This document shows positions 1-64,000 of a stretch of DNA of 64,000 nucleotides, piece after piece. Made by a program: the position numbers and the translations under genes. The notes beneath the pieces are model-generated. The model searched no databases, had not been told where the DNA came from, and saw nothing but the letters and a program-made list of their open reading frames with translations. Source of the DNA: Aureibaculum sp. 2308TA14-22 (GTDB taxonomy: Bacteria; Bacteroidota; Bacteroidia; Flavobacteriales; Flavobacteriaceae). The DNA lies in NCBI RefSeq assembly GCF_040538665.1, contig NZ_JBEWXT010000001.1, positions 1,080,501-1,144,500 of the forward strand. The letters run 5' to 3'. Each line of letters opens with the position of its first letter. Within the stretch, counting starts at the first letter, position 1.

Positions 1-770
1 AATGTCAATTTATTAGGGTTCTCTTTAGGTATAACAGCCTCGTAATTAGGGTATTTACCGTCAATTAAACGACAAACCAAAACTGTTTTATCTAAAGTGA
101 ATTTTGCATTTGCATCGTTGTATTCTACACTAACATCATCTTGAGATCCTGATAATATATTTTTTAATAGGTTCAACGGTTTTTTAGGCATTATAAACTC
201 CGCAACTTCACTTGCACTAACATCATTTCTGGTATATTTTACCAGTTTATGGGCATCAGTTGCTACAAAAGTTAAATTTTCTTTTGAAAATTGAAAGAAA
301 ACACCACTCATAACAGGACGCAAATCATCATTACCGGAAGCAAAAATAGTTTTAGAGATAGCTGTTGCTAAAATATCTCTAGTAATAACTGTTTTGCTTG
401 GATCTTCCAATTCAACCGCTTTTGGGAACTCCTCACCATCAGCATAGGCTAAAGCATATTTACCGCTTTCAGAACTAATTTCAAGCGTGTTGTTTTCTTC
501 AACAGTAAAGGTTAAGGGTTGTTCAGGAAAAGTTTTTAAGGTGTCCAGCAACAATCTCGCATTGATGGCAACCGTGCCATCTTCGTCTGCTTCGGCGTCT
601 ATAACCGTAGTCATAGTCGTCTCTAAATCAGATGCGGAAACTTTCAACTGATTGCTAGACAATTCGAACAAAAAATTATCTAAAATGGGTAATGTGTTAT
701 TGTTATTGATTACACCTCCTAAAACTTGGAGTTGTTTTAATAGTTGTGTGCTTGAAACTATAAATTTCAT
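1..770 (-). CDS. dnaN: DNA polymerase III beta subunit (sliding clamp), 3' end outside window
   Basis: This is the processivity clamp that encircles DNA and tethers the replicative polymerase. Translating the minus strand from the ATG at 768-770 gives MKFIVSSTQLLKQLQVLGG, then the family features LPILDNFLFEL, TTVIDAEADEDGTVAINARLLLD, RPVMSGVFF, ATDAHKLVKY and IDGKYPNYEAVIP. About 256 codons are present. The family is usually about 370 residues, so the third clamp domain lies beyond the window start. A good -7 promoter box lies 26 nt upstream of the start. The gene is divergent from the PIG-L gene. I see no frameshift in the part present. Confidence 0.93.
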   Translation of the reverse strand, partial: MKFIVSSTQLLKQLQVLGGVINNNNTLPILDNFLFELSSNQLKVSASDLETTMTTVIDAEADEDGTVAINARLLLDTLKTFPEQPLTFTVEENNTLEISSESGKYALAYADGEEFPKAVELEDPSKTVITRDILATAISKTIFASGNDDLRPVMSGVFFQFSKENLTFVATDAHKLVKYTRNDVSASEVAEFIMPKKPLNLLKNILSGSQDDVSVEYNDANAKFTLDKTVLVCRLIDGKYPNYEAVIPKENPNKLT

Positions 771-796
771 CTAAATCTTGGTTTTGATTGTGCATA

Positions 797-804
797 CAAA
801 TATA
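797..804 (-). promoter_or_regulatory. -7 promoter box for dnaN
   Basis: Read on the minus strand this is TATATTTG, a perfect match to the Bacteroidota -7 consensus TAnnTTTG, 26 nt upstream of the dnaN ATG. Confidence 0.6.
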
Positions 805-867
805 GACGAATATATAGGAGCGAAAAAAATAAATTTTACCGTTTTATTCACAATCGTAAATTTTAAG

Positions 868-875
868 TAGATTTG
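868..875 (+). promoter_or_regulatory. -7 promoter box for the PIG-L gene
   Basis: TAGATTTG matches TAnnTTTG and lies about 34 nt upstream of the ATG at 910. It faces away from dnaN, so the 771-909 gap is a divergent promoter region. Confidence 0.5.
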
Positions 876-909
876 TGAACCTAAGATTTAATTAGACTCC
901 ATAAAATCC

Positions 910-3426
910 ATGAAAAAAATAGTAATTTTACTAGTATTTCTTCTTTTTGTTTTTCCTATAAATGCTCAAAAACCTAATAAACCCAATAGTGCAGAGATAT
1001 ATGAATCTATAAAAAAGCTAAACTTTTTAGGTACGGTTTTATATGTAGCTGCACATCCTGATGATGAAAACACACGATTAATCTCTTATTTTTCTAATCA
1101 TGTAAAAGCCAGAACTGGTTATTTGTCTATAACTAGAGGTGATGGAGGGCAAAATTTAATAGGCCCGGAATTACAGGAGCTTTTGGGCGTAATTAGAACG
1201 CAAGAGTTATTAGCAGCACGCAGAACAGACGGAGGCGAACAATTTTTTACCAGAGCCAAAGATTTTGGCTATTCTAAACACCCTGATGAAACATTAAACA
1301 TTTGGAATAAGGATGAGGTGCTGAAAGATGTAGTTTCTATCATCAGAAAATTTAGGCCAGATATAATCATCAATCGTTTTAATCATAGAACGCCTGGTAC
1401 TACGCACGGACATCACACTTCATCGGCTATGCTAAGTTTTGAAGCTTTTGGTTTGGTGGGAGATAGTAATTTTAAAAGCCATGACCTGTACGAGCCTTGG
1501 CAGCCCAAAAATTTATTCTTTAATACCTCTTGGTGGTTTTACGGTAGTCGAGAGAAATTTGAGAAGGCAGATAAATCCAATTTGTTAAGTTTCGATATGG
1601 GGGTATATTATCCGTCAAGCGGATTGTCCAACAGTGAAATAGCTTCGTTAAGTAGAAGTCAGCACCAATCGCAAGGTTTTGGTAGTACAGGCTCAAGGGG
1701 TTCTGAAATAGAATATATAGAGTTTTTAAAGGGAAAGATGCCAAAAAATGGAAACATTTTTGATGGTATTGACACTTCTTGGAACAGAGTAAAAGGCGGT
1801 AAAATTATTGCTGATATTTTAAATCAAGTGGAATTGAATTATGATTTTAAGAATCCAGCGAAAAGTATCCCAGAGTTGTTAAAGGCTTATAAATTGATTG
1901 ATGGTTTAGCCGATGGACATTGGAAATCTTTAAAGCTTCCTGAAATTAAAAATATTATTGCCGCTTGTGCGGGATTGTACTTAGAAGCCGTTGCAGAAAC
2001 TCCACTTAGTGCTTTAAATGAAAAAGTTAAAATTGATATTGAGGCTATAAACAGAAGTGACGCTTCTATAGAATTACTAGCGGTTGATTTAGTGACTTCT
2101 AACAAAACAACTTTAGGAGTTCAAGAGTTTGCTAAAAGTATTAACCTAATCAATAATGAATCTTTTAAATCTTCCGAAGAACTTTATATTTCTCAAAAAG
2201 AGAAATTTACAGCTCCTTATTGGTTAACTGGTGTTAGTAGTTTGGGGATGTATAAAGTTGAAGATAAAAAACAGATAGGGAATCCTGAAACGTTAAAAAA
2301 CGCATCCGCTGTTTTTAGTTTGATAATTGATGGACAAGCCATTAATATTCAAAAAAACATAGTCTATAAATATAATGATCCAGTAAAAGGAGAGGTCTAT
2401 CAACCTTTTGAGATACTACCCGAAGTAACGGCTAAAATTTCAAATAAAGTGAATATTTTTGCGGATAATTCTCCAAAGGAAATACCTGTAATAATAAAAT
2501 CTACTAAGGATAATCTTTCTGGTACGGTTAATTTATGCTATCCTACGGATTGGAAGGTAAGTCCTGAAAAAATAGATTTTACCATTCCCAACAAAGGTGG
2601 CGAAAAAACAGTTGTTTTTACTATAACACCTCCAAACACGCAAAGTGAAGGGTTGATGTCGCCCATGGTAACAATAGATGGGGAAATTTTCACCAAAGAA
2701 TTGATAAACGTTAATTACGACCATATACCTAAACAAACTATTTTAATGCCATCAGAAGCTAAATTGGTACGGTTGGACATTAAAAAGAAGGGAAATTTAA
2801 TTGGTTATATTCAAGGGGCAGGAGATCAAGTCCCGATAAGTTTGACTCAAATTGGCTATAAGGTAGAGGAGTTGAACGAAGATAATATTGCTACAACAAA
2901 CTTACAAAAATACGATGCTATTGTATTGGGCATTAGATTATATAATATCAGCAACCAAGCCAAATTTTATCAAGATGAACTTCATAACTATGTAGAAAAT
3001 GGTGGTACTTTGATTGTACAGTACAATACCAGCAGAGGATTAAAAGTAGATAAAGTTGCACCTTACGAGTTGAAGCTGTCTAGAGATAGGGTAGTGGAAG
3101 AAGATGCTGTCGTTGGTTTTTTATCTGAAAAATATGGATTGTTAAGTACACCTAATTTAATTGAATCTAAAGATTTTGATGGATGGATTCAAGAACGTGG
3201 TTTATATTTTCCAAATAAATGGAGTAAAGAATTTACGCCAATATTGGCCATGAATGACAAAGGTGAATCTTCTAAAAAAGGAAGTCTTTTAGTCGCAAAA
3301 TATGGCAAAGGACATTTTATATATACAGGTATTAGTTTTTTTAGAGAGCTACCCGCAGGCGTACCTGGTGCGTATAAGTTATTTGCTAATATGCTTTCTG
3401 TAGGAAAAAGAGATAATTCAAAATAA
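910..3426 (+). CDS. Secreted PIG-L family deacetylase with C-terminal amidotransferase-like domain
   Basis: This is a predicted zinc-dependent N-deacetylase of the LmbE/PIG-L fold acting outside the cytoplasm on an unknown N-acetylated sugar. Residues 1-20 form a signal peptide ending in NAQ. The metal-binding motif AHPDDE is at residues 48-53, and a second histidine cluster (HGHH) is at 166-169. The middle of the 838-residue protein contains beta-rich NEW3-like sequence. The last 200 residues (GYKVEELNEDNI, DAIVLGIRLYN, NGGTLIVQYN) look like a class I glutamine-amidotransferase-like fold without an obvious catalytic triad. It is followed by a 35-aa membrane peptide and a symporter in the same direction, suggesting joint release and uptake of a deacetylated product. 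That link is inferred. Confidence 0.85.
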   Translation: MKKIVILLVFLLFVFPINAQKPNKPNSAEIYESIKKLNFLGTVLYVAAHPDDENTRLISYFSNHVKARTGYLSITRGDGGQNLIGPELQELLGVIRTQELLAARRTDGGEQFFTRAKDFGYSKHPDETLNIWNKDEVLKDVVSIIRKFRPDIIINRFNHRTPGTTHGHHTSSAMLSFEAFGLVGDSNFKSHDLYEPWQPKNLFFNTSWWFYGSREKFEKADKSNLLSFDMGVYYPSSGLSNSEIASLSRSQHQSQGFGSTGSRGSEIEYIEFLKGKMPKNGNIFDGIDTSWNRVKGGKIIADILNQVELNYDFKNPAKSIPELLKAYKLIDGLADGHWKSLKLPEIKNIIAACAGLYLEAVAETPLSALNEKVKIDIEAINRSDASIELLAVDLVTSNKTTLGVQEFAKSINLINNESFKSSEELYISQKEKFTAPYWLTGVSSLGMYKVEDKKQIGNPETLKNASAVFSLIIDGQAINIQKNIVYKYNDPVKGEVYQPFEILPEVTAKISNKVNIFADNSPKEIPVIIKSTKDNLSGTVNLCYPTDWKVSPEKIDFTIPNKGGEKTVVFTITPPNTQSEGLMSPMVTIDGEIFTKELINVNYDHIPKQTILMPSEAKLVRLDIKKKGNLIGYIQGAGDQVPISLTQIGYKVEELNEDNIATTNLQKYDAIVLGIRLYNISNQAKFYQDELHNYVENGGTLIVQYNTSRGLKVDKVAPYELKLSRDRVVEEDAVVGFLSEKYGLLSTPNLIESKDFDGWIQERGLYFPNKWSKEFTPILAMNDKGESSKKGSLLVAKYGKGHFIYTGISFFRELPAGVPGAYKLFANMLSVGKRDNSK

Positions 3427-3429
3427 GAG

Positions 3430-3537
3430 ATGACTGAAGAACCAAAATATACGTGGCAAAAATTATATACTTGGGTACTTGTAGCAAATGCAGTTTATAT
3501 GATACTTTTTTATATAATTACGAAATTCTTTTCTTAA
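3430..3537 (+). CDS. Small single-span membrane protein (35 aa)
   Basis: A short ORF lies exactly between the PIG-L and symporter genes, 3 nt after one stop and 9 nt before the next start. It begins MTEEPKYTWQKLYTW, continues with one hydrophobic segment (VLVANAVYMILFYIIT), and ends KFFS. The short acidic/aromatic N-terminus followed by a single membrane span is the usual layout of small transporter-associated peptides. It may be a subunit or stabiliser of the SSS symporter. I infer this from position only. I do not recognise a named family. Confidence 0.6.
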   Translation: MTEEPKYTWQKLYTWVLVANAVYMILFYIITKFFS

Positions 3538-3546
3538 AAAATAATT

Positions 3547-5274
3547 ATGCAACAAATTGATTGGATAATTTTAATCTGTACTTTAATTTTTATTGTTGCC
3601 TATGGTGTTTGGCAGACAAGAGGAAGTAAAAATGTGCAAGATTTTGTTCGTGGTGGTAATCAGTCAAAATGGTGGACCATCGGGCTATCCGTTATGGCCA
3701 CACAGGCCAGTGCTATTACCTTTTTGTCAACTCCGGGCCAAGCTTTTCATGACGGAATGGGTTTTGTGCAGTTCTATTTTGGTGTGCCCATTGCTATGGT
3801 CATTATCTGTTTGGTATTTATCCCCATTTACCACCGTCTTAAGGTTTATACCGCTTATGAATATTTGGAAAGTCGTTTTGACTTAAAAACACGTAGTTTG
3901 GCTGCTATTTTATTTTTAATTCAAAGAGGTTTGGCTGCGGGAATTACTATTTATGCACCGGCTATCATATTGTCTGCAGTATTGGGGTGGGATTTGATTA
4001 CACTTAATATTATTATCGGAATTTTAGTCATTGTCTACACCGTTTCTGGTGGTACTAAAGCCGTAAATGTTACCCAAAAACATCAAATGGTGGTTATTTT
4101 TACTGGCATGGTCATCGCTTTTTTTATGATTGTTAATGCATTACCAGCGGACGTTACATTTACCAAAGCCCTAGATATTGCAGGTGCCAGTGACAAAATG
4201 AAAATTCTCAATTTTTCTGTAGATTTTGATAACAGATATACTATTTGGAGTGGTCTGATTGGCGGTAGCTTTTTGGCACTATCTTATTTTGGTACTGATC
4301 AAAGTCAAGTACAGCGGTATCTTTCAGGAAAATCAATTAAAGAAATGCAATTAGGTTTATTGTTTAACGGATTACTAAAAGTACCTATGCAATTTTTTAT
4401 CCTATTGGTTGGGGTTATGGTATTTGTGTTTTATCAATTCAATGCTACGCCACTTAATTTCAGTCCTACTGCAACAGATACAGTTTTGAATTCTTCTTAT
4501 TCGGAAGATTATAAAACATTGCAAGATGAACAGACGATAATTTTTAACAAAAAGCAAGTTTTAATTAACGAATTTATTAAAACTGAAGATGAAAAGTTAA
4601 GCAAACAAATATCAGAAGTTAATAAAGAAGATAAAGAAAATAGGCAAGCGGCAAGAGAATTGATTAAGGTAGCAGCAAAAGAAAAAGATATAAAAGTGGA
4701 AACAAACGACAAAGATTATGTCTTTATTCATTTTATCTTAAATAATTTACCTAGAGGTTTAATAGGTTTATTATTAGCAGTTATTTTATCCGCAGCAATG
4801 TCATCAACAGCGTCAGAGTTAAATGCGTTAGGTTCTACAACGGCGTTAGATTTGTACAAAAGAAATGTTCGTGCAGAAAAGTCGGAAAAACATTTTCTAG
4901 TGGCTTCTAAGTGGTTTACACTAACGTGGGGCATAATTGCAATTTTAATTGCCTGTGTTGCCAATTTATTTGATAACCTGATACAGTTGGTGAATATAAT
5001 AGGTTCCATATTTTACGGCAATGTGCTGGGAATATTTTTATTGGCATTTTTTATAAAATATGTTAAAAGCAATGCTGTTTTTATGGCAGCTTTGATTACA
5101 CAAATTATTGTAATTGGAATCTATTATTTTGCTATGTTTTTGCCTGAAAGTCAAGGCGAAAAATCCTTACTGGGCTATTTATGGCTCAATTTAATTGGTT
5201 GTGCATTGGTAATGGGAATAGCAATTTTAATTCAATCTTTTAATGGAACAAAGGAACATCAATTAGCTCAATAA
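3547..5274 (+). CDS. Sodium:solute symporter family (SSS) transporter
   Basis: This is an inner-membrane sodium-coupled uptake system of the SSS/SLC5 fold. The 575-residue protein has about 13 hydrophobic segments. Family features include the early RGGNQSKWWTIGLSVMATQ stretch, FYFGVPIAM, YTAYEYLESRFD, YTVSGGTKAVN and the TDQSQVQRYLSGKS loop, then LSAAMSSTASELNALGST in the C-terminal third. Residues of about 310-395 form a long, highly charged loop between membrane segments. The gene follows the secreted deacetylase and a 35-aa membrane peptide in one apparent operon. The substrate is unknown; an amino sugar or its derivative would fit the neighbourhood. Confidence 0.88.
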   Translation: MQQIDWIILICTLIFIVAYGVWQTRGSKNVQDFVRGGNQSKWWTIGLSVMATQASAITFLSTPGQAFHDGMGFVQFYFGVPIAMVIICLVFIPIYHRLKVYTAYEYLESRFDLKTRSLAAILFLIQRGLAAGITIYAPAIILSAVLGWDLITLNIIIGILVIVYTVSGGTKAVNVTQKHQMVVIFTGMVIAFFMIVNALPADVTFTKALDIAGASDKMKILNFSVDFDNRYTIWSGLIGGSFLALSYFGTDQSQVQRYLSGKSIKEMQLGLLFNGLLKVPMQFFILLVGVMVFVFYQFNATPLNFSPTATDTVLNSSYSEDYKTLQDEQTIIFNKKQVLINEFIKTEDEKLSKQISEVNKEDKENRQAARELIKVAAKEKDIKVETNDKDYVFIHFILNNLPRGLIGLLLAVILSAAMSSTASELNALGSTTALDLYKRNVRAEKSEKHFLVASKWFTLTWGIIAILIACVANLFDNLIQLVNIIGSIFYGNVLGIFLLAFFIKYVKSNAVFMAALITQIIVIGIYYFAMFLPESQGEKSLLGYLWLNLIGCALVMGIAILIQSFNGTKEHQLAQ

Positions 5275-5294
5275 TTTTTCTCAAAAAAAGGAGA

Positions 5295-5669
5295 TTAAGC
5301 AGTTGGTAAAACATTAATCGGTTTCCACTCATTTTCTATAAACAAATACCAAACGGTAATTTCAGCATTTGTTGGCCTTTCCCATAGAGCCTCCAAGAAA
5401 AACATTTTTTTAGATTCATATTCTTTATTTGGAAAGTATTCTTTTATAATGCTTAACTGTTCAACCGAAAGATTTTTTGCTGTAACTTTTTTCTTGTTAC
5501 TTTTTTGGGGCTCTCCGTAAACCTGAATGGCATTTGTATATTTTACCTGATTTAAATGAGCTTTTTCTTTTTGGATAATAGCTTCATTGGTTTCTGTATT
5601 AACAACAGTTTTAGTATTACAAGAAATTAATACTATGGCAATTAAAAGTGTGGTTAGGATTTTCATCAT
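5295..5669 (-). CDS. Small lipoprotein of unknown function
   Basis: This is a 124-residue protein starting MMKILTTLLIAIVLISC, a lipoprotein signal with the lipidated cysteine at residue 17. The mature part is basic and soluble, with KVTAKNLSVEQLSIIKEYFPNKEYE and a C-terminal segment rich in aromatic residues (ITVWYLFIENEWKPI). It does not match a family I recognise. Either of the two adjacent methionines could start it. A -7 box (TACTTTTG on the minus strand) lies 24 nt upstream. It is convergent with the symporter gene. Confidence 0.6.
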   Translation of the reverse strand: MMKILTTLLIAIVLISCNTKTVVNTETNEAIIQKEKAHLNQVKYTNAIQVYGEPQKSNKKKVTAKNLSVEQLSIIKEYFPNKEYESKKMFFLEALWERPTNAEITVWYLFIENEWKPINVLPTA

Positions 5670-5693
5670 GTTTGTTTTTAAAATTATTTAAAA

Positions 5694-5701
5694 CAAAAGT
5701 A
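5694..5701 (-). promoter_or_regulatory. -7 promoter box for the small lipoprotein
   Basis: On the minus strand this reads TACTTTTG, matching TAnnTTTG, 24 nt before the start codon at 5669. Confidence 0.5.
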
Positions 5702-5738
5702 AATGAAAGCCTATGTGCTTAAAAGATGGTTTTTAGTG

Positions 5739-5765
5739 AAAAAAAGCACCCTGTTTTCAGGGGTG
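5739..5765 (-). terminator. Intrinsic terminator of the S58 peptidase gene
   Basis: Read on the minus strand, CACCCCTG-AAAA-CAGGGTG forms a hairpin (one bulged C) and is followed directly by a run of seven T. It sits 12 nt after the stop codon of the gene at 5777-6904. Confidence 0.75.
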
Positions 5766-5776
5766 AGGTTGATAAA

Positions 5777-6904
5777 TTATTCTTTAATTCTATTATGCTT
5801 TTTCATGATTTTTAGAATATCATTAATTGGTAGTGCTTTTATTTCATGTTCATCCCTTCCTACCATATCTTTAGCTGCAAACAGTGAGTTAATTATAGCT
5901 TCTTCAGTAGCCTCAATGGTTGCTAAAAACAGAGGTGTTACTTCACTATTTTTTAATTCTTTTAATTTATGGTAAGTGGAATCCTGCTTTGTGTCGATTA
6001 GATTTTCTTTAGCGGTGGAAAGGGCGATAACATAATCTCCACTACCATTTGAAGCAATACCTCCTGTTTTTGCTAACCCTAACATAGCTCGTTTTGCCAT
6101 TCTTTCTAAATTTCTTGAACCAATGGGAGCATCTGTAATAACAACTATCATACAAGAACCGTCCGCTTCCATATCGTTTTTATAGGGATACCTGCCCAAC
6201 TCTTTGGCAACTGGTGTTCCGTTAACCTCCAATACACCGCCAAAATTAGTCTGCACCAAAACACCCACGGTGTAGCCGCCCAACGATTTTGGAATTACCC
6301 TTGACGATGTACCAATACCACCTTTAAACCCAAAACACACCGTTCCTGTTCCTGCACCAATATTTCCTTCATCAACTTTTCCAATTTTAGCTTTTTTTAT
6401 AGCATCAAGTACATGTTTTTCTTTGACATGCCTACCTCTAATATCGTTGAGGTAGCCATCATTGGTTTCTCCCACCACGGAATTTATGGAACGTACATTC
6501 TTATTTTCGGGCTGTTCTAATGTATAAGTAATTAAGGCGTCGGATGCCACCGGAACGCTTAATGTATTGGTTAGAATTATAGGAGTTTCAATATTTCCTA
6601 GTTCCTTTACTTGACTATATCCTGCAAGTTTCCCATAACCGTTACCTATATAAATGGCTGCAGGAACTTTAAGGTTGAAAATATCTTCTGAATGTGGTAA
6701 AATAGCAGTTACTCCAGTTCTAATACTATCGCCTTCGATTAAAGTAGTATGACCAACTTTTACGCCATTAACATCGGTAATGGCATTCAACGTTCCAGTT
6801 TTTAAAACACCAATTTCAACACCGTAATCTCTAGCTCTTTTTTCTTGGGAATGAATAGTTTGTAGAGCAAAAATGAATACTAGTACTTTGAATATATTTT
6901 TCAT
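5777..6904 (-). CDS. S58 (DmpA/P1) family peptidase, secreted
   Basis: This is a self-processing N-terminal-nucleophile aminopeptidase of the DmpA type. I use the ATG at 6902-6904 rather than one 72 nt upstream, because it gives a signal peptide (MKNIFKVLVFIFALQTIHS). The mature 375-residue form shows GVKVGHTTL, VPAAIYIGNGYGKLAG, NTLSVPV and GKVDEGNIGAGTGTVCFGFKGG. It also has DGSCMIVVITDAP, where the Gly-Ser bond is the expected autocleavage site and the Ser the nucleophile. It likely acts in the periplasm or outside the cell on short peptides or amides. It is convergent with the small lipoprotein gene and has its own terminator. Confidence 0.85.
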   Translation of the reverse strand: MKNIFKVLVFIFALQTIHSQEKRARDYGVEIGVLKTGTLNAITDVNGVKVGHTTLIEGDSIRTGVTAILPHSEDIFNLKVPAAIYIGNGYGKLAGYSQVKELGNIETPIILTNTLSVPVASDALITYTLEQPENKNVRSINSVVGETNDGYLNDIRGRHVKEKHVLDAIKKAKIGKVDEGNIGAGTGTVCFGFKGGIGTSSRVIPKSLGGYTVGVLVQTNFGGVLEVNGTPVAKELGRYPYKNDMEADGSCMIVVITDAPIGSRNLERMAKRAMLGLAKTGGIASNGSGDYVIALSTAKENLIDTKQDSTYHKLKELKNSEVTPLFLATIEATEEAIINSLFAAKDMVGRDEHEIKALPINDILKIMKKHNRIKE

Positions 6905-7083
6905 TTGTTGAGCTGTTTTGTCTTCATTAACTGAATGAGTAAATGAGATCAAAGGTACTAAAATATGGTACAGCAATTTTGATTTATTAATGCTGTTAAT
7001 AACTCGCCAAAAAAATATAGTAACGATAAATTTTAATCTGTTTAGGGTTTTGTATTTTTACACCGTTTTAAATACAAAATAAA

Positions 7084-7929
7084 ATGCCCAATACACAAGA
7101 ATTAAAAGATTTTACCACACAAGTACGACGCGATATAGTTAGAATGGTACATGCCGTAAACTCCGGTCATCCTGGCGGTTCTTTGGGCTGTGCTGAATTT
7201 TTTACCGCTCTGTACAAAGAAGTGATGAGTTACTCCACTGATTTTAAGATGGATGGTAAAGACGAAGACCTTTTCTTTTTATCGAATGGGCATATTTCTC
7301 CGGTATATTACAGTGTGTTGGCTAGATGTGGATTTTTTCCGGTATCCGAACTTGCTACGTTCAGAAAAATAAACTCACGCTTACAAGGACACCCAACAAC
7401 CCACGAAGGTTTACCCGGCATTAGAATTGCATCAGGGTCATTGGGTCAAGGCATGTCGGTGGCCATAGGAGCTGCTCAAGCTAAAAAACTGAATGGTGAT
7501 GATTCCTTAATTTATTCGCTTCATGGTGATGGCGAACTGCAAGAAGGTCAAGCTTGGGAAGCCATTATGTATGCAGCGGGTAAAAAAGTTGATAATTTAA
7601 TATCTACGGTTGATTATAACGGACAGCAAATTGATGGAGCAACTGACCATGTGATGCCAATGGGCGATTTGAAAGCCAAATTTGAAGCTTTTGGATGGGA
7701 TGTGCTGGAAGTTGAAAAAGGCAATAATATTGAAGCTGTTATTGCAGGATTAAAAGAAGCAAAAACCAGAACTGGAAAAGGAAAACCAGTTTGTATATTA
7801 CTGCATACTGTAATGGGTAATGGTGTAGATTTTATGATGCACACGCACGCTTGGCATGGTAAAGCACCTAATGATGAACAATTGGAAGTTGCTCTGGCCC
7901 AAAATGCTGAGACGTTGGGTGATTATTAA
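7084..7929 (+). CDS. Transketolase, N-terminal (thiamine-diphosphate binding) subunit
   Basis: This is the PP/N-terminal half of a split transketolase, which moves two-carbon units in the non-oxidative pentose phosphate pathway. The 281-residue protein shows SGHPGGSLG (27-35), LSNGHISPVYYS (67-78), GHPTTHEGLPGI (102-113), SGSLGQGMS (118-126) and the thiamine-diphosphate/Mg motif GDGELQEGQ (148-156). Length matches known split N-subunits. The C-terminal pyrimidine-binding subunit normally encoded next is not in this window. A cassette-like accessory patch begins about 70 nt after this gene. The active enzyme needs a partner encoded elsewhere. Confidence 0.92.
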   Translation: MPNTQELKDFTTQVRRDIVRMVHAVNSGHPGGSLGCAEFFTALYKEVMSYSTDFKMDGKDEDLFFLSNGHISPVYYSVLARCGFFPVSELATFRKINSRLQGHPTTHEGLPGIRIASGSLGQGMSVAIGAAQAKKLNGDDSLIYSLHGDGELQEGQAWEAIMYAAGKKVDNLISTVDYNGQQIDGATDHVMPMGDLKAKFEAFGWDVLEVEKGNNIEAVIAGLKEAKTRTGKGKPVCILLHTVMGNGVDFMMHTHAWHGKAPNDEQLEVALAQNAETLGDY

Positions 7930-8000
7930 AAAAGTGGTTAGCAGTAGGAACTTTAGTCAGCCATAGCTGACCCGAGCGTTAGCAAATTGATGAATTCCGA

Positions 8001-8130
8001 TGCGTTTGTATATGGTTTGTTGCGTCTTTCAGCTCCTATTTTTGAAAATAAAACATAATAGAAAGCTCGAGAGGATTTTCAGAAGTAGGCGAGAACCAGC
8101 AATTACTTATAGCCATTGTTGTAGGTAGTT
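8001..8130 (-). repeat. attC-like cassette repeat A
   Basis: A roughly 130-bp imperfect inverted-repeat element follows the stop of the minus-strand gene 8133-8660. It shares order and words with repeat B at 8678-8818. For instance 8083-8103 and 8770-8790 agree at 19 of 21 positions, and both contain GTTTGTxTATG and GAAAG..CG.GAGGA.TTT. Read on the minus strand it begins ACCTACAACAATGG. Confidence 0.6.
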
Positions 8131-8132
8131 AT

Positions 8133-8660
8133 TTATTTGTCAATTTTTGTGATTCGGTCGAATTTTTCTTTCATTCGAATGTAATCATCTCCGTTTAAAT
8201 TCTTAGTTTCAAATTCCAATTTATTCAGTTTCTTTCTAACATCTTCAATCTTGTCCGTTTCATAAATATTTACTTTACGGATTAAATTGATTCCTTCGGT
8301 TTCATTTTTGAAGTAAGTTCTTGAATCAATTAGAGTTGCATAAGGTTCACTTTCTAAACGTTTTCTTTTGTAAAGCAAAACATCTTTTCCATTTATTATT
8401 TCTCCGAACACAAATCCGTTTTTTTCGTAAAAATTCATTTCAATATCCATTAATTTGGTATGAACGAATTCTACTTTTATTTTCTTTTTTTCACCCGCTT
8501 TATATTCTGTTATTTTAGATTTTCCATCTTTTTCATGAACAACTTTGTTGCCAATCAAAACAGCATTTTTATCAGTTTCAGATATTGACAATTTGGTTTC
8601 ATTCAACCAGTCAGTTTGTATCCCGAAAACGATAAATATCAAAATCAATAATTTGTTCAT
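8133..8660 (-). CDS. Exported protein of unknown function, cassette-borne
   Basis: This 175-residue protein has a short hydrophobic N-terminus (MNKLLILIFIVFGIQT), probably a signal peptide, followed by a charged, beta-rich body and a lysine-rich C-terminal stretch with coiled-coil character (EDVRKKLNKLEFETKN). I recognise no domain. It lies between attC-like repeats A and B on the same strand, which marks it as accessory. Its stop codon nearly abuts repeat A. No promoter box is evident. In such arrays, expression often comes from cassette-internal or upstream promoters. Confidence 0.55.
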   Translation of the reverse strand: MNKLLILIFIVFGIQTDWLNETKLSISETDKNAVLIGNKVVHEKDGKSKITEYKAGEKKKIKVEFVHTKLMDIEMNFYEKNGFVFGEIINGKDVLLYKRKRLESEPYATLIDSRTYFKNETEGINLIRKVNIYETDKIEDVRKKLNKLEFETKNLNGDDYIRMKEKFDRITKIDK

Positions 8661-8677
8661 AATTTCAGTCTTTAATT

Positions 8678-8818
8678 ACCTACAACGGGTTTGTGTATGA
8701 TTTCGTTGTGTGTTTAAGCACTAAAGTTAGCAAATAAATCACAGATAGAAAGTCCGCGAGGACTTTCGTAAGTAGGCTAGAACTAGCAATGCGGTTATAC
8801 AGTTGTTGCCAGTAGTTT
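8678..8818 (-). repeat. attC-like cassette repeat B
   Basis: A 141-bp element directly abuts the 3' end of the MORN-type gene. Its ends are complementary in kind: on the minus strand it starts GGCAACAAC and ends GTTGTAGGT. Positions 8786-8807 recur exactly, in inverted orientation, at 10066-10087. An internal palindrome (AAAGTCC.CG.GGACTTT at 8749-8767) can form a stem. Confidence 0.6.
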
Positions 8819-9484
8819 TTATTCAGTTGTGTAATCTTTTGTTTTAGTTAATTCGCCTTTTTCGTTCCACCATTTCCAGATTCCAACTTGTTTATCATTA
8901 AACCACTCAAACTCCATTTCTTTCTGTCCGTTTTCATAATACTTAAATGATTTTCCGTGTCCATTTCCGTTTTTATAACGTGTAACACTTTTCAGTTTTC
9001 CACTTGGATAAAAGTAGGTTGCAGTTGAAATATTTACTTTCTCTTTTTTATTATTCCAAAATTCATCTTTATATCTTATTTGTTCTTTGGAATGATAACC
9101 ATAATAAACTCCGATTTCCATATTTTCGGTATGTTTTATTTCCATAAATATTCTTCCTAAACTGTCAATTCCTTTTTCGGTTAGTAATTGACCTTTTTGG
9201 AAAGTCTGATATTCAGTTGTTTTTTCATAAGGACTATATATTTTCCAAATTCCAAATTTTCTACGATTTTTATAATAACCTTCGATTAAATTCAATTCGG
9301 GATTTTCTTTAGATTTTACAAGATATTTTCCGTCTTTCAGTCTCTTTTTTAACGTAAATCCATTATCGTGAGAGCAATGATAATGATATTTCATATATCG
9401 CTTATTTCCATATTCAATCTGATATTCTTGTCCGAATGACAGAAATGAAAAGGTCAGAAGTATTATTGTAATCGAGAATTTCAT
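8819..9484 (-). CDS. MORN/YwqK-type repeat protein, exported
   Basis: This 221-residue protein has an N-terminal signal peptide (MKFSITIILLTFSFLSFGQ). It carries several YwqK/MORN-like repeats of about 23 residues, for example YYKNRRKFGIWKIYSP, FYPSGKLKSVTRYKNG, KYYENGQKEMEFEWFND and QVGIWKWWNEKGELTKTKDY. Such repeats form beta-hairpin ladders. In Bacteroidota, proteins of this kind are often annotated as YwqK family antitoxins, but nothing here proves that role, and the signal peptide argues for a periplasmic or surface location. The stop codon touches repeat B, consistent with a mobile cassette. Confidence 0.7.
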   Translation of the reverse strand: MKFSITIILLTFSFLSFGQEYQIEYGNKRYMKYHYHCSHDNGFTLKKRLKDGKYLVKSKENPELNLIEGYYKNRRKFGIWKIYSPYEKTTEYQTFQKGQLLTEKGIDSLGRIFMEIKHTENMEIGVYYGYHSKEQIRYKDEFWNNKKEKVNISTATYFYPSGKLKSVTRYKNGNGHGKSFKYYENGQKEMEFEWFNDKQVGIWKWWNEKGELTKTKDYTTE

Positions 9485-9588
9485 TTTTCAGTTATTTAGT
9501 TTCTCGAAAATAATTCAGTTCTTTTAATTAGAAAAGTCATATTGAGTGAACTATGATTTTGGTTGAGTAACGAGTTTTCTCAAATGAC

Positions 9589-9650
9589 GCACAACGTCCG
9601 GATAACTGCCGTACGACTTTAGGAGTATGGACCGTTATCGGTTGTTAGGT
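9589..9650 (-). repeat. attC-like hairpin D
   Basis: This is a 62-bp imperfect palindrome. CACAAC..CCGGATAACTGCC on the left pairs with GGACCGTTATCGGTTGTTAG on the right around an 18-nt loop. The right end GTTAGGT (9644-9650) fits the integron core site consensus GTTRRRY. The left end GCACAAC differs from RYYYAAC at one base. Confidence 0.5.
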
Positions 9651-10065
9651 TTAGTCTTTCTAAATTTTTCCTTTGGTAATTACCAAAGATAAAAATTCTT
9701 AATTGTAAAAAGACGGAGTCATAAAAATTCGAAAACAATAAATCAATAACATAAATAAAACCCTCTAATCGTATTGGGCTTATACTGACCAGATAAGCAC
9801 TTTGCGATTGGAAAACTTAAGTATCTTTTCTTTGAAGATGACCAAAGAACTTGACTTTGTCAAAAAAAATCACTTTCTTTAACATAAGTTTTTAACATTC
9901 ACAATGTTTGAAAGAACTCTCTTTCACAGTGTAACTGTAAACTTATGATGAAAATATCCTATTTCCATCTGGTCACCTTCAAAGAAAATAACCGACTTCT
10001 CTAAACGTAAGTCTACTTCAAAAGGTTTTATTTTGGTACTCCTTTTAATTTTTTGATTAAACTCT

Positions 10066-10110
10066 AACAACTGTATAACCGCATTGCGGTTATATCCGTT
10101 ATAGTTGCAA
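10066..10110 (-). repeat. attC-like hairpin C
   Basis: TATAACCGCA-T-TGCGGTTATA (10074-10094) is a perfect 10-bp inverted repeat flanked by AACAAC and GTTGC. The first 22 bases are identical to the inverse of part of repeat B. It lies 20 nt downstream of the stop of the TRIC gene, in the same relation that repeats A and B have to their genes. Confidence 0.5.
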
Positions 10111-10129
10111 TATATTATTTTTAAATAAC

Positions 10130-10735
10130 TTACCTGTATATCGTAGGTAAACTCAACTTAAACTTAACGGCAATTAGTCTAATTATTATTACAATTAAGG
10201 AGGTAATAATATAATTGATATTTACAGGAACATTAAATTCGGTCAAAATTAAAAATGTTATTGCCCCAGCAATACAGGCACTTGCATAAATTTCCTTTTT
10301 AAAAATTACGGGTATCTCGTTACAGAGCAAATCGCGTATCACGCCTCCAAAAGTGGCCGACATCATGCCCAAAGCCACCGATATTATAGGGTGTAGTTCT
10401 TGCTGAATACCAATTTCAGTTCCAATTATGGTAAAAATACCCAACCCAATCGTATCAAATAAAAATAATGAAGTGCTTAAATAATCTATCTTTTTTCTGA
10501 TAATAATAGCAAAGATTGTAGCACCAATTATAGCATAAACATAATTTAAATCTTGCATCCAGCCTACAGGCGTTCTGCCAATAAGAACATCACGTAATGT
10601 TCCACCACCAACTGCAGTTGCAAATGCAATAATAAAAACACCAAAAGGGTCAAACCTTTTATGAATAGCAACTAGAGTACCTGAAATGGCAAATGCTATA
10701 GTACCTAATATATCTAAAGCGTAAAATATCGTCAT
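10130..10735 (-). CDS. Trimeric intracellular cation (TRIC) channel family protein
   Basis: This 201-residue inner-membrane protein has two homologous three-helix halves plus a seventh segment, the hallmark of the TRIC/UPF0126 (YicG) family of trimeric cation channels. The glycine-rich kinks are GGGTLRD (43-49) and GGVIRD (130-135), each followed by a short amphipathic stretch. Length is typical. It is followed on the same strand by hairpin C, so the cassette-like patch may begin at its 3' end. A monovalent cation pathway is the family role. The physiological function in bacteria is poorly known. Confidence 0.88.
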   Translation of the reverse strand: MTIFYALDILGTIAFAISGTLVAIHKRFDPFGVFIIAFATAVGGGTLRDVLIGRTPVGWMQDLNYVYAIIGATIFAIIIRKKIDYLSTSLFLFDTIGLGIFTIIGTEIGIQQELHPIISVALGMMSATFGGVIRDLLCNEIPVIFKKEIYASACIAGAITFLILTEFNVPVNINYIITSLIVIIIRLIAVKFKLSLPTIYR

Positions 10736-10877
10736 AAATTATATATAAATCTCAAAATTCAAGTCCTAAATTCCAATTAGCTCGTTATAAATTTCATCCA
10801 TTCAATGTTCCCTTCCCTTTCCGCGTATCGCCATAGCTTTAGCGGAGGCACAGGGGAGGGCTAGGGTGGGGCTTCCT
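10736..10877. repeat. GC-rich intergenic repeat
   Basis: Between TRIC and RDD, bases 10806-10875 are conspicuously GC-rich for this genome (CCCTTCCCTTTCCGCG ... AGGGGAGGGCTAGGGTGGGG) and can fold back on themselves. The same style of CCCT/AGGG palindrome occurs at 16509-16535, 19970-20036 and 29273-29308, so it looks like a dispersed extragenic repeat. Confidence 0.45.
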
Positions 10878-11594
10878 TTATTGTTGCGTATAATAATTGT
10901 AATCCTTTATAATCGTATCCACAAAATCAATTGGTTTTAAATCAGTTTTTATATCCGTAATTTCAATTATTTTTTTGTGTAATTTAACAATAACTCCGTG
11001 ATTACCTTTTCGTTTTGCAGTACGGTACATTTGTTTTATCGTTTGGATATCGGTATCCGAAAGCATGGTTACCTGAGGAAAGGTAGGGACATAATCGTCA
11101 GGAATATCAGCAACTAAAGTATCGTGTATGGTAACACGCTTTTTCTCTGAAATAACAGTTGTAGAAGCAGCAATATCCCCTAAACGCTGGCCTTTTCCGT
11201 TTAGCAATATAGTCAATAGGGCTACCGATCCTGAAGCAATGCTTATGTCAATTAAGCGTAGCATCCAACGCAATAAATAACTACCAAAGGTGGGCTTGGA
11301 ACCATCAATTTTTACCACACGTATTTTATTTACGTATTTTCCTGGTGTTTGTCCATTCATCAATACTTCAAAGAGTAAACTGTAAAAAAATATGGGTAAT
11401 CCCATAATCAGATAAATCATCCAGGACTCCATGTCAGGCTCTAGACCAATGGCATTTAAAACCCAATTCATAATAATGGCGTAGCCGACAATAATCAGCC
11501 CATCTAACAAAAACGAACCTATTCTTGTACTTACATTGGCTACATTTTGATTGATGCCTACATTTTGAGCCGTTTCTATTTGAAAGTTATCCAT
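10878..11594 (-). CDS. RDD family membrane protein
   Basis: This 238-residue protein has the RDD domain in its first 150 residues. The conserved Arg and Asp of the first helix are at R24 and D31 (STRIGSFLLDGLI), followed by further membrane segments and the GQTPGKYVNKIRVV signature at 81-94. The remaining 90 residues form a soluble tail with a basic helix (TIKQMYRTAKRKGNHGVIVKLHKKI). Function of RDD proteins is mostly unknown; some have been linked to ion exchange. Here it is divergent from a SpoIIM-like gene and belongs to the MoxR-associated envelope cluster by position. Confidence 0.85.
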   Translation of the reverse strand: MDNFQIETAQNVGINQNVANVSTRIGSFLLDGLIIVGYAIIMNWVLNAIGLEPDMESWMIYLIMGLPIFFYSLLFEVLMNGQTPGKYVNKIRVVKIDGSKPTFGSYLLRWMLRLIDISIASGSVALLTILLNGKGQRLGDIAASTTVISEKKRVTIHDTLVADIPDDYVPTFPQVTMLSDTDIQTIKQMYRTAKRKGNHGVIVKLHKKIIEITDIKTDLKPIDFVDTIIKDYNYYTQQ

Positions 11595-11698
11595 TTATTG
11601 CCTTTATTTGTACAAGGTAATACGTACATTTTTTAAGCAAACGAAATTATAAAAAAACTATTACTTATTACCAGTAACATTTGAATAAATTAGTATAA

Positions 11699-12670
11699 AT
11701 GCGAGAGGCGGCTTTTGTAAAAAAACATAAAGAACGGTGGCAGTTGTTTGAAAATGTATTGTCTAATAAACAAGAGATTTCGCCCGATAGATTGTCAGAT
11801 CTTTATATTGAAATAACCGATGATCTCAGCTATGCCAAGACCTTTTACCCCAATAGCAATACGGTAAAGTATTTGAATTCCGTAGCTTCAAATGCTCATC
11901 AAAAGATTTATAAAACCAAAAAAGAGGGCAAAAACAGGTTGGTCAGTTTTTTTAAAACAGAATTTCCGTTAGCATTTTACAAGCATCATAAACAATTATT
12001 GATAGCGTTTTTGGTATTTGCCTTTTTTACTGTAGTTGGTGCTTTTTCTGCCGCAAAAGATGGTGATTTTGTACGACTGATTTTAGGTGATTCTTACGTA
12101 AACATGACGTTGGAAAATATAGCAAAAGGTGACCCTATGGCAGTTTATAAACAAGACGGTCAAATGGCAATGGCAGTAGCAATAACAATCAACAATATCA
12201 GAGTGGCAATGTACGCTTTTGTATTGGGCATACTTTTTTCGGTAGGTACGTTGTACATTATGATGCGTAACGGTATTATGCTCGGGTCTTTTTTATATTT
12301 TTTTTACGACCATGACCTGTTATGGGAATCTACTAGAACTATCTGGATTCACGGAACTATAGAAATATCGGTAATTGTTATTGCATCATGTGCGGGTATG
12401 GTATTGGGCAATGGACTACTTTTTCCAGGCACTTATACACGGTTGGATTCTTTTAAGCGAAGCATAAAAGCGGGTTTAAAGATTATGGTCAGTACCATTC
12501 CGTTTTTTATCGTAGCCGGATTTTTAGAAGGGTTTGTAACCCGACATACGGAAATGCCCGATTGGCTTGCTATTTTTATTATTTTGGCTTCACTTTATGC
12601 AATTATCTATTATTATGTTATTTATCCTATAAAATTAACCAAACAAAATCAAGAATATGCAGAACCATAG
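11699..12670 (+). CDS. Stage II sporulation protein M (SpoIIM)-like membrane protein
   Basis: This 323-residue inner-membrane protein has a soluble N-terminal part of about 100 residues, then about five transmembrane segments with the family words NNIRVAMYAFVLGILFSVGT, RNGIMLGSF and HGTIEISVIVIASCAG. In non-sporulating bacteria such proteins sit beside RDD, DUF4129 and MoxR genes and are thought to belong to a membrane complex. The flavobacterial role is not established. It is the first gene of a tight plus-strand run and overlaps the next gene by 14 nt. Confidence 0.85.
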   Translation: MREAAFVKKHKERWQLFENVLSNKQEISPDRLSDLYIEITDDLSYAKTFYPNSNTVKYLNSVASNAHQKIYKTKKEGKNRLVSFFKTEFPLAFYKHHKQLLIAFLVFAFFTVVGAFSAAKDGDFVRLILGDSYVNMTLENIAKGDPMAVYKQDGQMAMAVAITINNIRVAMYAFVLGILFSVGTLYIMMRNGIMLGSFLYFFYDHDLLWESTRTIWIHGTIEISVIVIASCAGMVLGNGLLFPGTYTRLDSFKRSIKAGLKIMVSTIPFFIVAGFLEGFVTRHTEMPDWLAIFIILASLYAIIYYYVIYPIKLTKQNQEYAEP

Positions 12671-13547
12671 TTTTATCGAATTTAAAAAAGAACGTGATTT
12701 AGGAGCTATTATCAATGATACTTTTAAGTTTATTAGGGAGAATTGGAAATCTTATTTTAGTGCAGTTATAAAAATTGCAGGACCATTTATTCTAGTGGGC
12801 TCAATTTTAATGGTATTATTTTTCAGCTATTACATTGGAGCTGTGGGTGATATGGCAGGTATGACAGGAGATGGAAACCCGTCAGAATTTTTTGGTGTGT
12901 TCGGTACGCTTTTCGGGTGGTTGGGCCTATTGATGCTGGCGGCTATGGTAGTTTATATTATGGTATCGCTAACTGCACTCTACTATATAAAATCATATAT
13001 TTCAAATAACGGTGTAGCTGATTTTTCAGAAATTCGCTCAAATACGTTTAAAAATATCTGGAAGTTTTTAGGTTTAGGTATTCTTATAGTATTAATGGTA
13101 GGTTTTGGAGCTATTTTATGTTATCTGCCGGGCATCTATTTATGGGTAGTATTGTCTTTGGCCACTTCTATTTTAGTATTTGAAGGTAAAAGTGTTGGCG
13201 ATTCTATCTCTCATAGTTTCACATTAATAAAAGGGCAATGGTGGAATACTTTTGGCGTATTGTTAGTTGTAACCATTTTGGTTGGAGTTTTAGGTTATGC
13301 CTTTTCGGTACCCGCATTTGTTTACCAGATGATTGATCAGGGTACAGCACTTGGGTCAGATGATCCCTCCGAGGTATTCGGTATTTTTAGCGACCCAATT
13401 TATATTGGGTTAAATGTGATTTCCTATATAGGTAAATTTGTATTGTCATCAATAACCCTAATTGCCTCGGTTTTCATCTATTACGATTTAAATGAACAAA
13501 AAAACCTAACCGGAACCATTGAAAAAATTGATAGCCTAGGCCAATAG
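12657..13547 (+). CDS. Multi-pass membrane protein of the MoxR-linked cluster
   Basis: This 296-residue protein has about six hydrophobic segments. It starts with a cytoplasmic helix-like stretch (FKKERDLGAIINDTFKFIREN) resembling DUF4013/GlpQ-linked membrane domains. The segment YLPGIYLWVVLSLATSILVFEGKSVGDSISHSF is typical of that loose group. It overlaps the SpoIIM-like gene by 14 nt and is followed 4 nt later by the DUF4129 gene, so translation is probably coupled. Family assignment is tentative. Confidence 0.65.
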   Translation: MQNHSFIEFKKERDLGAIINDTFKFIRENWKSYFSAVIKIAGPFILVGSILMVLFFSYYIGAVGDMAGMTGDGNPSEFFGVFGTLFGWLGLLMLAAMVVYIMVSLTALYYIKSYISNNGVADFSEIRSNTFKNIWKFLGLGILIVLMVGFGAILCYLPGIYLWVVLSLATSILVFEGKSVGDSISHSFTLIKGQWWNTFGVLLVVTILVGVLGYAFSVPAFVYQMIDQGTALGSDDPSEVFGIFSDPIYIGLNVISYIGKFVLSSITLIASVFIYYDLNEQKNLTGTIEKIDSLGQ

Positions 13548-13551
13548 ACTT

Positions 13552-14277
13552 TTGAAAAACCTTCTTTTTTACATATTCGTTTTTATTTGCCTTAGCGGGA
13601 TGGCTCAGAAAGATTCGTTAAAGGTCAAATTTGATACCCAGACTATTGAAATCAAAAAGTTTGATATAGATAACCTTGAGGAATATAAAGCAGATAGGGA
13701 TTTTAACTACGAAGTTGAAAAGAGAGAACCTTCACTGTTAGAAAGGGGCTTCAACTGGCTGTATAGGGTGTTTTTAAACCTCTTAGAATGGATTTTTGGT
13801 AATGAGATCGCCTCAGGAATTATGGGTATTATTGTTAGAATTTTACCGTATGCAATTGCTGCTTTGGTATTGTTTTTATTGATAAAATTTTTCTTAAAAG
13901 TAAATACACAGAGTATTGTTTCGGGCAAAACCAATACATCTACCGTACGATTGACCGAAGATGAAGAATTAATAAAGAGCGAAGACCTGCCCAATTTGAT
14001 TAAAAATGCCATTGCTCAAAAAAATTACCGATTGGCGGTTCGGTATTATTACCTTTTGGTATTGCAAAAATTATCTAATGCAGAACTTATTGATTGGCAA
14101 CAGCAAAAAACTAACGAAGATTATATTGGCGAAATAGAATCGACTACCTTAAAACAACAATTTGCCTCGGGCACCTATCTGTACGATTTTGTTTGGTATG
14201 GTAATTTTGAACTCAACCAAGCCGAGTTTGCCAAAGCGGAACAGCAGTTTAACGAACTAACAAATTCCATTAAATAA
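13552..14277 (+). CDS. DUF4129 domain protein
   Basis: This 241-residue protein starts at a TTG codon (13552), chosen because it begins the signal peptide KNLLFYIFVFICLSGMAQ and fits the 4-nt spacing to the previous gene. A membrane segment lies near residues 85-115 (GIMGIIVRILPYAIAALVL). The C-terminal 100 residues are DUF4129-like (RLAVRYYYLLVLQKL, YLYDFVWYGNFELN). DUF4129 proteins occur with MoxR ATPases and transglutaminase-like proteins in cell-envelope clusters. The reaction is unknown. Confidence 0.78.
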   Translation: MKNLLFYIFVFICLSGMAQKDSLKVKFDTQTIEIKKFDIDNLEEYKADRDFNYEVEKREPSLLERGFNWLYRVFLNLLEWIFGNEIASGIMGIIVRILPYAIAALVLFLLIKFFLKVNTQSIVSGKTNTSTVRLTEDEELIKSEDLPNLIKNAIAQKNYRLAVRYYYLLVLQKLSNAELIDWQQQKTNEDYIGEIESTTLKQQFASGTYLYDFVWYGNFELNQAEFAKAEQQFNELTNSIK

Positions 14278-14278
14278 G

Positions 14279-15472
14279 TTGAGCAAAAGATCTAAAATAA
14301 TGCTAGGTGTTGCCATATTATTGTTTTTGGCCTTTGTTTATGTGGAATATAACAAACCAAAACCGTTAAATTGGTTTCCAACGTATGCCGCAAAGCACAA
14401 GTTACCTTATGGAACCTACGTTCTACGAAACGAATTAACTAGTATTTTTCCAGATACTGAAATTCAAGATATTAATATACCGCCTTATTCATTTTTACAA
14501 GATGAAACTAAGAATGGCACTTATTTTTTTGTGGATGATGGCATTAACTTTGGCGAAGATGAGTTTAACAAATTATTAGAATTTGTGGATAAGGGCAATG
14601 ATGTGTTTATATCCACGCACGGTATAACTATAGATACTCTAAATCTTAAAACAGAAGGTATTTCTTCCGAAGCCTTTGAAGAAAAAGTGTTTTTTAAGTT
14701 TTACAATAAAAATTTGAGCACCAAAGAATTTCATTTTGACCGCAATTTTTATAACACAACCTTTTCTAAAATTGACACTTCAAATGCTGTCGCTTTGGGA
14801 AAAACAGGATATTTGAACGGGGATAATGAACGAGTTTCCGAAGGGATTAACTTCATTAAATATAACTATGGAAAAGGCAATTTCTTTTTTCATACGTTCC
14901 CCGAGGCTTTTACCAATTACTTTATTCTAAAATCACCAAATCAACAATACACGGCATCGGTGTTGTCCTATCTGGATAGTTCAAAACCAATATTGTGGGA
15001 TGCCTATTATAAAACAGGCAAAAGTAGAATGACGTCGCCTATGCAGTACTTGCTGGGTACAAAAAGCCTAAAATGGGCATATTACACTGTATTAATAGGT
15101 GTGTTGTTTTTTATCATTTTTGAAGGGAAACGCAAACAGCGACACATTCCTATTATCACACCTTTAAAAAATCAAACATTGGCATTTACGCGAACTATTG
15201 CGAATATGTATTACGAAAAATCGGAGCATAAAAACATAGCGGAACATAAAATAACGTATTTGTTGGAGTATATTCGCACAAAATTACACGTGCCAACGAT
15301 TACTATTAACGATAATTTTTATAATTATGTAGCGTCAAGAAGCGGACACGACATCGAAGATGTAAAGAAACTTTTTAACCAGATAGATAGCATCCATCAA
15401 AAAAATAACATTACAAAAGAAGAATTAATACAGCTTAATGCTGCAATAGAAAAATTTAAAAATCCTGTATAA
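14279..15472 (+). CDS. DUF4350 domain membrane protein
   Basis: This 397-residue protein starts at a TTG codon one nucleotide after the preceding stop. An N-terminal membrane anchor (KIMLGVAILLFLAFVYVEY) is followed by the DUF4350 region (LPYGTYVLRNELTSIFP, YFFVDDGINFGEDE, GNDVFISTHG). A second membrane segment lies near 265-285 (AYYTVLIGVLFFIIFEGKR), followed by a cytoplasmic C-terminal domain. The layout, anchor / sensor-like domain / anchor / tail, is typical of the MoxR-associated DUF4350 proteins. No catalytic role is known. Confidence 0.78.
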   Translation: MSKRSKIMLGVAILLFLAFVYVEYNKPKPLNWFPTYAAKHKLPYGTYVLRNELTSIFPDTEIQDINIPPYSFLQDETKNGTYFFVDDGINFGEDEFNKLLEFVDKGNDVFISTHGITIDTLNLKTEGISSEAFEEKVFFKFYNKNLSTKEFHFDRNFYNTTFSKIDTSNAVALGKTGYLNGDNERVSEGINFIKYNYGKGNFFFHTFPEAFTNYFILKSPNQQYTASVLSYLDSSKPILWDAYYKTGKSRMTSPMQYLLGTKSLKWAYYTVLIGVLFFIIFEGKRKQRHIPIITPLKNQTLAFTRTIANMYYEKSEHKNIAEHKITYLLEYIRTKLHVPTITINDNFYNYVASRSGHDIEDVKKLFNQIDSIHQKNNITKEELIQLNAAIEKFKNPV

Positions 15473-15474
15473 AA

Positions 15475-16479
15475 ATGGAAAACACTGAGCAAAATCCAGA
15501 TAAGGAAGGCTTACAATTTAACAGCCGAATAGATTTAAGTAAGTTAAAAACGGCAGTAGAACAAATAAAAGAGCAGTTACATCAAGTAATTGTAGGGCAA
15601 GAAGAATTTATGGAATTGTTGTTAGTCGCCCTTTTGGCGGATGGCCATGTATTGATTGAAGGTGTTCCTGGTGTGGCAAAAACGGTAACGGCAAAGCTGT
15701 TGGCAAAAACCATTACAACAGACTTTAATAGAATTCAGTTCACGCCCGACTTGATGCCTTCAGATGTATTGGGAACCTCGGTGTTGAACATGAAAACTTC
15801 GGATTTTGAATTTAAAAAAGGGCCAATTTTTTCTAATTTGGTATTGATAGACGAAATTAATCGTGCTCCGGCAAAGACACAAGCTGCCTTGTTTGAAGTT
15901 ATGGAAGAGCGTCAAATTACTATTGATGGATCAAAATATATGATGCCACCACCATTTATGGTATTGGCAACCCAAAACCCCATAGAGCAGGAAGGTACTT
16001 ATGCCTTGCCAGAAGCTCAATTAGACCGTTTTTTATTTAAAATTAATGTGGGGTATCCTAACTTAGAGGAAGAGGTATTAATAATCCAATCGCATAATGA
16101 TAGAAAAGGAGCTTTACCTCAAACATTAATAAAATCTGTACTTTCTGAAAAAGATTTGGCGGAATACCGTTCTAAAATATTTGAGATATTAGTAGAAGAA
16201 AAAATTATAAAATATATAGCTGAAATTATTACCAAAACAAGAAATCACCCACATTTATATTTGGGAGGGTCGCCTAGGGCAAGTATTGCGGTATTGATGG
16301 CAGCCAAGGGTTTTGCAGCGATTCAAGGTCGCGATTTTGTCATTCCGGAAGATGTTAAAAAAGCCATGACTCCTGTTTTGAGACATAGAATCATCTTAAC
16401 CCCAGAACGTGAAATGGAAGGTATGACAACTGATAAAGTCATTGAAATGATAATCCAATCGGTTGAGGTGCCGAGGTAG
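15475..16479 (+). CDS. MoxR family AAA+ ATPase
   Basis: This 334-residue MoxR ATPase is a likely chaperone for assembling or activating envelope complexes. It shows Walker A GVPGVAKT (63-70), FTPDLMPSDVLG (89-100), Walker B LVLIDEINR (122-130), sensor 1 ATQNP, EAQLDRFLF and GGSPRASI near the C-terminal lid. It is the last gene of the cluster, 2 nt after DUF4350. A DUF58 gene normally follows MoxR in this type of cluster, but here hisA follows after a 71-nt gap containing a GC-rich palindrome. Confidence 0.92.
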   Translation: MENTEQNPDKEGLQFNSRIDLSKLKTAVEQIKEQLHQVIVGQEEFMELLLVALLADGHVLIEGVPGVAKTVTAKLLAKTITTDFNRIQFTPDLMPSDVLGTSVLNMKTSDFEFKKGPIFSNLVLIDEINRAPAKTQAALFEVMEERQITIDGSKYMMPPPFMVLATQNPIEQEGTYALPEAQLDRFLFKINVGYPNLEEEVLIIQSHNDRKGALPQTLIKSVLSEKDLAEYRSKIFEILVEEKIIKYIAEIITKTRNHPHLYLGGSPRASIAVLMAAKGFAAIQGRDFVIPEDVKKAMTPVLRHRIILTPEREMEGMTTDKVIEMIIQSVEVPR

Positions 16480-16508
16480 TTTTATAATTAATCAACACTC
16501 TAAGAATT

Positions 16509-16535
16509 GTTCCCTTGAGGGGACTTTAGGGATGA
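16509..16535. repeat. Short GC-rich extragenic palindrome
   Basis: CCCTTGAGGGGACTTTAGGG lies in the gap between the MoxR gene and hisA and resembles the palindrome upstream of the isopropylmalate synthase gene at 29273-29308. It marks the junction of two operons that both appear incomplete. Confidence 0.45.
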
Positions 16536-16550
16536 TAGCTGAGATATAAC

Positions 16551-17279
16551 ATGAGAATAATTCCTGCCATAGACATTATTGAAGGCAAATGTGTACGTTT
16601 ATCCAAAGGCGATTACACAACTAAAAAAGTGTACAATGAAAGTCCATTAGAAGTTGCCAAACAATTTGAAGGGCATGGTATTCAATATTTACACTTGGTA
16701 GATTTGGACGGAGCTAAGGCAAGTCATATTGTTAATTGCAAAGTGCTTGAAAGTATTGCTTCAAAAACAAATCTAAAAATTGATTTTGGAGGAGGATTAA
16801 AATCCGATGAAGATTTAAAAATTGCTTTTGAAAGCGGAGCAAACCAAATTACAGGAGGTAGTATTGCGGTTAAAAATCCAGAAACTTTTAAAAGTTGGAT
16901 TCAAAAATATGGTGCTAATAAAATCATTCTTGGTGCCGATGCAATGGACGAAAAAGTTGCCATTAGCGGTTGGCAAGAAGAATCGGATAAGGAATTAATT
17001 CCTTTTATTCACGACTATCAAAAAGAGGGTATTGAATATGTAATCTGTACGGATATTAGTAAAGATGGTATGTTGCAAGGCCCATCTTTTGATTTATACG
17101 AAAAGATTTTAAAAGATACCTCTAGTATAAAATTAATCGCCTCAGGAGGAATTTCTACCTTTAATGAGTTACCTAGATTAGATGAGTTAGGCTGTGAGGG
17201 AACTATTATCGGTAAAGCTATTTATGAAAATAGAATTAGTTTAAATGAATTAGGAAAATACATCTTAAATAATCGATAG
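16551..17279 (+). CDS. hisA: Phosphoribosylformimino-5-aminoimidazole carboxamide ribotide isomerase
   Basis: HisA isomerises ProFAR to PRFAR, the fourth step of histidine synthesis. The 242-residue TIM barrel starts [20 protein letters not shown], with the catalytic Asp at position 8. It contains [22 protein letters not shown], the second-half catalytic Asp in IILGADAMD, and [13 protein letters not shown] and IASGGIS as phosphate-binding loops. Length is typical. hisF follows 2 nt later. Upstream genes usually found in a his operon (hisGDCB and hisH) are absent here. Confidence 0.95.
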
Positions 17280-17281
17280 AT

Positions 17282-18037
17282 TTGCTTACAAAAAGAATCA
17301 TACCGTGTTTAGATATCAAAAACGGACGTACCGTTAAGGGCGTAAATTTCGTGGATTTAAGAGATGCCGGAGATCCCGTTGAGTTGGCGGCCATTTACGC
17401 GGAAAATGGAGCGGACGAACTGGTGTTTTTGGATATTTCCGCCACGGAAGAACGAAGAAAAACCTTAGCAGATTTAGTATTGCATGTTTCGGAAAAAGTA
17501 AATATACCGTTTACCGTTGGCGGTGGTATTTCATCTATTGAAGATGTAGATGTCTTGTTAAAATGTGGTGCAGACAAAGTTTCTATCAATTCTTCGGCAG
17601 TTAAAAATCCTGATTTAATCAATCAGTTATCGGCAAAATTTGGAAGTCAATGTATAGTAGTAGCCATTGACGCTAAACAAATTAACGGAAAATGGAAAGT
17701 GCATTTGGTGGGAGGTAAAGTCCCAACGGAATTGGACTTATTTGTATGGGCCAAAGAAGTAGAGCAAAGAGGAGCCGGAGAAATCTTGTTTACTTCCATG
17801 GATCATGACGGTACAAAAAATGGATTTGCTAATAAAGCTCTGGCCAAATTATCAACGGAATTGAATATTCCTATAATTGCATCGGGAGGTGCTGGTAACA
17901 ATCAACATTTTATTGATACTTTTGTAGATGGAAAAGCAGATGCAGCTTTGGCAGCAAGTGTTTTCCACTTTAAAGAAATTGAAATCAATGCCTTGAAAAA
18001 GGACTTGAAAAATCATAATATCCCTGTTAGGCTTTGA
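17282..18037 (+). CDS. hisF: Imidazole glycerol phosphate synthase, cyclase subunit
   Basis: HisF uses ammonia from HisH to convert PRFAR to imidazole glycerol phosphate and AICAR. The 251-residue TIM barrel begins at a TTG codon (17282), with [19 protein letters not shown] placing the catalytic Asp at residue 11 as in the family. The second catalytic Asp is D130 (CIVVAIDAK). FTVGGGISS and [13 protein letters not shown] are typical phosphate and cyclase motifs. It follows hisA after 2 nt. Its partner glutaminase HisH is not encoded in the window. Confidence 0.95.
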
Positions 18038-18064
18038 TTTACTGGGGACTAACCTACGAACTAA

Positions 18065-18661
18065 ATGAAGATAGATTTTAACAAAAATAATGACGGACTC
18101 GTACCCGCGATAATCCAAGATGCAAATACAAAAAACGTATTGATGTTGGGCTATATGAATAATGAAGCCTACGAAAAAACTATTGACACCAAAAAAGTTA
18201 CTTTTTTTAGCAGAACCAAAAACAGGTTGTGGACTAAAGGCGAGGAAAGCGGTAATTTTCTGAATTTAGTAGATATTAAGTTAGATTGCGATTACGATAC
18301 GTTGTTAGTCAGTGTTAATCCAGTCGGGCCAACTTGCCATAAAGGAACCGATACTTGTTGGGGAGAAGAAAATAAAACCAATTTCGAATTTCTATCTGAA
18401 TTAGAAAAAATTATAAAAGAAAGAAAGGAAAACGCTGACGGTAAAAAGAGTTATGTAGCTTCACTTTTTGAAGAAGGCATTAATAAAATTGCCCAAAAAG
18501 TAGGTGAAGAGGCTGTGGAAACCGTTATTGAGGCCAAAGACAATAATGATGACTTGTTTTTAAACGAATCTGCCGACTTACTTTTTCATTACCTTGTTTT
18601 GTTACAGGCCAAAGGCTTTACCTTGGCGGATATTGTGGAAGTACTGAAAACAAGACACTAG
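18065..18661 (+). CDS. hisI: Bifunctional phosphoribosyl-AMP cyclohydrolase / phosphoribosyl-ATP pyrophosphatase
   Basis: This 198-residue HisIE fusion catalyses steps two and three of histidine synthesis. The HisI half (1 to about 110) has VLMLGYMNNEAY, FFSRTKNRLWTKGEESGN, the metal-binding DCDYDTLLV and CHKGTDTCW. The HisE half (about 110-198) has SYVASLFEEGINKIAQKVGEEAVETVIEA and the ESADLLFHYLVLL helix. It lies 27 nt after hisF and ends the histidine block. Confidence 0.95.
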   Translation: MKIDFNKNNDGLVPAIIQDANTKNVLMLGYMNNEAYEKTIDTKKVTFFSRTKNRLWTKGEESGNFLNLVDIKLDCDYDTLLVSVNPVGPTCHKGTDTCWGEENKTNFEFLSELEKIIKERKENADGKKSYVASLFEEGINKIAQKVGEEAVETVIEAKDNNDDLFLNESADLLFHYLVLLQAKGFTLADIVEVLKTRH

Positions 18662-18695
18662 ATTCAACTAGTGCCTTGTTTAATAAAGTCGCAAG

Positions 18696-19112
18696 TTAAC
18701 TAAGCCACCCTTTGGCAATTCCTTTTTTAGAAAACCACCATAAGAAAAGGGCTACAATAACAATCATAGGCGTCATTATATTCGCCATTTTTAATGAAAA
18801 TGTTAGGTAACTCATTTGGATGATTACTGCAATTAATGAAATAAGAAAAAGAGGTCTAGCCCATTTTTTTCTTAATAACAAAGCAATGCACCCTAATAGT
18901 CCGCCAAAAACGGCAATAGCAAAAACAGCTACGTACCATGAAGGTACATTATTGGCTATTTCGATTTGTTCATCACTTAACATTGACTTCCACCGTTCTG
19001 TTTGGTAGGCTTGCCCCAAGTATTGGTCAACGCCCATTGCGTTCCATAGCAAGGCTACTACACTTACTATCCAAAACCAGATAGGAGGTTTGGTTGTTGT
19101 TGAATTTGTCAT
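18696..19112 (-). CDS. Four-helix membrane protein of unknown function
   Basis: This 138-residue protein has four predicted membrane segments (IWFWIVSVVALLWNAMGVDQYL; WYVAVFAIAVFGGLLGCIALLL; PLFLISLIAVIIQMSYLTF; ANIMTPMIVIVALFLWWFS) and an extracytoplasmic loop with EQIEIANNVPSW. Similar small proteins are sometimes labelled sugar transporters, but the sequence gives no support for a transport role. It is convergent with hisIE. Confidence 0.65.
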   Translation of the reverse strand: MTNSTTTKPPIWFWIVSVVALLWNAMGVDQYLGQAYQTERWKSMLSDEQIEIANNVPSWYVAVFAIAVFGGLLGCIALLLRKKWARPLFLISLIAVIIQMSYLTFSLKMANIMTPMIVIVALFLWWFSKKGIAKGWLS

Positions 19113-19219
19113 AATGATTTGGGTTTAGTTAATATAAAGTTTTGGTTAATAGTTGATTAACTATGGCAAGGTATGAAAATATTTTAAATTCAAGGATTTT
19201 TAAAGTCTAGAAACTTTCT

Positions 19220-19227
19220 TACCTTTG
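19220..19227 (+). promoter_or_regulatory. -7 promoter box for the DUF2461 gene
   Basis: TACCTTTG matches TAnnTTTG 18 nt before the ATG at 19246. Confidence 0.5.
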
Positions 19228-19245
19228 GATGAAATCGAATAAATT

Positions 19246-19923
19246 ATGGCAACTACTGTACCTCAAAAAGCAATTACTTTTTTTAAAAAACTTGAAAAAA
19301 ACAATAACCGCGAGTGGTTTAACGAACATAAGCCTGAATTCAAAGCTATTGAGGTAGAAGTAAAACAATTTTACAACGAATTGCTCAATAAAATGCAAGA
19401 GTATGACGAGATTGATAAATTAAAAATGTTTCGAATCTACAGGGATGTGAGATTTTCTAAAAACAAGGATCCGTACAAAACGCATTTTGGAGGTTCTTTT
19501 CACAGACAAAAACCGCAATTAAGAGGTGGTTATTATTTGCATATTGCTCCAGGAGATTCTTTTATAGCCACTGGTTTTTGGCAACCTGCTAAAGAGGATT
19601 TGTTTCGAATTCGTAAAGAATTTGAACAGGATGCCACGGAAATAAGAGCCATATTAGACAATAAAAAATTCAATCAAGTTTGGGGTAATTTTGTAGGCGA
19701 TGAAGTTAAGACCGCACCCAAAGGTTTTAGCAAAGAGCATGAAAACATTGATTTGATCCGTAAAAAGCAATTTATTTTCACTAAAAAATATACCGACAAA
19801 GAAGTTACATCTTCCAATTTTATAAATGAAGTCAATTCAGCTTTTAAAGCCATTCGCCCTTATTTTGACTATATGAGCGAGGTTTTAACAACCGATTTAA
19901 ATGGAGTTTCTTTAATTGATTGA
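19246..19923 (+). CDS. DUF2461 family protein
   Basis: This 225-residue soluble protein belongs to the DUF2461 (TIGR02453) family. It shows FFKKLEKNNNREWFNEHKPE near the N-terminus, FRIYRDVRFSKNKDPYKTHFGGSF, GGYYLHIAPGDSFIATGFWQP, and a conserved Phe/Tyr-rich end (FKAIRPYFDYM). Function is unknown. The gene stands alone with its own promoter box. A GC-rich palindromic repeat follows it. Confidence 0.85.
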   Translation: MATTVPQKAITFFKKLEKNNNREWFNEHKPEFKAIEVEVKQFYNELLNKMQEYDEIDKLKMFRIYRDVRFSKNKDPYKTHFGGSFHRQKPQLRGGYYLHIAPGDSFIATGFWQPAKEDLFRIRKEFEQDATEIRAILDNKKFNQVWGNFVGDEVKTAPKGFSKEHENIDLIRKKQFIFTKKYTDKEVTSSNFINEVNSAFKAIRPYFDYMSEVLTTDLNGVSLID

Positions 19924-19959
19924 TTTCCTTAAACTTTTTATTTTAGATTAGATTTAATT

Positions 19960-20036
19960 CCTGCCCTTTATCCTGAGCGGAGTCGAAGGGTCAAGGGGAG
20001 GTGCCGTCCCGATAGCTATCAGTAGGCCGAGGGGTC
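19960..20036. repeat. GC-rich dispersed repeat
   Basis: Between DUF2461 and the GIY-YIG gene, the sequence TCCTGAGCGGAGTCGAAGGG is followed by CCGTCCCGATAGCTATC. This is a familiar style of extragenic repeat in flavobacterial genomes and is strikingly GC-rich against its surroundings. Confidence 0.55.
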
Positions 20037-20385
20037 AATTAAACCAAACTGCATACCGCATTCTTCTTAATTCCAATGCTAATTTTTCTTCCATTTCCAA
20101 AGCTTCAGCTCTTGTTTTTATGGGATTGATATGATTGTATAAACTCGGACGTAAATACATACCGTATTTTTCTACAATATTAGAGGAGATTTTATACCCT
20201 TTTTTATTTCTATGACCTGTTTTATGTTGCTTAAAACGTTCTTCTGGTGTCTTGCTTGTCATTCCCACGTATAAACATTGCAACACACCATTAAATTGTG
20301 GATTTGCAGCTCTAAACCGAGTATTCTCAGTAAATACACGCTTGGACAATTCTATCACATAAACATAATATTCGGTTTTTGACAT
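20035..20385 (-). CDS. GIY-YIG superfamily nuclease-like protein
   Basis: I start this at the ATG 20383-20385 (MSKTEYYVYVIEL), because the upstream alternative at 20424 adds unconserved residues and runs toward the operator repeats. The 116-residue product has a GIY-YIG-like layout: YYVYVIEL as strand one, CLYVGMTSKTPEERFKQH with the conserved Gly and Arg, then an EALEMEEKLALELR helix carrying the expected Glu. Such stand-alone domains are usually DNA nucleases or repair proteins. The substrate is unknown. It is divergent from the SatD-family gene, so the 29-bp repeats may control both. Confidence 0.65.
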   Translation of the reverse strand: MSKTEYYVYVIELSKRVFTENTRFRAANPQFNGVLQCLYVGMTSKTPEERFKQHKTGHRNKKGYKISSNIVEKYGMYLRPSLYNHINPIKTRAEALEMEEKLALELRRMRYAVWFN

Positions 20386-20428
20386 GTTGTAAGATTCTTT
20401 ATTCAACAAAAATACAAATTCCAATTTT

Positions 20429-20507
20429 ATTAGCCCACAGACTAATATTACACAATTATTAGCCCACAGACTAATATTATACCATTATTAGCCCACAGAC
20501 TAATATT
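20429..20507 (+). repeat. Three 29-bp tandem repeats, operator-like
   Basis: Three identical 21-bp units at 20429-20449, 20458-20478 and 20487-20507 are spaced exactly 29 bp apart. Each contains the inverted repeat TTAGcccacagaCTAA; the 8-bp spacers are AT-rich and differ. The last unit ends 5 nt before the -7 box of the SatD-family gene. The regular spacing and dyad symmetry suggest an autoregulatory operator array. Confidence 0.7.
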
Positions 20508-20512
20508 TTTCA

Positions 20513-20520
20513 TATATTTG
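20513..20520 (+). promoter_or_regulatory. -7 promoter box for the SatD-family gene
   Basis: TATATTTG matches TAnnTTTG and ends only 4 nt before the ATG at 20525, implying a leaderless or nearly leaderless transcript. The operator repeats occupy the region where the -33 element would lie. Confidence 0.6.
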
Positions 20521-20524
20521 TGGT

Positions 20525-21175
20525 ATGCAAACAGTAATAACAGGAGATTTAATTGACTCTACTAGCTATACATCACAAGAACTAGATACTATTCTTACGG
20601 TTGTAAATACCGAATTTGAATACTTTAGAAACGAATACAATACGGATTTTAAAATATTCAGGGGCGATAGTTTTCAGGGTGTTGTGCTAGATTCATCACT
20701 GGCTCTTGAATTGGTGCTTATTATTAAAACAGCAGTAAATAAAATTCCTGCAAAGGATAAGAAAACAAATGGATTGACCGATTTTAGAATTGCTATTGGT
20801 ATTGGTAATATCAATTTAAAACGCGATTCTATTTTAGAATCGAATGGCGAGGCTTTTCAATTTTCGGGCAGGACACTGGACACGATGAAAGGCGATTATC
20901 CACGTTTATTGTTAACAACCGCAGACGAAAATCTAAATGACGAATTTAATGTACATTTTGCCTTGTTGGATAGTGTAACCAGCAAGTGGAGCGTGGCTTC
21001 CGCCGAGGTAGCTTACTACTTGTTAAAAGGGAAGAAAGAGACAGAAGTTGCAGAGATATTAGGTATCAATCAATCTGCAGTTAACCATCGCAAAAAAGCA
21101 GCAAATTGGGATGCTGTGGCTTTATTGTTAAAGCGTTATGGAAAAGCGATTAGCAATTATGTAAAATCTAACTAA
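20525..21175 (+). CDS. SatD family protein with C-terminal helix-turn-helix
   Basis: This 216-residue protein resembles the SatD family: N-terminal MQTVITGDLIDSTSYT, then FKIFRGDSFQGVV, DFRIAIGIGNI and SNGEAFQFSGRTLDTM, reminiscent of a degenerate nucleotidyl-cyclase fold. The last 50 residues (TEVAEILGINQSAVNHRKKA) form a helix-turn-helix. Three dyad repeats sit immediately upstream, so it probably regulates its own expression. The DUF3307 gene follows after 2 nt, and this SatD-DUF3307 pair is a recurring arrangement. The molecular role is unknown. Confidence 0.75.
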   Translation: MQTVITGDLIDSTSYTSQELDTILTVVNTEFEYFRNEYNTDFKIFRGDSFQGVVLDSSLALELVLIIKTAVNKIPAKDKKTNGLTDFRIAIGIGNINLKRDSILESNGEAFQFSGRTLDTMKGDYPRLLLTTADENLNDEFNVHFALLDSVTSKWSVASAEVAYYLLKGKKETEVAEILGINQSAVNHRKKAANWDAVALLLKRYGKAISNYVKSN

Positions 21176-21177
21176 AA

Positions 21178-21909
21178 ATGGGCAATAACATCCTAATCAT
21201 GTTACAATTACTACTGGCTCATGTGCTTACCGATTTTGTATTCCAAAATACGAAGATGGTCAAACATAAACGTAATTATAAGGGCAAGTCGTGGTATTTG
21301 TACGTGCATAGTTTGTTGGCAGGGGTATTAACCTACATTTTTTTACAGGATTGGGATGCATTTGTAATTCCGATAGTCATTACCATCACACATTTTTTTA
21401 TAGACTTATGGAAATTGCATCAAAAAAAGGACAATCTAAAGTATTTTATCATAGACCAGCTGTTACATCTGATTGTCATTGTTATGGCATGGTTGTACCT
21501 TATAGATGGGTTTTCAGCAGTATTGCCAGAAATAGCAGGATTTTTTTCATCTACAACAGCGTTGGCTATTGTAATTGGGTATATAACCGTTATTTTTCCG
21601 GTAGGTTTTATTATTGGCAAAGCTACTGAACGTTGGCAACAGGAAATAGCCAAGGAGGGAGAGCAGCACAGTTTAAAAAAAGCGGGACGCTATATTGGTA
21701 TTTTTGAACGAATTTTAGTATTAACCTTTATTTTAATTAATAATTTTGCTGCCATTGGTTTTTTGATAGGAGCGAAGTCCATTTTACGCTTTAGTGATAC
21801 CAAAGGGGCAAGAAAGCAAACAGAGTATGTGCTTATCGGTACGTTGATGAGTTTTGCCATTTGTATTATTATCGGATTGTTTATAACGTTTATAATAAAT
21901 CAACAGTAA
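21178..21909 (+). CDS. DUF3307 family membrane protein
   Basis: This 243-residue membrane protein has about six hydrophobic segments and the family start LLLAHVLTDFVFQ, then WYLYVHSLLAGVLTYIF and a histidine-rich stretch (ITHFFIDLWKLHQKK, FIIDQLLHLIVIV). It follows the SatD-family gene by 2 nt and overlaps the DUF72 start by one base (TAATG). Function is unknown. Genetic linkage to SatD is the main clue. Confidence 0.8.
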   Translation: MGNNILIMLQLLLAHVLTDFVFQNTKMVKHKRNYKGKSWYLYVHSLLAGVLTYIFLQDWDAFVIPIVITITHFFIDLWKLHQKKDNLKYFIIDQLLHLIVIVMAWLYLIDGFSAVLPEIAGFFSSTTALAIVIGYITVIFPVGFIIGKATERWQQEIAKEGEQHSLKKAGRYIGIFERILVLTFILINNFAAIGFLIGAKSILRFSDTKGARKQTEYVLIGTLMSFAICIIIGLFITFIINQQ

Positions 21910-22799
21910 TGAAATTTGGAAAAGTAGAGCATCCTGAACTTATTGATTTTACGATACCTGAGGATCATCCCAAAACCAAGGAAATACTAAAACGTACTAA
22001 AGATAATAATCCTTTGGAAGTTTATGTGGGATGTGCCAAATGGAATAGACAAGATTTAAAAGGGTTCTATCCTAGAGGAACAAAAGATGAGCTGGTTTAT
22101 TACGCATCACAGTTCAATAGTATTGAGCTGAATGCTACTTTTTATCGATTTTTTCCGCCCGAGCAATTTGAAAAATGGTACGAAAAAACGCCATCAGATT
22201 TTAAATTCTTTCCAAAATTAAACCAAGAAATTAGTCACTGGAAACGATTGAACGAAGTAGAAGAATCCATTAAAAATTATGTGTATGCGGCATCTAATTT
22301 AAAAGAAAAGCTCGGAACGGTTTTTTTACAAATGCATAGTAATTTTGCCCCCAAAGATATGGATAGGGTGGTGGAATTTGCTGAAAATTGGCCAAAAAGT
22401 ATTCCATTGGCTATTGAATTTAGACATACAGATTGGTATAACGACGCTAATGTTGCCAATGAATTGTATCAATTATTAGATGAAAACAACATCGCCAATG
22501 TATTGGTAGATACCGCCGGGAGAAGAGATTTGATGCACATGCGTTTAACGAATAATGAGGCTTTTATCAGATATGTAGGAGCAAACCATGAGAGTGATTA
22601 TGATCGTTTGGACGATTGGGTAGTGCGACTTAATGAATGGGTCGGTCTTGGATTAAACAAAATCCATTTTTTTGTACATCAAAATTTAGAGCTGGCATCC
22701 CCATTATTATCAGCACATTTTATAGAGAAACTAAACACCTCATTAGGTACAGATTTGACTATACCTAAGCTAAATTTACCACCAAAAACCTTATTTTAA
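21909..22799 (+). CDS. DUF72 (YecE-like) protein
   Basis: The start is ATG 21909, which overlaps the DUF3307 stop by one base; a longer frame beginning at 21861 would read into the previous gene. The 296-residue TIM-barrel-like protein shows VYVGCAKWNRQDLKGFYPRGT, NSIELNATFYRF, FKFFPKLNQEISH, LGTVFLQMHSNFAP, LAIEFRHTDWY and HFFVHQNLE. DUF72 proteins are widespread and of unknown function. It is probably in the SatD operon. Confidence 0.85.
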   Translation: MKFGKVEHPELIDFTIPEDHPKTKEILKRTKDNNPLEVYVGCAKWNRQDLKGFYPRGTKDELVYYASQFNSIELNATFYRFFPPEQFEKWYEKTPSDFKFFPKLNQEISHWKRLNEVEESIKNYVYAASNLKEKLGTVFLQMHSNFAPKDMDRVVEFAENWPKSIPLAIEFRHTDWYNDANVANELYQLLDENNIANVLVDTAGRRDLMHMRLTNNEAFIRYVGANHESDYDRLDDWVVRLNEWVGLGLNKIHFFVHQNLELASPLLSAHFIEKLNTSLGTDLTIPKLNLPPKTLF

Positions 22800-22802
22800 T
22801 AT

Positions 22803-23162
22803 ATGCAATTTCATACCAGAAAATGGGTAAAACCCGAAGATCTTAATCCAAACGGAACATTGTTTGGAGGTACGCTACTATCTTGGATAGATGAGGAAGC
22901 AGCTCTCTGTGCCATAATTGAATTGAATAATAATAGAATAGTAACCAAGAGCATCTCTCAAATAGATTTTCAAAGTTCTGCCAGACAAGGCGATATTATT
23001 GAAATTGGAATTGAAGTAGTAAAATATAGAATGGCGTCAATTGTTATGGCTTGCGAAGTCAGAAATATAAGAACTCAAGAGACCATTTTAACAATTGATA
23101 GTATAGTTATGGCAAATTTAGATGATAAAGGTAGGCCAAGAAGACACAGTAAATCTGCTTAG
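22803..23162 (+). CDS. Hotdog-fold acyl-CoA thioesterase
   Basis: This 119-residue hotdog-fold enzyme is of the YciA/BFIT type, hydrolysing acyl-CoA. Features are DLNPNGTLFGGTLLSWIDEEAA, with the catalytic Asp/Glu pair in the long helix, and IDFQSSARQGDIIEI, RMASIVMACEVRN. It starts 3 nt after DUF72 and probably ends the operon. Confidence 0.85.
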   Translation: MQFHTRKWVKPEDLNPNGTLFGGTLLSWIDEEAALCAIIELNNNRIVTKSISQIDFQSSARQGDIIEIGIEVVKYRMASIVMACEVRNIRTQETILTIDSIVMANLDDKGRPRRHSKSA

Positions 23163-23198
23163 TAGCCAGCCTATATCGGTTACATTTCATAAGAACCT

Positions 23199-24461
23199 TT
23201 ACTTCTTTAAACTACTTAACCCCTGAATGTCTTCAGAGCTAGGTTCTTGGTATAATTGCAAATCGAAATGGGGCACAGCAGCAACCAGATGTTCAAAAAT
23301 ATCTGCCATAATATGCTCATAATTAATCCAGCGTTTATCCCTAGAAAACGTATAGATTTCTAACGGAATTCCTTTAGCGGTAGGTTCTAAATGGCGGGTC
23401 ATAATCATCATATCCTCATTAATAGCGGGATTTTCACTTAAATACAAATCGCAATATTTTCTAAACAAACCTAAATTGGTCTGGTTACGCCCGTTAATAA
23501 TTAAAGATTTATCAAAATTATGTTCCGTATTGTACTCGTCAATATCTTTTTGTCGGTGAGCGATATAATCCGTCAAAATTTGAATTTTTGAAAACTTTTT
23601 TAAATCAGAGGGAGATAAAAACTTTATACTATTAGTTTTAATAATAAAAGCTCTTTTAATTCTTCTCCCACCACTTTCCTGCATCCCTCTCCAGTTTTTA
23701 AATGAATCGGAAATTAAAGCATAGGTAGGGATGGTGGTAATGGTTAAATCCCAGTTTTTTACTTTTACAGTTGCTAAATTGATTTCAACTACATCACCGT
23801 CTGCACCATATTTTTCCATACTTATCCAATCGCCAATACGCACCATATCATTTATAGATACTTGAATACTAGCTACAAAACCTAAAATAGTATCTCTAAA
23901 AATTAATAATAGTATAGCGGAAGCTGCACCAAAAGTAGCTAAGAATTTTACGATGCTTTGACCCGTAATTTCAGAAAAAATAAAAATGGCACCAATAAAC
24001 CATAAAAATATTATAATAACCTGAGTATAACTATCTAAAGGTTTATCCTTGAAATGCTCTTTTTGTTTTAAATAGTTTTTTGTAGTTTTTATTATGCTTC
24101 TGAAAATCCAAACCACTAAAATAATAAGATATACATCTGTAATTTTAATTAAGTAAGTTTTCCACAATTCAAAGTCAGCTAGGACAAGGGGAATTACTTT
24201 TCTTAAAATAATAAATGGAACAATATGAGCTACGTATTTAGGGAAGTTACCTTTGACCAAGAAATCATCATAGGTAGTTTTGCTTTTAATGGTAAAAGTT
24301 TGGAATGCTTTTACTATAATCTTTTTGAAAGCATAATCGATTACTAACAACAGTACAATTATAATAATTGAGTTTACCAATAGGTTTATATATATGGCAA
24401 CCTCATCCGTAACATTATTCTGTATTAAAATATCGTAAAACCAATTAAAGTATTTGCTCAT
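23199..24461 (-). CDS. MscS-type mechanosensitive ion channel
   Basis: This 420-residue inner-membrane protein has about five N-terminal membrane segments. The pore helix and beta domain follow: TFGAASAILLLIFRDTILGF, VSINDMVRIGDWISMEKYGADG, TTIPTYALISDSFKNWRGMQ. The latter words match the YbdG-like subgroup of MscS channels, which open under membrane tension. The C-terminal 150 residues form the cytoplasmic part. It is divergent from a thioesterase gene. Confidence 0.88.
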   Translation of the reverse strand: MSKYFNWFYDILIQNNVTDEVAIYINLLVNSIIIIVLLLVIDYAFKKIIVKAFQTFTIKSKTTYDDFLVKGNFPKYVAHIVPFIILRKVIPLVLADFELWKTYLIKITDVYLIILVVWIFRSIIKTTKNYLKQKEHFKDKPLDSYTQVIIIFLWFIGAIFIFSEITGQSIVKFLATFGAASAILLLIFRDTILGFVASIQVSINDMVRIGDWISMEKYGADGDVVEINLATVKVKNWDLTITTIPTYALISDSFKNWRGMQESGGRRIKRAFIIKTNSIKFLSPSDLKKFSKIQILTDYIAHRQKDIDEYNTEHNFDKSLIINGRNQTNLGLFRKYCDLYLSENPAINEDMMIMTRHLEPTAKGIPLEIYTFSRDKRWINYEHIMADIFEHLVAAVPHFDLQLYQEPSSEDIQGLSSLKK

Positions 24462-24515
24462 TTTAAGGTGTAATTTATGGGTTTTAATTAGCTTGCAAAA
24501 CTAAAGAAAATTTTA

Positions 24516-24938
24516 ATGTCAATGAATGATAAAATCCCATCAGATAAAGTATCCTTTCAACATTCTTTTAAAGTTACTTTAGAAGATATTGACGGGCTGG
24601 GTCATGTAAATAATGTAACCTACCTAAAATGGACTCAGCAAGTGGCCGGTATGCACTGGGAAAAACTATCTTCGGAAAAAATGAGAGAAAATGTAATGTG
24701 GTTTGTACTACGACATGAAATCGATTATGTGCAACAGGCGTTTGTTAATGATGCAATTATAGTTTACACATGGATAGAAGATGCAAAAGGTGCAAGATCA
24801 AACCGTATGTTCCGTATTTATCGTGATGATGAACTGTTAGTAAAATGTAAAACCACTTGGGCCTTAATCGATGTTAAAACGCAAAAACCCAAACGAATTG
24901 AGGATGAAATTATGGATTTGTTCGTTAAAAATGATTAG
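24516..24938 (+). CDS. 4-hydroxybenzoyl-CoA thioesterase-like hotdog protein
   Basis: This 140-residue hotdog-fold thioesterase has the conserved substrate loop DIDGLGHVNNVTYLKW, where the Asp and the HVNN element form the active site, and HEIDYVQQAFVNDAIIVYTWIE. It resembles the YbgC/FcbC group. Its 3' end overlaps the convergent dipeptidase gene by 4 nt. Confidence 0.85.
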   Translation: MSMNDKIPSDKVSFQHSFKVTLEDIDGLGHVNNVTYLKWTQQVAGMHWEKLSSEKMRENVMWFVLRHEIDYVQQAFVNDAIIVYTWIEDAKGARSNRMFRIYRDDELLVKCKTTWALIDVKTQKPKRIEDEIMDLFVKND

Positions 24939-26278
24939 CTTTTTGCTTGAATTTCTTTGGCAACTTTTTGTACATCGTCAAGCACACGCAATAAATTACC
25001 ACTCCACAATTTACTTATCTGGTTTTCAGTATATCCACGCTTTACCAATTCAAGTGTAACATTAAATGTTTCTGAAGCGTCTGACCAACCTTCAATACCT
25101 CCGCCACCATCAAAATCAGAGCTTATTCCTACATGGTCAATACCAATTAAATCAACCATATAATCAATGTGATCTACAAAATCAGAAACATCAACAGCCC
25201 CAGGAGCATTGCTCATGGTTTTCATTTTACCATTTACAATAGGTCTTGCCTTCATATAAGCGGCATAATAAGCATCTCTTTCTGATCCAGCTAATTTTCT
25301 TGCCGTACCTCTGTCTAGCCATTTTATACCTAAAGAATCAAATACTTTTTCATATACGCTTCGTTCAAACTCACTTCTTTTATTCTGTTTGTCACCATGC
25401 ACGTAAGTAGCCAAGGCTACCGTTTGCACAACACCATTCTTTTCTTTAATCAGTTTTAACACTTCATCATTTAAATTTCTGCTATGTTCGCTTACGGTTC
25501 TTGCAGATGAGTGAGATGCAATTACTGGTGCTTTTGACAAAGCAATTGCTTGTTTATTGGCTTCAATTGAAGGGTGCGATAAGTCAATCATTATACCGAA
25601 TTTGTTCATTTCTGCTATAACTTCTTTACCTAATTCACTTAAACCATTATGCAACCATTTATTATCCTTTTCGCCAGTATTTGAATCTGCTAATTGACTA
25701 TGTCCATTATGAGCTAAAGACATATATCTGGCTCCTAAATCATAAAATTTCTTAACATTGCTAATATCCATTCCAATAGGATACCCATTCTCAACACCAA
25801 TCATGGCAATTTTTTTACCTTCAGCATTTAATTTTCTAACGTCATCAGAAGTTAATGCTAGTCCAATCTGATCTGGTGCAATTTCTTCTGTCAATCTATG
25901 AATAGCTTCAAACTTTGCCATTGCATTGGCGTAGGCCTTTTTGTATCCAGCCTTGTTTAAATCTCCTTGACCGGTATAAACGATAAACCAAGCAACATCT
26001 AATCCACCTTCTTCCATTTTAGGTAAGTTTACCTGACTTTCTAGCCGTTGTGTATAATTTTTTTCTTTGGTAAAGTTGGCAACATTTATATCCGCATGTG
26101 TATCTAAAGTGATAACACGTTTGTGGATTTGTTTTGCATAAGCTAATGTGTCTTTTATTTCCGTTTCAACAATTTCGGTATCTGTCGAGTCTTTTGCGGT
26201 ATTAGTGTTATCGGCTTTTTTGTTCATGTTGCAAGAAGTCAAAACTAAGAGTGCGGTAAAAAATAAAACGGTTCGCAT
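24935..26278 (-). CDS. Membrane dipeptidase (M19), lipoprotein
   Basis: This is a zinc dipeptidase of the renal-dipeptidase family M19, anchored as a lipoprotein: LVLTSC with the lipidated Cys at residue 16. The metal motif TLDTHADINVANF (HxD, His61/Asp63) is followed by MIGVENGYP, LAHNGHSQLADS, MIDLSHPS, ASHSSART and HIDYMVDLIGIDHVGISSDFDGGGG. It is 447 residues long. It probably hydrolyses dipeptides in the periplasm. Confidence 0.92.
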   Translation of the reverse strand: MRTVLFFTALLVLTSCNMNKKADNTNTAKDSTDTEIVETEIKDTLAYAKQIHKRVITLDTHADINVANFTKEKNYTQRLESQVNLPKMEEGGLDVAWFIVYTGQGDLNKAGYKKAYANAMAKFEAIHRLTEEIAPDQIGLALTSDDVRKLNAEGKKIAMIGVENGYPIGMDISNVKKFYDLGARYMSLAHNGHSQLADSNTGEKDNKWLHNGLSELGKEVIAEMNKFGIMIDLSHPSIEANKQAIALSKAPVIASHSSARTVSEHSRNLNDEVLKLIKEKNGVVQTVALATYVHGDKQNKRSEFERSVYEKVFDSLGIKWLDRGTARKLAGSERDAYYAAYMKARPIVNGKMKTMSNAPGAVDVSDFVDHIDYMVDLIGIDHVGISSDFDGGGGIEGWSDASETFNVTLELVKRGYTENQISKLWSGNLLRVLDDVQKVAKEIQAKS

Positions 26279-26327
26279 GGCTATAAATTTAAGTTTGGTT
26301 TAAGCGATAAAAGTAGGGATAATTATT

Positions 26328-26335
26328 TATATTTG
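26328..26335 (+). promoter_or_regulatory. -7 promoter box for the lipoprotein gene
   Basis: TATATTTG matches TAnnTTTG 18 nt upstream of the ATG at 26354. The TTG inside it cannot therefore be the translation start of that gene. Confidence 0.6.
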
Positions 26336-26353
26336 AATCAAAATCCAATCAAT

Positions 26354-27025
26354 ATGAAACTTTCCAAAATTATTTTACTCGTTATTTTATCAACAGTTGT
26401 TTTTATTTCTTGTGATAAAACCAAAGCTAAAGAAGATGTCAAGGAGGAAAAAATGGAAGATGCAGAAGCTAGAATCGAAGTTGAAACCCCCAATCAAAAA
26501 CTAACGGCAGAACAACAGATTGCTTCCGCGGTATTGGCGGCACCTGCTGAAACAAGAGATGGAGCAAAAGTTTATGGTTATGATGGCGATGGGAAGTTTA
26601 CGACTTTACGCGAAGGCACCAATAATATGATCTGTATTGCAGATGATCCGAATAAAGATGGATTTCAAGTAGTGGCGTATCACAAGGGTATGGAACCATT
26701 TATGGCAAGGGGCAGAGCCTTAAAAGCCGAAGGGAAAGAATTTGGAGATGTACGATCCATCCGCGAAAAAGAAGCAAAGGATGGTAAGTTACAAATGCCT
26801 AAAAACCCTTCTACTTTGCATATTTTACAGGGTGAAAATGGCGGATTTGATCCTGAAAGTGGTACAAATGTAAATACGCATTACAGGTATGTGGTCTATA
26901 CACCATTTGCCACCCAAGAAACTACAGGCTTATCTTTAAAACCTAATGCTCCAGGGCATCCTTGGTTAATGTTTCCTGGCACTGCTGGAGCACATATTAT
27001 GATTACACCGCCGAGGGAAAAATAG
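26354..27025 (+). CDS. Lipoprotein of unknown function
   Basis: I choose the ATG at 26354 over an upstream TTG (26333) that lies inside the promoter box. The 223-residue product starts MKLSKIILLVILSTVVFISC, a lipoprotein signal, followed by an acidic linker (KEDVKEEKMEDAEARIEVE). The mature domain contains DGAKVYGYDGDGKFTTL, CIADDPNKDGFQVVAYHKG and a C-terminal PGHPWLMFPGTAGAHIMI. I do not recognise the family. It is probably periplasmic and is a single gene before leuC. Confidence 0.65.
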   Translation: MKLSKIILLVILSTVVFISCDKTKAKEDVKEEKMEDAEARIEVETPNQKLTAEQQIASAVLAAPAETRDGAKVYGYDGDGKFTTLREGTNNMICIADDPNKDGFQVVAYHKGMEPFMARGRALKAEGKEFGDVRSIREKEAKDGKLQMPKNPSTLHILQGENGGFDPESGTNVNTHYRYVVYTPFATQETTGLSLKPNAPGHPWLMFPGTAGAHIMITPPREK

Positions 27026-27122
27026 ATATTTGTGATTATGTTAACGTTGAATTACTTAATAACAAACTAAAAAACAACAAATAGAAAACATCGTTGAACA
27101 TCGTAATCCCGTCCAAAAATAA

Positions 27123-27153
27123 TTGACCGTTATTTTACAAAATTTTATATTCG
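27123..27153 (+). promoter_or_regulatory. Promoter of the leu operon
   Basis: TTG (27123-27125), a 20-nt spacer and TATATTCG (27146-27153, one mismatch to TAnnTTTG) are placed like the Bacteroidota -33/-7 pair, 28 nt before leuC. There is no room for a leader peptide attenuator. Confidence 0.5.
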
Positions 27154-27181
27154 CAGTCATTTTAAAAAATCAAGCTAGATT

Positions 27182-28579
27182 ATGAATAGTACTTTATTTG
27201 ACAAAGTTTGGGATGCCCACGTAGTGCGTAAAATTGAAGGTGGTCCTGATGTGTTTTTTATTGATAGGCATTTAATTCATGAAGTAACAAGTCCTGTTGC
27301 TTTTCTAGGATTAAAAAATAGAGGTATTAAAGTTATGGAGCCTCAGCGGACTTTTGCTACTGCTGACCATAATACGCCAACTATAAATCAACATTTACCA
27401 GTTGAAGATCCGTTATCGGCAAATCAGTTAAAAGCCTTGGAAGAAAACTCTAAAGAACACGGTATTATCCATTGGGGATTGGGTCATGAAAACAACGGAA
27501 TTGTACACGTAGTTGGGCCAGAAAACGGAATTACCCTACCGGGAGCAACCATAGTTTGCGGAGATTCCCATACTTCCACCCACGGTGCTTTTGGAGCTAT
27601 TGCCTTTGGTATTGGTACGTCGGAAGTGGAAATGGTACTTTCTACACAATGTATTATGCAGCCCAAACCTAAAAAAATGAGGATTAATGTGGAAGGTAAA
27701 TTGAATAAAGCCGTTACCCCAAAAGATGTGGCGTTGTATATCATTTCGCAGTTATCTACTTCAGGAGCTACAGGTTATTTTGTGGAATATGCTGGGAATG
27801 TCTTTGAAGAAATGTCTATGGAAGGTAGGATGACCGTTTGTAATTTAAGTATTGAAATGGGAGCAAGAGGAGGAATGATAGCCCCAGACCAAAAAACGTT
27901 TGAGTATATAAAAGGGAGAAAATTTACACCAAAAGGAGCAGATTGGGATAAAGCCATGGAATATTGGAAAACCTTAAAAACCGATGATGACGCTACTTTT
28001 GATAAAGAATATACCTTTAATGCTGCTGATATTGAACCAATGATTACCTACGGTACCAATCCAGGAATGGGTATGGGTATTTCCAACCATATACCTTCAT
28101 CTGATGAAGTAAAAGACGGTAAAGCTACTTATGAAAAATCCTTGAAATATATGAACTACGATCAAGGCGATTCTATGATTGGAAAAGACATTGATTTTGT
28201 ATTTGTGGGAAGCTGTACCAATGGTAGGATAGAAGATTTCAGAGCATTTGCATCTATTGTAAAAGGAAAAAAGAAAGCGGATAATGTTACGGCATGGCTT
28301 GTTCCAGGCTCGCATAAGGTAGAAGCACAAATTCGTGAAGAAGGTATTTTAGATATTTTAACCGAATCGGGATTCGATTTACGAGAACCCGGTTGTTCTG
28401 CTTGTTTGGCTATGAATGATGATAAAGTCCCTGCTGGAAAATATGCGGTAAGTACTTCTAACAGAAATTTTGAAGGGCGTCAAGGCCCAGGTTCTAGAAC
28501 CCTTTTGGCTAGTCCGTTAGTTGCAGCAGCAGCAGCAGTAACAGGTAAAGTAACCGATCCACGTGAGTTGATGAGCTAA
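27182..28579 (+). CDS. leuC: 3-isopropylmalate dehydratase large subunit
   Basis: LeuC with LeuD isomerises 2-isopropylmalate to 3-isopropylmalate. The 465-residue protein starts [14 protein letters not shown], contains [12 protein letters not shown] and [26 protein letters not shown], and has the three 4Fe-4S cysteines at 345 (GSCTNGR), 405 and 408 (CSACLAMN). Length is typical. leuD follows after 31 nt. Confidence 0.95.
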
Positions 28580-28610
28580 TCTAATAATTAAATAAAGAAT
28601 AAATTGACAA

Positions 28611-29207
28611 ATGGCATACGATAAATTCAATATACTACAAACATCAGCATATCCGCTACCGATAGAAAACGTGGATACCGACCAAATAATTCCCGCACGG
28701 TTTTTAAAAGCTACTGAGCGTAAAGGTTTTGGTGATAATCTTTTTAGAGATTGGCGTTACAGTGCGGACAATAGTCCGAAAATGGATTTTCCATTAAATG
28801 ATCCAAAATACAGCGGTAAAATCTTGATTGGTGGAAGAAATTTTGGATCTGGATCTTCACGAGAACATGCTGCTTGGGCGGTTTATGACTTTGGATTCCG
28901 TTGTGTAATCTCTAGTTTCTTTGCAGATATTTTTAAAGGAAATTGCTTAAATATTGGTGTTTTGCCAGTACAAGTAAGCGAAGAATTTTTGCAAGAAATT
29001 TTTGAAGCTATTTATGATAATCCCAATACAGAGATAAAAGTTGATTTACCCAATCAGACTGTAACATTGATGAGTACAGGTAAGTCGGAGTCCTTTGAGA
29101 TCAATTCTTATAAAAAGCAGAATATGTTAAATGGTTTTGATGATATTGATTACTTGCAAAATATGAAAGGCGAAATACAAGAGTTTGTGAAATCCCGTCC
29201 TTTTTAG
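28611..29207 (+). CDS. leuD: 3-isopropylmalate dehydratase small subunit
   Basis: This 198-residue small subunit forms the swivelling domain of the dehydratase. It has ENVDTDQIIPARFLK, GGRNFGSGSSREHAAWAV (substrate-binding loop) and ISSFFADIFKGNCLNIGVLP, all diagnostic. It lies 31 nt downstream of leuC in the same operon. A GC-rich palindrome separates it from the isopropylmalate synthase gene. Confidence 0.95.
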   Translation: MAYDKFNILQTSAYPLPIENVDTDQIIPARFLKATERKGFGDNLFRDWRYSADNSPKMDFPLNDPKYSGKILIGGRNFGSGSSREHAAWAVYDFGFRCVISSFFADIFKGNCLNIGVLPVQVSEEFLQEIFEAIYDNPNTEIKVDLPNQTVTLMSTGKSESFEINSYKKQNMLNGFDDIDYLQNMKGEIQEFVKSRPF

Positions 29208-29272
29208 GAGTGTATTTCATTCGAAATTAGAAAGTTGATTCTTTGTGTAAATTATTAAAAAATTGAGAGTAA

Positions 29273-29308
29273 TTCTCCCTCCTTCGGAGGGACTAAGGGA
29301 GGTCTTTT
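29273..29308 (+). repeat. GC-rich palindromic repeat upstream of the synthase gene
   Basis: CTCCCTCCTTCGGAGGGA followed by CTAAGGGAG and a T-rich run is a nested palindrome. It could act as a weak terminator between leuD and the next gene, but similar repeats occur elsewhere without that context, so it is more likely a dispersed extragenic repeat. Confidence 0.5.
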
Positions 29309-29320
29309 TATAACAAATAA

Positions 29321-30838
29321 ATGAGCAAACATAAAATTGAAATAATGGACACCACCTTGCGAGATGGTGAACAAACGAATGGTGTTTCTTTTTCCGCTTC
29401 GGAAAAATTGACCATTGCTCAATTGTTATTAGAAGAATTAAAGGTTGACCGCATCGAGATTGCCTCAACTAGGGTTTCAGAAGGTGAATTTAATGCTGTA
29501 AGAAGTATTACCAATTGGGCTGCCGAAAAAGGGTATCTAGATAAAGTGGAAGTGTTGTCTTTTGTGGATAATGGTTTGTCTATTAAATGGATGAAAGATA
29601 CTGGGGCAAAAGTCCAAAATTTATTGACAAAAGGTTCTGTAAATCATTTAAAATACCAGCTTAAAAAAACACCCGAACAGCATTTTACAGAAATCCAAAA
29701 AGTAATTGAACTAGCTGAAAAAGCAGGTATTAAAACCAATGTGTATTTAGAAGATTGGAGTAATGGAATGCGTAATTCGCAGGAATACGTATTTCAATTT
29801 TTAGATTTTTTAGAAACACAGTCCATTGAAAGAGTATTGCTACCAGACACTTTGGGTGTTTTATCTCCAGAAGAAAGTTTTGCTTTTTTATCGGCTATCA
29901 GAACTAAGTATCCCAAAATGCATATTGATTTCCATGCTCATAATGATTATGATTTGGGAGTTTCCAATGCATTAGAAGCAGTAAAAGCAGGGGTTAATGG
30001 ATTACATCTTACGATTAATGGAATGGGAGAGCGTGCAGGAAATGCTCCTTTAGCTAGTGTTGTTGCCGTTATTAATGATTTTTTACCCGAAATTAAAACT
30101 TCGGTAAATGAAAAAGCATTATTTAAAGTTAGTAAATTGGTAGAGACCTTTTCGGGGTTTAGAATCCCTGTCAACAAACCTGTACTTGGAGATAATGTAT
30201 TTACCCAAACAGCTGGAATACATGCAGATGGAGATAGTAAAAAGAATCTTTACTTTAATGATTTATTACCTGAGAGATTTGGAAGAAAGCGTAAATATGC
30301 CTTAGGGAAAACTTCGGGAAAAGCGAATATTCAAAAGAATTTACAAGAGTTAGGCTTACAATTAAATGATGAAGATGTTTTAAAAGTAACCCAACGAATA
30401 ATAGAGTTAGGCGATAAAAAGGAAGTGGTTACCAAAGAAGATTTGCCGTATATCATTTCCGATGTATTGGATAGTAATATTTATGAAGAACGCATTACTA
30501 TAGAATCTTATGTGTTAACGCATTCTAAGGGGTTGAAACCCTCAACAACGGTTGCTGTAAAGATTGAGGGTAAATTAATTGAAGAGCATGCCCAAGGTGA
30601 TGGTCAATTTGATGCTTTTATGAACGCGTTAAAAAAGGTCTATAAAAATAAAGGGCTCGTATTACCCAAATTGACCGATTACGCCGTTAGAATCCCTCCA
30701 GGATCTAGTTCTGATGCACTTTGTGAAACGGTTATTAGTTGGCAAATTGATGACAAATCATTTAAAACCAGAGGCTTGGATTCTGACCAAACAGTATCTG
30801 CGATTAAAGCTACTCAGAAAATGCTGAATATAATTTAA
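29321..30838 (+). CDS. 2-isopropylmalate / citramalate synthase family protein with regulatory domain
   Basis: This 505-residue enzyme of the alpha-isopropylmalate synthase superfamily condenses acetyl-CoA with a 2-oxoacid. It has TTLRDGEQ (11-18), the metal-binding HAHND pair (His205, His207), NGMGERAGNAPL, and a LeuA dimer/allosteric domain in the last 130 residues (SYVLTHSKGLKPSTTVAV, RGLDSDQTVSAI). Position after leuCD argues for the isopropylmalate synthase role, but citramalate synthase is not excluded. leuB does not follow here, although it does in many leu operons. Confidence 0.85.
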   Translation: MSKHKIEIMDTTLRDGEQTNGVSFSASEKLTIAQLLLEELKVDRIEIASTRVSEGEFNAVRSITNWAAEKGYLDKVEVLSFVDNGLSIKWMKDTGAKVQNLLTKGSVNHLKYQLKKTPEQHFTEIQKVIELAEKAGIKTNVYLEDWSNGMRNSQEYVFQFLDFLETQSIERVLLPDTLGVLSPEESFAFLSAIRTKYPKMHIDFHAHNDYDLGVSNALEAVKAGVNGLHLTINGMGERAGNAPLASVVAVINDFLPEIKTSVNEKALFKVSKLVETFSGFRIPVNKPVLGDNVFTQTAGIHADGDSKKNLYFNDLLPERFGRKRKYALGKTSGKANIQKNLQELGLQLNDEDVLKVTQRIIELGDKKEVVTKEDLPYIISDVLDSNIYEERITIESYVLTHSKGLKPSTTVAVKIEGKLIEEHAQGDGQFDAFMNALKKVYKNKGLVLPKLTDYAVRIPPGSSSDALCETVISWQIDDKSFKTRGLDSDQTVSAIKATQKMLNII

Positions 30839-30932
30839 ATAGAAATCAAATTTTTAGTTAAATATTTAGTTAATAGTCATTTATTCCATTTTTTTCACTA
30901 AATTAGTTACCGTAATTTCAATATTTTCAGAT

Positions 30933-32243
30933 ATGAATAGCTTTACTAATTTCCCTTATATAAAAAAGATACTATTTTTTGTTGTATGTATTACGTTGTC
31001 AACAAGCACTGCGTTTGGATTCTCTATGTTACAAGATCAAACAAATCAAGAGAATGAATATGTTGAATACAGTGGTACTGTGGTTGATAGCGAATCGGGC
31101 AATGCATTGGTCTTTGCCTCATTAACGGTAAATGAAACCAATATTAGTACAATTACTAATTCAGATGGTGAGTTTCTCTTAAAAGTTCCCAAAGGTATTG
31201 GCAATGCTGTTGTAACTATATCATATTTAGGTTATGACACCAAAGAGATTCCGGTAAGTCAATTGAATAAGGAAAATAATAAAATTGAGTTGACCAATTC
31301 AATGATTGAACTAAGCGAAGTAAACTTAGTGCTTCCGAGTGATGCAAAAGCATTAGTTAAAGCGACACTGAAAAAAAAGGCCGAAAATAATGTAAATAAG
31401 CATGTATTAATGACAGCTTTTTACAGAGAAACTATTAAAAAAGGACGTAAAAATGCATCCTTAGCAGAAGCTATTGTAAATGTTTATAAACAACCTTACA
31501 CTTCTTCAAGACAGGATAATATTGAACTGTTTAAAGCTAGAAAGAGTACGGATTACAGTAGGTTAGATACAATAGCTCTAAAATTACAGGGAGGGCCATA
31601 TAATCCCTTGTATATAGATTTAATGAAATACCCTGAGTATATATTTAATACTGATATGATTGGCTCTTACCGATTCAGTTTTGCACAGTCAACAACCATT
31701 GACGGTAAACCAGTTTATGTTGTAAAGTTTAGGCAAAAAAATACGGTAGTTGAACCGTTATATTATGGCAAACTATATATTGATTCAAACACGTTAGCCT
31801 TAAAAAGTGCTATCTACAACTTAAATGTGGAAAATCAGGAATTAACAAGTAATCTTTTTGTACGAAAAAAACCAAGAGATATTAAGGTTTATCCTACAAA
31901 TGCCGCATACCGAGTTGATTATCGTGAAAAAGATGGTAAATGGTATTATGGTTATGGTAATGTTCAGCTGACTTTTAAAGTGAAACGCAAACGTAAATTG
32001 TTCAGTAGAACCTATTCACTAACTAGCGAAATGGCGGTAACAGATTGGAAATTCAATATTGACAATGAGAAACTGAAAAATAGAGAAAAACTAAAAAAAT
32101 CAGTTGTTATTAGTGATGCAGCCTCTGGTTTTTCAGATCCTGAATTTTGGGGAGCTTACAATGTCATTGAGCCAGAAAAGTCAATTGAGTCTGCTATTAG
32201 TAAAATTAAGAAACAATTAAAACGAGCCAATAAGGGCGGATAA
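30933..32243 (+). CDS. Carboxypeptidase-regulatory-like domain surface protein
   Basis: This 436-residue exported protein has a hydrophobic N-terminus (residues 10-30). A carboxypeptidase-D regulatory-like domain occupies about 42-130 (YSGTVVDSESGNALVFASLTVN; ITNSDGEFLLKVPKG; VTISYLGYDTKEIPV), as in TonB-dependent receptor plugs. The rest is beta-rich and basic, with the family word FYRETIKKGRKNASLAEAIV. It probably sits at the outer membrane. No partner is encoded nearby. Confidence 0.72.
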   Translation: MNSFTNFPYIKKILFFVVCITLSTSTAFGFSMLQDQTNQENEYVEYSGTVVDSESGNALVFASLTVNETNISTITNSDGEFLLKVPKGIGNAVVTISYLGYDTKEIPVSQLNKENNKIELTNSMIELSEVNLVLPSDAKALVKATLKKKAENNVNKHVLMTAFYRETIKKGRKNASLAEAIVNVYKQPYTSSRQDNIELFKARKSTDYSRLDTIALKLQGGPYNPLYIDLMKYPEYIFNTDMIGSYRFSFAQSTTIDGKPVYVVKFRQKNTVVEPLYYGKLYIDSNTLALKSAIYNLNVENQELTSNLFVRKKPRDIKVYPTNAAYRVDYREKDGKWYYGYGNVQLTFKVKRKRKLFSRTYSLTSEMAVTDWKFNIDNEKLKNREKLKKSVVISDAASGFSDPEFWGAYNVIEPEKSIESAISKIKKQLKRANKGG

Positions 32244-32270
32244 ATTGTTTATCAGTAATATTATTAAGCG

Positions 32271-32278
32271 TACTTTTG
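32271..32278 (+). promoter_or_regulatory. -7 promoter box for the DEAD-box gene
   Basis: TACTTTTG matches TAnnTTTG 19 nt before the ATG at 32298. Confidence 0.5.
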
Positions 32279-32297
32279 CAGAAAATCATATAGATAT

Positions 32298-33419
32298 ATG
32301 TTAACCTTTTCTGATTTAAGTATTCAATCTACATATGTAAAATCCTTGAAAGAGTTAGGGATAATTACCCCTACTGAAATTCAAGAAAAAGCAATACCTG
32401 CTCTTTTAAACTCTCAAACAGATTTTATCGGATTGGCACAAACAGGTACAGGTAAAACCGCTGCTTACGGTTTACCCATTTTGCATTCTATTGACGCTGC
32501 TAAGAATGATATTCAAGCCTTAATTTTGGCTCCAACAAGAGAACTGGTTCAGCAGATACAAAAGCAGTTGTTCAAATTCACCAAATACAATTCAGCTAAA
32601 CTATTTGCTGAAGGTATTTATGGTGGTGAAAAGATAGATATTCAATTAAAAAGAGTTCAACGTACTACACATATTGTGGTTGCTACTCCAGGTAGATTGA
32701 TAGATTTTATTGAAAGAGGCGAGATTGATTTAAAAAATATTAAAACCTTGGTATTAGACGAGGCTGATGAGATGTTGAGTATGGGTTTTAAGAATGATTT
32801 AAATACCATACTACAACACACAAGCGGTAAGCGAAATACATGGTTGTTTTCCGCAACTATGCCAGATGAAATCCAAAAGATTATAAAAAAATATATGTCG
32901 CCCAAGGCAATACGCATAGCCGTAAACGAGAATAATTTAGTGAATGCAAATATTGACCATCAATATCTAATAACCAATATCAAGAAAAAAACAGATATTT
33001 TAATTCGGTTTTTAGAAAGTAAACCTGAGGAGAGAGGGATTATTTTTTGTAGGACAAAAGCTGGTACACAAAACCTTACCCGTATACTTAAGGATGAAGG
33101 TTTCTCAGTAGGAGCTTTAGAAGGCGATATGCAACAAAGAGATCGTGATAAGGTAATGCGGGCCTTTAAAAATGAAAGTCTGCAAGTGCTTGTTTCAACC
33201 GATGTATCGGCTCGTGGTATTGATGTAAGCGATTTAACTTTTGTAATACACCATCAATTACCAGAACAATTGGAATATTATACACATAGGAGTGGAAGAA
33301 CTGCCAGAGCAGGAAAAAAAGGTGTTTCCATAGCCTTGATTTTGCCAAGCGAGGTTCAGCAAATCCATGCCATTCAAAAGGCTTTAGGTATAAAATTTAC
33401 AGAAGCTTTCACATCATAA
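32298..33419 (+). CDS. DEAD-box RNA helicase
   Basis: This 373-residue RNA helicase has a Q motif (GIITPTEIQEKAIP), Walker A AQTGTGKT (47-54), PTRELVQQI, TPGRLIDFI, DEAD (154-157), SAT (FSATMP), the GIIFCRTKAGTQ region and the arginine fingers in HRSGRTARAG. It ends shortly after the second RecA-like domain, without the basic C-terminal tail of many bacterial RhlE/CsdA proteins. Likely roles are ribosome assembly or mRNA turnover. Confidence 0.93.
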   Translation: MLTFSDLSIQSTYVKSLKELGIITPTEIQEKAIPALLNSQTDFIGLAQTGTGKTAAYGLPILHSIDAAKNDIQALILAPTRELVQQIQKQLFKFTKYNSAKLFAEGIYGGEKIDIQLKRVQRTTHIVVATPGRLIDFIERGEIDLKNIKTLVLDEADEMLSMGFKNDLNTILQHTSGKRNTWLFSATMPDEIQKIIKKYMSPKAIRIAVNENNLVNANIDHQYLITNIKKKTDILIRFLESKPEERGIIFCRTKAGTQNLTRILKDEGFSVGALEGDMQQRDRDKVMRAFKNESLQVLVSTDVSARGIDVSDLTFVIHHQLPEQLEYYTHRSGRTARAGKKGVSIALILPSEVQQIHAIQKALGIKFTEAFTS

Positions 33420-33499
33420 TGGTATTAGTTTAATCATTTCTAAAATAGCGTATTTCGCTCATTCAGATAATTTTTTGTAATTTTCATTCATCATAGCTA

Positions 33500-33931
33500 A
33501 TGATGAACAAGACTTTCATGCAAAAAAACAGCTACATCTTAATAGTTCTTTTTTTATTAATTTCCTGTAAGGACAAAATAGAAGATCCTTATACTTGGAA
33601 AACAATTAAAGTTACTGCTACGGCTTATAATTCAACAAGAGCTCAAACAGACGGAAGCCCACAATTAACCGCATGGGGCGATAGTCTAAAACCTGGGATG
33701 CCATATATTGCTGTTTCTAGAGATTTACTCAGAATGGGGCTAAAGCACAATACACCCGTAAAAATTGAGGGATTGAATGGTATCTATCTTGTTAAAGATA
33801 AAATGCACTACCGTTGGCGAAAAAAAATAGATATCTACATGGGTAAAGATATTAAAGCAGCTAGAGCCTGGGGGCGAAAAAAATTAGAAATCCAATATGG
33901 TGTTATTGATACTACTAAAATAAAAAAATAA
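33500..33931 (+). CDS. 3D-domain lipoprotein
   Basis: This 143-residue lipoprotein (LIVLFLLISC) contains a 3D domain related to the catalytic fold of MltA/RlpA peptidoglycan enzymes. It has VTATAYNSTRAQTDGSPQLTAW near the start, then conserved aspartates in KDKMHYRWRKKIDIYMGKDIKAA that give the domain its name. It may modify or bind peptidoglycan from the periplasm. It precedes an ECF sigma factor gene, which may or may not control it. Confidence 0.75.
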   Translation: MMNKTFMQKNSYILIVLFLLISCKDKIEDPYTWKTIKVTATAYNSTRAQTDGSPQLTAWGDSLKPGMPYIAVSRDLLRMGLKHNTPVKIEGLNGIYLVKDKMHYRWRKKIDIYMGKDIKAARAWGRKKLEIQYGVIDTTKIKK

Positions 33932-33989
33932 TCATTTTTTGTGATTTTTTTCTTTCTTCTTACACTAATAGGTTGTAATTAATTTTTGA

Positions 33990-34475
33990 ATGACCAAAGA
34001 ACAAGAATTTACTGAAGTTATTAAGAAGAATCAGGGCATTATTTTTAAAGTATCATCTGTTTACACGAATAGTACTGAAGACCAAAAAGACCTTTATCAA
34101 GAAATTGTATATCAATTATGGAAATCTTTTAAAACGTTTAAAGGAACTTCAAAAATAAGTACGTGGCTTTATAGAGTAGCTCTAAATACTTCGATAACAT
34201 TTTTAAAAAAAGAAAAAAGAGATGGGGTAAAAGTGCCCATTGAGCAAATACTTACATATAAATCAGATGAAAGTGACACAATTTTAGAGGACAGAATTAA
34301 ATCATTATATCAGCAAATTAAAAAACTAAACATTATAGAAAAAGGAATCGTCTTACTTTATCTAGAAGGGAAAAGTTATGATGCGATAGCCGAAATATCT
34401 GGCTTTACCAAAACAAATATTGGTACACGCTTATCTAGAATTAAAGAAAAACTAAAAACACAAATTTTAAAGTAA
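33990..34475 (+). CDS. ECF-type RNA polymerase sigma factor
   Basis: This 161-residue sigma factor has region 2 (EDQKDLYQEIVYQLWKSFKTFKGTSKISTWLYRVALNT) and region 4 (EKGIVLLYLEGKSYDAIAEISG, FTKTNIGTRLSRIKEKLK). It is followed after one nucleotide by a membrane protein gene that is probably its anti-sigma factor. It likely directs an envelope-stress regulon. Confidence 0.9.
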   Translation: MTKEQEFTEVIKKNQGIIFKVSSVYTNSTEDQKDLYQEIVYQLWKSFKTFKGTSKISTWLYRVALNTSITFLKKEKRDGVKVPIEQILTYKSDESDTILEDRIKSLYQQIKKLNIIEKGIVLLYLEGKSYDAIAEISGFTKTNIGTRLSRIKEKLKTQILK

Positions 34476-34476
34476 T

Positions 34477-35085
34477 ATGGAACTGGAAGAAATGAAATTG
34501 CACTGGACTAATTTATCTAAAGAAGTAGAACAACAAAAAATACTAACCGATAATATAATTATGGAAATGACAAAAGAACGTTACATATCAAAACTGAGTA
34601 AAATAGCTGTTCCTGAAACTATTGGAGCAATAATTTGTTTTGCTTTTGCATTCTTTATTATGATTAATATAACCAAATTGGAACCATGGTATTTAATGGC
34701 TTGCGGTGTTTTTACAATTACTTATCTTATTGCGTTACCAATTTTGTCTTTACAAACCATTTATAAGATGAAAAATATTACTAATAATACAGAACGGAAT
34801 TTTAAAGAAACACTACTAAATTATGCCAAGTATAAAAAACGCTCTTTATTGATACAAAAATCCAGTATCTTTTTTAGCCTTCTATTGTTGGTTACCTCAT
34901 TGCCAGTATCTGGAAAAATTTTAAGTAATAAAAACCTTTTTATGCAAAATAACATTTGGTATTGGTATATACCTTTAATGGTTATTTTTCTATTCTTTTT
35001 TTATAAATGGGGGCTGAAATGTTATTCTAATATTACCAATTCCGCTGAAAGCTTATTGAAAGACTTAGAAAAAAATTCAAGATAG
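34477..35085 (+). CDS. Membrane protein, probable anti-sigma factor partner
   Basis: This 202-residue protein is encoded one nucleotide after the sigma gene. The N-terminal 40 residues form a charged helix (MELEEMKLHWTNLSKEVEQ), followed by two pairs of membrane segments (about 48-95 and 130-175) separated by a basic helix with an asparagine-rich stretch. The layout, cytoplasmic N-terminal helix plus membrane anchor next to an ECF sigma gene, suggests an anti-sigma factor. I see no zinc-binding anti-sigma motif, so the role rests on position. Confidence 0.6.
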   Translation: MELEEMKLHWTNLSKEVEQQKILTDNIIMEMTKERYISKLSKIAVPETIGAIICFAFAFFIMINITKLEPWYLMACGVFTITYLIALPILSLQTIYKMKNITNNTERNFKETLLNYAKYKKRSLLIQKSSIFFSLLLLVTSLPVSGKILSNKNLFMQNNIWYWYIPLMVIFLFFFYKWGLKCYSNITNSAESLLKDLEKNSR

Positions 35086-35277
35086 TATCTCTTGCAAGTT
35101 AATTTTATTAAATTGATTTTCATGCGATTAAACTAAAAAGATAAGATTGTCAATAAATAAATAGGTTTTCAGGGTAGGGTTTTTTGGATGAATATTGTTT
35201 TATATATGAATAACAAAAAAATATTAATCATAATTATAAAAACACATAAATTATTTTGATTAATAGAATAAAGGGGT

Positions 35278-35320
35278 AAAACTGTCTTAGCACATTAGTG
35301 AGTTGAGACAGTTTTTTTTT
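35278..35320 (+). terminator. Strong intrinsic terminator
   Basis: AAAACTGTCT pairs with AGACAGTTTT (10 bp) around an 18-nt loop and runs into a stretch of nine T. Confidence 0.8.
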
Positions 35321-35367
35321 GCCAATTATTTAATTTTTTAATGTTCCATTAATAATATAAACTTTAG

Positions 35368-35375
35368 TATTTTTG
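35368..35375 (+). promoter_or_regulatory. -7 promoter box for the amidase gene
   Basis: TATTTTTG matches TAnnTTTG and ends 4 nt before the GTG start at 35380, so the transcript is likely leaderless. Confidence 0.55.
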
Positions 35376-35379
35376 AAAA

Positions 35380-36060
35380 GTGGAAAGTAGGACAATTTTT
35401 TTATTGAGAAATAGTATTATATCAATTGGTTTTGTAGCCTTTTTTTCTTGCAAGCCAACTCATAAAATTATTGACAAGCCTATAGTTTTTGATAAAGAAA
35501 GAAAAGACCTTACGCTTGAGTATCTTTCTCTACGTTATGGTTTAGAGCAAGAATTACCAACAATTGACCCTAAAATAATTGTGTTGCATTGGACAGCTAT
35601 TCCTACACTGCAAAAATCTTATGACGCTTTTGAAAAACCAATGTTGCCAAATTGGCGTTCCGAACTAGTAAATATCAGTGGATTGAATGTTTCTTCGCAA
35701 TTTTTAGTAGATCAAGATGGTACCATTTACCGTTTAATGGCTGAAACAACTATGGCAAGACATGTAATTGGATTAAACCATGCGGCAATTGGCATAGAAA
35801 ATGTTGGAGGTACTAAAGATACTCCGCTTACCAAAGCCCAACTGAAGTCTAACATATGGCTGGTTGAATATTTGGCAAAAAAGTATACTGTCCAATACTT
35901 AATTGGGCATTACGAATATACCAACTTTGAAGATCATCCACTATGGTTGGAAGTAGATGATGGTTATAGAACTAAAAAAACAGATCCCGGAAAAGATTTT
36001 TTAAATAAAGTTAAGAAAGCAACTAAAGGTTTAAATTTTAAACCAACCCCTAAAAAATAG
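35380..36060 (+). CDS. N-acetylmuramoyl-L-alanine amidase, lipoprotein
   Basis: This 226-residue zinc amidase of the Amidase_2/PGRP fold cleaves the bond between muramic acid and the stem peptide. It starts at GTG 35380. FFSC at residues 20-23 suggests a lipoprotein. Active-site elements are IIVLHWTA, NVSSQFLVDQDGTIYRL, MARHVIGLNHAAIGIENVGG, LIGHYEY and the C-terminal KTDPGKDF. The next gene, an M14 peptidase, follows after 4 nt, so wall fragments may be processed in sequence by both. Confidence 0.85.
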   Translation: MESRTIFLLRNSIISIGFVAFFSCKPTHKIIDKPIVFDKERKDLTLEYLSLRYGLEQELPTIDPKIIVLHWTAIPTLQKSYDAFEKPMLPNWRSELVNISGLNVSSQFLVDQDGTIYRLMAETTMARHVIGLNHAAIGIENVGGTKDTPLTKAQLKSNIWLVEYLAKKYTVQYLIGHYEYTNFEDHPLWLEVDDGYRTKKTDPGKDFLNKVKKATKGLNFKPTPKK

Positions 36061-36064
36061 ATTA

Positions 36065-37534
36065 ATGAAAGCAAAAATAGTTTTACTGTTATTTACCCTC
36101 TTATTTACCCAATTTACATCGGCTCAAACTAATGACATGACCAGTAGTCTTTATAATACTTACAATAAGTTTAAGGAGACAAGTTTGGACAAACGTAGAA
36201 TAAAGCACGATAATATAAAACCTTTAATTGAGAATTATCGTAAAAATTCAAAATTCAAAGTGAATAAAGTAGGGCAATCTATAGAAGGTAGAGATCTAAA
36301 TTTAATAAGCATTGGCAGTGGTAAGGTAAATGTTTTTTTATGGTCGCAAATGCATGGTGATGAACCAACAGCAACACAAGCTATTTTTGATATTTTAAAT
36401 TTTTTAGATAGTGATGATTTCTCTAAAGAAAAAAAGAAAATATTAAAAAAATTGACCTTACACTTTTTACCCATGTTAAACCCAGATGGTGCAGAGAAAT
36501 TTACCAGAAGAAATGCCTTAGGTATTGATATTAATAGAGATGCATTACGATTACAATCTCCAGAAGGGCAAACTTTAAAACGTGTTAGAGATAGTTTAAA
36601 TGCAGAGTTTGGGTTTAATTTACACGATCAGAGTACCTATTATAATGCCGAAAGGACAGATAAACCAGCTACAATATCTTATTTGGCACCAGCTTATAAT
36701 TACGAAAAGGAAATCAATGAAGTTAGGGGTAATGCGATGAAAGTTATTGTGTTTATGAACAATATCATTCAAAAATATGCACCAGGTCAGGTAGGTCGTT
36801 ATAATGATGATTTTGAACCTAGAGCCTTTGGCGATAATATAACTAAATGGGGTACTAGTGGTATTTTAATTGAATCTGGAGGCTACCCTGATGATGTGGA
36901 AAAACAAGAAATCAGAAAGTTAAATTATGTTTCAATACTTTCGGCAATTTATACTATTGCAAATGAGGATTATAAAGATATACCTATTGAAGATTATAAT
37001 AAAATTCCAGAAAATGATCGCAAGCTTTTTGATTTGAAAATTAAAAATGTGACTTATGAACTTATGGGTAAAAAATATAAAATAGATTTAGGAATAAATA
37101 GAGGAGAGGTTGATAATAAAGAAAATACAGATTTTTATAATGTAGGTAGGATTATAGACCAAGGTGATTTATCTACGTATTATGGTTATGAAACTTTTGA
37201 TGCCGAAGACTATAAAATTGTAGCGGGAAAATTGTATCCATCTATGATAGCCTCTACTACAAGTTATGGTAGGTTAAATGCATTATCAATGTTAAAAAAA
37301 GGATATGCTTTTGTAAAAATGGCTAAACTGCCTGATGGAACAAACCATACAAACAAACCCATAACAATCTTAAAAGTTACAAAAGCCACGCCCAAGCTAA
37401 ACGTAAAAGTAGGTGTAAACCCAACATTTTTGTTAGAAAAGAACGGAAAAATAGAGTATGCTGTGGTCAATGGTTTTTTAATAGACCTTAATGGTAAAAA
37501 CGAAAACTTTAAAAATGGATTGATTTACAGGTAG
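36065..37534 (+). CDS. M14 family zinc carboxypeptidase, secreted
   Basis: This 489-residue metallopeptidase has a signal peptide (residues 1-20, ending SAQ). The zinc ligands are His97 and Glu100 in SQMHGDEPT. Further features are HFLPMLNPDGAEKF, GIDINRDALRLQSPEG, FNLHDQSTYYN (third ligand His) and ILIESGGYPDD. The last 150 residues form an extra beta-rich domain. It is encoded 4 nt after the amidase and may trim muropeptides or dietary peptides; which one is not shown. Confidence 0.85.
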   Translation: MKAKIVLLLFTLLFTQFTSAQTNDMTSSLYNTYNKFKETSLDKRRIKHDNIKPLIENYRKNSKFKVNKVGQSIEGRDLNLISIGSGKVNVFLWSQMHGDEPTATQAIFDILNFLDSDDFSKEKKKILKKLTLHFLPMLNPDGAEKFTRRNALGIDINRDALRLQSPEGQTLKRVRDSLNAEFGFNLHDQSTYYNAERTDKPATISYLAPAYNYEKEINEVRGNAMKVIVFMNNIIQKYAPGQVGRYNDDFEPRAFGDNITKWGTSGILIESGGYPDDVEKQEIRKLNYVSILSAIYTIANEDYKDIPIEDYNKIPENDRKLFDLKIKNVTYELMGKKYKIDLGINRGEVDNKENTDFYNVGRIIDQGDLSTYYGYETFDAEDYKIVAGKLYPSMIASTTSYGRLNALSMLKKGYAFVKMAKLPDGTNHTNKPITILKVTKATPKLNVKVGVNPTFLLEKNGKIEYAVVNGFLIDLNGKNENFKNGLIYR

Positions 37535-37540
37535 TCCTTC

Positions 37541-38086
37541 TTAATTCCAGCCCATTCTTTTTTTCAACCCATCAATATGTGCATAATGATGCACTGAATG
37601 CCAAGCATAAATTCCAATATTTTCAGCTAAAGACACTTCTTTGTTGTCATCGGGGTGAATAAAAGTATGTTGTAATTCGTTAGCACATAATCCTTTTAAA
37701 AAATACACCCATTTTTCATGTAAAGCTTTTATTGAATTTAATGAGAGTTGGATAGGAGCCGACTTTGAATCTCTAAGTTCTGCCCAGCGATCTTCAAAAT
37801 AAGGTTTAATAACAGGTTTTACTTCTGTTAATGCCCATTTAAAACGCGTATAACTATTGTGATGGCTGTCTGCCAAATGATGCACAACTTGCCTAGCAGT
37901 CCAACCTTCAGGCCTATAAGGTGTGTCTAGCTGATTATCAGTAAGATCGATAACCAATTTGGTAAGCTGTTCAGGAAAATCTTCAAGTATTTTTATCCAA
38001 TCGGTAATATGTTGCGAAGTGATTGGGTTGGGTATGTTGGCTTTACCTATGGGATATTTTAAAATATCCAAATCTGTTACTTCCAT
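37541..38086 (-). CDS. DinB/BstA-type metal-dependent transferase (YfiT-like)
   Basis: This 181-residue four-helix-bundle protein of the DinB superfamily resembles the YfiT/BstA group. It shows the three metal-binding histidines in TARQVVHHLADSHHNSY and AWHSVHHYAHIDGLKKRMGW. Members transfer thiols or hydrolyse metal-bound substrates. Some bacteria use the relative BstA with bacillithiol, but whether this organism makes bacillithiol is not shown. It is convergent with the M14 gene and has its own promoter box. Confidence 0.85.
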   Translation of the reverse strand: MEVTDLDILKYPIGKANIPNPITSQHITDWIKILEDFPEQLTKLVIDLTDNQLDTPYRPEGWTARQVVHHLADSHHNSYTRFKWALTEVKPVIKPYFEDRWAELRDSKSAPIQLSLNSIKALHEKWVYFLKGLCANELQHTFIHPDDNKEVSLAENIGIYAWHSVHHYAHIDGLKKRMGWN

Positions 38087-38121
38087 AGCAATATTTAATT
38101 TTAGGTAGCAACAACGTAGAG

Positions 38122-38129
38122 CAAATATA
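38122..38129 (-). promoter_or_regulatory. -7 promoter box for the DinB-type gene
   Basis: On the minus strand this is TATATTTG, 35 nt upstream of the start at 38086. Confidence 0.5.
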
Positions 38130-38144
38130 AAGAAATTATTCCAT

Positions 38145-38175
38145 AAAAAAGGCTCTTTTTTTAAGAGCCTTTTTT
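38145..38175 (-). terminator. Intrinsic terminator of the peptidylprolyl isomerase gene
   Basis: AAAAAAGGCTCTT and AAGAGCCTTTTTT form a near-perfect symmetric hairpin with A/T tracts on both sides, 22 nt past the stop at 38197. It would work in either direction, but only the minus-strand gene needs it. Confidence 0.85.
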
Positions 38176-38196
38176 AAATGTCATTAAGAAATGGAC

Positions 38197-39129
38197 TTAT
38201 TTTACATTCATCAATTCCACATCGAAAATTAACGGAGCATTTGGTGGTATTACTCCTCCGGCACCTCTGGAGCCATAAGCTAATTCTGAAGGGATTACCA
38301 TACGTGCTTTGTCTCCAACTTGTAATAGTTGAATACCTTCGTCCCAGCCTGGGATAACTTGACCAACACCAATGGCAAAATCAATAGGTTCGTTACGTTT
38401 GTAGGATGAATCGAAAACGGTACCATCCAACAATTGCCCTTTATAATGCACAGATACCATTGCACCTTTGGTTGCATTTTTACCATTACCTTTTTCTAGG
38501 ATTTTATATCTAAGTCCGCTGTCCGTTTTTTCAAAACCTTCAGAAACATCACTCAATATTTTTTCTTGTCTTTCTTTTTCTTCCGCTTCACGTTTAGCTC
38601 TAGAACCTTCAAAAGTTCTAAATGCTTCAATAGCATTGAAATTTTCAGCATCACTACCAACTTTAACAATTTCTATACTTTCTATCTTATCACCTTGAGC
38701 TATACTATCCACAATATCCTGACCTTCGGTTACTTCTCCAAATACAGTATGTTTGTTGTCTAACCAAGGAGTTGGCACATGCGTTATAAAAAACTGGCTA
38801 CCATTAGTTGCCGGACCAGAATTTGCCATTGATAAAACTCCAGGTTTATCATGCTTTAAATCGGGGTGAAACTCATCATCAAAACTATAGCCTGGATTAC
38901 CTGTACCTGTTCCTTGGGGGCAACCGCCCTGAATCATAAAGTCTGGAATTACCCTATGAAATTTTAAACCGTCATAATATGGTTTTCCTTGAGGGAGTAC
39001 CTTGTTTTCAAGATTACCTTCTGCTAATGCGACAAAATTACCTACAGTTCCTGGTGTTTTGTCATAAGTTAAATTAACTAGTATTTCGCCTTTACTGGTG
39101 CTGAATTTTGCGTATAATCCGTCTTTCAT
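38197..39129 (-). CDS. Cyclophilin-FKBP fusion peptidylprolyl isomerase
   Basis: This 310-residue protein has two different isomerase domains in series. Residues 1 to about 165 are a cyclophilin ([46 protein letters not shown]). After an acidic helix (about 170-200), residues 205-310 are an FKBP ([62 protein letters not shown]). No signal peptide is present, so it is cytoplasmic. Both active-site loops look intact. The gene has its own promoter and terminator. Confidence 0.92.
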
Positions 39130-39151
39130 TTTTAGTGTTTAGAATTAGCCG

Positions 39152-39159
39152 CAAATATA
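39152..39159 (-). promoter_or_regulatory. -7 promoter box for the isomerase gene
   Basis: On the minus strand this is TATATTTG, 22 nt upstream of the start at 39129. Confidence 0.55.
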
Positions 39160-39194
39160 GGTTGCTTTTAAAAGAAATAAAAGCCATATACTTG

Positions 39195-42100
39195 TTAATT
39201 TAACTCTTTTAAAATAATCTCAATCGCTTTATCTAATTGTGGTTGATTTCCATTTAATCTATCCTTAAAACTTTCGCCAATATAAACATCAGGGCTAACA
39301 CCCTCACTTTCTAAATTTTTACCGTCTAGAGTGTAGCATCCCCAAGAAGGTAAACGATAGAAAGATCCGTCAACTAAAGATTTCCCTGTTGTAAAAATTA
39401 TCCATCTGTAAGTTTCAGTTCCTACAATTGTACCTAAGCCTAACTCCTTAAATCCATTGGCTGTCATTTCGGCATCAGATAATGATTGTTCGTTTATAAG
39501 TAGTACAATGGGTTTGTTTCCATAATTAAAATTAGATTGCCCAGTTAGTTTCCCTTCTCTATATTTCCATTTTAAGTATGTTTTTTGTTGTAAGAAATTC
39601 AAAACACCATCATGTACATTACCACCAGTATTATATCGTAAATCTAGAATTAGAGCTTGTTTTTCAGCCTCACTACTTACCAAATCTTCTTTAAATTTTC
39701 TGAGTTCTCCCCCTCCCATATTTTTCATGTGTACATAGGCAATTTTATTTTTTGATTTCTTATCGACATATTCTTGGTTTGCATCTTGCCATTCGTCATA
39801 AATTAAATTTCGAACATTACCGCTAGATGTTGAATGCACATTCACGTTATGTTCAATACCTTTACGTTTAAAAGTTAAGGTAATTTCATCCTGAAATGAG
39901 GGTACTGAAAAATATTTTTCTCTATTTAGTTTATGGTTAACTCTTGTGCCGTTTACAGCAACTAATTCGTCTCCAATTTTAATATTTTTATTTTTAACGT
40001 CTGTAGGGCTTTGTTTAATAATTCTATCGACGATATACGGATTGTTATTATCAAATAAAAGACCAGTAGCTAGCGTGCGAGTACCATGGAAAATATCCTC
40101 CTCTTTGCCATTAGAATTAAATCCAAAATGCGAAGTATTTAACTCACCTAACATATCATTAAAAATTAATCTTAAATTACTTCTACTAGAAACATAAGGT
40201 AAATATTGGGCATATTGGTCGCGTAATTTTTGCCAGTTTTGACCATGAAAGTTTTCATCATAAAAATTTTCTTCCATACCTGCCCATGCTTCGTGAAACA
40301 TTTGGATAAATTCTTTTACCAACGATTTGTTGAATTTAAATGAGGTTTCAATTTTTTTAAGTTTATTAGATTCAGTATTAAGTGTAGAAATAGCACCATC
40401 AAATAGGATGTAATTATTTTTGGTTGAAGAGACTATTTGATAGCCAAAAACTCTTTTATCACTTACACGTTCGGTCTTGTTTTTTTCAAAAGGTTCAATG
40501 GTGGTTTTCCAAAGTTGATTTTTACCTTCGCTGTGGTTAGAGAGATAAAAAATATAAGTTTTATCATCTTTTGTTAAAACTGTAATATTTCCTTGCTGTC
40601 CAAAAGATGGGCTGATCTGTGTAAGTCGCTCCATTATTCCATCCGGTTTAATGCTAACACTAGGTTTTTCAACTTTTTCTTTTTCTCCTTTTTTGTCTTT
40701 ACCTTTCTTGTTTTCAGATTCTTCCTTTTTCTTTTCTTCAAATAATTTATCAATTTTATCTAATTTGAATGGAGCCTCAAAATTGTCCAAAGCCATTTGA
40801 TAAATTTTGGAATTAGTAGTGCCAAAAGGATAACTTGGGTTTGTTTTATCAGAAGAAAAATAAATATATTTCCCATCAGGAGACCATACCGGATCAGATT
40901 CGGAAACTTTGGTATTTGTTAGGTTGGTACTCTTCTTTGTCGCAATTTCATACGTAAATATGTCCGATTCAAAATCGCGATACGCATTGTAAACAATGTG
41001 TTTATCATCTGGAGAAAAATAAGGATTACTGTTATAAAACCCCCATAATTCATCACTTACGATAGTGTTCGTTTTAAGGTTAGTTAAATCAATAAGAACA
41101 ATATCATTTCGTCCGCTAATATAAACACCTTTAGAACGGTCGCTATTGAAAGTGACTTGCCTATTGTTTTTATTAGTATTGGTAATTTGTTTTGGGTTAG
41201 AATTGTTATCGGCATTAATAGTAAACCAATTGTAATATCCTTTAACGGATTGAGAGTAAAGTAGTGTTTTATTGTTTTTTAGCCATTTTACTTCTTGCAC
41301 AGCTTCCGTAGGGTCAGTTTTTATCTCTTTAACAAATTTTCCTTTAGTATCAGAAATGAATAACCTTCCTCTAGAAACAAACGCTAATTTTTTATCGTCA
41401 GGTGACACATCAAAATAACTAATTTTCCCAGTTGTTTGAAAGCTTTGCTCTTTAGCCAACGTATTATTTTTAAAAACATTAATTAATGGTTTGTTGGTCT
41501 TGCCCGTTTTTACATCATATACATGAATTTGATAATCCTTTCTAAAGACTATTTTTTCACCATTGGCACTAACTTTAGGCCACATAATTGAGGCAGAAAA
41601 ACTGGTCAACTGTTTTTTATTACCATTTTCAAAAGTATATAAGTTATATTCATCATTTGCTTGGTCTGATTTAAAATAGATTGTCCCATTTTTATCAAAA
41701 GTTGCACCAAAATCCTTACCTCTGTAGGTAGTATGTTTTTTAAACTCTTTAGTTTTTGTATTGTAAGACTTAATATCGGGATTATAATCACCTTTATACC
41801 TTTTTCTATGTGCAAAGCGTCCACTTTCCCAAGACTCATTAAAATAGATTTCATCATTAAGTGGATTTTCAACTACATTATGAATAGTATTAAAATAATG
41901 GCCAAATAGACGTTTTGGCGTGCCTCCATTCTTATTGATACTAAAAGTGGTCACGGAATTAAGTCGTCCAGAAGTAAAATAGATTGTAGAGCTGTCCCAG
42001 CTCCATGAAGAAACATTATCACCTCTTTCATGAAAAGTAAGTTGTGTTATTTCACCACCAGCAAGTGGCATAATATAAACATCGTTATTACCAAATTGAT

Positions 42101-42356
42101 TGCTTGAAAATGCCAACCACATTCCATCAGGAGAAACGCTGGGATTGGTTTCATTACCTTGCATAGCCGTAAGTCGTTCGGCATTTCCACCTTTGGTCGG
42201 CACTTTCCAAAGGTCACTTTCATAACTGAAAATAATATACTTAGCATCAGGAGTTAAAGTAGGGCCAAGGGTAAAATAAGTTTGGTTTTGTTGTGCGTTA
42301 AACTGATTAGTAATCAAAAGTACAGCGATAGTCAGTAATAGTTTTAAGAGCTTCAT
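39195..42356 (-). CDS. Tricorn-like S41 peptidase, secreted
   Basis: This 1053-residue exported protein has a signal peptide (to about NAQ, residue 21). A long WD40/TolB-like beta-propeller region (about 25-560) has repeats such as PDAKYIIFSYESDLWKV, SPDGMWLAFSSNQFGNNDVY and WSPDGKYIYFSSDKTNPSY. Then come a lysine-rich linker, a PDZ-like domain (near 800) and the S41 catalytic domain. Its Ser motif is INEQSLSDAEMTANGF at about residue 958. Tricorn-like peptidases degrade peptides. Here the location is periplasmic or surface. Confidence 0.9.
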   Translation of the reverse strand: MKLLKLLLTIAVLLITNQFNAQQNQTYFTLGPTLTPDAKYIIFSYESDLWKVPTKGGNAERLTAMQGNETNPSVSPDGMWLAFSSNQFGNNDVYIMPLAGGEITQLTFHERGDNVSSWSWDSSTIYFTSGRLNSVTTFSINKNGGTPKRLFGHYFNTIHNVVENPLNDEIYFNESWESGRFAHRKRYKGDYNPDIKSYNTKTKEFKKHTTYRGKDFGATFDKNGTIYFKSDQANDEYNLYTFENGNKKQLTSFSASIMWPKVSANGEKIVFRKDYQIHVYDVKTGKTNKPLINVFKNNTLAKEQSFQTTGKISYFDVSPDDKKLAFVSRGRLFISDTKGKFVKEIKTDPTEAVQEVKWLKNNKTLLYSQSVKGYYNWFTINADNNSNPKQITNTNKNNRQVTFNSDRSKGVYISGRNDIVLIDLTNLKTNTIVSDELWGFYNSNPYFSPDDKHIVYNAYRDFESDIFTYEIATKKSTNLTNTKVSESDPVWSPDGKYIYFSSDKTNPSYPFGTTNSKIYQMALDNFEAPFKLDKIDKLFEEKKKEESENKKGKDKKGEKEKVEKPSVSIKPDGIMERLTQISPSFGQQGNITVLTKDDKTYIFYLSNHSEGKNQLWKTTIEPFEKNKTERVSDKRVFGYQIVSSTKNNYILFDGAISTLNTESNKLKKIETSFKFNKSLVKEFIQMFHEAWAGMEENFYDENFHGQNWQKLRDQYAQYLPYVSSRSNLRLIFNDMLGELNTSHFGFNSNGKEEDIFHGTRTLATGLLFDNNNPYIVDRIIKQSPTDVKNKNIKIGDELVAVNGTRVNHKLNREKYFSVPSFQDEITLTFKRKGIEHNVNVHSTSSGNVRNLIYDEWQDANQEYVDKKSKNKIAYVHMKNMGGGELRKFKEDLVSSEAEKQALILDLRYNTGGNVHDGVLNFLQQKTYLKWKYREGKLTGQSNFNYGNKPIVLLINEQSLSDAEMTANGFKELGLGTIVGTETYRWIIFTTGKSLVDGSFYRLPSWGCYTLDGKNLESEGVSPDVYIGESFKDRLNGNQPQLDKAIEIILKELN

Positions 42357-42488
42357 AATTGTAAGGTTGGATTTAAAACCTTAAAATTACCAATTTATAA
42401 TAGAATTTTATAAATTAACTCAGAAAACTCTTCACAACAGTTTCAAGATTTTAATCAATTAAAATTCAAATTTGATAAATTATTTTTC

Positions 42489-43502
42489 TTAAAAAAGCCT
42501 TAATTGAGGGCTTTTATTTTTAGCATAAATAGAATAATCTAAAGGAGGTAACGAATTTGAACTCAAAAACATTTTTTTAGCTAACCTGAATTGTAGGTTA
42601 ACTTGTTCGGCAATTTTGCCTTCTCCCCGCATTCGAGTGCCAAAACGACTGTCGTTAAGCTGACCTCCATGACAATCAGCAATTTGATTGAGTATTTTGT
42701 CTGCTCTATCCGGTAATGTTTTTCTGACCCAGTCCGTAAAAATTTCACCAATAGCACCGTTTAGTCTAACAATAGTATATGCGGCGGATTTTGCACCCAG
42801 TTCGCTTACTTTTTTTACTAAATCAAAAATTTCATGACTGTTGATTGCTGGTATTATAGGAGCCATCATCACGTTAACAGGAACATTGTTTTTTGATAAA
42901 ATTTCCACTATTTTTAATCTTTTATGTATTGATGCGGTTCTGGGTTCAAGTATTCTTCTGGTCTTTTCTTGTAATGAAGTTATAGAAATACTAACATGCA
43001 AAAGATTTAAAGCAGTTAATTCAGTAAGTATATCTAAATCTCTTAAAATCAAAGTATTTTTTGTAATTATACTTACAGGGTGCTTATATTTTAAAAAGAC
43101 TTTTAGAATGTTTCTGGTTAGCTCTAATTTTTTTTCAATAGGTTGGTAACAATCGGTATTGCCAGAAAGCATTATATTTTGAGCTTTCCAATTTTTGCTT
43201 TTTAATTTTTGCTCTAATAATTCTGCTGTATTCTTTTTGTATAATATTTTCCGTTCAAAATCTAGTCCGGCACTATAGCCCCAATATTCGTGTGTATTTC
43301 TGGCATAACAGTAAATACATCCGTGTTCACAACCTTGGTAGGGATTCATAGAGTAAGCCAAACCAATATCTGTACTGGTAACTTTGTTTAAAATGGTTTT
43401 TGGAAAGATTTCTAAATATTGAGTTTTATTGTTGTCAGGACTTTCGTTTTCCTTTAAACAATAATTTAAAAAGTCACTTTCAATAACTTTTTGATGCTGC
43501 AA
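42489..43502 (-). CDS. PA0069-type radical SAM protein, start uncertain
   Basis: This radical SAM protein is related to spore photoproduct lyase. The 4Fe-4S motif GCIYCYARNTHEYWGY and NPYQGCEHGC are typical, as are AAYTIVRLNGAIGEIF and GTRMRGEGKIAEQVNLQFRLA at the C-terminus. The first standard start is the TTG at 43500-43502 (337 residues). However, the same frame stays open upstream to 43592 and encodes NYIKGRGAQLNTDNRFL, which matches the conserved N-terminus of the family. That extension contains no ATG, GTG or TTG. The native start may be a rare codon, or a base may be wrong. The role may be nucleic-acid repair; this is unproven. Confidence 0.8.
   Translation of the reverse strand: MQHQKVIESDFLNYCLKENESPDNNKTQYLEIFPKTILNKVTSTDIGLAYSMNPYQGCEHGCIYCYARNTHEYWGYSAGLDFERKILYKKNTAELLEQKLKSKNWKAQNIMLSGNTDCYQPIEKKLELTRNILKVFLKYKHPVSIITKNTLILRDLDILTELTALNLLHVSISITSLQEKTRRILEPRTASIHKRLKIVEILSKNNVPVNVMMAPIIPAINSHEIFDLVKKVSELGAKSAAYTIVRLNGAIGEIFTDWVRKTLPDRADKILNQIADCHGGQLNDSRFGTRMRGEGKIAEQVNLQFRLAKKMFLSSNSLPPLDYSIYAKNKSPQLRLF
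42493..42515 (-). terminator. Terminator overlapping the radical SAM gene end
   Basis: On the minus strand AAAAGCC-ctcaattaa-GGCTTTTTT spans the last codons and reaches the stop at 42489, so the stop codon lies inside the T-tract. Confidence 0.6.
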
Positions 43503-43618
43503 AAAGCGATTGTCAGTGTTTAATTGTGCTCCTCTACCTTTTATGTAATTTAGATTTTCGATGCCTAAAGTTACGTCAGATTTTTTGACTATTTAGGCTT
43601 TGTTGATAAGAAAAAATG

Positions 43619-44680
43619 TTAAAGTTTTCTTGCTCTGTCTAGCAAAAAAAAGTCAACCAAAACCATTGCGGTTAGAGCCTCAACAATAGGCACTGCTCTC
43701 GGTACCACGCATGGATCATGTCTACCTTTACCTTGCACGTTTACTGCATTGCCATCAGCATCAATAGTATCATATTTTTGGAGCAATGTGGCCACGGGTT
43801 TAAAAGCCACATTAAAATAGATATCCATACCATTGGAAATACCACCTTGAATTCCACCAGAAAGATTTGTTTTGGTAGTTCCGTCTGTATTAAATGCATC
43901 GTTGTGTTCGGAGCCTTTTAGTTTTGTACCTTCAAAACCACTGCCGTATTCAAAACCTTTTACGGCATTTATGGTAAGCATTGCTTGGCCCAATCTGGCA
44001 TGTAATTTATCAAAAATAGGTTCTCCAAAACCTAAGGGTACATTTTGGGCAACACAGGTAATTGTTCCGCCAATAGTATCGCCTTGTTTTTTTATTTTTT
44101 TTATATGATCTATCATTTTGGTTGCCGTATCTGTATCGGGGCAACGTACTGCATTTGATTCCGTTTTTGACAAATCTAATTTTTGATACGATTTATTTAT
44201 AGCAATTGACCCTACAGAATTAGTAAACGCATTGATTTTTATGTCTTTTAAAATTTGCTTAGCAATGGCTCCGGCTACGATCCAGTTTGCGGTTTCACGA
44301 GCAGATGAACGTCCACCGCCTTTAAAATCACGTAAACCATATTTTTTGGTATAGGTATAATCGGCATGAGAGGGCCTAAACGTATTTTTGATATCAGAAT
44401 AATCTTTCGATTTTTGATTGGTATTTTTAATTAAAAAACCGATAGAAGTACCTGTGGTCTTGCCTTCAAAAATTCCTGACAAAAACTCAACTTGGTCAGG
44501 CTCTTTACGTTGGGTAACAATAGCCGATTGTCCTGGTTTACGGCGGTCTAATTCGTTTTGAATAGCGTCAAAATCTAGTTCAATTGCGGCGGGACAACCA
44601 TCAATAATACCACCGATTGCCACACCATGCGATTCACCAAATGTAGTTAGTTTAAATAATTTTCCGATTGAATTACTCAT
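43619..44680 (-). CDS. aroC: Chorismate synthase
   Basis: This 353-residue enzyme performs the last shikimate step, converting EPSP to chorismate with reduced flavin. It shows [18 protein letters not shown]-like start ([19 protein letters not shown]), [17 protein letters not shown], the [14 protein letters not shown] loop, [20 protein letters not shown] and [18 protein letters not shown]. Length is typical. A -7 box ends 4 nt before the ATG, so the mRNA is likely leaderless. Confidence 0.96.
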
Positions 44681-44684
44681 AGCA

Positions 44685-44692
44685 CAAAAGTA
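44685..44692 (-). promoter_or_regulatory. -7 promoter box for aroC
   Basis: On the minus strand this is TACTTTTG, with only TGCT between it and the ATG at 44680. Confidence 0.55.
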
Positions 44693-44748
44693 GCAAAGAT
44701 TTTGAGTAAATTTTATGAAATTTTATAAAATAGTTTAAAAAAGCTTTC

Positions 44749-44756
44749 TATATTTG
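44749..44756 (+). promoter_or_regulatory. -7 promoter box for tRNA-Ser
   Basis: TATATTTG matches TAnnTTTG 45 nt upstream of the mature tRNA 5' end, leaving a short leader. Confidence 0.6.
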
Positions 44757-44801
44757 CATCCTCTTACGCAAAAAGCTACAGAGGACGCAGACCGCGATAT
44801 T

Positions 44802-44886
44802 GGAGAAATGGCAGAGTGGTCGAATGCACTGGTCTTGAAAACCAGCGAGGGTCACACCTCCGGGGGTTCGAATCCCTCTTTCTCCG
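44802..44886 (+). tRNA. tRNA-Ser (anticodon UGA)
   Basis: The 85-nt sequence folds as a class II tRNA. The acceptor stem is GGAGAAA/TTTCTCC with G discriminator. The anticodon stem CTGGT/ACCAG carries loop CTTGAAA (anticodon TGA, reading UCA/UCN serine codons), the variable arm is long, and the T-arm is GGGGG-TTCGAAT-CCCTC. CCA is not encoded. The last 16 bases, plus the C that follows the gene, recur at 45054-45070. A terminator follows. Confidence 0.95.
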
Positions 44887-44893
44887 CAAAATG

Positions 44894-44921
44894 AAACCCA
44901 CAACGAAAGTTGTGGGTTTTT
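44894..44921 (+). terminator. tRNA-Ser terminator
   Basis: AACCCACAAC-gaaa-GTTGTGGGTT is a perfect 10-bp hairpin with a T run, 8 nt after the tRNA gene. Confidence 0.85.
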
Positions 44922-45053
44922 TACTTTATGCCACGCAGAAAGTTTACTTTCTTAAGTACCGGAAAGTAAAAAGCATGCAAGCGATAGCTTGCTGCGGTTT
45001 CTATGTTTGTATTGGATTACCATTTTGGGGTCACGAACTCCAATGGAGTGAGT

Positions 45054-45070
45054 AATCCCTCTTTCTCCGC
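45054..45070 (+). repeat. Second copy of the tRNA-Ser 3' end (putative att site)
   Basis: Seventeen bases identical to 44871-44887. On the island side it continues TGAG, which also follows the third copy (TGAT), so copies 2 and 3 match each other beyond the tRNA. Confidence 0.75.
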
Positions 45071-45092
45071 TGAGTGAATATTAAAATTCACT

Positions 45093-45126
45093 AAAACCTT
45101 GTAAATTAAATGTTTACAGGGTTTTT
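45093..45126 (+). terminator. Terminator-like hairpin after the second tRNA fragment
   Basis: AAAACCTTGTAAA pairs with TTTACAGGGTTTT (one mismatch) around a 7-nt loop, then T-rich sequence. No gene precedes it except the tRNA fragment, which suggests it was once part of a complete tRNA unit. Confidence 0.6.
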
Positions 45127-45168
45127 AATTTTATTTAATTCCATTTATTGGTAATTATTAGCACTATA

Positions 45169-45198
45169 AAGGTGACCTATTCGGTTACCTTTTTTTTA
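45169..45198 (+). terminator. Terminator-like hairpin inside the island start
   Basis: AAGGTGACC-tattc-GGTTACCTT forms 9 bp with one wobble pair and is followed by a T run. Its core CCTATTCGGTTACCT recurs, one base changed, at 58979-58993 near the other island end. Confidence 0.6.
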
Positions 45199-45304
45199 TT
45201 TTTAATTAGTTCACCTTATGTCCATACTTTTTTTAACAATATATTCCATTCTTTATTCATTCTTTAAAAATTCAATTTACGCTGTTTGAGATTGAGGTTT
45301 AATT

Positions 45305-46411
45305 TTATTCTATTAACTTAAAATTCTCACCTAAAACTTCTTTTATCATTATTTGATTGAACTTCTCAGGTTCTTCAAATGCTGGATTATGCGAAGATTT
45401 TTCAAAAGTTATAAATTTTTTCTTTGGTGCTTCTATCATATCAAAATATTCTTTTGCTAAATTGTATGATGTTGTATAATCATAAGCTCCTTGCAATATA
45501 TAAATAGGTAGTCCTAATTCTTTTATAGTTTTTTTCAAATTTGTAGTTAATACTGTTGGGAACATATTATCTATTGATATTTTACTCCCTTTAAAAATGC
45601 TGAGTTTATCCGAAAGTGTATATTCTCTATTAAAAATATATGGTAAATAGATCAAATTAAAATAGTTTTCGGAATTATAAATTATTCCATTAAATTTTAA
45701 AAGCCATTTACGTTGAACTTCAAACCAATTCGCAATTCCAATTTTATTAAGGTTACTCAGATTATATTCTCCTATTTCATTTAATTCTTTTATTGCAATG
45801 GCATTCTCCTGTTCTTTTGCTTTATTCATTACATAATTAAAACTTAGTTTTTCGCTCTCCGATTGGTTCGTCATCTGACCAGTTCCAATAAACGCGTAAT
45901 AATCATCCGGATATTTATGCACTGTACTCAAGCCTAAGTAAGACCCCCAAGAGTGCCCTAAAATAAATATTTTGTGTTGATTAAATCTGATTTTCAAATA
46001 ATTAGTTAGTTCATGAGTGTCTTGAATTAATTGGTCAACGCTTAAACAGGATATCGGGATGTTTTCACTATATGACTTCCCCGCTCCTCGTTGATCCCAT
46101 TGTACTACGGTATAATGTTTTTCAAGAAAACTATTATACTTTCTAAATAAAGGAAGTTCTGATGTTCCAGGTCCACCATGCAATATAAGTAAAATAGGAT
46201 TTTTCTTGTTTTCACCCCTTATTAGAATAAATTGATTTATTCCTCCAATTTTAACATATTTCATTTCGGCTATGCTATTCTCTAGTTTTTTGCCTTGAGC
46301 ATCCTTAAATACAGATGTCTTGCCATGGCTTATTATTAGTAAGACTAAAATAGTAATGCTAACTAAAATCAATATAATTGACAGTATAATTTTTGTACTT
46401 TTCCTTTTCAT
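45305..46411 (-). CDS. Alpha/beta hydrolase, membrane-anchored, prolyl-aminopeptidase-like
   Basis: This 368-residue serine hydrolase has an N-terminal membrane anchor (residues 8-28). The oxyanion motif HGGPG is at 78-82, TVVQWDQRGAGKSYSE follows, and the nucleophile elbow is GHSWGS (Ser154). The acid lies in LQGAYDYTTS and the catalytic His near SSHNPAFEEPEKF. These fit the proline iminopeptidase family S33. The anchor is unusual for classical prolyl aminopeptidases and points to a membrane-bound exported form. It is downstream of the DUF5916 gene by 37 nt in the same direction. Confidence 0.85.
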   Translation of the reverse strand: MKRKSTKIILSIILILVSITILVLLIISHGKTSVFKDAQGKKLENSIAEMKYVKIGGINQFILIRGENKKNPILLILHGGPGTSELPLFRKYNSFLEKHYTVVQWDQRGAGKSYSENIPISCLSVDQLIQDTHELTNYLKIRFNQHKIFILGHSWGSYLGLSTVHKYPDDYYAFIGTGQMTNQSESEKLSFNYVMNKAKEQENAIAIKELNEIGEYNLSNLNKIGIANWFEVQRKWLLKFNGIIYNSENYFNLIYLPYIFNREYTLSDKLSIFKGSKISIDNMFPTVLTTNLKKTIKELGLPIYILQGAYDYTTSYNLAKEYFDMIEAPKKKFITFEKSSHNPAFEEPEKFNQIMIKEVLGENFKLIE

Positions 46412-46448
46412 TTATGTAAATTTTAATGTAATCGGTATCTGTTATTTT

Positions 46449-48665
46449 TTAAAAATGGAAAGTATGGCTGTATTTTAATAAGATGCTTTGACTATTACTG
46501 ACTGGTAATTTTGGAATAACTCTATTAGTATTTTGGTTTAAATCGCCATTATATACCAAATAAAAATCATTACCTTCTTTAGGGTTATATCTTATTCTTA
46601 ATCCTCCAGTAATAGTTTGTGAAACGTTATTATATTGAATTAGACTGCTTACGTTGAGTTTAGTATTTAAAGTATATAGAATATTTACATTACCTAATTG
46701 GACTGTGGTACTTTTATTTTGATTAGGAAATTTTAAATAGTTCAATTGATAATTCCCTTGTACACTCAAATCTGTGGTAATATTTATGAAAGGGGCAAAA
46801 TTTATTGTTGTTTTATTACCCTCGTAAAATCCTCCTGTACCTAAAGTCAAAGAGTACGCAAATTTGTTGGCAGCTGAACTGGATATCGATGCATTTATAC
46901 TATTAAAATTATAATTTCCAGGAGCTATTTCTATGTTTTCGGGAAAATTAAAAGGGTAAATTAATGACTCTTTATCTACAGTTGAAAATATATTGTATGT
47001 CCACCCTAATTTAGTAAGCATTTGAAAACCAAGAATTAAGTTCCTTGATTCTAAACTACCATCCGTATTTCTCCATATAAGTGTGCTATTACTATAAGGT
47101 CCATATTGTGAAATTTTCGATTCTTGTTTCGGAAAAATATTATACGAAAGATTTGAGTTTAATTGACTAAAGTCTCTTCTCGTTTCAAAACCTACTCCAG
47201 GCACGTAATCTTTACCTGCTTTACTATAATTAATGGTATATGTGAACCCTTGCTGAGAACGTTTAGAAATTTCAGCAAATAATTTTGATCTATTTAAATC
47301 CGAATTTTCTTTTTGATCATCAATATAACTTTGAGCCCATTTTAAAGTAATATAATTATCCTTAATGATTCTAACATTAGCATCAATCCCATAAACGCTA
47401 TTATATTTGCCTTGAAAATCGGTTCTGTTCGTTGTAATTAAACCAACTGTAGAGTTTTCGTTTATAATATTTTTCCGAACCCTAAATACAGTAAAATTTT
47501 CCGAATCTATTTCCCCTTTAGAACCTGTTTGCATGGTCAACCCTCCCAGTTCCCATTTCCCAAATTTCCCAATGAGTCTTGCTCCACCATATATATGTGT
47601 TTGTTGTCCTTCAACTATCCCAATTCTTCTACTATGAAATAACTTATCCGATAATCCAAAATCAAAATTAAACAAGCCCGCTCTCTCTTGAAAAAACAGT
47701 CTTTTTTCTGGAAAAAATATGCTTGATCTGGTTAAATTTACTTGTTGATTGTCAGCTTCCACTTGAGCAAAATCAGTATTCACAGTTAAGTCGAGAGTAG
47801 TATTGCTGCCTAAAGAAATTTTTGCATCTAAACCTACCTCTTTTTTGAAATTGTTATTCGCATCGTAGTTTTGGTTATCGATATTGAACTCATTCAACTT
47901 TTCAAAACCAATTAAGACGTAAGGTGTAATATGTATAGGTGTTTTCTTTTTTATATTTTTAAAGCTAAACCTTTGGGTTAGCGAAGGTCTAAAAGAGCTT
48001 CCTGATGACACATCTCTGGGAGGGTAAATATCTGTTTCATCATTTCTTGCCAAGTACCTCCAAGTGGTAATTCCCATAATGACTTCGCCATTTTTCACTT
48101 CAAATGCTAAACTCGAAAATGGAATCTTAATTTCTGCAAACCAACCCAATTTTGTTATAGTCGCAGCAGTTTCCCAATAAGTATTCCAACTTGTATTAAA
48201 AGCATTAGACCCAGTTATATCTCCAGATAATGCCATGTCTAATTTAGAACCTGTTGGTGTTACAAAAAAGGAGAGAGCATTTTCCCTATCATTATAAGTG
48301 TCAATAATTATCCCGCACCATTCGGTATTTTCGGTAAATTCATCTCTCTTTTTAGAATTTGAATTTATTTTTTCTGGCTCATTGTCAAACATTCTCCCTG
48401 ATAAATAAATGAATTCATTGTCGTAGGCAATTCTAATTTCCGTTTTTTGTGTCGGTGCATCTCCTGAATTTGGAACTTTTTGGGTTACCTTTAAAGGTTT
48501 AATAGTTTCCCAAATAGGTTCGTTCACTATTCCATCTACTGTAATTTTGGCATTTATTTTCTGTGCTTCAATTATGGTATTTTGTGATAAAATTGTATGA
48601 TTTGTAAGAATGTAAAGACAAAGTGCTAAAGTTTTTTTGAATAAAAATTTTCTCGTGATGAGCAT
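46449..48665 (-). CDS. DUF5916 outer-membrane protein with CBM9-like N-terminus
   Basis: This 738-residue exported protein has an N-terminal signal peptide (to about SQN, residue 29). A carbohydrate-binding family 9-like domain spans about 35-230 (KITVDGIVNEPIWETIKPLKV; IRIAYDNEFIYLSGRMFDNEPE; LGWFAEIKIPFSSLAF). DUF5916 follows from about 240 to the end, a predicted beta-barrel with alternating strands and a C-terminal Phe (LLKYSHTFHF). It is widespread in Bacteroidota; function is unknown. It likely forms an operon with the hydrolase at 45305-46411. Confidence 0.85.
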   Translation of the reverse strand: MLITRKFLFKKTLALCLYILTNHTILSQNTIIEAQKINAKITVDGIVNEPIWETIKPLKVTQKVPNSGDAPTQKTEIRIAYDNEFIYLSGRMFDNEPEKINSNSKKRDEFTENTEWCGIIIDTYNDRENALSFFVTPTGSKLDMALSGDITGSNAFNTSWNTYWETAATITKLGWFAEIKIPFSSLAFEVKNGEVIMGITTWRYLARNDETDIYPPRDVSSGSSFRPSLTQRFSFKNIKKKTPIHITPYVLIGFEKLNEFNIDNQNYDANNNFKKEVGLDAKISLGSNTTLDLTVNTDFAQVEADNQQVNLTRSSIFFPEKRLFFQERAGLFNFDFGLSDKLFHSRRIGIVEGQQTHIYGGARLIGKFGKWELGGLTMQTGSKGEIDSENFTVFRVRKNIINENSTVGLITTNRTDFQGKYNSVYGIDANVRIIKDNYITLKWAQSYIDDQKENSDLNRSKLFAEISKRSQQGFTYTINYSKAGKDYVPGVGFETRRDFSQLNSNLSYNIFPKQESKISQYGPYSNSTLIWRNTDGSLESRNLILGFQMLTKLGWTYNIFSTVDKESLIYPFNFPENIEIAPGNYNFNSINASISSSAANKFAYSLTLGTGGFYEGNKTTINFAPFINITTDLSVQGNYQLNYLKFPNQNKSTTVQLGNVNILYTLNTKLNVSSLIQYNNVSQTITGGLRIRYNPKEGNDFYLVYNGDLNQNTNRVIPKLPVSNSQSILLKYSHTFHF

Positions 48666-48779
48666 AATACGTTTTATTAATTAGTAATTAAATTTTTTAA
48701 AATAAGGTCGCCCTATTAAATAGATTCTAGTCATTGGTTCTAAGATTTTATTCAAAGTGTTTTGTTAATTTCTTTAGAA

Positions 48780-49232
48780 TTAACCATCCAAAGATTTACC
48801 TTTTATAAAAACCAATACCGTAGCTATAGCCAAGATTAAAGAAGCAGCATAATAAATATTCATTTTCTCTCCATAGTAAAAAATGGATACGCCAATGGAT
48901 GTGGTTATAATTGCTAGAATGGCATAAAGAGTATAAGAGTTGGCTCCATATCCCCTGTACAAAAAATAAAGGAAAACATTAAGAATTAACATTCCTACTC
49001 CGGTCATTGCAAACCATTTAATGTTTCCAATAGCATAACTATATAATTGTTCTGTTTTATAAAAGAATGCAATTACAAATAAACCTACTGCGGCAAATAG
49101 CAATGAAAATGCTCCAAAGAAAAACGGATTACTATAATTACTAGCGTTTTTTTGACCTACGGTAACCATTGCGTTTCCAATGGATGCTGCTAATGCTAAT
49201 AAAAAAGGTATAAGTATTACTGGAATTTTCAT
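48780..49232 (-). CDS. Small EamA/DMT-type transporter protein
   Basis: This 150-residue protein has five membrane segments, one EamA half (PVILIPFLLALAASIGNAMV; FFFGAFSLLFAAVGLFVIAFFY; IKWFAMTGVGMLILNVFLYFLY; YTLYAILAIITTSIGVSIFYYGE; YYAASLILAIATVLVFIKG). Single-domain DMT proteins act as dimers in export of small molecules. It is encoded 1 nt after a GNAT acetyltransferase and opposite an Lrp/AsnC regulator, which suggests amino-acid-linked export. This is inferred. Confidence 0.7.
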   Translation of the reverse strand: MKIPVILIPFLLALAASIGNAMVTVGQKNASNYSNPFFFGAFSLLFAAVGLFVIAFFYKTEQLYSYAIGNIKWFAMTGVGMLILNVFLYFLYRGYGANSYTLYAILAIITTSIGVSIFYYGEKMNIYYAASLILAIATVLVFIKGKSLDG

Positions 49233-49233
49233 G

Positions 49234-49752
49234 TTAAAACGTTTTAGTCATTACTTCATAATCCGCTTTGAGGTTCTCGTATTCATAATGATATTTTGTA
49301 GTTTTTTCAAATCCATATTTTTCATAGAATTTAATTGCTTTATCATTTTTATCCCAAACGGCTAACCAGAGCGTTTTAATTCCTAAATTTTGCACTTCTT
49401 CAAATAAAATATCTTGCATTTTTTTTCCTATTTTATTCCCGACATAATCGTTTAGTAAGTAAATTTTTTGCAGTTGTGCTGGTCTTTTATCAGAAATTGA
49501 TTCATATGGAGAGTATTTCTTCAATTTTGCATAACCTACAGGGAGCTTATCCGCAAATGCAATCCAAAAAACATTATTTTCTTTAGTTATGCTACTTCTG
49601 ATTTTTTCAACCGAAAAAGTATTTTTAAAATAATTTCTTAATACTTTCTCATCCGTCCAAAAATGCCCAAAAGCCTCTCTAAAACTTACTCGCCCTAATA
49701 ATGCCAAGATTACATCATCTTTAATGGTTGCCTTTCTTATTATTAAATCCAT
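49234..49752 (-). CDS. GNAT family N-acetyltransferase
   Basis: This 172-residue acetyltransferase has the GNAT core: ENNVFWIAFADKLPVGYAKLKK, LQKIYLLNDYVGNKIGKKMQDIL (acetyl-CoA-binding motif A, with Gly-x-Gly replaced by NKIGKK) and KTLWLAVWDKNDKAIKFYEKYGFEK. It is encoded 1 nt before a DMT-type protein and divergent from Lrp. The substrate is unknown, perhaps an amino acid or amine. Confidence 0.85.
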   Translation of the reverse strand: MDLIIRKATIKDDVILALLGRVSFREAFGHFWTDEKVLRNYFKNTFSVEKIRSSITKENNVFWIAFADKLPVGYAKLKKYSPYESISDKRPAQLQKIYLLNDYVGNKIGKKMQDILFEEVQNLGIKTLWLAVWDKNDKAIKFYEKYGFEKTTKYHYEYENLKADYEVMTKTF

Positions 49753-49786
49753 AATATGTTGTTTTAAATAGTTAAATTTTGTTATT

Positions 49787-49794
49787 CAAAGATA
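49787..49794 (-). promoter_or_regulatory. -7 promoter box for the GNAT-DMT pair
   Basis: On the minus strand this is TATCTTTG, 34 nt before the start at 49752. The 49753-49988 gap is almost pure AT and probably holds the Lrp binding sites. Confidence 0.5.
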
Positions 49795-49951
49795 TTAATC
49801 ATTATTAATTTAAAAAATTATATAATTAGGTTAATATGTTAAAAAACGTTTATATATTAATAAAAAATTTATTATTAGATAACAATATTAATTAGAAATG
49901 AAAATAAAAATGTTTTATTTTATAAAAAATTGATATTTATTAAAAAAACAT

Positions 49952-49959
49952 TATATTTG
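49952..49959 (+). promoter_or_regulatory. -7 promoter box for the Lrp gene
   Basis: TATATTTG matches TAnnTTTG 29 nt before the ATG at 49989. Confidence 0.55.
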
Positions 49960-49988
49960 TAATTAAATAATTAATAATACTTTATATT

Positions 49989-50453
49989 ATGAATATAGAT
50001 AAAACAAATTGGTTAATTTTAGAAGAATTACAAAAAGATGGAAGAATGCCATTAAAGGAAATTTCACGTAGGGTGGGAATCTCTTCTCCTGCTATTTCTG
50101 AAAGAATGCAAAAAATGGAAGAAGCTGGTATTATAAATGGATACCAAGCTAATGTTAATTTAAAAAAATTAGGCTACCCTATGGGAGTTTATATTTCTGC
50201 TAAAATTAGATTTGGTCAAGCAGAAAAATTTTACGAGTTAATAAAAAATACTCCAGAAATAATGGAATGCCATAAGTTAACAGGAAATGATTGTTTATTA
50301 ATTCGGGCTAATGTAAAGAATACTGATGATTTAGAAAGGTTAAATACTGGTTTATCGCATTATGGAGAACTTACAACATCGCTTGTTTTGTCTTCAGTGG
50401 TTGATAAAAGAATTTATAACTATTCTGATAAAAGATTGGAAATGGTTGTTTAA
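49989..50453 (+). CDS. Lrp/AsnC family transcriptional regulator
   Basis: This 154-residue regulator has an N-terminal helix-turn-helix (NWLILEELQKDGRMPLKEIS, RRVGISSPAISERMQKMEEAG) and a C-terminal RAM/ligand-binding domain (IMECHKLTGNDCLLIRANV). It is divergent from the GNAT-DMT pair across an extremely AT-rich 236-bp gap, which is the classic layout for an Lrp-type regulator and its target. The ligand is probably an amino acid; this is inferred. Confidence 0.9.
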   Translation: MNIDKTNWLILEELQKDGRMPLKEISRRVGISSPAISERMQKMEEAGIINGYQANVNLKKLGYPMGVYISAKIRFGQAEKFYELIKNTPEIMECHKLTGNDCLLIRANVKNTDDLERLNTGLSHYGELTTSLVLSSVVDKRIYNYSDKRLEMVV

Positions 50454-50469
50454 TTAGTCAAAAAAGACC

Positions 50470-51258
50470 TCAACTATTTTCTAGCCATTTTCTAAAATTA
50501 GAAGTTTTACTATTTGACGTGTATAATGTGGCTTTCGGTTTATCTAGGCTTATTGCAATTTTATTTTTACTGTAAACACTAAATTTTTTGATGCTATGGA
50601 CACTTACGATTTCACTTCTATTAATTCTAAAAAAATCTTTAGGGTTAATTAAGTTTTCAATTGCAGTTAACGAATAATTTAATATATGTTTCCGTCCAGA
50701 ACTATCAATAGCTAAAACAAAATCTCCCTGAGCCTGAAAATATGAAATATCATTAGTTTTTAATAAAATGATACCTTCATGTTTTTTTACTGAAAATTTG
50801 GTTTTATAATTTTGTTCGTTATTTTCAACCAATGTTTTTAATTTAGTAATTAAGTCGCCAGAAATAATATGGTTTTGCGTTTTATTTACTTCACTAAATA
50901 ATTGTATGTATTTGTGCCAAGCACTCTCGAATTGATCTTTCGTATAAGGTTTTAATAAATATGCAATGCCATTAGTGCTAAAGGCATCTACATAAAATTT
51001 ATCATATGCTGTACAAAATATAATAGGGCATTTTGGTTGAAATGTATCATAAATTTTAAAGACGTTATCATCTATTAATTCAATATCCGAGAAAATAAGA
51101 TCAATGTCATTATTTTCTCTTAAATATGCTATACCATCGACAACACTTCGTTTCCAAGTAATCTTTGAATTTGGACTAAACTCTTTTATTAAATCTATTA
51201 GTTTTTCTCCCGCACGTTGTTCATCTTCAAATACCACGATGTTTAAAATTTTGCTCAT
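50470..51258 (-). CDS. LytTR-family response regulator
   Basis: This 262-residue response regulator has a receiver domain (acidic pocket FEDEQ at 10-14, phospho-acceptor Asp58 in LIFSDIELI, conserved Lys in YLLKPYT) and a C-terminal LytTR DNA-binding domain (ISYFQAQGDFVLAIDSSGRK; FFRINRSEIVSVHSIKKFSV). Such proteins bind direct repeats of about 9 bp spaced 12 bp apart. A matching 21-bp-period repeat lies upstream of the kinase gene (52363-52399). Its start overlaps the kinase stop by 4 nt, so the two are translationally coupled. Confidence 0.92.
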   Translation of the reverse strand: MSKILNIVVFEDEQRAGEKLIDLIKEFSPNSKITWKRSVVDGIAYLRENNDIDLIFSDIELIDDNVFKIYDTFQPKCPIIFCTAYDKFYVDAFSTNGIAYLLKPYTKDQFESAWHKYIQLFSEVNKTQNHIISGDLITKLKTLVENNEQNYKTKFSVKKHEGIILLKTNDISYFQAQGDFVLAIDSSGRKHILNYSLTAIENLINPKDFFRINRSEIVSVHSIKKFSVYSKNKIAISLDKPKATLYTSNSKTSNFRKWLENS

Positions 51259-52301
51259 TGTAATTCTTTTATTAATGGTAATGTAACCGTAAATTTTGTA
51301 CCATCTTGAATTGAAATGTCTCTATATGTTAATAGTTTATACCTCGACTTTAGATTTCTCAACCCCGTTCCTAAACTATTTGCCACGTTCGTTTTTAATT
51401 GTTTAATATGACTTATTGAAAGTCCATTTTTGTCAATTTGAATGACAACTTTTAGAGGATTTTCAATAGTTCCTTGATTATGTTTTACAACATTTTCAAT
51501 AAGACTTTGTAATGATGCTGGGGGAATTAAATAATGGTATAAATTATATAAATTATTTAATTTTTCGAATTGATATGCTTTACCGTAACGCTCTTCAATT
51601 AAATAAATGTAATCCTCCATAAAACTCCATTCTTCTTGCAAGTTTACTATATCATTTTCCATATTCATTATCAAATAGCGGTACATTTTTGATAGTTTAT
51701 GCAAATATTCTTTTGCCTTATTTTTATCTCTATCTATTAAGTCATCTAAAGCGTTTAAATTATTAAATAAAAAATGAGGGTTTATATGAGATTTTAAAAC
51801 ATTCAATTCCATTTGTATTTTTTCTGTTTTTAGCTGTTCTATAACTCGGTTATTTATTATCCAATCCTTTGTAAATCGATAGGCAAACGAAAATAATAAT
51901 GAAAACAATAAAACACTAGGTGCACCGAATAATATACTGTCCCTACTTAAAAATTCTTCAATAACGGCATCAATAGTTAAGACCGTCTTAAACTTAATTA
52001 ACAAAACGATTAATACTCTTAATAGTTCTAAAATAAGCGATCCTACAACAACAATTACAACATATAGCCCAGCCTTTCTGTTTTTCAGATATTTTGGTAT
52101 CATCCAAAATGCATTTAAATAAAATAAGAACGGGAATAACAATGCTAAAATTGGTGAGGGAGTATTGGGTCTTATTGTTTTATTTAACCACTCATTTGTC
52201 CATTCTACATTTATAAATGCAAAATAGAACGACCAAAACAGCAGATGTATAAAGAGCTCTCCATATTTTAAAACAAAATTTTTTATCACCAGAATTTTCA
52301 T
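51255..52301 (-). CDS. LytS/YehU-type sensor histidine kinase
   Basis: This 348-residue inner-membrane kinase has four membrane segments (about 15-30, 50-68, 78-103, 124-142) with little extracellular sequence, so the signal is probably sensed within or at the membrane. The phospho-acceptor His176 is in SHINPHFLFNNLN, the ATPase N box in LIENVVKHNQG and the G box in SLGTGLRNLKSRYKLL. It overlaps the response-regulator gene by 4 nt and is divergent from the ABC/peptidase operon. Short, loop-poor kinases of this type are often partnered with transporters. Confidence 0.9.
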   Translation of the reverse strand: MKILVIKNFVLKYGELFIHLLFWSFYFAFINVEWTNEWLNKTIRPNTPSPILALLFPFLFYLNAFWMIPKYLKNRKAGLYVVIVVVGSLILELLRVLIVLLIKFKTVLTIDAVIEEFLSRDSILFGAPSVLLFSLLFSFAYRFTKDWIINNRVIEQLKTEKIQMELNVLKSHINPHFLFNNLNALDDLIDRDKNKAKEYLHKLSKMYRYLIMNMENDIVNLQEEWSFMEDYIYLIEERYGKAYQFEKLNNLYNLYHYLIPPASLQSLIENVVKHNQGTIENPLKVVIQIDKNGLSISHIKQLKTNVANSLGTGLRNLKSRYKLLTYRDISIQDGTKFTVTLPLIKELQ

Positions 52302-52713
52302 CGAAGTTTAAGACTAGGCATAGGCTAATCTATAAAATATCTTAAATAATTGTACTTAAAAATAGCTTAATTTAGGATTTATGTAGCTGAATGTAGGATA
52401 ATAATCTTTAAACAAACACTTAATCACTTTCTAATATTTTTATTGTCCATAAATTATTCAAAGGGAAAAATCATTAATTCAACCTCAATTTTCCCGTGAT
52501 AGATGAATTCTTTTTTTTAAGATAATGCGATAAAGCTACTTTCGATTTAAAATTAATCATACTCTAATGAAGTTTGCAACATTATTAAAAATTATGTAAT
52601 AAATGTGACTTGATAAATTTTATTTAAACCGCACCGTAAAGACTTAAAATAATAAATTATATCTAAGCAAAATTTAAAAGAAGGAAATCAGTATAACCAA
52701 AAAAAATACCATA
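52302..52713. other. 412-bp divergent control region
   Basis: This very AT-rich gap separates the two-component genes from the ABC/peptidase operon. It holds the 21-bp-spaced direct repeat at 52363-52399 and no ORF. I found no clean TAnnTTTG box for either direction, which fits activator-dependent promoters. Confidence 0.5.
52363..52399. promoter_or_regulatory. Candidate LytTR-binding direct repeat
   Basis: TAGCTTAATTTAGGAT (52363-52378) and TAGCTGAATGTAGGAT (52384-52399) agree at 14 of 16 positions and are exactly 21 bp apart, two helical turns. The core 9-mers are ATTTAGGAT and ATGTAGGAT with a 12-bp spacer, the geometry bound by LytTR regulators. Confidence 0.55.
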
Positions 52714-53601
52714 ATGAACTTAAAAATTGAAAATTTAACTAAAACATACAAAAATGGCATAAAGGCAATAGATAACCTTAATCTTGAGATAGGGACTGGA
52801 ATGTTCGGATTATTAGGGCCAAACGGAGCAGGAAAGTCTTCGTTAATGAGAACTATTGCAACAATTCAAAAGCCTGATAGTGGTTCGATTACCTTTAATG
52901 ACATAGATGCCATTAAAGATGAAATGAGTTTAAGAAAAGTATTAGGTTACTTACCTCAAGATTTTGGTGTATACCCTAAAGTTTCTGCCGAAAATCTTTT
53001 GGATTATTTTGCCATTTTAAAAGGAATTTCTTCCAAAAAAGAAAGAACAATAATAGTTGAAGAAGTTTTACAACTTACAAATTTATACGATATGCGAAAA
53101 AAACATGTAAGTGGATATTCAGGGGGTATGAGGCAACGCTTTGGTATAGCACAATTATTATTAAACAACCCACAATTAATAATTGTTGACGAACCCACAG
53201 CCGGTTTAGATCCAGCTGAGCGTAATCGATTTCTAAATGTTCTACGCGAAATAAGTACTAATAATACGGTAATATTTTCAACACATCTAGTTGATGATGT
53301 AAAAGATTTGTGTAATAATTTAGCCATTATTAACGGCGGTAGAATACTAAAAACAACTACACCGTCTGATTCAGTTGAAGAAATTGAAGATTTTATTTGG
53401 GTAAAAAAAATCGAGAACAATGAATTAGATGAAATTGAAAAAATTTTCTCTGTGTTATCTACTAATTTCAATGAGGATAATAGCTTAAACGTAAGAGTTT
53501 TTGCCACTAATAAGCCTGATGCCTCATTCTCAAAGGCAAAAGCCAATTTAGAAGATGTTTACTTTATCGCATTGCGGGAAGATCAATTGAACGAAAATTA
53601 G
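52714..53601 (+). CDS. ABC transporter ATP-binding protein
   Basis: This 295-residue ATPase has Walker A GPNGAGKSS (35-43), Q-loop in LGYLPQDFG, signature YSGGMRQRFGIAQLL, Walker B LIIVDEPTAGLDP and an H-loop in STHLVDDV. The last 75 residues are an extra domain typical of CcmA/NatA-type export ATPases. It drives the permease encoded 50 nt downstream. Confidence 0.93.
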   Translation: MNLKIENLTKTYKNGIKAIDNLNLEIGTGMFGLLGPNGAGKSSLMRTIATIQKPDSGSITFNDIDAIKDEMSLRKVLGYLPQDFGVYPKVSAENLLDYFAILKGISSKKERTIIVEEVLQLTNLYDMRKKHVSGYSGGMRQRFGIAQLLLNNPQLIIVDEPTAGLDPAERNRFLNVLREISTNNTVIFSTHLVDDVKDLCNNLAIINGGRILKTTTPSDSVEEIEDFIWVKKIENNELDEIEKIFSVLSTNFNEDNSLNVRVFATNKPDASFSKAKANLEDVYFIALREDQLNEN

Positions 53602-53651
53602 TTTTCACTTATGCGAAAAAAGCATCTCCAAACTTATAAAAATCAAAAATT

Positions 53652-56600
53652 ATGACAACTAAAATATACTCATACGAGCTTAAATATTGGTTAAAGAAAC
53701 CAACGACATACATATATATATTTGTTTTCTTTGCTTTTGCTTTAGTAACCATGCTAGGAACAGGAGGTTTCTTTGATGGTCCTTCAACATCAACGAAACA
53801 ATTAAAACATTTAAACTCTCCTCTGGAAATAAATTCTTTATTACAGTTTTTTAATAAATTCTTTATGTTCCTTTTACCAGCAATTATCGGTACAACTATT
53901 TATAGGGATTATAAAAGTAGAATTCATAACATTCTGTACTCATTTCCAATAAGAAAGAGAAACTACTTATTTGGTAAGTTTTTAAGCGGATTTTCAATAG
54001 TTGCTTTAATTTCATTATTTGTAATAATAGCGTTATTTATTGGTGAACAAATGTTAGGTGTAAATAATCCAAAAATTGGAGAATTTAATATGTTAGGTTA
54101 TTTAAGTGCTTACTTTATTTACACGCTACCAAACTTATTTTTTTATGGATTACTCGTGTTTATGGGAGTTGCCATAACACGAAACATTTATACAGGTTTT
54201 GTAATAGTCATAGTATTGTTTTTAATCCAGATTATTATTGAAAATTTGCTTATTGGTAACTCTTTCTTAATAGCATTACTTGATCCTTTTGCACAAAATA
54301 CTACATTGTATGAAACAAAAATGTGGACTCTTTCTGATAAAAACTCGAAATTAATCCCCATTTCAGGCGTAGTACTATATAATAGGTTGTTTTGGATGGT
54401 TTCTATTTCGATTCTATTTATACTTTTTTATAAAAAATTTGCCCTAGTTCAGGAAGCCTTAAGTTTTAGACTTAAAAAGGCCAAGGGCCTAAGGATGGTA
54501 AAAAACAACTTCCAAAGCTCAGGTAAGGTGTATGTGTCTAAAGTAAAATACAATTTTAGCTTTTGGAATCAATTGAATGCAACGTTTAAGATTTCCAATT
54601 TAGAATTTAAGTATATTTTTAAAAACCCTTTATTCTATATTCTGGCGGTATTTGGAATGCTAACAATCGTATTTATACTTACAAAAGTAACCAATAAGGG
54701 TGATTTAATATTACTTCCTGTAACAAGAATAATGATATCTGGACCGGCATTTTTCTATACTATGGTTGTTACAATAATTACTTTTTTATTTTCAGGAATG
54801 CTTGTGCATAGAGCTAAGACATCTAGAATGGATCAATTAATTGATATGAGTCCAATCTCTAACTGGTCCTTAATGTTATCAAAAGTAGTCGCAATAATTA
54901 AAATACAGTTCGTGCTTTTGGTAATTTTGATGTTTTGTGGTATTGCCATACAGATATATAACAATTACTTCCATTTTGAATTAGGGCTTTACACATTTCA
55001 TTTGTTTGTCGTCATTTTCCCAATATTGATTGTGTGGGCATTTACATCGGTATTTATGCATACTTTGATACCAAAACTATACTTAAGTTTATTTATCCTC
55101 ATAATTGGATTATTCAGTGTCGGTAGTTTAGATCTAATAGGTATTGATACTAACTTATTAAAATTCAATACACCTCCTAAAGCAAATTATAGTGATTTAA
55201 ATGGCTATGGTAACGGTCTTTTTGGACATACGCTGGTTCAAATGTATTGGTTTGTTTTTGGTTGCATATTAATGATTTTGTCTTACCTATTATGGAAAAG
55301 AGGTATTACATTTTCATTTAAGGAAAGAGTTTTACAAATGAAGGCACGCTTTACAGGAAAAATTCAAATTTTTACAAGTATTTTTTTAACGGCCTTTATT
55401 ACTTTGGGACTTTCAATATATAAATCAGAAGGTAAAATTCAATTTTCTCAGAAAAAACAAAATGCAATACTATCTAACTTCCATAAGAAATTTGATAAGT
55501 ATAAAAATATTAAACAACCAAAAATAACAGCAGTTAAAATAAACATGAATATTTTTCCTAGGAGTAATACTTTTAACGCAAACGGTACATATACAATTGT
55601 CAATAATTCCGAAAAAAATATTGATACACTACTCATAAAAACCGGTTTTGATGAAAACACCAATTATACAATAAGCGAATCAAACAAGGTTTTAATTGAA
55701 GATAAAATGATGCAATTCAAAGTTCACGTGTTAAAAAAACCGTTAGTTCATCATGATACCTTAACACTAAATTTCGACATTGAAAACAAAGAAAACTCGG
55801 TATTTGAAAGAAATTCAAGTGCCCTTAAAAATGGTACATATATTCTTAATGACGCACTTCCAAGGCTTGAGTATATTGGTGATGAATTTAAAAAACATCC
55901 TTCAGATAGTACCGTTACTAAATACCATTATACAGCATCGGATAGCGACTTAGTTGATTTTGAAGCAATCATAAGCACAAGTGCTGATCAAATAGCAATT
56001 GCACCGGGATATCTGCAAAAAAAATGGAAAGAAAATGGTCGTAGTTATTTTCATTATAAAATGAATAAAAAAATAAAATTTCTATTCGCATTTAATTCGG
56101 GAAAATTTGAAATAAAGAAGGAAAAGCATAAAGGCGTAAATCTTGAAATATATCATCACAAAAACCATAATTATAATAATGATAAAATAATTGATGGTTT
56201 GAAGGCAGCAATAGACTACAATACAAAATACTTTAGTGATTATCAACATCAAGAGGCACGTGTTATAGAATTTCCTCTTTCAGAGGGAACTTACGCAACT
56301 ACGATGGCTAATTCAATTCCTATGTCAGAAGTTAGGTTTATAATAAATTCAAATGGGGATACCGATAAGATGGACTTATCTTTTTATATGCCGGCACATG
56401 AATTAACACATCAATGGTGGGGAAACCAAGTCGTTTCGGCTGATGCTTTAGGGGCGAAAATGCTTACCGAGAGTATAACTGAATATATAAGTTATAAAAT
56501 TTATAAAAAATATTTTGGTGAAGAAAAAGGAATGAGTTTTTTAAAATTTCAGCGAAGTAGATATTTGAGGGGGAGAACCCGTGAGGATGGTACTGAAAAT

Positions 56601-57152
56601 CCATTGTACCTTGTAAATGAAGACCAAATGTATATTTCTTATGGTAAAGGTACAATTGCTTTTAATACTTTGAGTCACTATTTGGGAGAAGAGAATCTAA
56701 ACAAAATTCTTAAAAATTTTCTAGACTCATATAAATTTAGAACCAACAAATATCCAACTTCAATTGATTTGATTAATGAATTGAAAACGTCGGTACCAAA
56801 AAATTTACAATACTTAATAATTGATATGTTTGAAACAATAACATTTTATGAAAATAAAATTAATAGTGCAAAAATGGTATCTAGGAATAAAGAAAAATTT
56901 ACAATTGAAGTTGATTTAGAAGTTTTAAAGTATAGAAATGGTAATGTAGGTGCTCCCTTAAAACTTAATGATTATATCGAGCTCGGATTCTATACCAGCA
57001 GCGGAAAATTAATTTCTATTGAAAAGAAAAAAATAATGAAGGCCAATAGTAAATTATTTTTTCAACTAGATGTTCATCCGTCTAAAGTTATTCTTGATCC
57101 CAATTATTTAGTAATTGATAAAAACATTGATGATAATCATTTTGAGCTCTAA
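53652..57152 (+). CDS. ABC-2 permease fused to an M1-type metallopeptidase
   Basis: This 1166-residue protein is a two-part permease. The first half has about twelve membrane segments in two six-helix ABC-2 sets (about 20-260 and 325-590). The second half is an extracytoplasmic beta-rich M1 region with the zinc motif HELTHQWWG (His916-His920). The third ligand Glu in KMLTESITEY comes after 19 residues, one more than the canonical HExxH-x18-E. The GxMEN exopeptidase motif is replaced by GTYATTMANSIPMSE. The catalytic domain probably faces the periplasm. The peptidase may cleave peptides exported by or reaching the transporter. The fusion type is known in Bacteroidota, but its substrate is not. 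Confidence 0.9.
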   Translation: MTTKIYSYELKYWLKKPTTYIYIFVFFAFALVTMLGTGGFFDGPSTSTKQLKHLNSPLEINSLLQFFNKFFMFLLPAIIGTTIYRDYKSRIHNILYSFPIRKRNYLFGKFLSGFSIVALISLFVIIALFIGEQMLGVNNPKIGEFNMLGYLSAYFIYTLPNLFFYGLLVFMGVAITRNIYTGFVIVIVLFLIQIIIENLLIGNSFLIALLDPFAQNTTLYETKMWTLSDKNSKLIPISGVVLYNRLFWMVSISILFILFYKKFALVQEALSFRLKKAKGLRMVKNNFQSSGKVYVSKVKYNFSFWNQLNATFKISNLEFKYIFKNPLFYILAVFGMLTIVFILTKVTNKGDLILLPVTRIMISGPAFFYTMVVTIITFLFSGMLVHRAKTSRMDQLIDMSPISNWSLMLSKVVAIIKIQFVLLVILMFCGIAIQIYNNYFHFELGLYTFHLFVVIFPILIVWAFTSVFMHTLIPKLYLSLFILIIGLFSVGSLDLIGIDTNLLKFNTPPKANYSDLNGYGNGLFGHTLVQMYWFVFGCILMILSYLLWKRGITFSFKERVLQMKARFTGKIQIFTSIFLTAFITLGLSIYKSEGKIQFSQKKQNAILSNFHKKFDKYKNIKQPKITAVKINMNIFPRSNTFNANGTYTIVNNSEKNIDTLLIKTGFDENTNYTISESNKVLIEDKMMQFKVHVLKKPLVHHDTLTLNFDIENKENSVFERNSSALKNGTYILNDALPRLEYIGDEFKKHPSDSTVTKYHYTASDSDLVDFEAIISTSADQIAIAPGYLQKKWKENGRSYFHYKMNKKIKFLFAFNSGKFEIKKEKHKGVNLEIYHHKNHNYNNDKIIDGLKAAIDYNTKYFSDYQHQEARVIEFPLSEGTYATTMANSIPMSEVRFIINSNGDTDKMDLSFYMPAHELTHQWWGNQVVSADALGAKMLTESITEYISYKIYKKYFGEEKGMSFLKFQRSRYLRGRTREDGTENPLYLVNEDQMYISYGKGTIAFNTLSHYLGEENLNKILKNFLDSYKFRTNKYPTSIDLINELKTSVPKNLQYLIIDMFETITFYENKINSAKMVSRNKEKFTIEVDLEVLKYRNGNVGAPLKLNDYIELGFYTSSGKLISIEKKKIMKANSKLFFQLDVHPSKVILDPNYLVIDKNIDDNHFEL

Positions 57153-57193
57153 TACGAAGAACTCTTTTATAATTATAAAGTTTAAAAATATAA

Positions 57194-58108
57194 ATGTTTA
57201 AAGAAATGAGAACTAAGTTTTTAATTACGTTATTATTTATAACTTCATTTATCGAAGGCCAAGAAATGAAATTCACATACGATAATTTTGACAATGAAGT
57301 TTTAAAATATAAGCCAATACAAAGGGAAAATGTTTCTGATGAGGATTACAAAAATGGTTTATTTAAATTAAATGAGACTAAATTATCAGTAAAATATAAT
57401 GCTTCAAATTTAAATAGTGGTGATTTTTGGAATATCACTATGGCATTTGTAAATCTAAAAGAACCTAAATCAAATATCAAAATCGCATTTACGAAGGCCA
57501 TTAGTTTTAGTAATAATAATGTTTGCTTATACGTTGATAAATTTGGACCATCCGGTTTGGATAAAATAATCACGGAAACATTCAATAACTTCTATAAAGG
57601 TTGTAAAAAAGAACGCACAAAAAAAACTGTACTTGATTTAGAAGCTTATTCTGAAAAAGGAAACTTCAATTTGGACTTAATAGTGTTAATTAATTATGTT
57701 AAATCTAACGATCAATATTACAGACAAATGAAAGGTAAATATTACGAGAACCCAATACAACTTAAAAAACAAAGAAAACTTGATCTTAAAAATCAACGAA
57801 TTATTGATTCTCTATTCAATATTCATCAAACTTATATAGGCAGAACTTTAGTGGGAGAAGAATTTACGAATGTTATGTGGAGTGTTATTCAACATTCTAA
57901 TGTAAAAATGATGGAAAAATACCTGCCTATTGTATACGAAGCTTATACCAAAAAAGAAATAGAGGTAGTAGCATTAAAAATGTTAATCGATAGATTCTAC
58001 GGACTGAAATATGGCTATCAAATTTTTGGAAGTCAAAATGGTTTTGGATTTGAAATGGCTGAACCAAGAAAAAGAAAAGAAATAATTGAAAAATATAAAA
58101 TTCATTAA
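57194..58108 (+). CDS. Secreted protein of unknown function, module member
   Basis: This 304-residue exported protein has an N-terminal signal peptide after a short basic stretch (RTKFLITLLFITSFIEGQ). The ATG at 57206 is an equally good start. The mature part is a mix of beta and helical sequence (FWNITMAFVNLKEPKSNIKIAF; KGKYYENPIQLKKQRKLDLKNQ). It lies 42 nt after the permease-peptidase gene, in the same direction, so it is probably co-expressed. I recognise no domain. It could be a substrate-binding or accessory subunit. Confidence 0.6.
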   Translation: MFKEMRTKFLITLLFITSFIEGQEMKFTYDNFDNEVLKYKPIQRENVSDEDYKNGLFKLNETKLSVKYNASNLNSGDFWNITMAFVNLKEPKSNIKIAFTKAISFSNNNVCLYVDKFGPSGLDKIITETFNNFYKGCKKERTKKTVLDLEAYSEKGNFNLDLIVLINYVKSNDQYYRQMKGKYYENPIQLKKQRKLDLKNQRIIDSLFNIHQTYIGRTLVGEEFTNVMWSVIQHSNVKMMEKYLPIVYEAYTKKEIEVVALKMLIDRFYGLKYGYQIFGSQNGFGFEMAEPRKRKEIIEKYKIH

Positions 58109-58318
58109 AATTTAGATTGATCTGTTTTTTATAAAAAGAATTATAATCAAAACTAGCTGATTATAAATATTGATAATAAATAACGCCTTATGTATTAAAT
58201 TACATTTTACTCAAATGACAAAAACCCGAATAATGAATTCGAAAAATTGAGGAAAAATAATTTGGTAAAAGTAAAATTATCGCTGGATTGAAAATGGCTA
58301 CTAAAAATAGAACATAAA

Positions 58319-58957
58319 TTGAAATTTGACAAGAAAAAATACAAAATATATACATGGAAGCATTGGGTTAATTTACATTGGATACTAAATCCAGGAATGG
58401 CTATTAACGAGTTAGTTTTTGGTCAACGTATACCAAAATTGAGCATAGTACACAAAACTTTCGACAAAAATAAATCGGAAAGAAGATATGTTTATTGCCC
58501 TAATTGCTATACGCTTCATGATGTAAGAATTTGGGAAATTCAAAATGGTGTAGCCCTAAAAAATTGGTTTGGACTTTATTGTTCGAATTGTGGCAAAATT
58601 ATTCCTTGTTTAATTAACATCCTGAGTTTAACCATTCTTATTTTTACTTACCCAGTTAGAGTACTATTTATAAAAAAACTTAAATCGAAATGGTTAAAAA
58701 AACAAGTAAAAAGATATGAGCGTATAGACTTTAAAAAGTTACAAAATCCTCTTGATAAGAAAACTTGGATAAAACTCGGTTTAAAGTGGGGTGCAATTAT
58801 GTTTTTTATACTAACATTTGTTTTCCCTTATTTTGATTGGGTTGGAGGAACTTTTAAAAGCATATTTCTTATTCCACCTCTTTGGGGTATGCTCGGCCAT
58901 AAATTTAGAGGTTCTTTGAAATTCTTTACTAAAAAGATCAAAGGTAAAAAAGAATAA
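58319..58957 (+). CDS. Zinc-ribbon membrane protein of unknown function
   Basis: This 212-residue protein starts at TTG 58319. The N-terminal half has a CxxC-type zinc ribbon: VYCPNCYTLHDVRIWE and LYCSNCGKIIPC hold four (or five) metal-ligand cysteines about 27 residues apart. One membrane segment follows (ILSLTILIFTYPVRVLF), then a basic cytoplasmic stretch (KLKSKWLKKQVKRYE), then a second membrane pair (WGAIMFFILTFVFPYFDW). Function is unknown. It is the last gene of the island and may be part of the same module. Confidence 0.6.
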   Translation: MKFDKKKYKIYTWKHWVNLHWILNPGMAINELVFGQRIPKLSIVHKTFDKNKSERRYVYCPNCYTLHDVRIWEIQNGVALKNWFGLYCSNCGKIIPCLINILSLTILIFTYPVRVLFIKKLKSKWLKKQVKRYERIDFKKLQNPLDKKTWIKLGLKWGAIMFFILTFVFPYFDWVGGTFKSIFLIPPLWGMLGHKFRGSLKFFTKKIKGKKE

Positions 58958-58978
58958 ACGTTAATAAAATACAAGATA

Positions 58979-58993
58979 CCTATTAGGTTACCT
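58979..58993 (+). repeat. Island-end copy of CCTATTNGGTTACCT
   Basis: CCTATTAGGTTACCT differs at one base from 45176-45190. Both copies lie within 110 bp of a tRNA-Ser fragment, so they may be parts of the integration boundary. Confidence 0.45.
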
Positions 58994-59053
58994 AATCATT
59001 TTGTTGATAACTATTTAATTCAATACTAGTCTATTAAGAAATTGCGGGTAGTT

Positions 59054-59069
59054 CCTCTTTCTCCGCTGA
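59054..59069 (+). repeat. Third copy of the tRNA-Ser 3' end (putative att site)
   Basis: CCTCTTTCTCCGCTGA is identical to 45058-45073, including the four bases beyond the tRNA end. Weaker similarity extends 10 bp further upstream. Confidence 0.7.
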
Positions 59070-59099
59070 TCAAGCATAACTTTAGAACAGCTTGAAAAT

Positions 59100-59131
59100 A
59101 AAATCCATCAAGTTTACTTGAGTGGGATTTT
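59100..59131 (+). terminator. Hairpin after the third tRNA fragment
   Basis: AAAATCC..CAAG-ttta-CTTG..GGGATTTT forms an interrupted hairpin ending in T. Like copies 1 and 2, the tRNA fragment is followed by a terminator-like fold. Confidence 0.5.
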
Positions 59132-59302
59132 CAGTTTTAAGTTGTCAATTCAGCCAGAATTGAAAGTTATATTTGCAGTATATGGTTTGAGGGATCACGA
59201 TCCCGAGTACTCGGGGGAGTAATCTCCAGTTTACTTTCGTAATTAAGGAAAAAAATAGACATGCCAAGTATGCCCTAGCACTTGAAAATCATAATTTTAT
59301 TT

Positions 59303-61999
59303 TTAATCATCACCTAAATTATGAATAGTACTATGTATTTTTCCTTCAGTTTCTTTTCCTTCTTTATTTTTTAAGGTAAACACTATTTCCATTTGCCATA
59401 CAGGTTTCATGTTTGGAATAGAGAGCATTACTGTTTTACCGTCAGCTATTAATTCTGCTTTTTCCAGTTTTATTTCTTTTGTATTATAACGTTCCGAGCC
59501 ATAATTTCTGGTTCGCTTGAGAGCCCATGTTTTAATGAAGAAATTAGAAATGTCCTCTGCAGATTTTTTGTCCAACAGGGTGGAAAATTCTAATCTAACA
59601 CCTTTTTTTACTGCATTTATTTTGACTGGTGCTATAACGGGCTTTCCAGTATATCTTATTCTATATAAACCTCCAGGTTCTGTTGTTTGTTGGGTACCCC
59701 ATGCAGACATACCACATAAATAAAGTTGTCCATCAGTCGGATGAAAGCGACCTCTCATAACGCCTGTTGGAAAAATAGGAATGGGTAATTCAAAGAAAGA
59801 GCCTTGCATTTGACCATTCACTTTTTCATGTGGCACAAGGTATACCTTTCCATAACCATAAGAAAAGTTTAGTAGTCCACCATTAAACGGACCCCATTTT
59901 TCACTATCTACCCATAACAGCTCAGAAGGAGAACGATCCATTTCTTTATCTACCCAAGCCATAGGAGGAATCATCGCTGCATCTGAACTATCTGCAGGAG
60001 GATTGTATCCATACATGTTTCCATAAAACCCATTAGTGTCAACCCAGTTTATTCTATTCATTGGATTCCAATGACCTTCTTGATCGGTGACTACAAAACT
60101 ACCATCTGGATTTATACATACACCATTGGCCGCTCTAAAACCATTTGCTATAATTTCAGTCTGCATTCCATCTTTACTTACCTTAAGTAATGTGCCATGA
60201 TGTGGTACCAGTGCTTTACGGGCATGTCTACCACTTTTCGCATAATAAAAATTACCGTTTGAATCGGTTTGTAAGCCCATGGCAAATTCATGAAAATGGT
60301 CGGTTACTTGATGATCACTGTTGAAACTTTCATAAAAATCAGTCTCTTCATCATTGTTTAAGTCCCTAAGGATAACGATTTGATCTCTGCAAGTCACATA
60401 TATTTGTTCATCAACCACTTTGATTCCAAGGGGTTGAAACAACCCTGTGGCTATTCTTTTCCATGTGAGTTTTCCTGAATTGTCTGTTAATCCTTTAATC
60501 AACCAAATATCACCTTCTGTACAACTCACTACCGCTTTGTTGTCATCAGCAAAAAAATCGATACCACTCATTCGTAATCTGCTGTACCATTTGTTGTCTT
60601 TCGGTGCTGTAAGCACGTCAGCAATAAATGGCCCATCAGTATTTAAAGGCACAATTTCAGTGGTTAAAACTTCGGAATAATTAGGTTTTCCTCCTTTTGT
60701 GAATTTGCTTAGAGAAACTGGGGTAGAAGAACTTTTTGAAAACGCTTTGAGCCCAACCGAAGACTCTGAAATAAATAGCTTCAATTCAATTTCATCCGTT
60801 TTTGGAATCGCTAGTATAATATATCCATTCTCTTGAACCAATTGTCCAGGTTTACCAATTAGCTCTACTCCAACACCAACTGGTGCTATTCTCATCTTGA
60901 GCGGCACATCGACATCTTTAAGATTCAGTGTGCGTGTAAATATATTTTGTTCATTTAGCTTTTCCAATCCAAATTCTTCTAACACCTCAGTGTTACCAAC
61001 GGTATAAGAAACTATGGTATGCTCCTCATATTGATAAATGCCTTTATATTTTGCCCATTTTCTAGGTAAAGGACCAAATTTTCTTCCATCTTTGCCTTTA
61101 AATCTAGGATCGTCAAAAGAACCAGTTTCAGGATTAGCCCAACCTGGTGCCACTGGGTTTTCGAAATGTAAATTTCCAATAGTTGCAGGAGAAATATTAT
61201 GCTTACCATTGAGCAATATTCCATTCCAATCTATAAAACCTTCACCAGACCAACCACCAGCAACTCTAAACAGATCATGGTCAAAAATAGCCCATGCATT
61301 TCCTCCTGCTACGCCACCAGAACCTTTATCTAATCTAATGGCGATACCTTTGTAAGCCATATTAGCTTTAGAAAAATCTTCATTAGCTAAAGGAGATTTT
61401 CCGCTAGATCTTTCAATGGGTGAAGTGCCTTCTTTAACCAATTCATAGGTGTTGATTAAAAAATTTCCATAATCCATTGCTCTCCATGGTTCTGAAACTT
61501 TGGGCTGTGGCCCAATAGACGAGCCCACTGGCAAACTTTCTAAGTAACTCTTGTCAATAGCAACATATTCTTCGGGATTGTTTTCTTTGATGAATTCCTC
61601 TCTGATATAATGAATGATATCATACTTTTCTCTTGGTACCAGCTGAACTTGTGGCGGCATAGTAGCAAACCCATGCGTAATAGTTTGGTACATTGAAAAA
61701 GGATCGTTACCTACTTTAAATTTGTCATTCCAAAATTTAGTGGCGGTGGGTATGGCTCCTTCGTCTTTTATATTTCCATGACAATTATGACAGGAAAATT
61801 GATATGCTTCTTTACCACGTCTATATGACCCTTCATTTAAGTCTTGTAGTATTGCTGCATGGTCAATATTTTGCTCATATTCCGAAACTTGATCAGGTTT
61901 TAGGGTAAATGACACATCTTTATGCCATTCCTTTTTTTCGTTACAAGAAACCAGGAAGAGACAAAAAGCTATTCCCACTAATTTCAATATGGTTTTCAT
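59303..61999 (-). CDS. Lipoprotein cytochrome c with DUF6797 domain
   Basis: This 898-residue protein has a lipoprotein signal (FCLFLVSC, Cys19) and a c-type heme motif CHNCH at 70-74 in the N-terminal cytochrome domain (about 55-140, with a Met ligand in FATMPPQ). DUF6797 follows (GKHNISPATIGNLHFE; GLEKLNEQNIFTRTLN). A sorbosone-dehydrogenase-like beta-propeller occupies about 480-770 (FHEFAMGLQTDSNGNFYYAK; GVCINPDGSFVVTDQEGHW). It may be a periplasmic dehydrogenase or sugar-binding redox protein. The substrate is not shown. It is divergent from a Tat-exported aminotransferase-fold enzyme. Confidence 0.88.
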   Translation of the reverse strand: MKTILKLVGIAFCLFLVSCNEKKEWHKDVSFTLKPDQVSEYEQNIDHAAILQDLNEGSYRRGKEAYQFSCHNCHGNIKDEGAIPTATKFWNDKFKVGNDPFSMYQTITHGFATMPPQVQLVPREKYDIIHYIREEFIKENNPEEYVAIDKSYLESLPVGSSIGPQPKVSEPWRAMDYGNFLINTYELVKEGTSPIERSSGKSPLANEDFSKANMAYKGIAIRLDKGSGGVAGGNAWAIFDHDLFRVAGGWSGEGFIDWNGILLNGKHNISPATIGNLHFENPVAPGWANPETGSFDDPRFKGKDGRKFGPLPRKWAKYKGIYQYEEHTIVSYTVGNTEVLEEFGLEKLNEQNIFTRTLNLKDVDVPLKMRIAPVGVGVELIGKPGQLVQENGYIILAIPKTDEIELKLFISESSVGLKAFSKSSSTPVSLSKFTKGGKPNYSEVLTTEIVPLNTDGPFIADVLTAPKDNKWYSRLRMSGIDFFADDNKAVVSCTEGDIWLIKGLTDNSGKLTWKRIATGLFQPLGIKVVDEQIYVTCRDQIVILRDLNNDEETDFYESFNSDHQVTDHFHEFAMGLQTDSNGNFYYAKSGRHARKALVPHHGTLLKVSKDGMQTEIIANGFRAANGVCINPDGSFVVTDQEGHWNPMNRINWVDTNGFYGNMYGYNPPADSSDAAMIPPMAWVDKEMDRSPSELLWVDSEKWGPFNGGLLNFSYGYGKVYLVPHEKVNGQMQGSFFELPIPIFPTGVMRGRFHPTDGQLYLCGMSAWGTQQTTEPGGLYRIRYTGKPVIAPVKINAVKKGVRLEFSTLLDKKSAEDISNFFIKTWALKRTRNYGSERYNTKEIKLEKAELIADGKTVMLSIPNMKPVWQMEIVFTLKNKEGKETEGKIHSTIHNLGDD

Positions 62000-62120
62000 T
62001 TGGTTGGTTGTTTATTGTTACAATAAATATCTAAATATTTTCTAACTTTAACAAATAGATAAAATGTTTACCTATTGAGTCTCCAGAAAACTAAAAAACG
62101 TATTTTATATTTAATTAAAA

Positions 62121-63404
62121 ATGTATGTAATGAATCAACGTAGAGCCTTCCTAAAAAAAACCACCTTAGCCGCCATTTCTTTACCCTTATTATCTTTCGA
62201 TGCCAAAAAAGAATGGTCACTTCCTAGTAGTACTAATTATACCAATCAAGAAGAGTATTGGCAAATGATTAGAAAGCAGTTTCCCTTAAAAGAAGGACAA
62301 ACCTATTTCAATAATGGAACTATGGGGCCAACATCTGGTTATGTTTTAAACAAGATGATAGATCATATGTTATATTTTAATAAAGAAGCGGCTACAGTAG
62401 ATTATAAAAATGGTTCAGGCCCTGAATTGCTAAGTGGCTATTTTCCTTATGAAAAACTGCGTACAGAACTGGCTAAAATTATTCATTGTGATTTTAAAGA
62501 AATTTCTTTAACACAAAATGCCACTTTTGGGATGAACTATATTGGTATGGGACTCAATTTAAAAGAAGGAGATGAGTTGCTTAATACCAATCAGGAACAT
62601 GGCGGAGGCTTTGGGGCTTGGCAATTACTTGCTAAAAGAAAAGGCTGTGTTTACAAACAGGCCATAATGCCTGAACCTGCTAATGACCCTCAGGAAATTT
62701 ATGATGCTATTTTTAAAGCGGTAACACCCAAGACCAAGGTTATTGCCATACCTCACATTGTATCAGTTTATGGCACCGTAATGCCTGTAAAAGCGATATG
62801 TGCTGAAGCCAAAAAGCGTGGTATATTTACGGTATTAGATGGTGCACAATGTGTTGGTCAAGTTGCGGTGGATGTGAAGGATATTGGTTGTGATGCTTAT
62901 TATTCCAGTTTACATAAATGGTTGCTGGCACCTCCAGGTAGTGGTATTTTATATGTAAATAAAGAAGTAGTTAGTAACATTTGGTCTACCATAGCCAGTT
63001 ATAATTGGGATAATCAGGAGGATCATGGTTTTAGACTGATGCAGAATGGAACAGGAAATCCAGCATTAATAGCAGGACTTGAGGCTTCGGTAGATTTTTT
63101 CAATAGTATTGGACAAGAAAGATGGTTGGGTAGGATTAAGGAGCTGGGTAGCTATTTACGAAGTGGTTTAAAAGAAATGCCACATGTAACTATTGTTTCA
63201 CCTACCAATGAAGATTTGGCTGCTGGTATTACTACCTATTTTATTGATGGAATATCAGGTCCAGATTTGCAAAAAAAGATGTGGGATAAAGAACGCTTAC
63301 AGCCACGTTCTGTAGGTGCTAAACTTTTACGTCATTCGGTACATATTTACAATTCTAAAGAAGAAATTGATAGAGCATTAAAGGTTGTTAGAGGCTTAGG
63401 GTAA
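62121..63404 (+). CDS. Tat-exported class V aminotransferase-fold enzyme
   Basis: This 427-residue PLP enzyme of fold type I is related to isopenicillin-N epimerase and cysteine desulfurases. The N-terminus NQRRAFLKKTTLAAISLPLL carries a twin-arginine signal, so a folded enzyme is probably exported. PLP-binding elements are VLDGAQCVGQVAVDV and the Schiff-base Lys266 in SLHKWLLAPPGSG. The C-terminal part (LRHSVHIYNSKEEIDR) closes the active site. ATG 62130 is an alternative start. The substrate is unknown. Confidence 0.85.
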   Translation: MYVMNQRRAFLKKTTLAAISLPLLSFDAKKEWSLPSSTNYTNQEEYWQMIRKQFPLKEGQTYFNNGTMGPTSGYVLNKMIDHMLYFNKEAATVDYKNGSGPELLSGYFPYEKLRTELAKIIHCDFKEISLTQNATFGMNYIGMGLNLKEGDELLNTNQEHGGGFGAWQLLAKRKGCVYKQAIMPEPANDPQEIYDAIFKAVTPKTKVIAIPHIVSVYGTVMPVKAICAEAKKRGIFTVLDGAQCVGQVAVDVKDIGCDAYYSSLHKWLLAPPGSGILYVNKEVVSNIWSTIASYNWDNQEDHGFRLMQNGTGNPALIAGLEASVDFFNSIGQERWLGRIKELGSYLRSGLKEMPHVTIVSPTNEDLAAGITTYFIDGISGPDLQKKMWDKERLQPRSVGAKLLRHSVHIYNSKEEIDRALKVVRGLG

Positions 63405-63528
63405 AAAAGAACAATAGATCTTTAAAATTTAGAAACGAGGTCCATAAACATTAAAGATGTCCTTATATTGCTAAAATGCTAAGATTAACAAGCATAATTT
63501 TATTTAGAAAATTGAGGCCTAATTTTTT

Positions 63529-64000
63529 TTACTTCAGCACTTTAGCATAATTAATATTCAAACTATCCCAATGGCTTTGCATATTTTTAAGAGCCACTTT
63601 AAAATGATCGTAATCTTTATTTTCTAAAGATGTCCAACCTACTTCTGCATAAGCAGCAATTCTAGGAAAAGTTTGTCGTTCAACATCAGCATTTGTTGGT
63701 GTCCACTCCGTCCACATTTGGCAACCTAAACCATAAATGTTTTTATGGTATTTTTCTTCAAGTCCTTCTGGTATAGGGTCAAAGTTATAGGCTTTTTCTA
63801 AGCTAATAGCTTCATAATTATAATCTAAATAGGTATTGCTATGCAATGAGTTTACAATACCATATCCTTTTTTAGCAGCATCTGTTGCTAAGGCTAAATC
63901 GCCTTTCCAGAAATGAACTACCACATTTTTGGCCAATTCCGTTTCTGCTGCAGCATCATCCTTCTTTTCTTCGAAGCCTTTATGGATGTTAACTCCCATA
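63529..64000 (-). CDS. GH20 beta-N-acetylhexosaminidase, C-terminal part
   Basis: The frame is open to the window end; only the last 157 codons or so are visible. GLGCQMWTEWTPTNADVERQ and FPRIAAYAEVGWTSLENKDY are typical of the glycoside hydrolase 20 C-terminal half, where the Trp and Glu line the substrate pocket. VVHFWKGDLALATDAAKKGY matches the barrel strand. The enzyme would release terminal GlcNAc/GalNAc. The signal peptide and catalytic Asp-Glu pair lie outside the window. Confidence 0.85.
   Translation of the reverse strand, partial: MGVNIHKGFEEKKDDAAAETELAKNVVVHFWKGDLALATDAAKKGYGIVNSLHSNTYLDYNYEAISLEKAYNFDPIPEGLEEKYHKNIYGLGCQMWTEWTPTNADVERQTFPRIAAYAEVGWTSLENKDYDHFKVALKNMQSHWDSLNINYAKVLK

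Follow-up and report, generated by a model that had tools for sequence, protein, structure and literature searches.

The DNA between positions 45058 and 59066 of the window, by which we mean the whole 64,000-nucleotide stretch of the Aureibaculum sp. 2308TA14-22 genome analysed here, is very probably a cargo-only island, inserted by site-specific recombination at a copy of the tRNA-Ser 3′ end and moved by a related integrase. A 13-bp core marks each of its ends, with sequences typical of the family just inside; its composition is foreign and it has no recombinase gene. Islands without an integrase are easily dismissed as dead; here the ends are still recognisable and resemble those of integrase-bearing islands. 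The island therefore illustrates a possible way for cargo DNA to spread with no engine of its own.

Repeats, composition and flanks

The features on which the argument depends are as follows.

44802..44887, + strand: tRNA-Ser(UGA), the attachment gene, ending at 44886/7 (ARAGORN; Rfam RF00005, 61.4 bits)
44871..44887, + strand: repeat copy 1, the 17-bp tRNA 3′ end AATCCCTCTTTCTCCGC (exact sequence match)
44888..45053, + strand: flanking sequence also present after tRNA-Ser in several congeners, not a second island (BLAST match to G007, G010 and G005)
45054..45070, + strand: repeat copy 2, the left junction, attL (second occurrence of the 17-bp AATCCCTCTTTCTCCGC; held-out left-end model)
45071..45131, + strand: hairpin and terminator of the left end, terminator at 45093-45125 (fold z -6.2, 0 of 200 shuffles)
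45168..45192, + strand: putative left arm site GGTGACCTATTCGGTTACC, including the 15-mer at 45175-45189 (held-out model R3; 15-mer match)
58978..58992, + strand: putative right arm site ACCTATTAGGTTACC (14 of 15 bases identical to the left arm; spacing)
59054..59066, + strand: core copy 3, the right junction, attR (13-bp core match)
59067..59201, + strand: post-island sequence, homologous to the sequence directly after tRNA-Ser in the congener G002 (96 of 131 aligned bases identical)

According to the first-pass annotation, the last 16 bases of the tRNA and the C after them (17 bp) recur at 45054-45070, and the two copies are indeed identical. The same annotation described a 16-bp repeat with TGA at 59054-59069 (CCTCTTTCTCCGCTGA), some 14 kb further on. 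The distance is correct (14.0 kb) and the repeat is present, but only 13 bp of it are common to the tRNA, and the 16 bp that include TGA are common to copy 2. The shared core, CCTCTTTCTCCGC, occupies 44875-44887 in copy 1, and the far end of the island carries a direct repeat of the tRNA 3′ end, as a tRNA-integrated island should. When up to two mismatches are allowed, the 13-mer has exactly three matches in the window, all of them perfect, and three such matches were reached in 1 of 100 shuffles. Across the genome (3,571,993 bases, 3.57 Mb) the core occurs three times on the forward strand and never on the reverse, the control pattern written backwards does not occur, and all three copies lie on one strand inside 14.2 kb.

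The composition of the island is also foreign, as expected of DNA integrated at a tRNA gene. Its GC content is 28.4%, against 33.8% and 36.0% outside, and in the tetranucleotide comparison of inside with outside that had been proposed, the highest distances among 28 windows are those in the island (0.2119-0.2258 in the three windows lying at least 93% inside it, 0.1045-0.1886 in the other 25). The earlier proposal of an acquired island at the tRNA 3′ end is thus backed by composition, by conserved ends and by arrays in relatives.

Copy 2, and not copy 1, is the left junction of the island, because the 172 bp between the two copies match the tRNA-Ser flanks of congeners. This stretch aligns over its full length, at 74%, to the sequence after tRNA-Ser in G007 and G010, neither of which has a second repeat copy there, and at 75% over 152 of 172 positions to the corresponding flank of G005. 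The flank contains a terminator hairpin of its own at 44893-44920 (fold z -5.8). The suggestion of two acquisition events, drawn from the 183-bp spacing of copies 1 and 2, is not supported, since most of that spacing is the ordinary tRNA flank of these congeners, and two insertions were set aside on the same ground. We also considered whether a GIY-YIG gene had left the 183-bp piece behind as a scar, and dropped the idea; loci L004, L005, L008 and L009 of the island's genome, all included in the BLAST database, gave no match among those reported (longer than 45 bp, E at most 0.01).

On the right side, the empty site that the first-pass annotation proposed to look for was found in part. In G002 the tRNA core is joined directly to the homologue of 59067 onward, with a junction score of 99 compared with a maximum of 34 in 300 shuffles and with 29-54 for eight other post-core tails; however, the homology spans only about 135 bp, after which another unit end follows. 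In the strain itself, neither a circular form nor an empty site was seen. The right flank is unmatched, because none of 16 congeners has a syntenic counterpart of the neighbouring gene on that side (62121-63404). The aminotransferase at 62121 was for this reason rejected as a right flank, and DUF2188 was rejected as a fixed one because congeners differ in where it lies and which way it faces with respect to the tRNA.

Conserved ends

The stem of the left-end hairpin is retained via compensatory changes across eight left ends. Five stem pairs are changed on both sides, a number equalled in 33 of 500 shuffles, and the other measures were equalled in 0 to 3. A held-out left-end model, R3, which derives from seven ends of three congeners with the window left out, matches 45058-45201 at 47.3 bits (E=1e-13). 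For integrase-bearing elements in L118, L144 and L148 the same model gives left-end matches of 46-58 bits; it finds no match in the integrase element of G010 and only a weak one, 20.6 bits, in that of G052.

The ATTNGGT-type motifs inside the two ends would serve as arm-type sites, to be bound by a tyrosine integrase that has an Arm-DNA-bind_5 domain. Perfect matches to the 15-mer ACCTATTNGGTTACC occur in the window only at the two island ends, and the genome contains four copies of the 12-mer ATTMGGTKACCT, against none of the control. Of eight aligned left ends, six show the arm motif plainly; the two that lack it are from G005. At the right end, ATTAGG stands 72 bp ahead of core copy 3. A spacing of 71-73 bp was found in 23/23 loci that have both motif and core, a set that includes the window's own end (L108) and some near-copies (e.g., L129 and L130); these come from 30 loci picked by the right-end model R1 (L106-L135), in seven of which motif and core were not both matched. 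The island therefore has the conserved left end with arm and terminator that is seen in PF17293 islands, and a right arm at the distance seen in them, although a held-out right-end model scores the window's right end weakly, at 15.8 bits, which does not exceed its score for the core within the tRNA. Model R1 matches the window at 56.5 bits, a value that is not independent because the window's right end is one of its 10 sequences. In the family search, for which it was used, it has matches in 79 of 397 genomes of the bacterial family.

Integrases and stacked units in relatives

The first-pass annotation saw no integrase, and neither did we: Pfam finds none among the 11 open reading frames between the repeat copies, and all six PF00589 places in the island's genome are outside the window. 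The island thus has no integrase of its own, in contrast to the standard tRNA-integrated island. In relatives, islands with similar ends carry a PF17293 (Arm-DNA-bind_5) tyrosine integrase after a tRNA; no integrase follows the tRNA here, so the island is at most a non-autonomous member of the PF17293 family. We searched PF00589 in nine genomes and PF17293 in 34. A PF17293 integrase lies on the same strand within 110 kb upstream of 16 of the 33 right ends checked, which are the 33 strongest of 115 matches listed, with that of G391 dropped and one of G033 added. Outside these 115 matches are the units of the congeners G002, G004, G005 and G014, which would have counted as lacking an integrase. 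Integrases were counted per contig, and the omission of some on contigs without a listed right end leaves the count unaffected. In two of the 33, an integrase lies downstream (at 260 and 391 bp) and marks the start of the next unit. G249 has a strong right-end match, yet no PF17293 match whatever. None of the 21 PF00589 proteins of G000, G002, G004 and G005, all of which were compared, belongs to the tRNA-Ser integrase clade; the best reaches 43% over 400 aa, and identity within the clade is 66-84%.

In three congeners, two to four integrase-less units are stacked behind the tRNA. Eleven units of five genomes, two units common to G004 and G005 being counted twice, hold 155 open reading frames of at least 90 aa, with no integrase among them. 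Because the profile run on the units misses one divergent PF00589 protein (L175), this absence rests on the PF00589 genome search. The serine recombinase family PF00239 was found in none of the five unit-bearing genomes.

We believe that the integrase would come from an integrase-bearing relative of the island, acting in trans, or in cis after landing beside it. It would recombine a circularised element, through its core, with either the tRNA 3′ end or a duplicate of the core, which would explain why units stack in one orientation. The terminator hairpin that directly follows the core in the units examined would re-terminate the tRNA upstream, and homologous recombination within shared units may also reshuffle the arrays.

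It is quite possible, although we lean against it, that the island is instead decayed and immobile: an integrase of its own that came in with it would since have been lost, leaving homologous recombination of the flanking DNA as the only way, if any, in which it still moves. The lack of an integrase in the island and of a clade member in its genome agrees with such a history, as do the shortened integrase frames that lie upstream of some of the family's right ends (117 aa in G022, 124 aa in G307 and 245 aa in G073). Furthermore, a 99.9% identical tract shared by G004 and G005 looks like homologous recombination because it starts inside a unit and not at a core. However, the island's ends retain core, arms, spacing and terminator, the 155 reading frames of the 11 units include no integrase remnant, and units recur with different neighbours across the arrays of relatives. 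G004 and G005 are two species, with 80.65% identity just upstream of the tRNA; one 17.5-kb unit is nevertheless identical in them at 17,539 of 17,548 positions (99.95%), and identity drops to 231/240 (96.25%) just past its right core. These near-identical units provide a testable case of engine-less cargo spreading between species.

Movement by a related integrase, as preferred here, could be extended to the whole bacterial family, in which recombinase-less, multi-gene units of 5.6 to 47.6 kb with a portable end would be set head to tail behind tRNA genes and moved in trans. We regard this cassette economy as rather unlikely at present. Its portable end would consist of the tRNA-end core, a replacement terminator and an arm "address", and its movers would be tyrosine integrases that bind the arms; those residing at other tRNA genes (Pro, Lys) could serve as well, because the arm address is common across targets and only the core differs. 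If true, it would be the large-cassette counterpart of the integron array. The end models offer a means of finding such units, which island finders based on integrases would probably miss.

Cargo and comparison with known systems

The cargo of the island is metabolic and regulatory.

45305..46411, - strand: alpha/beta hydrolase, S33-like (Pfam)
46449..48665, - strand: DUF5916 protein (Pfam)
48780..49232, - strand: EamA-family transporter (Pfam)
49234..49752, - strand: GNAT acetyltransferase (Pfam)
49989..50453, + strand: Lrp/AsnC regulator (Pfam), 54% to a gene in a G004/G005 unit
50470..51258, - strand: LytTR response regulator (Pfam)
51255..52301, - strand: histidine kinase, His_kinase (Pfam)
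52714..53601, + strand: ABC transporter ATPase (Pfam)
53652..57152, + strand: ABC-2 permease fused to M1 peptidase, 1166 aa (Pfam)
57194..58108, + strand: no family (unmatched in Pfam, NCBIfam, PHROGs and PADLOC)
58319..58957, + strand: no family (unmatched in the same four)

Phages also use tRNA 3′ ends as targets and tyrosine-integrase-type ends, and the island would share these features if it were what is left of a prophage or phage satellite that had integrated at tRNA-Ser. Tycheposons are among the phage satellites proposed in the account of PMC11389934. Such an origin is nonetheless very improbable, given the metabolic and regulatory cargo and the PHROGs results, in which none of the 10 island proteins tested (of 11) belongs to a structural or packaging family. 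The matches are to acetyltransferase, esterase, ABC transporter, regulator and unknown families, with one DNA-metabolism (SbcC-like) match of the ABC ATPase. The PADLOC matches of the cargo are of a generic kind (ABC-ATPase, GNAT, regulator) and were not accepted as defence. Chance repeats or an old internal rearrangement without insertion, for which only the shortness of the 13-bp core speaks, are refuted by the confinement of all three genome-wide cores to one place and strand, the composition step, the matched arms and the same architecture in congeners.

Among described systems, the best reading by analogy is that the island would be CIME-like and similar to the tandem ssrA islands of Dehalococcoides, flanked by att sites and moved in trans or in cis. 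CIMEs are described as cis-mobilizable elements formed by accretion that keep attL and attR and have no integration or transfer genes (PMC5704250). The island likewise keeps attL and attR at the sequence level and has no recombinase, no Pfam transfer family among its 11 open reading frames and no PF03432 relaxase in G000 (the one relaxase family searched, with a profile that matched 1 of 14 controls); tandem stacking is a further likeness to the account in PMC5704250. It differs from that account in that the window holds no parent ICE and near-identical units occur in different species.

The Dehalococcoides units, as presented in PMC3146451, lie downstream of an RNA gene, are bounded by 20-bp copies of that gene's 3′ end, next to which a conserved motif is found, and vary in cargo; 15 of these islands lack an integration module and were suggested to be cis-mobilizable. 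All of these traits have counterparts here: tandem units, RNA 3′-end repeats, a motif beside the repeat, variable cargo and a missing integration module. However, the islands described there target tmRNA and have a serine recombinase near the left edge, whereas the present island sits at tRNA-Ser and the integrases related to it are tyrosine recombinases that possess an arm-binding domain.

In additive flexible genomic islands, cassettes of less than 1 kb to tens of kb likewise accumulate at a tRNA gene, and repeats of the tRNA 3′ end mark them; the descriptions consulted (PMC10872708, PMC7771536) name no shared arm sequences or terminator, whereas both are described here and tied to an integrase family. 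Tycheposons are also cargo-carrying and bordered by tRNA, but as described they hold a tyrosine recombinase (PMC10872708, PMC11389934), which the island lacks. The 10K island of Riemerella anatipestifer, a species counted among the Flavobacteriaceae (PMC9745183), uses a tyrosine integrase at tRNA-Arg by a mechanism shown by experiment (PMC6764341). Compared by its description, it shares the general mechanism proposed for the island and differs in its own integrase, its 53-bp repeat and its tRNA.

An acquired island beside tRNA-Ser(UGA)

The approximately 14-kb cargo block beside tRNA-Ser(UGA) is a foreign, att-flanked, integrase-less island of a family with related ends, and units of this family are stacked in congeners and shared between species. 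The site is defined by three copies of the tRNA 3′ end, the first of which lies within the tRNA gene:

44802-44887, tRNA-Ser(UGA), identified by ARAGORN and Rfam
45054-45070, repeat copy 2 (left junction), exact match to the last 17 bases of tRNA-Ser
59054-59066, repeat copy 3 (right junction), 13 of the last 17 bases of tRNA-Ser

The first-pass annotation described copy 3 as a 16-bp core plus TGA; 13 bp are indeed common to the tRNA, whereas the TGA is common to copy 2 only. This 13-mer, hereafter the core, occurs three times in the genome, always on the forward strand (backwards control pattern, 0), and permitting up to two mismatches adds no further copy in the window.

The earlier proposal that the island was acquired is borne out by its foreign composition. 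The GC content is 0.284 in 45071-59053 compared with 0.338 to the left of the tRNA and 0.360 beyond 59070 on the right, and the tetranucleotide distance is 0.2119-0.2258 in the three 7-kb windows lying at least 93% inside the island compared with 0.1045-0.1886 in the remaining 25 of the 28 windows, some of which overlap it in part. The island contains 11 ORFs of at least 90 aa, which include a hydrolase, a DUF5916 protein, an EamA protein, a GNAT protein, an Lrp/AsnC protein, a LytTR regulator, a histidine kinase, an ABC ATPase, and a fusion of an ABC-2 permease and an M1 peptidase; two ORFs have no family match. The fusion protein (53652-57152, 1166 aa, with an M1 aminopeptidase domain) has a single relative from the contig scan, in a Colwellia MAG (25% identity). 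All six places in the genome that match the tyrosine integrase family PF00589 are outside the window, and neither a serine recombinase (PF00239) nor a relaxase (PF03432) was found in this genome. A GIY-YIG match of low score (24.6 bits, in a 149-aa frame) occurs outside the island at 20053-20280 on the minus strand.

Copies 1 and 2 are separated by 172 bp that align over their full length, at 74%, with the tRNA-Ser flank of the relatives G007 and G010, neither of which has a second core after tRNA-Ser, and at 75% over 152 positions with the congener G005. Because this segment is the usual tRNA-Ser flank in congeners, the island was joined to a second core that lies beyond the flank. In the more distant G029, two cores at the distal end of the array enclose a 174-bp piece; the layout is alike by eye, and the piece has no BLAST match to the 172 bp of the window. 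The flanks of G007, G008 and G010 (loci L054, L055 and L056) contain a short unit several times, TTTTTATGTTTG ... GGGATCACGA ... GAGTAATCC, with variants.

The predicted empty junction is present in the congener G002, where the tRNA core runs straight into a homologue of 59067-59201 (96/131 identical). The alignment score of 99 compares with a maximum of 34 in 300 shuffles and 29-54 for eight other tails. However, another unit end lies approximately 220 bp further on, and therefore G002 offers an empty site for this island and not an empty locus.

Stacked units in related genomes

The 13-mer was present in 33 of the 60 genomes searched, the present one included. At least two copies within 50 kb of one contig, on a single strand in each case, occur in six genomes: G000 (this genome, 3), G002 (3), G004 (4), G005 (6), G016 (2) and G029 (3). 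The remaining multi-copy genomes have their copies on separate contigs, except for G038, whose copies are distant from each other and on opposite strands. The blocks between cores in G002, G004, G005 and G029 measure 5.6 to 47.6 kb. An integrase profile matched none of 155 ORFs (at least 90 aa) of 11 units, including that of the window and counting twice each of two units common to G004 and G005; likewise, no PF00589 place is inside any unit of G000, G002, G004, G005 or G029. Nine sampled cargo proteins from G002 and G005 include RND transporters, acetate kinase with phosphotransacetylase, a molybdopterin-binding protein, a PLP decarboxylase, DUF5916, an S41 peptidase and a TPR protein.

Judging from sequence identity, units move between species. 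Upstream of the tRNA, G004 and G005 are 80.65% identical (3,005/3,726) over 3.7 kb, and by BLAST the upstream homology stops exactly where the tRNA core ends in G005, yet one unit is identical at 17,539 of 17,548 positions and its neighbor at 13,620 of 13,842; beyond the last core, identity falls to 231/240. The first 5.7 kb of the neighbor unit are also common to G002 and G005 (97.4%, 5,558/5,704). Identity between G004 and G005 within this 13.8-kb unit is uneven, rising from 96.1-98.3% over the first 8 kb to 99.9-100% over the final 5.8 kb, so homologous recombination within units also contributes. An arm-like motif inside a G002 unit (L045, joined position ~40290), near the end of its match to the G004/G005 unit, is possibly a lost internal junction.

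Conserved ends of the units

The right ends have in common an ATTNGGT motif 70-72 bp ahead of the core, and the spacing is 71-73 bp in all 23 of the 30 loci L106-L135 with both elements found, one being that of the window. The left ends have in common a hairpin and terminator, and six of eight aligned left ends carry an ATTCGG-type site approximately 110-120 bp past the core start, which is absent from two G005 ends. A left-end model built from seven ends of three congeners, the window excluded, matches 45058-45201 with 47.3 bits (E = 1e-13), compared with 13.5 and 6.9 bits for its two other matches in the window. The matching right-end model gives only 15.8 bits at 58954-59069, equal to the score of the tRNA itself; support for the right arm therefore comes from other evidence. 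The sequence ACCTATT[C/A]GGTTACC is found at both island ends and has no other mismatch-free match in the window; two of the four genomic copies of the 12-mer ATTMGGTKACCT are in this island. These ends probably act as integrase arms.

Compensatory changes preserve the stem of the terminator that follows the core: in eight sequences, 15 cells changed on both sides compared with 5.2 in shuffles, and 94.2% of cells are paired compared with 38-56% when slid. Units would supply a fresh terminator to a tRNA cut off from its own. Two strong left-end matches lacking the core part of the model (L047:3566-3688, 83.8 bits; L039:8984-9095, 63.6 bits) stand approximately 220 bp past a tRNA-end core and are hidden unit starts whose core decayed or was never present.

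Integrases of related elements

Of 397 family genomes, 79 contain matches to right-end model R1, which was built with the right end of the window included. From the 115 matches listed, 33 right ends were checked: an integrase with Arm-DNA-bind_5 (PF17293) on the same strand lies within 110 kb upstream of 16 of them, and two have one downstream, at 260 and 391 bp, which is the start of the following unit. A search of 34 genomes found PF17293 in 33; the exception, G249, has a strong match to the right-end model. Of 14 control genomes just one has PF17293, a Bacteroides, in keeping with a Bacteroidota host. The cores vary: most of L106-L135 carry tRNA-Ser ends, and in L117 and L134 the core is the tRNA-Lys end that L155 also shows. 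A similar arm follows the tRNA in four of five same-genus tRNA-Pro integrase elements (L142, L152, L153 and L154; L141 is unclear).

Downstream of tRNA-Ser or its copied core, G033 (with Arm-DNA-bind_5, Phage_int_SAM_5 and Phage_integrase domains), G052, G360, G366 and G010 (at 1.2 kb) each encode a tyrosine integrase of 401-415 aa. The left-end model of the cargo-only units matches the left ends of these elements with 46-58 bits in G033, G360 and G366 and 20.6 bits in G052; the G010 element has no match. Four of these integrases group in a single clade (97/99 support), and the fifth, that of G052, lies outside it. No clade member is found among all 21 PF00589 proteins of G000, G002, G004 and G005, the best of which shows 43% identity to the clade over 400 aa compared with 66-84% within it. 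The island would move in trans or in cis, with a relative that carries an integrase as the putative helper.

In published accounts, cis-mobilizable elements (CIMEs; PMC5704250), integrase-less ssrA islands of Dehalococcoides (PMC3146451) and additive islands at tRNA genes (PMC10872708, PMC7771536) work in like manner. We found no account of tandem tRNA-Ser islands of this kind in titles or the starts of abstracts, a search that covered few subscription papers and provides weak evidence of novelty.

Short PF17293 frames upstream of family right ends (G022:C34:89869-90120, 117 aa; G307:C3:404881-405114, 124 aa; G073:C3:184704-184949, 245 aa) may be transitional forms linking islands that carry an integrase to those with cargo only. 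Elsewhere in this genome, an approximately 53-kb block between two tRNA-Leu(UAA) genes (G000:C1:134318-187262; L136:4319-4405, L138:16808-17263) has a PF17293 integrase at one end and, near the other, a right-end sequence like that of the window with a truncated core, and is possibly a second island.
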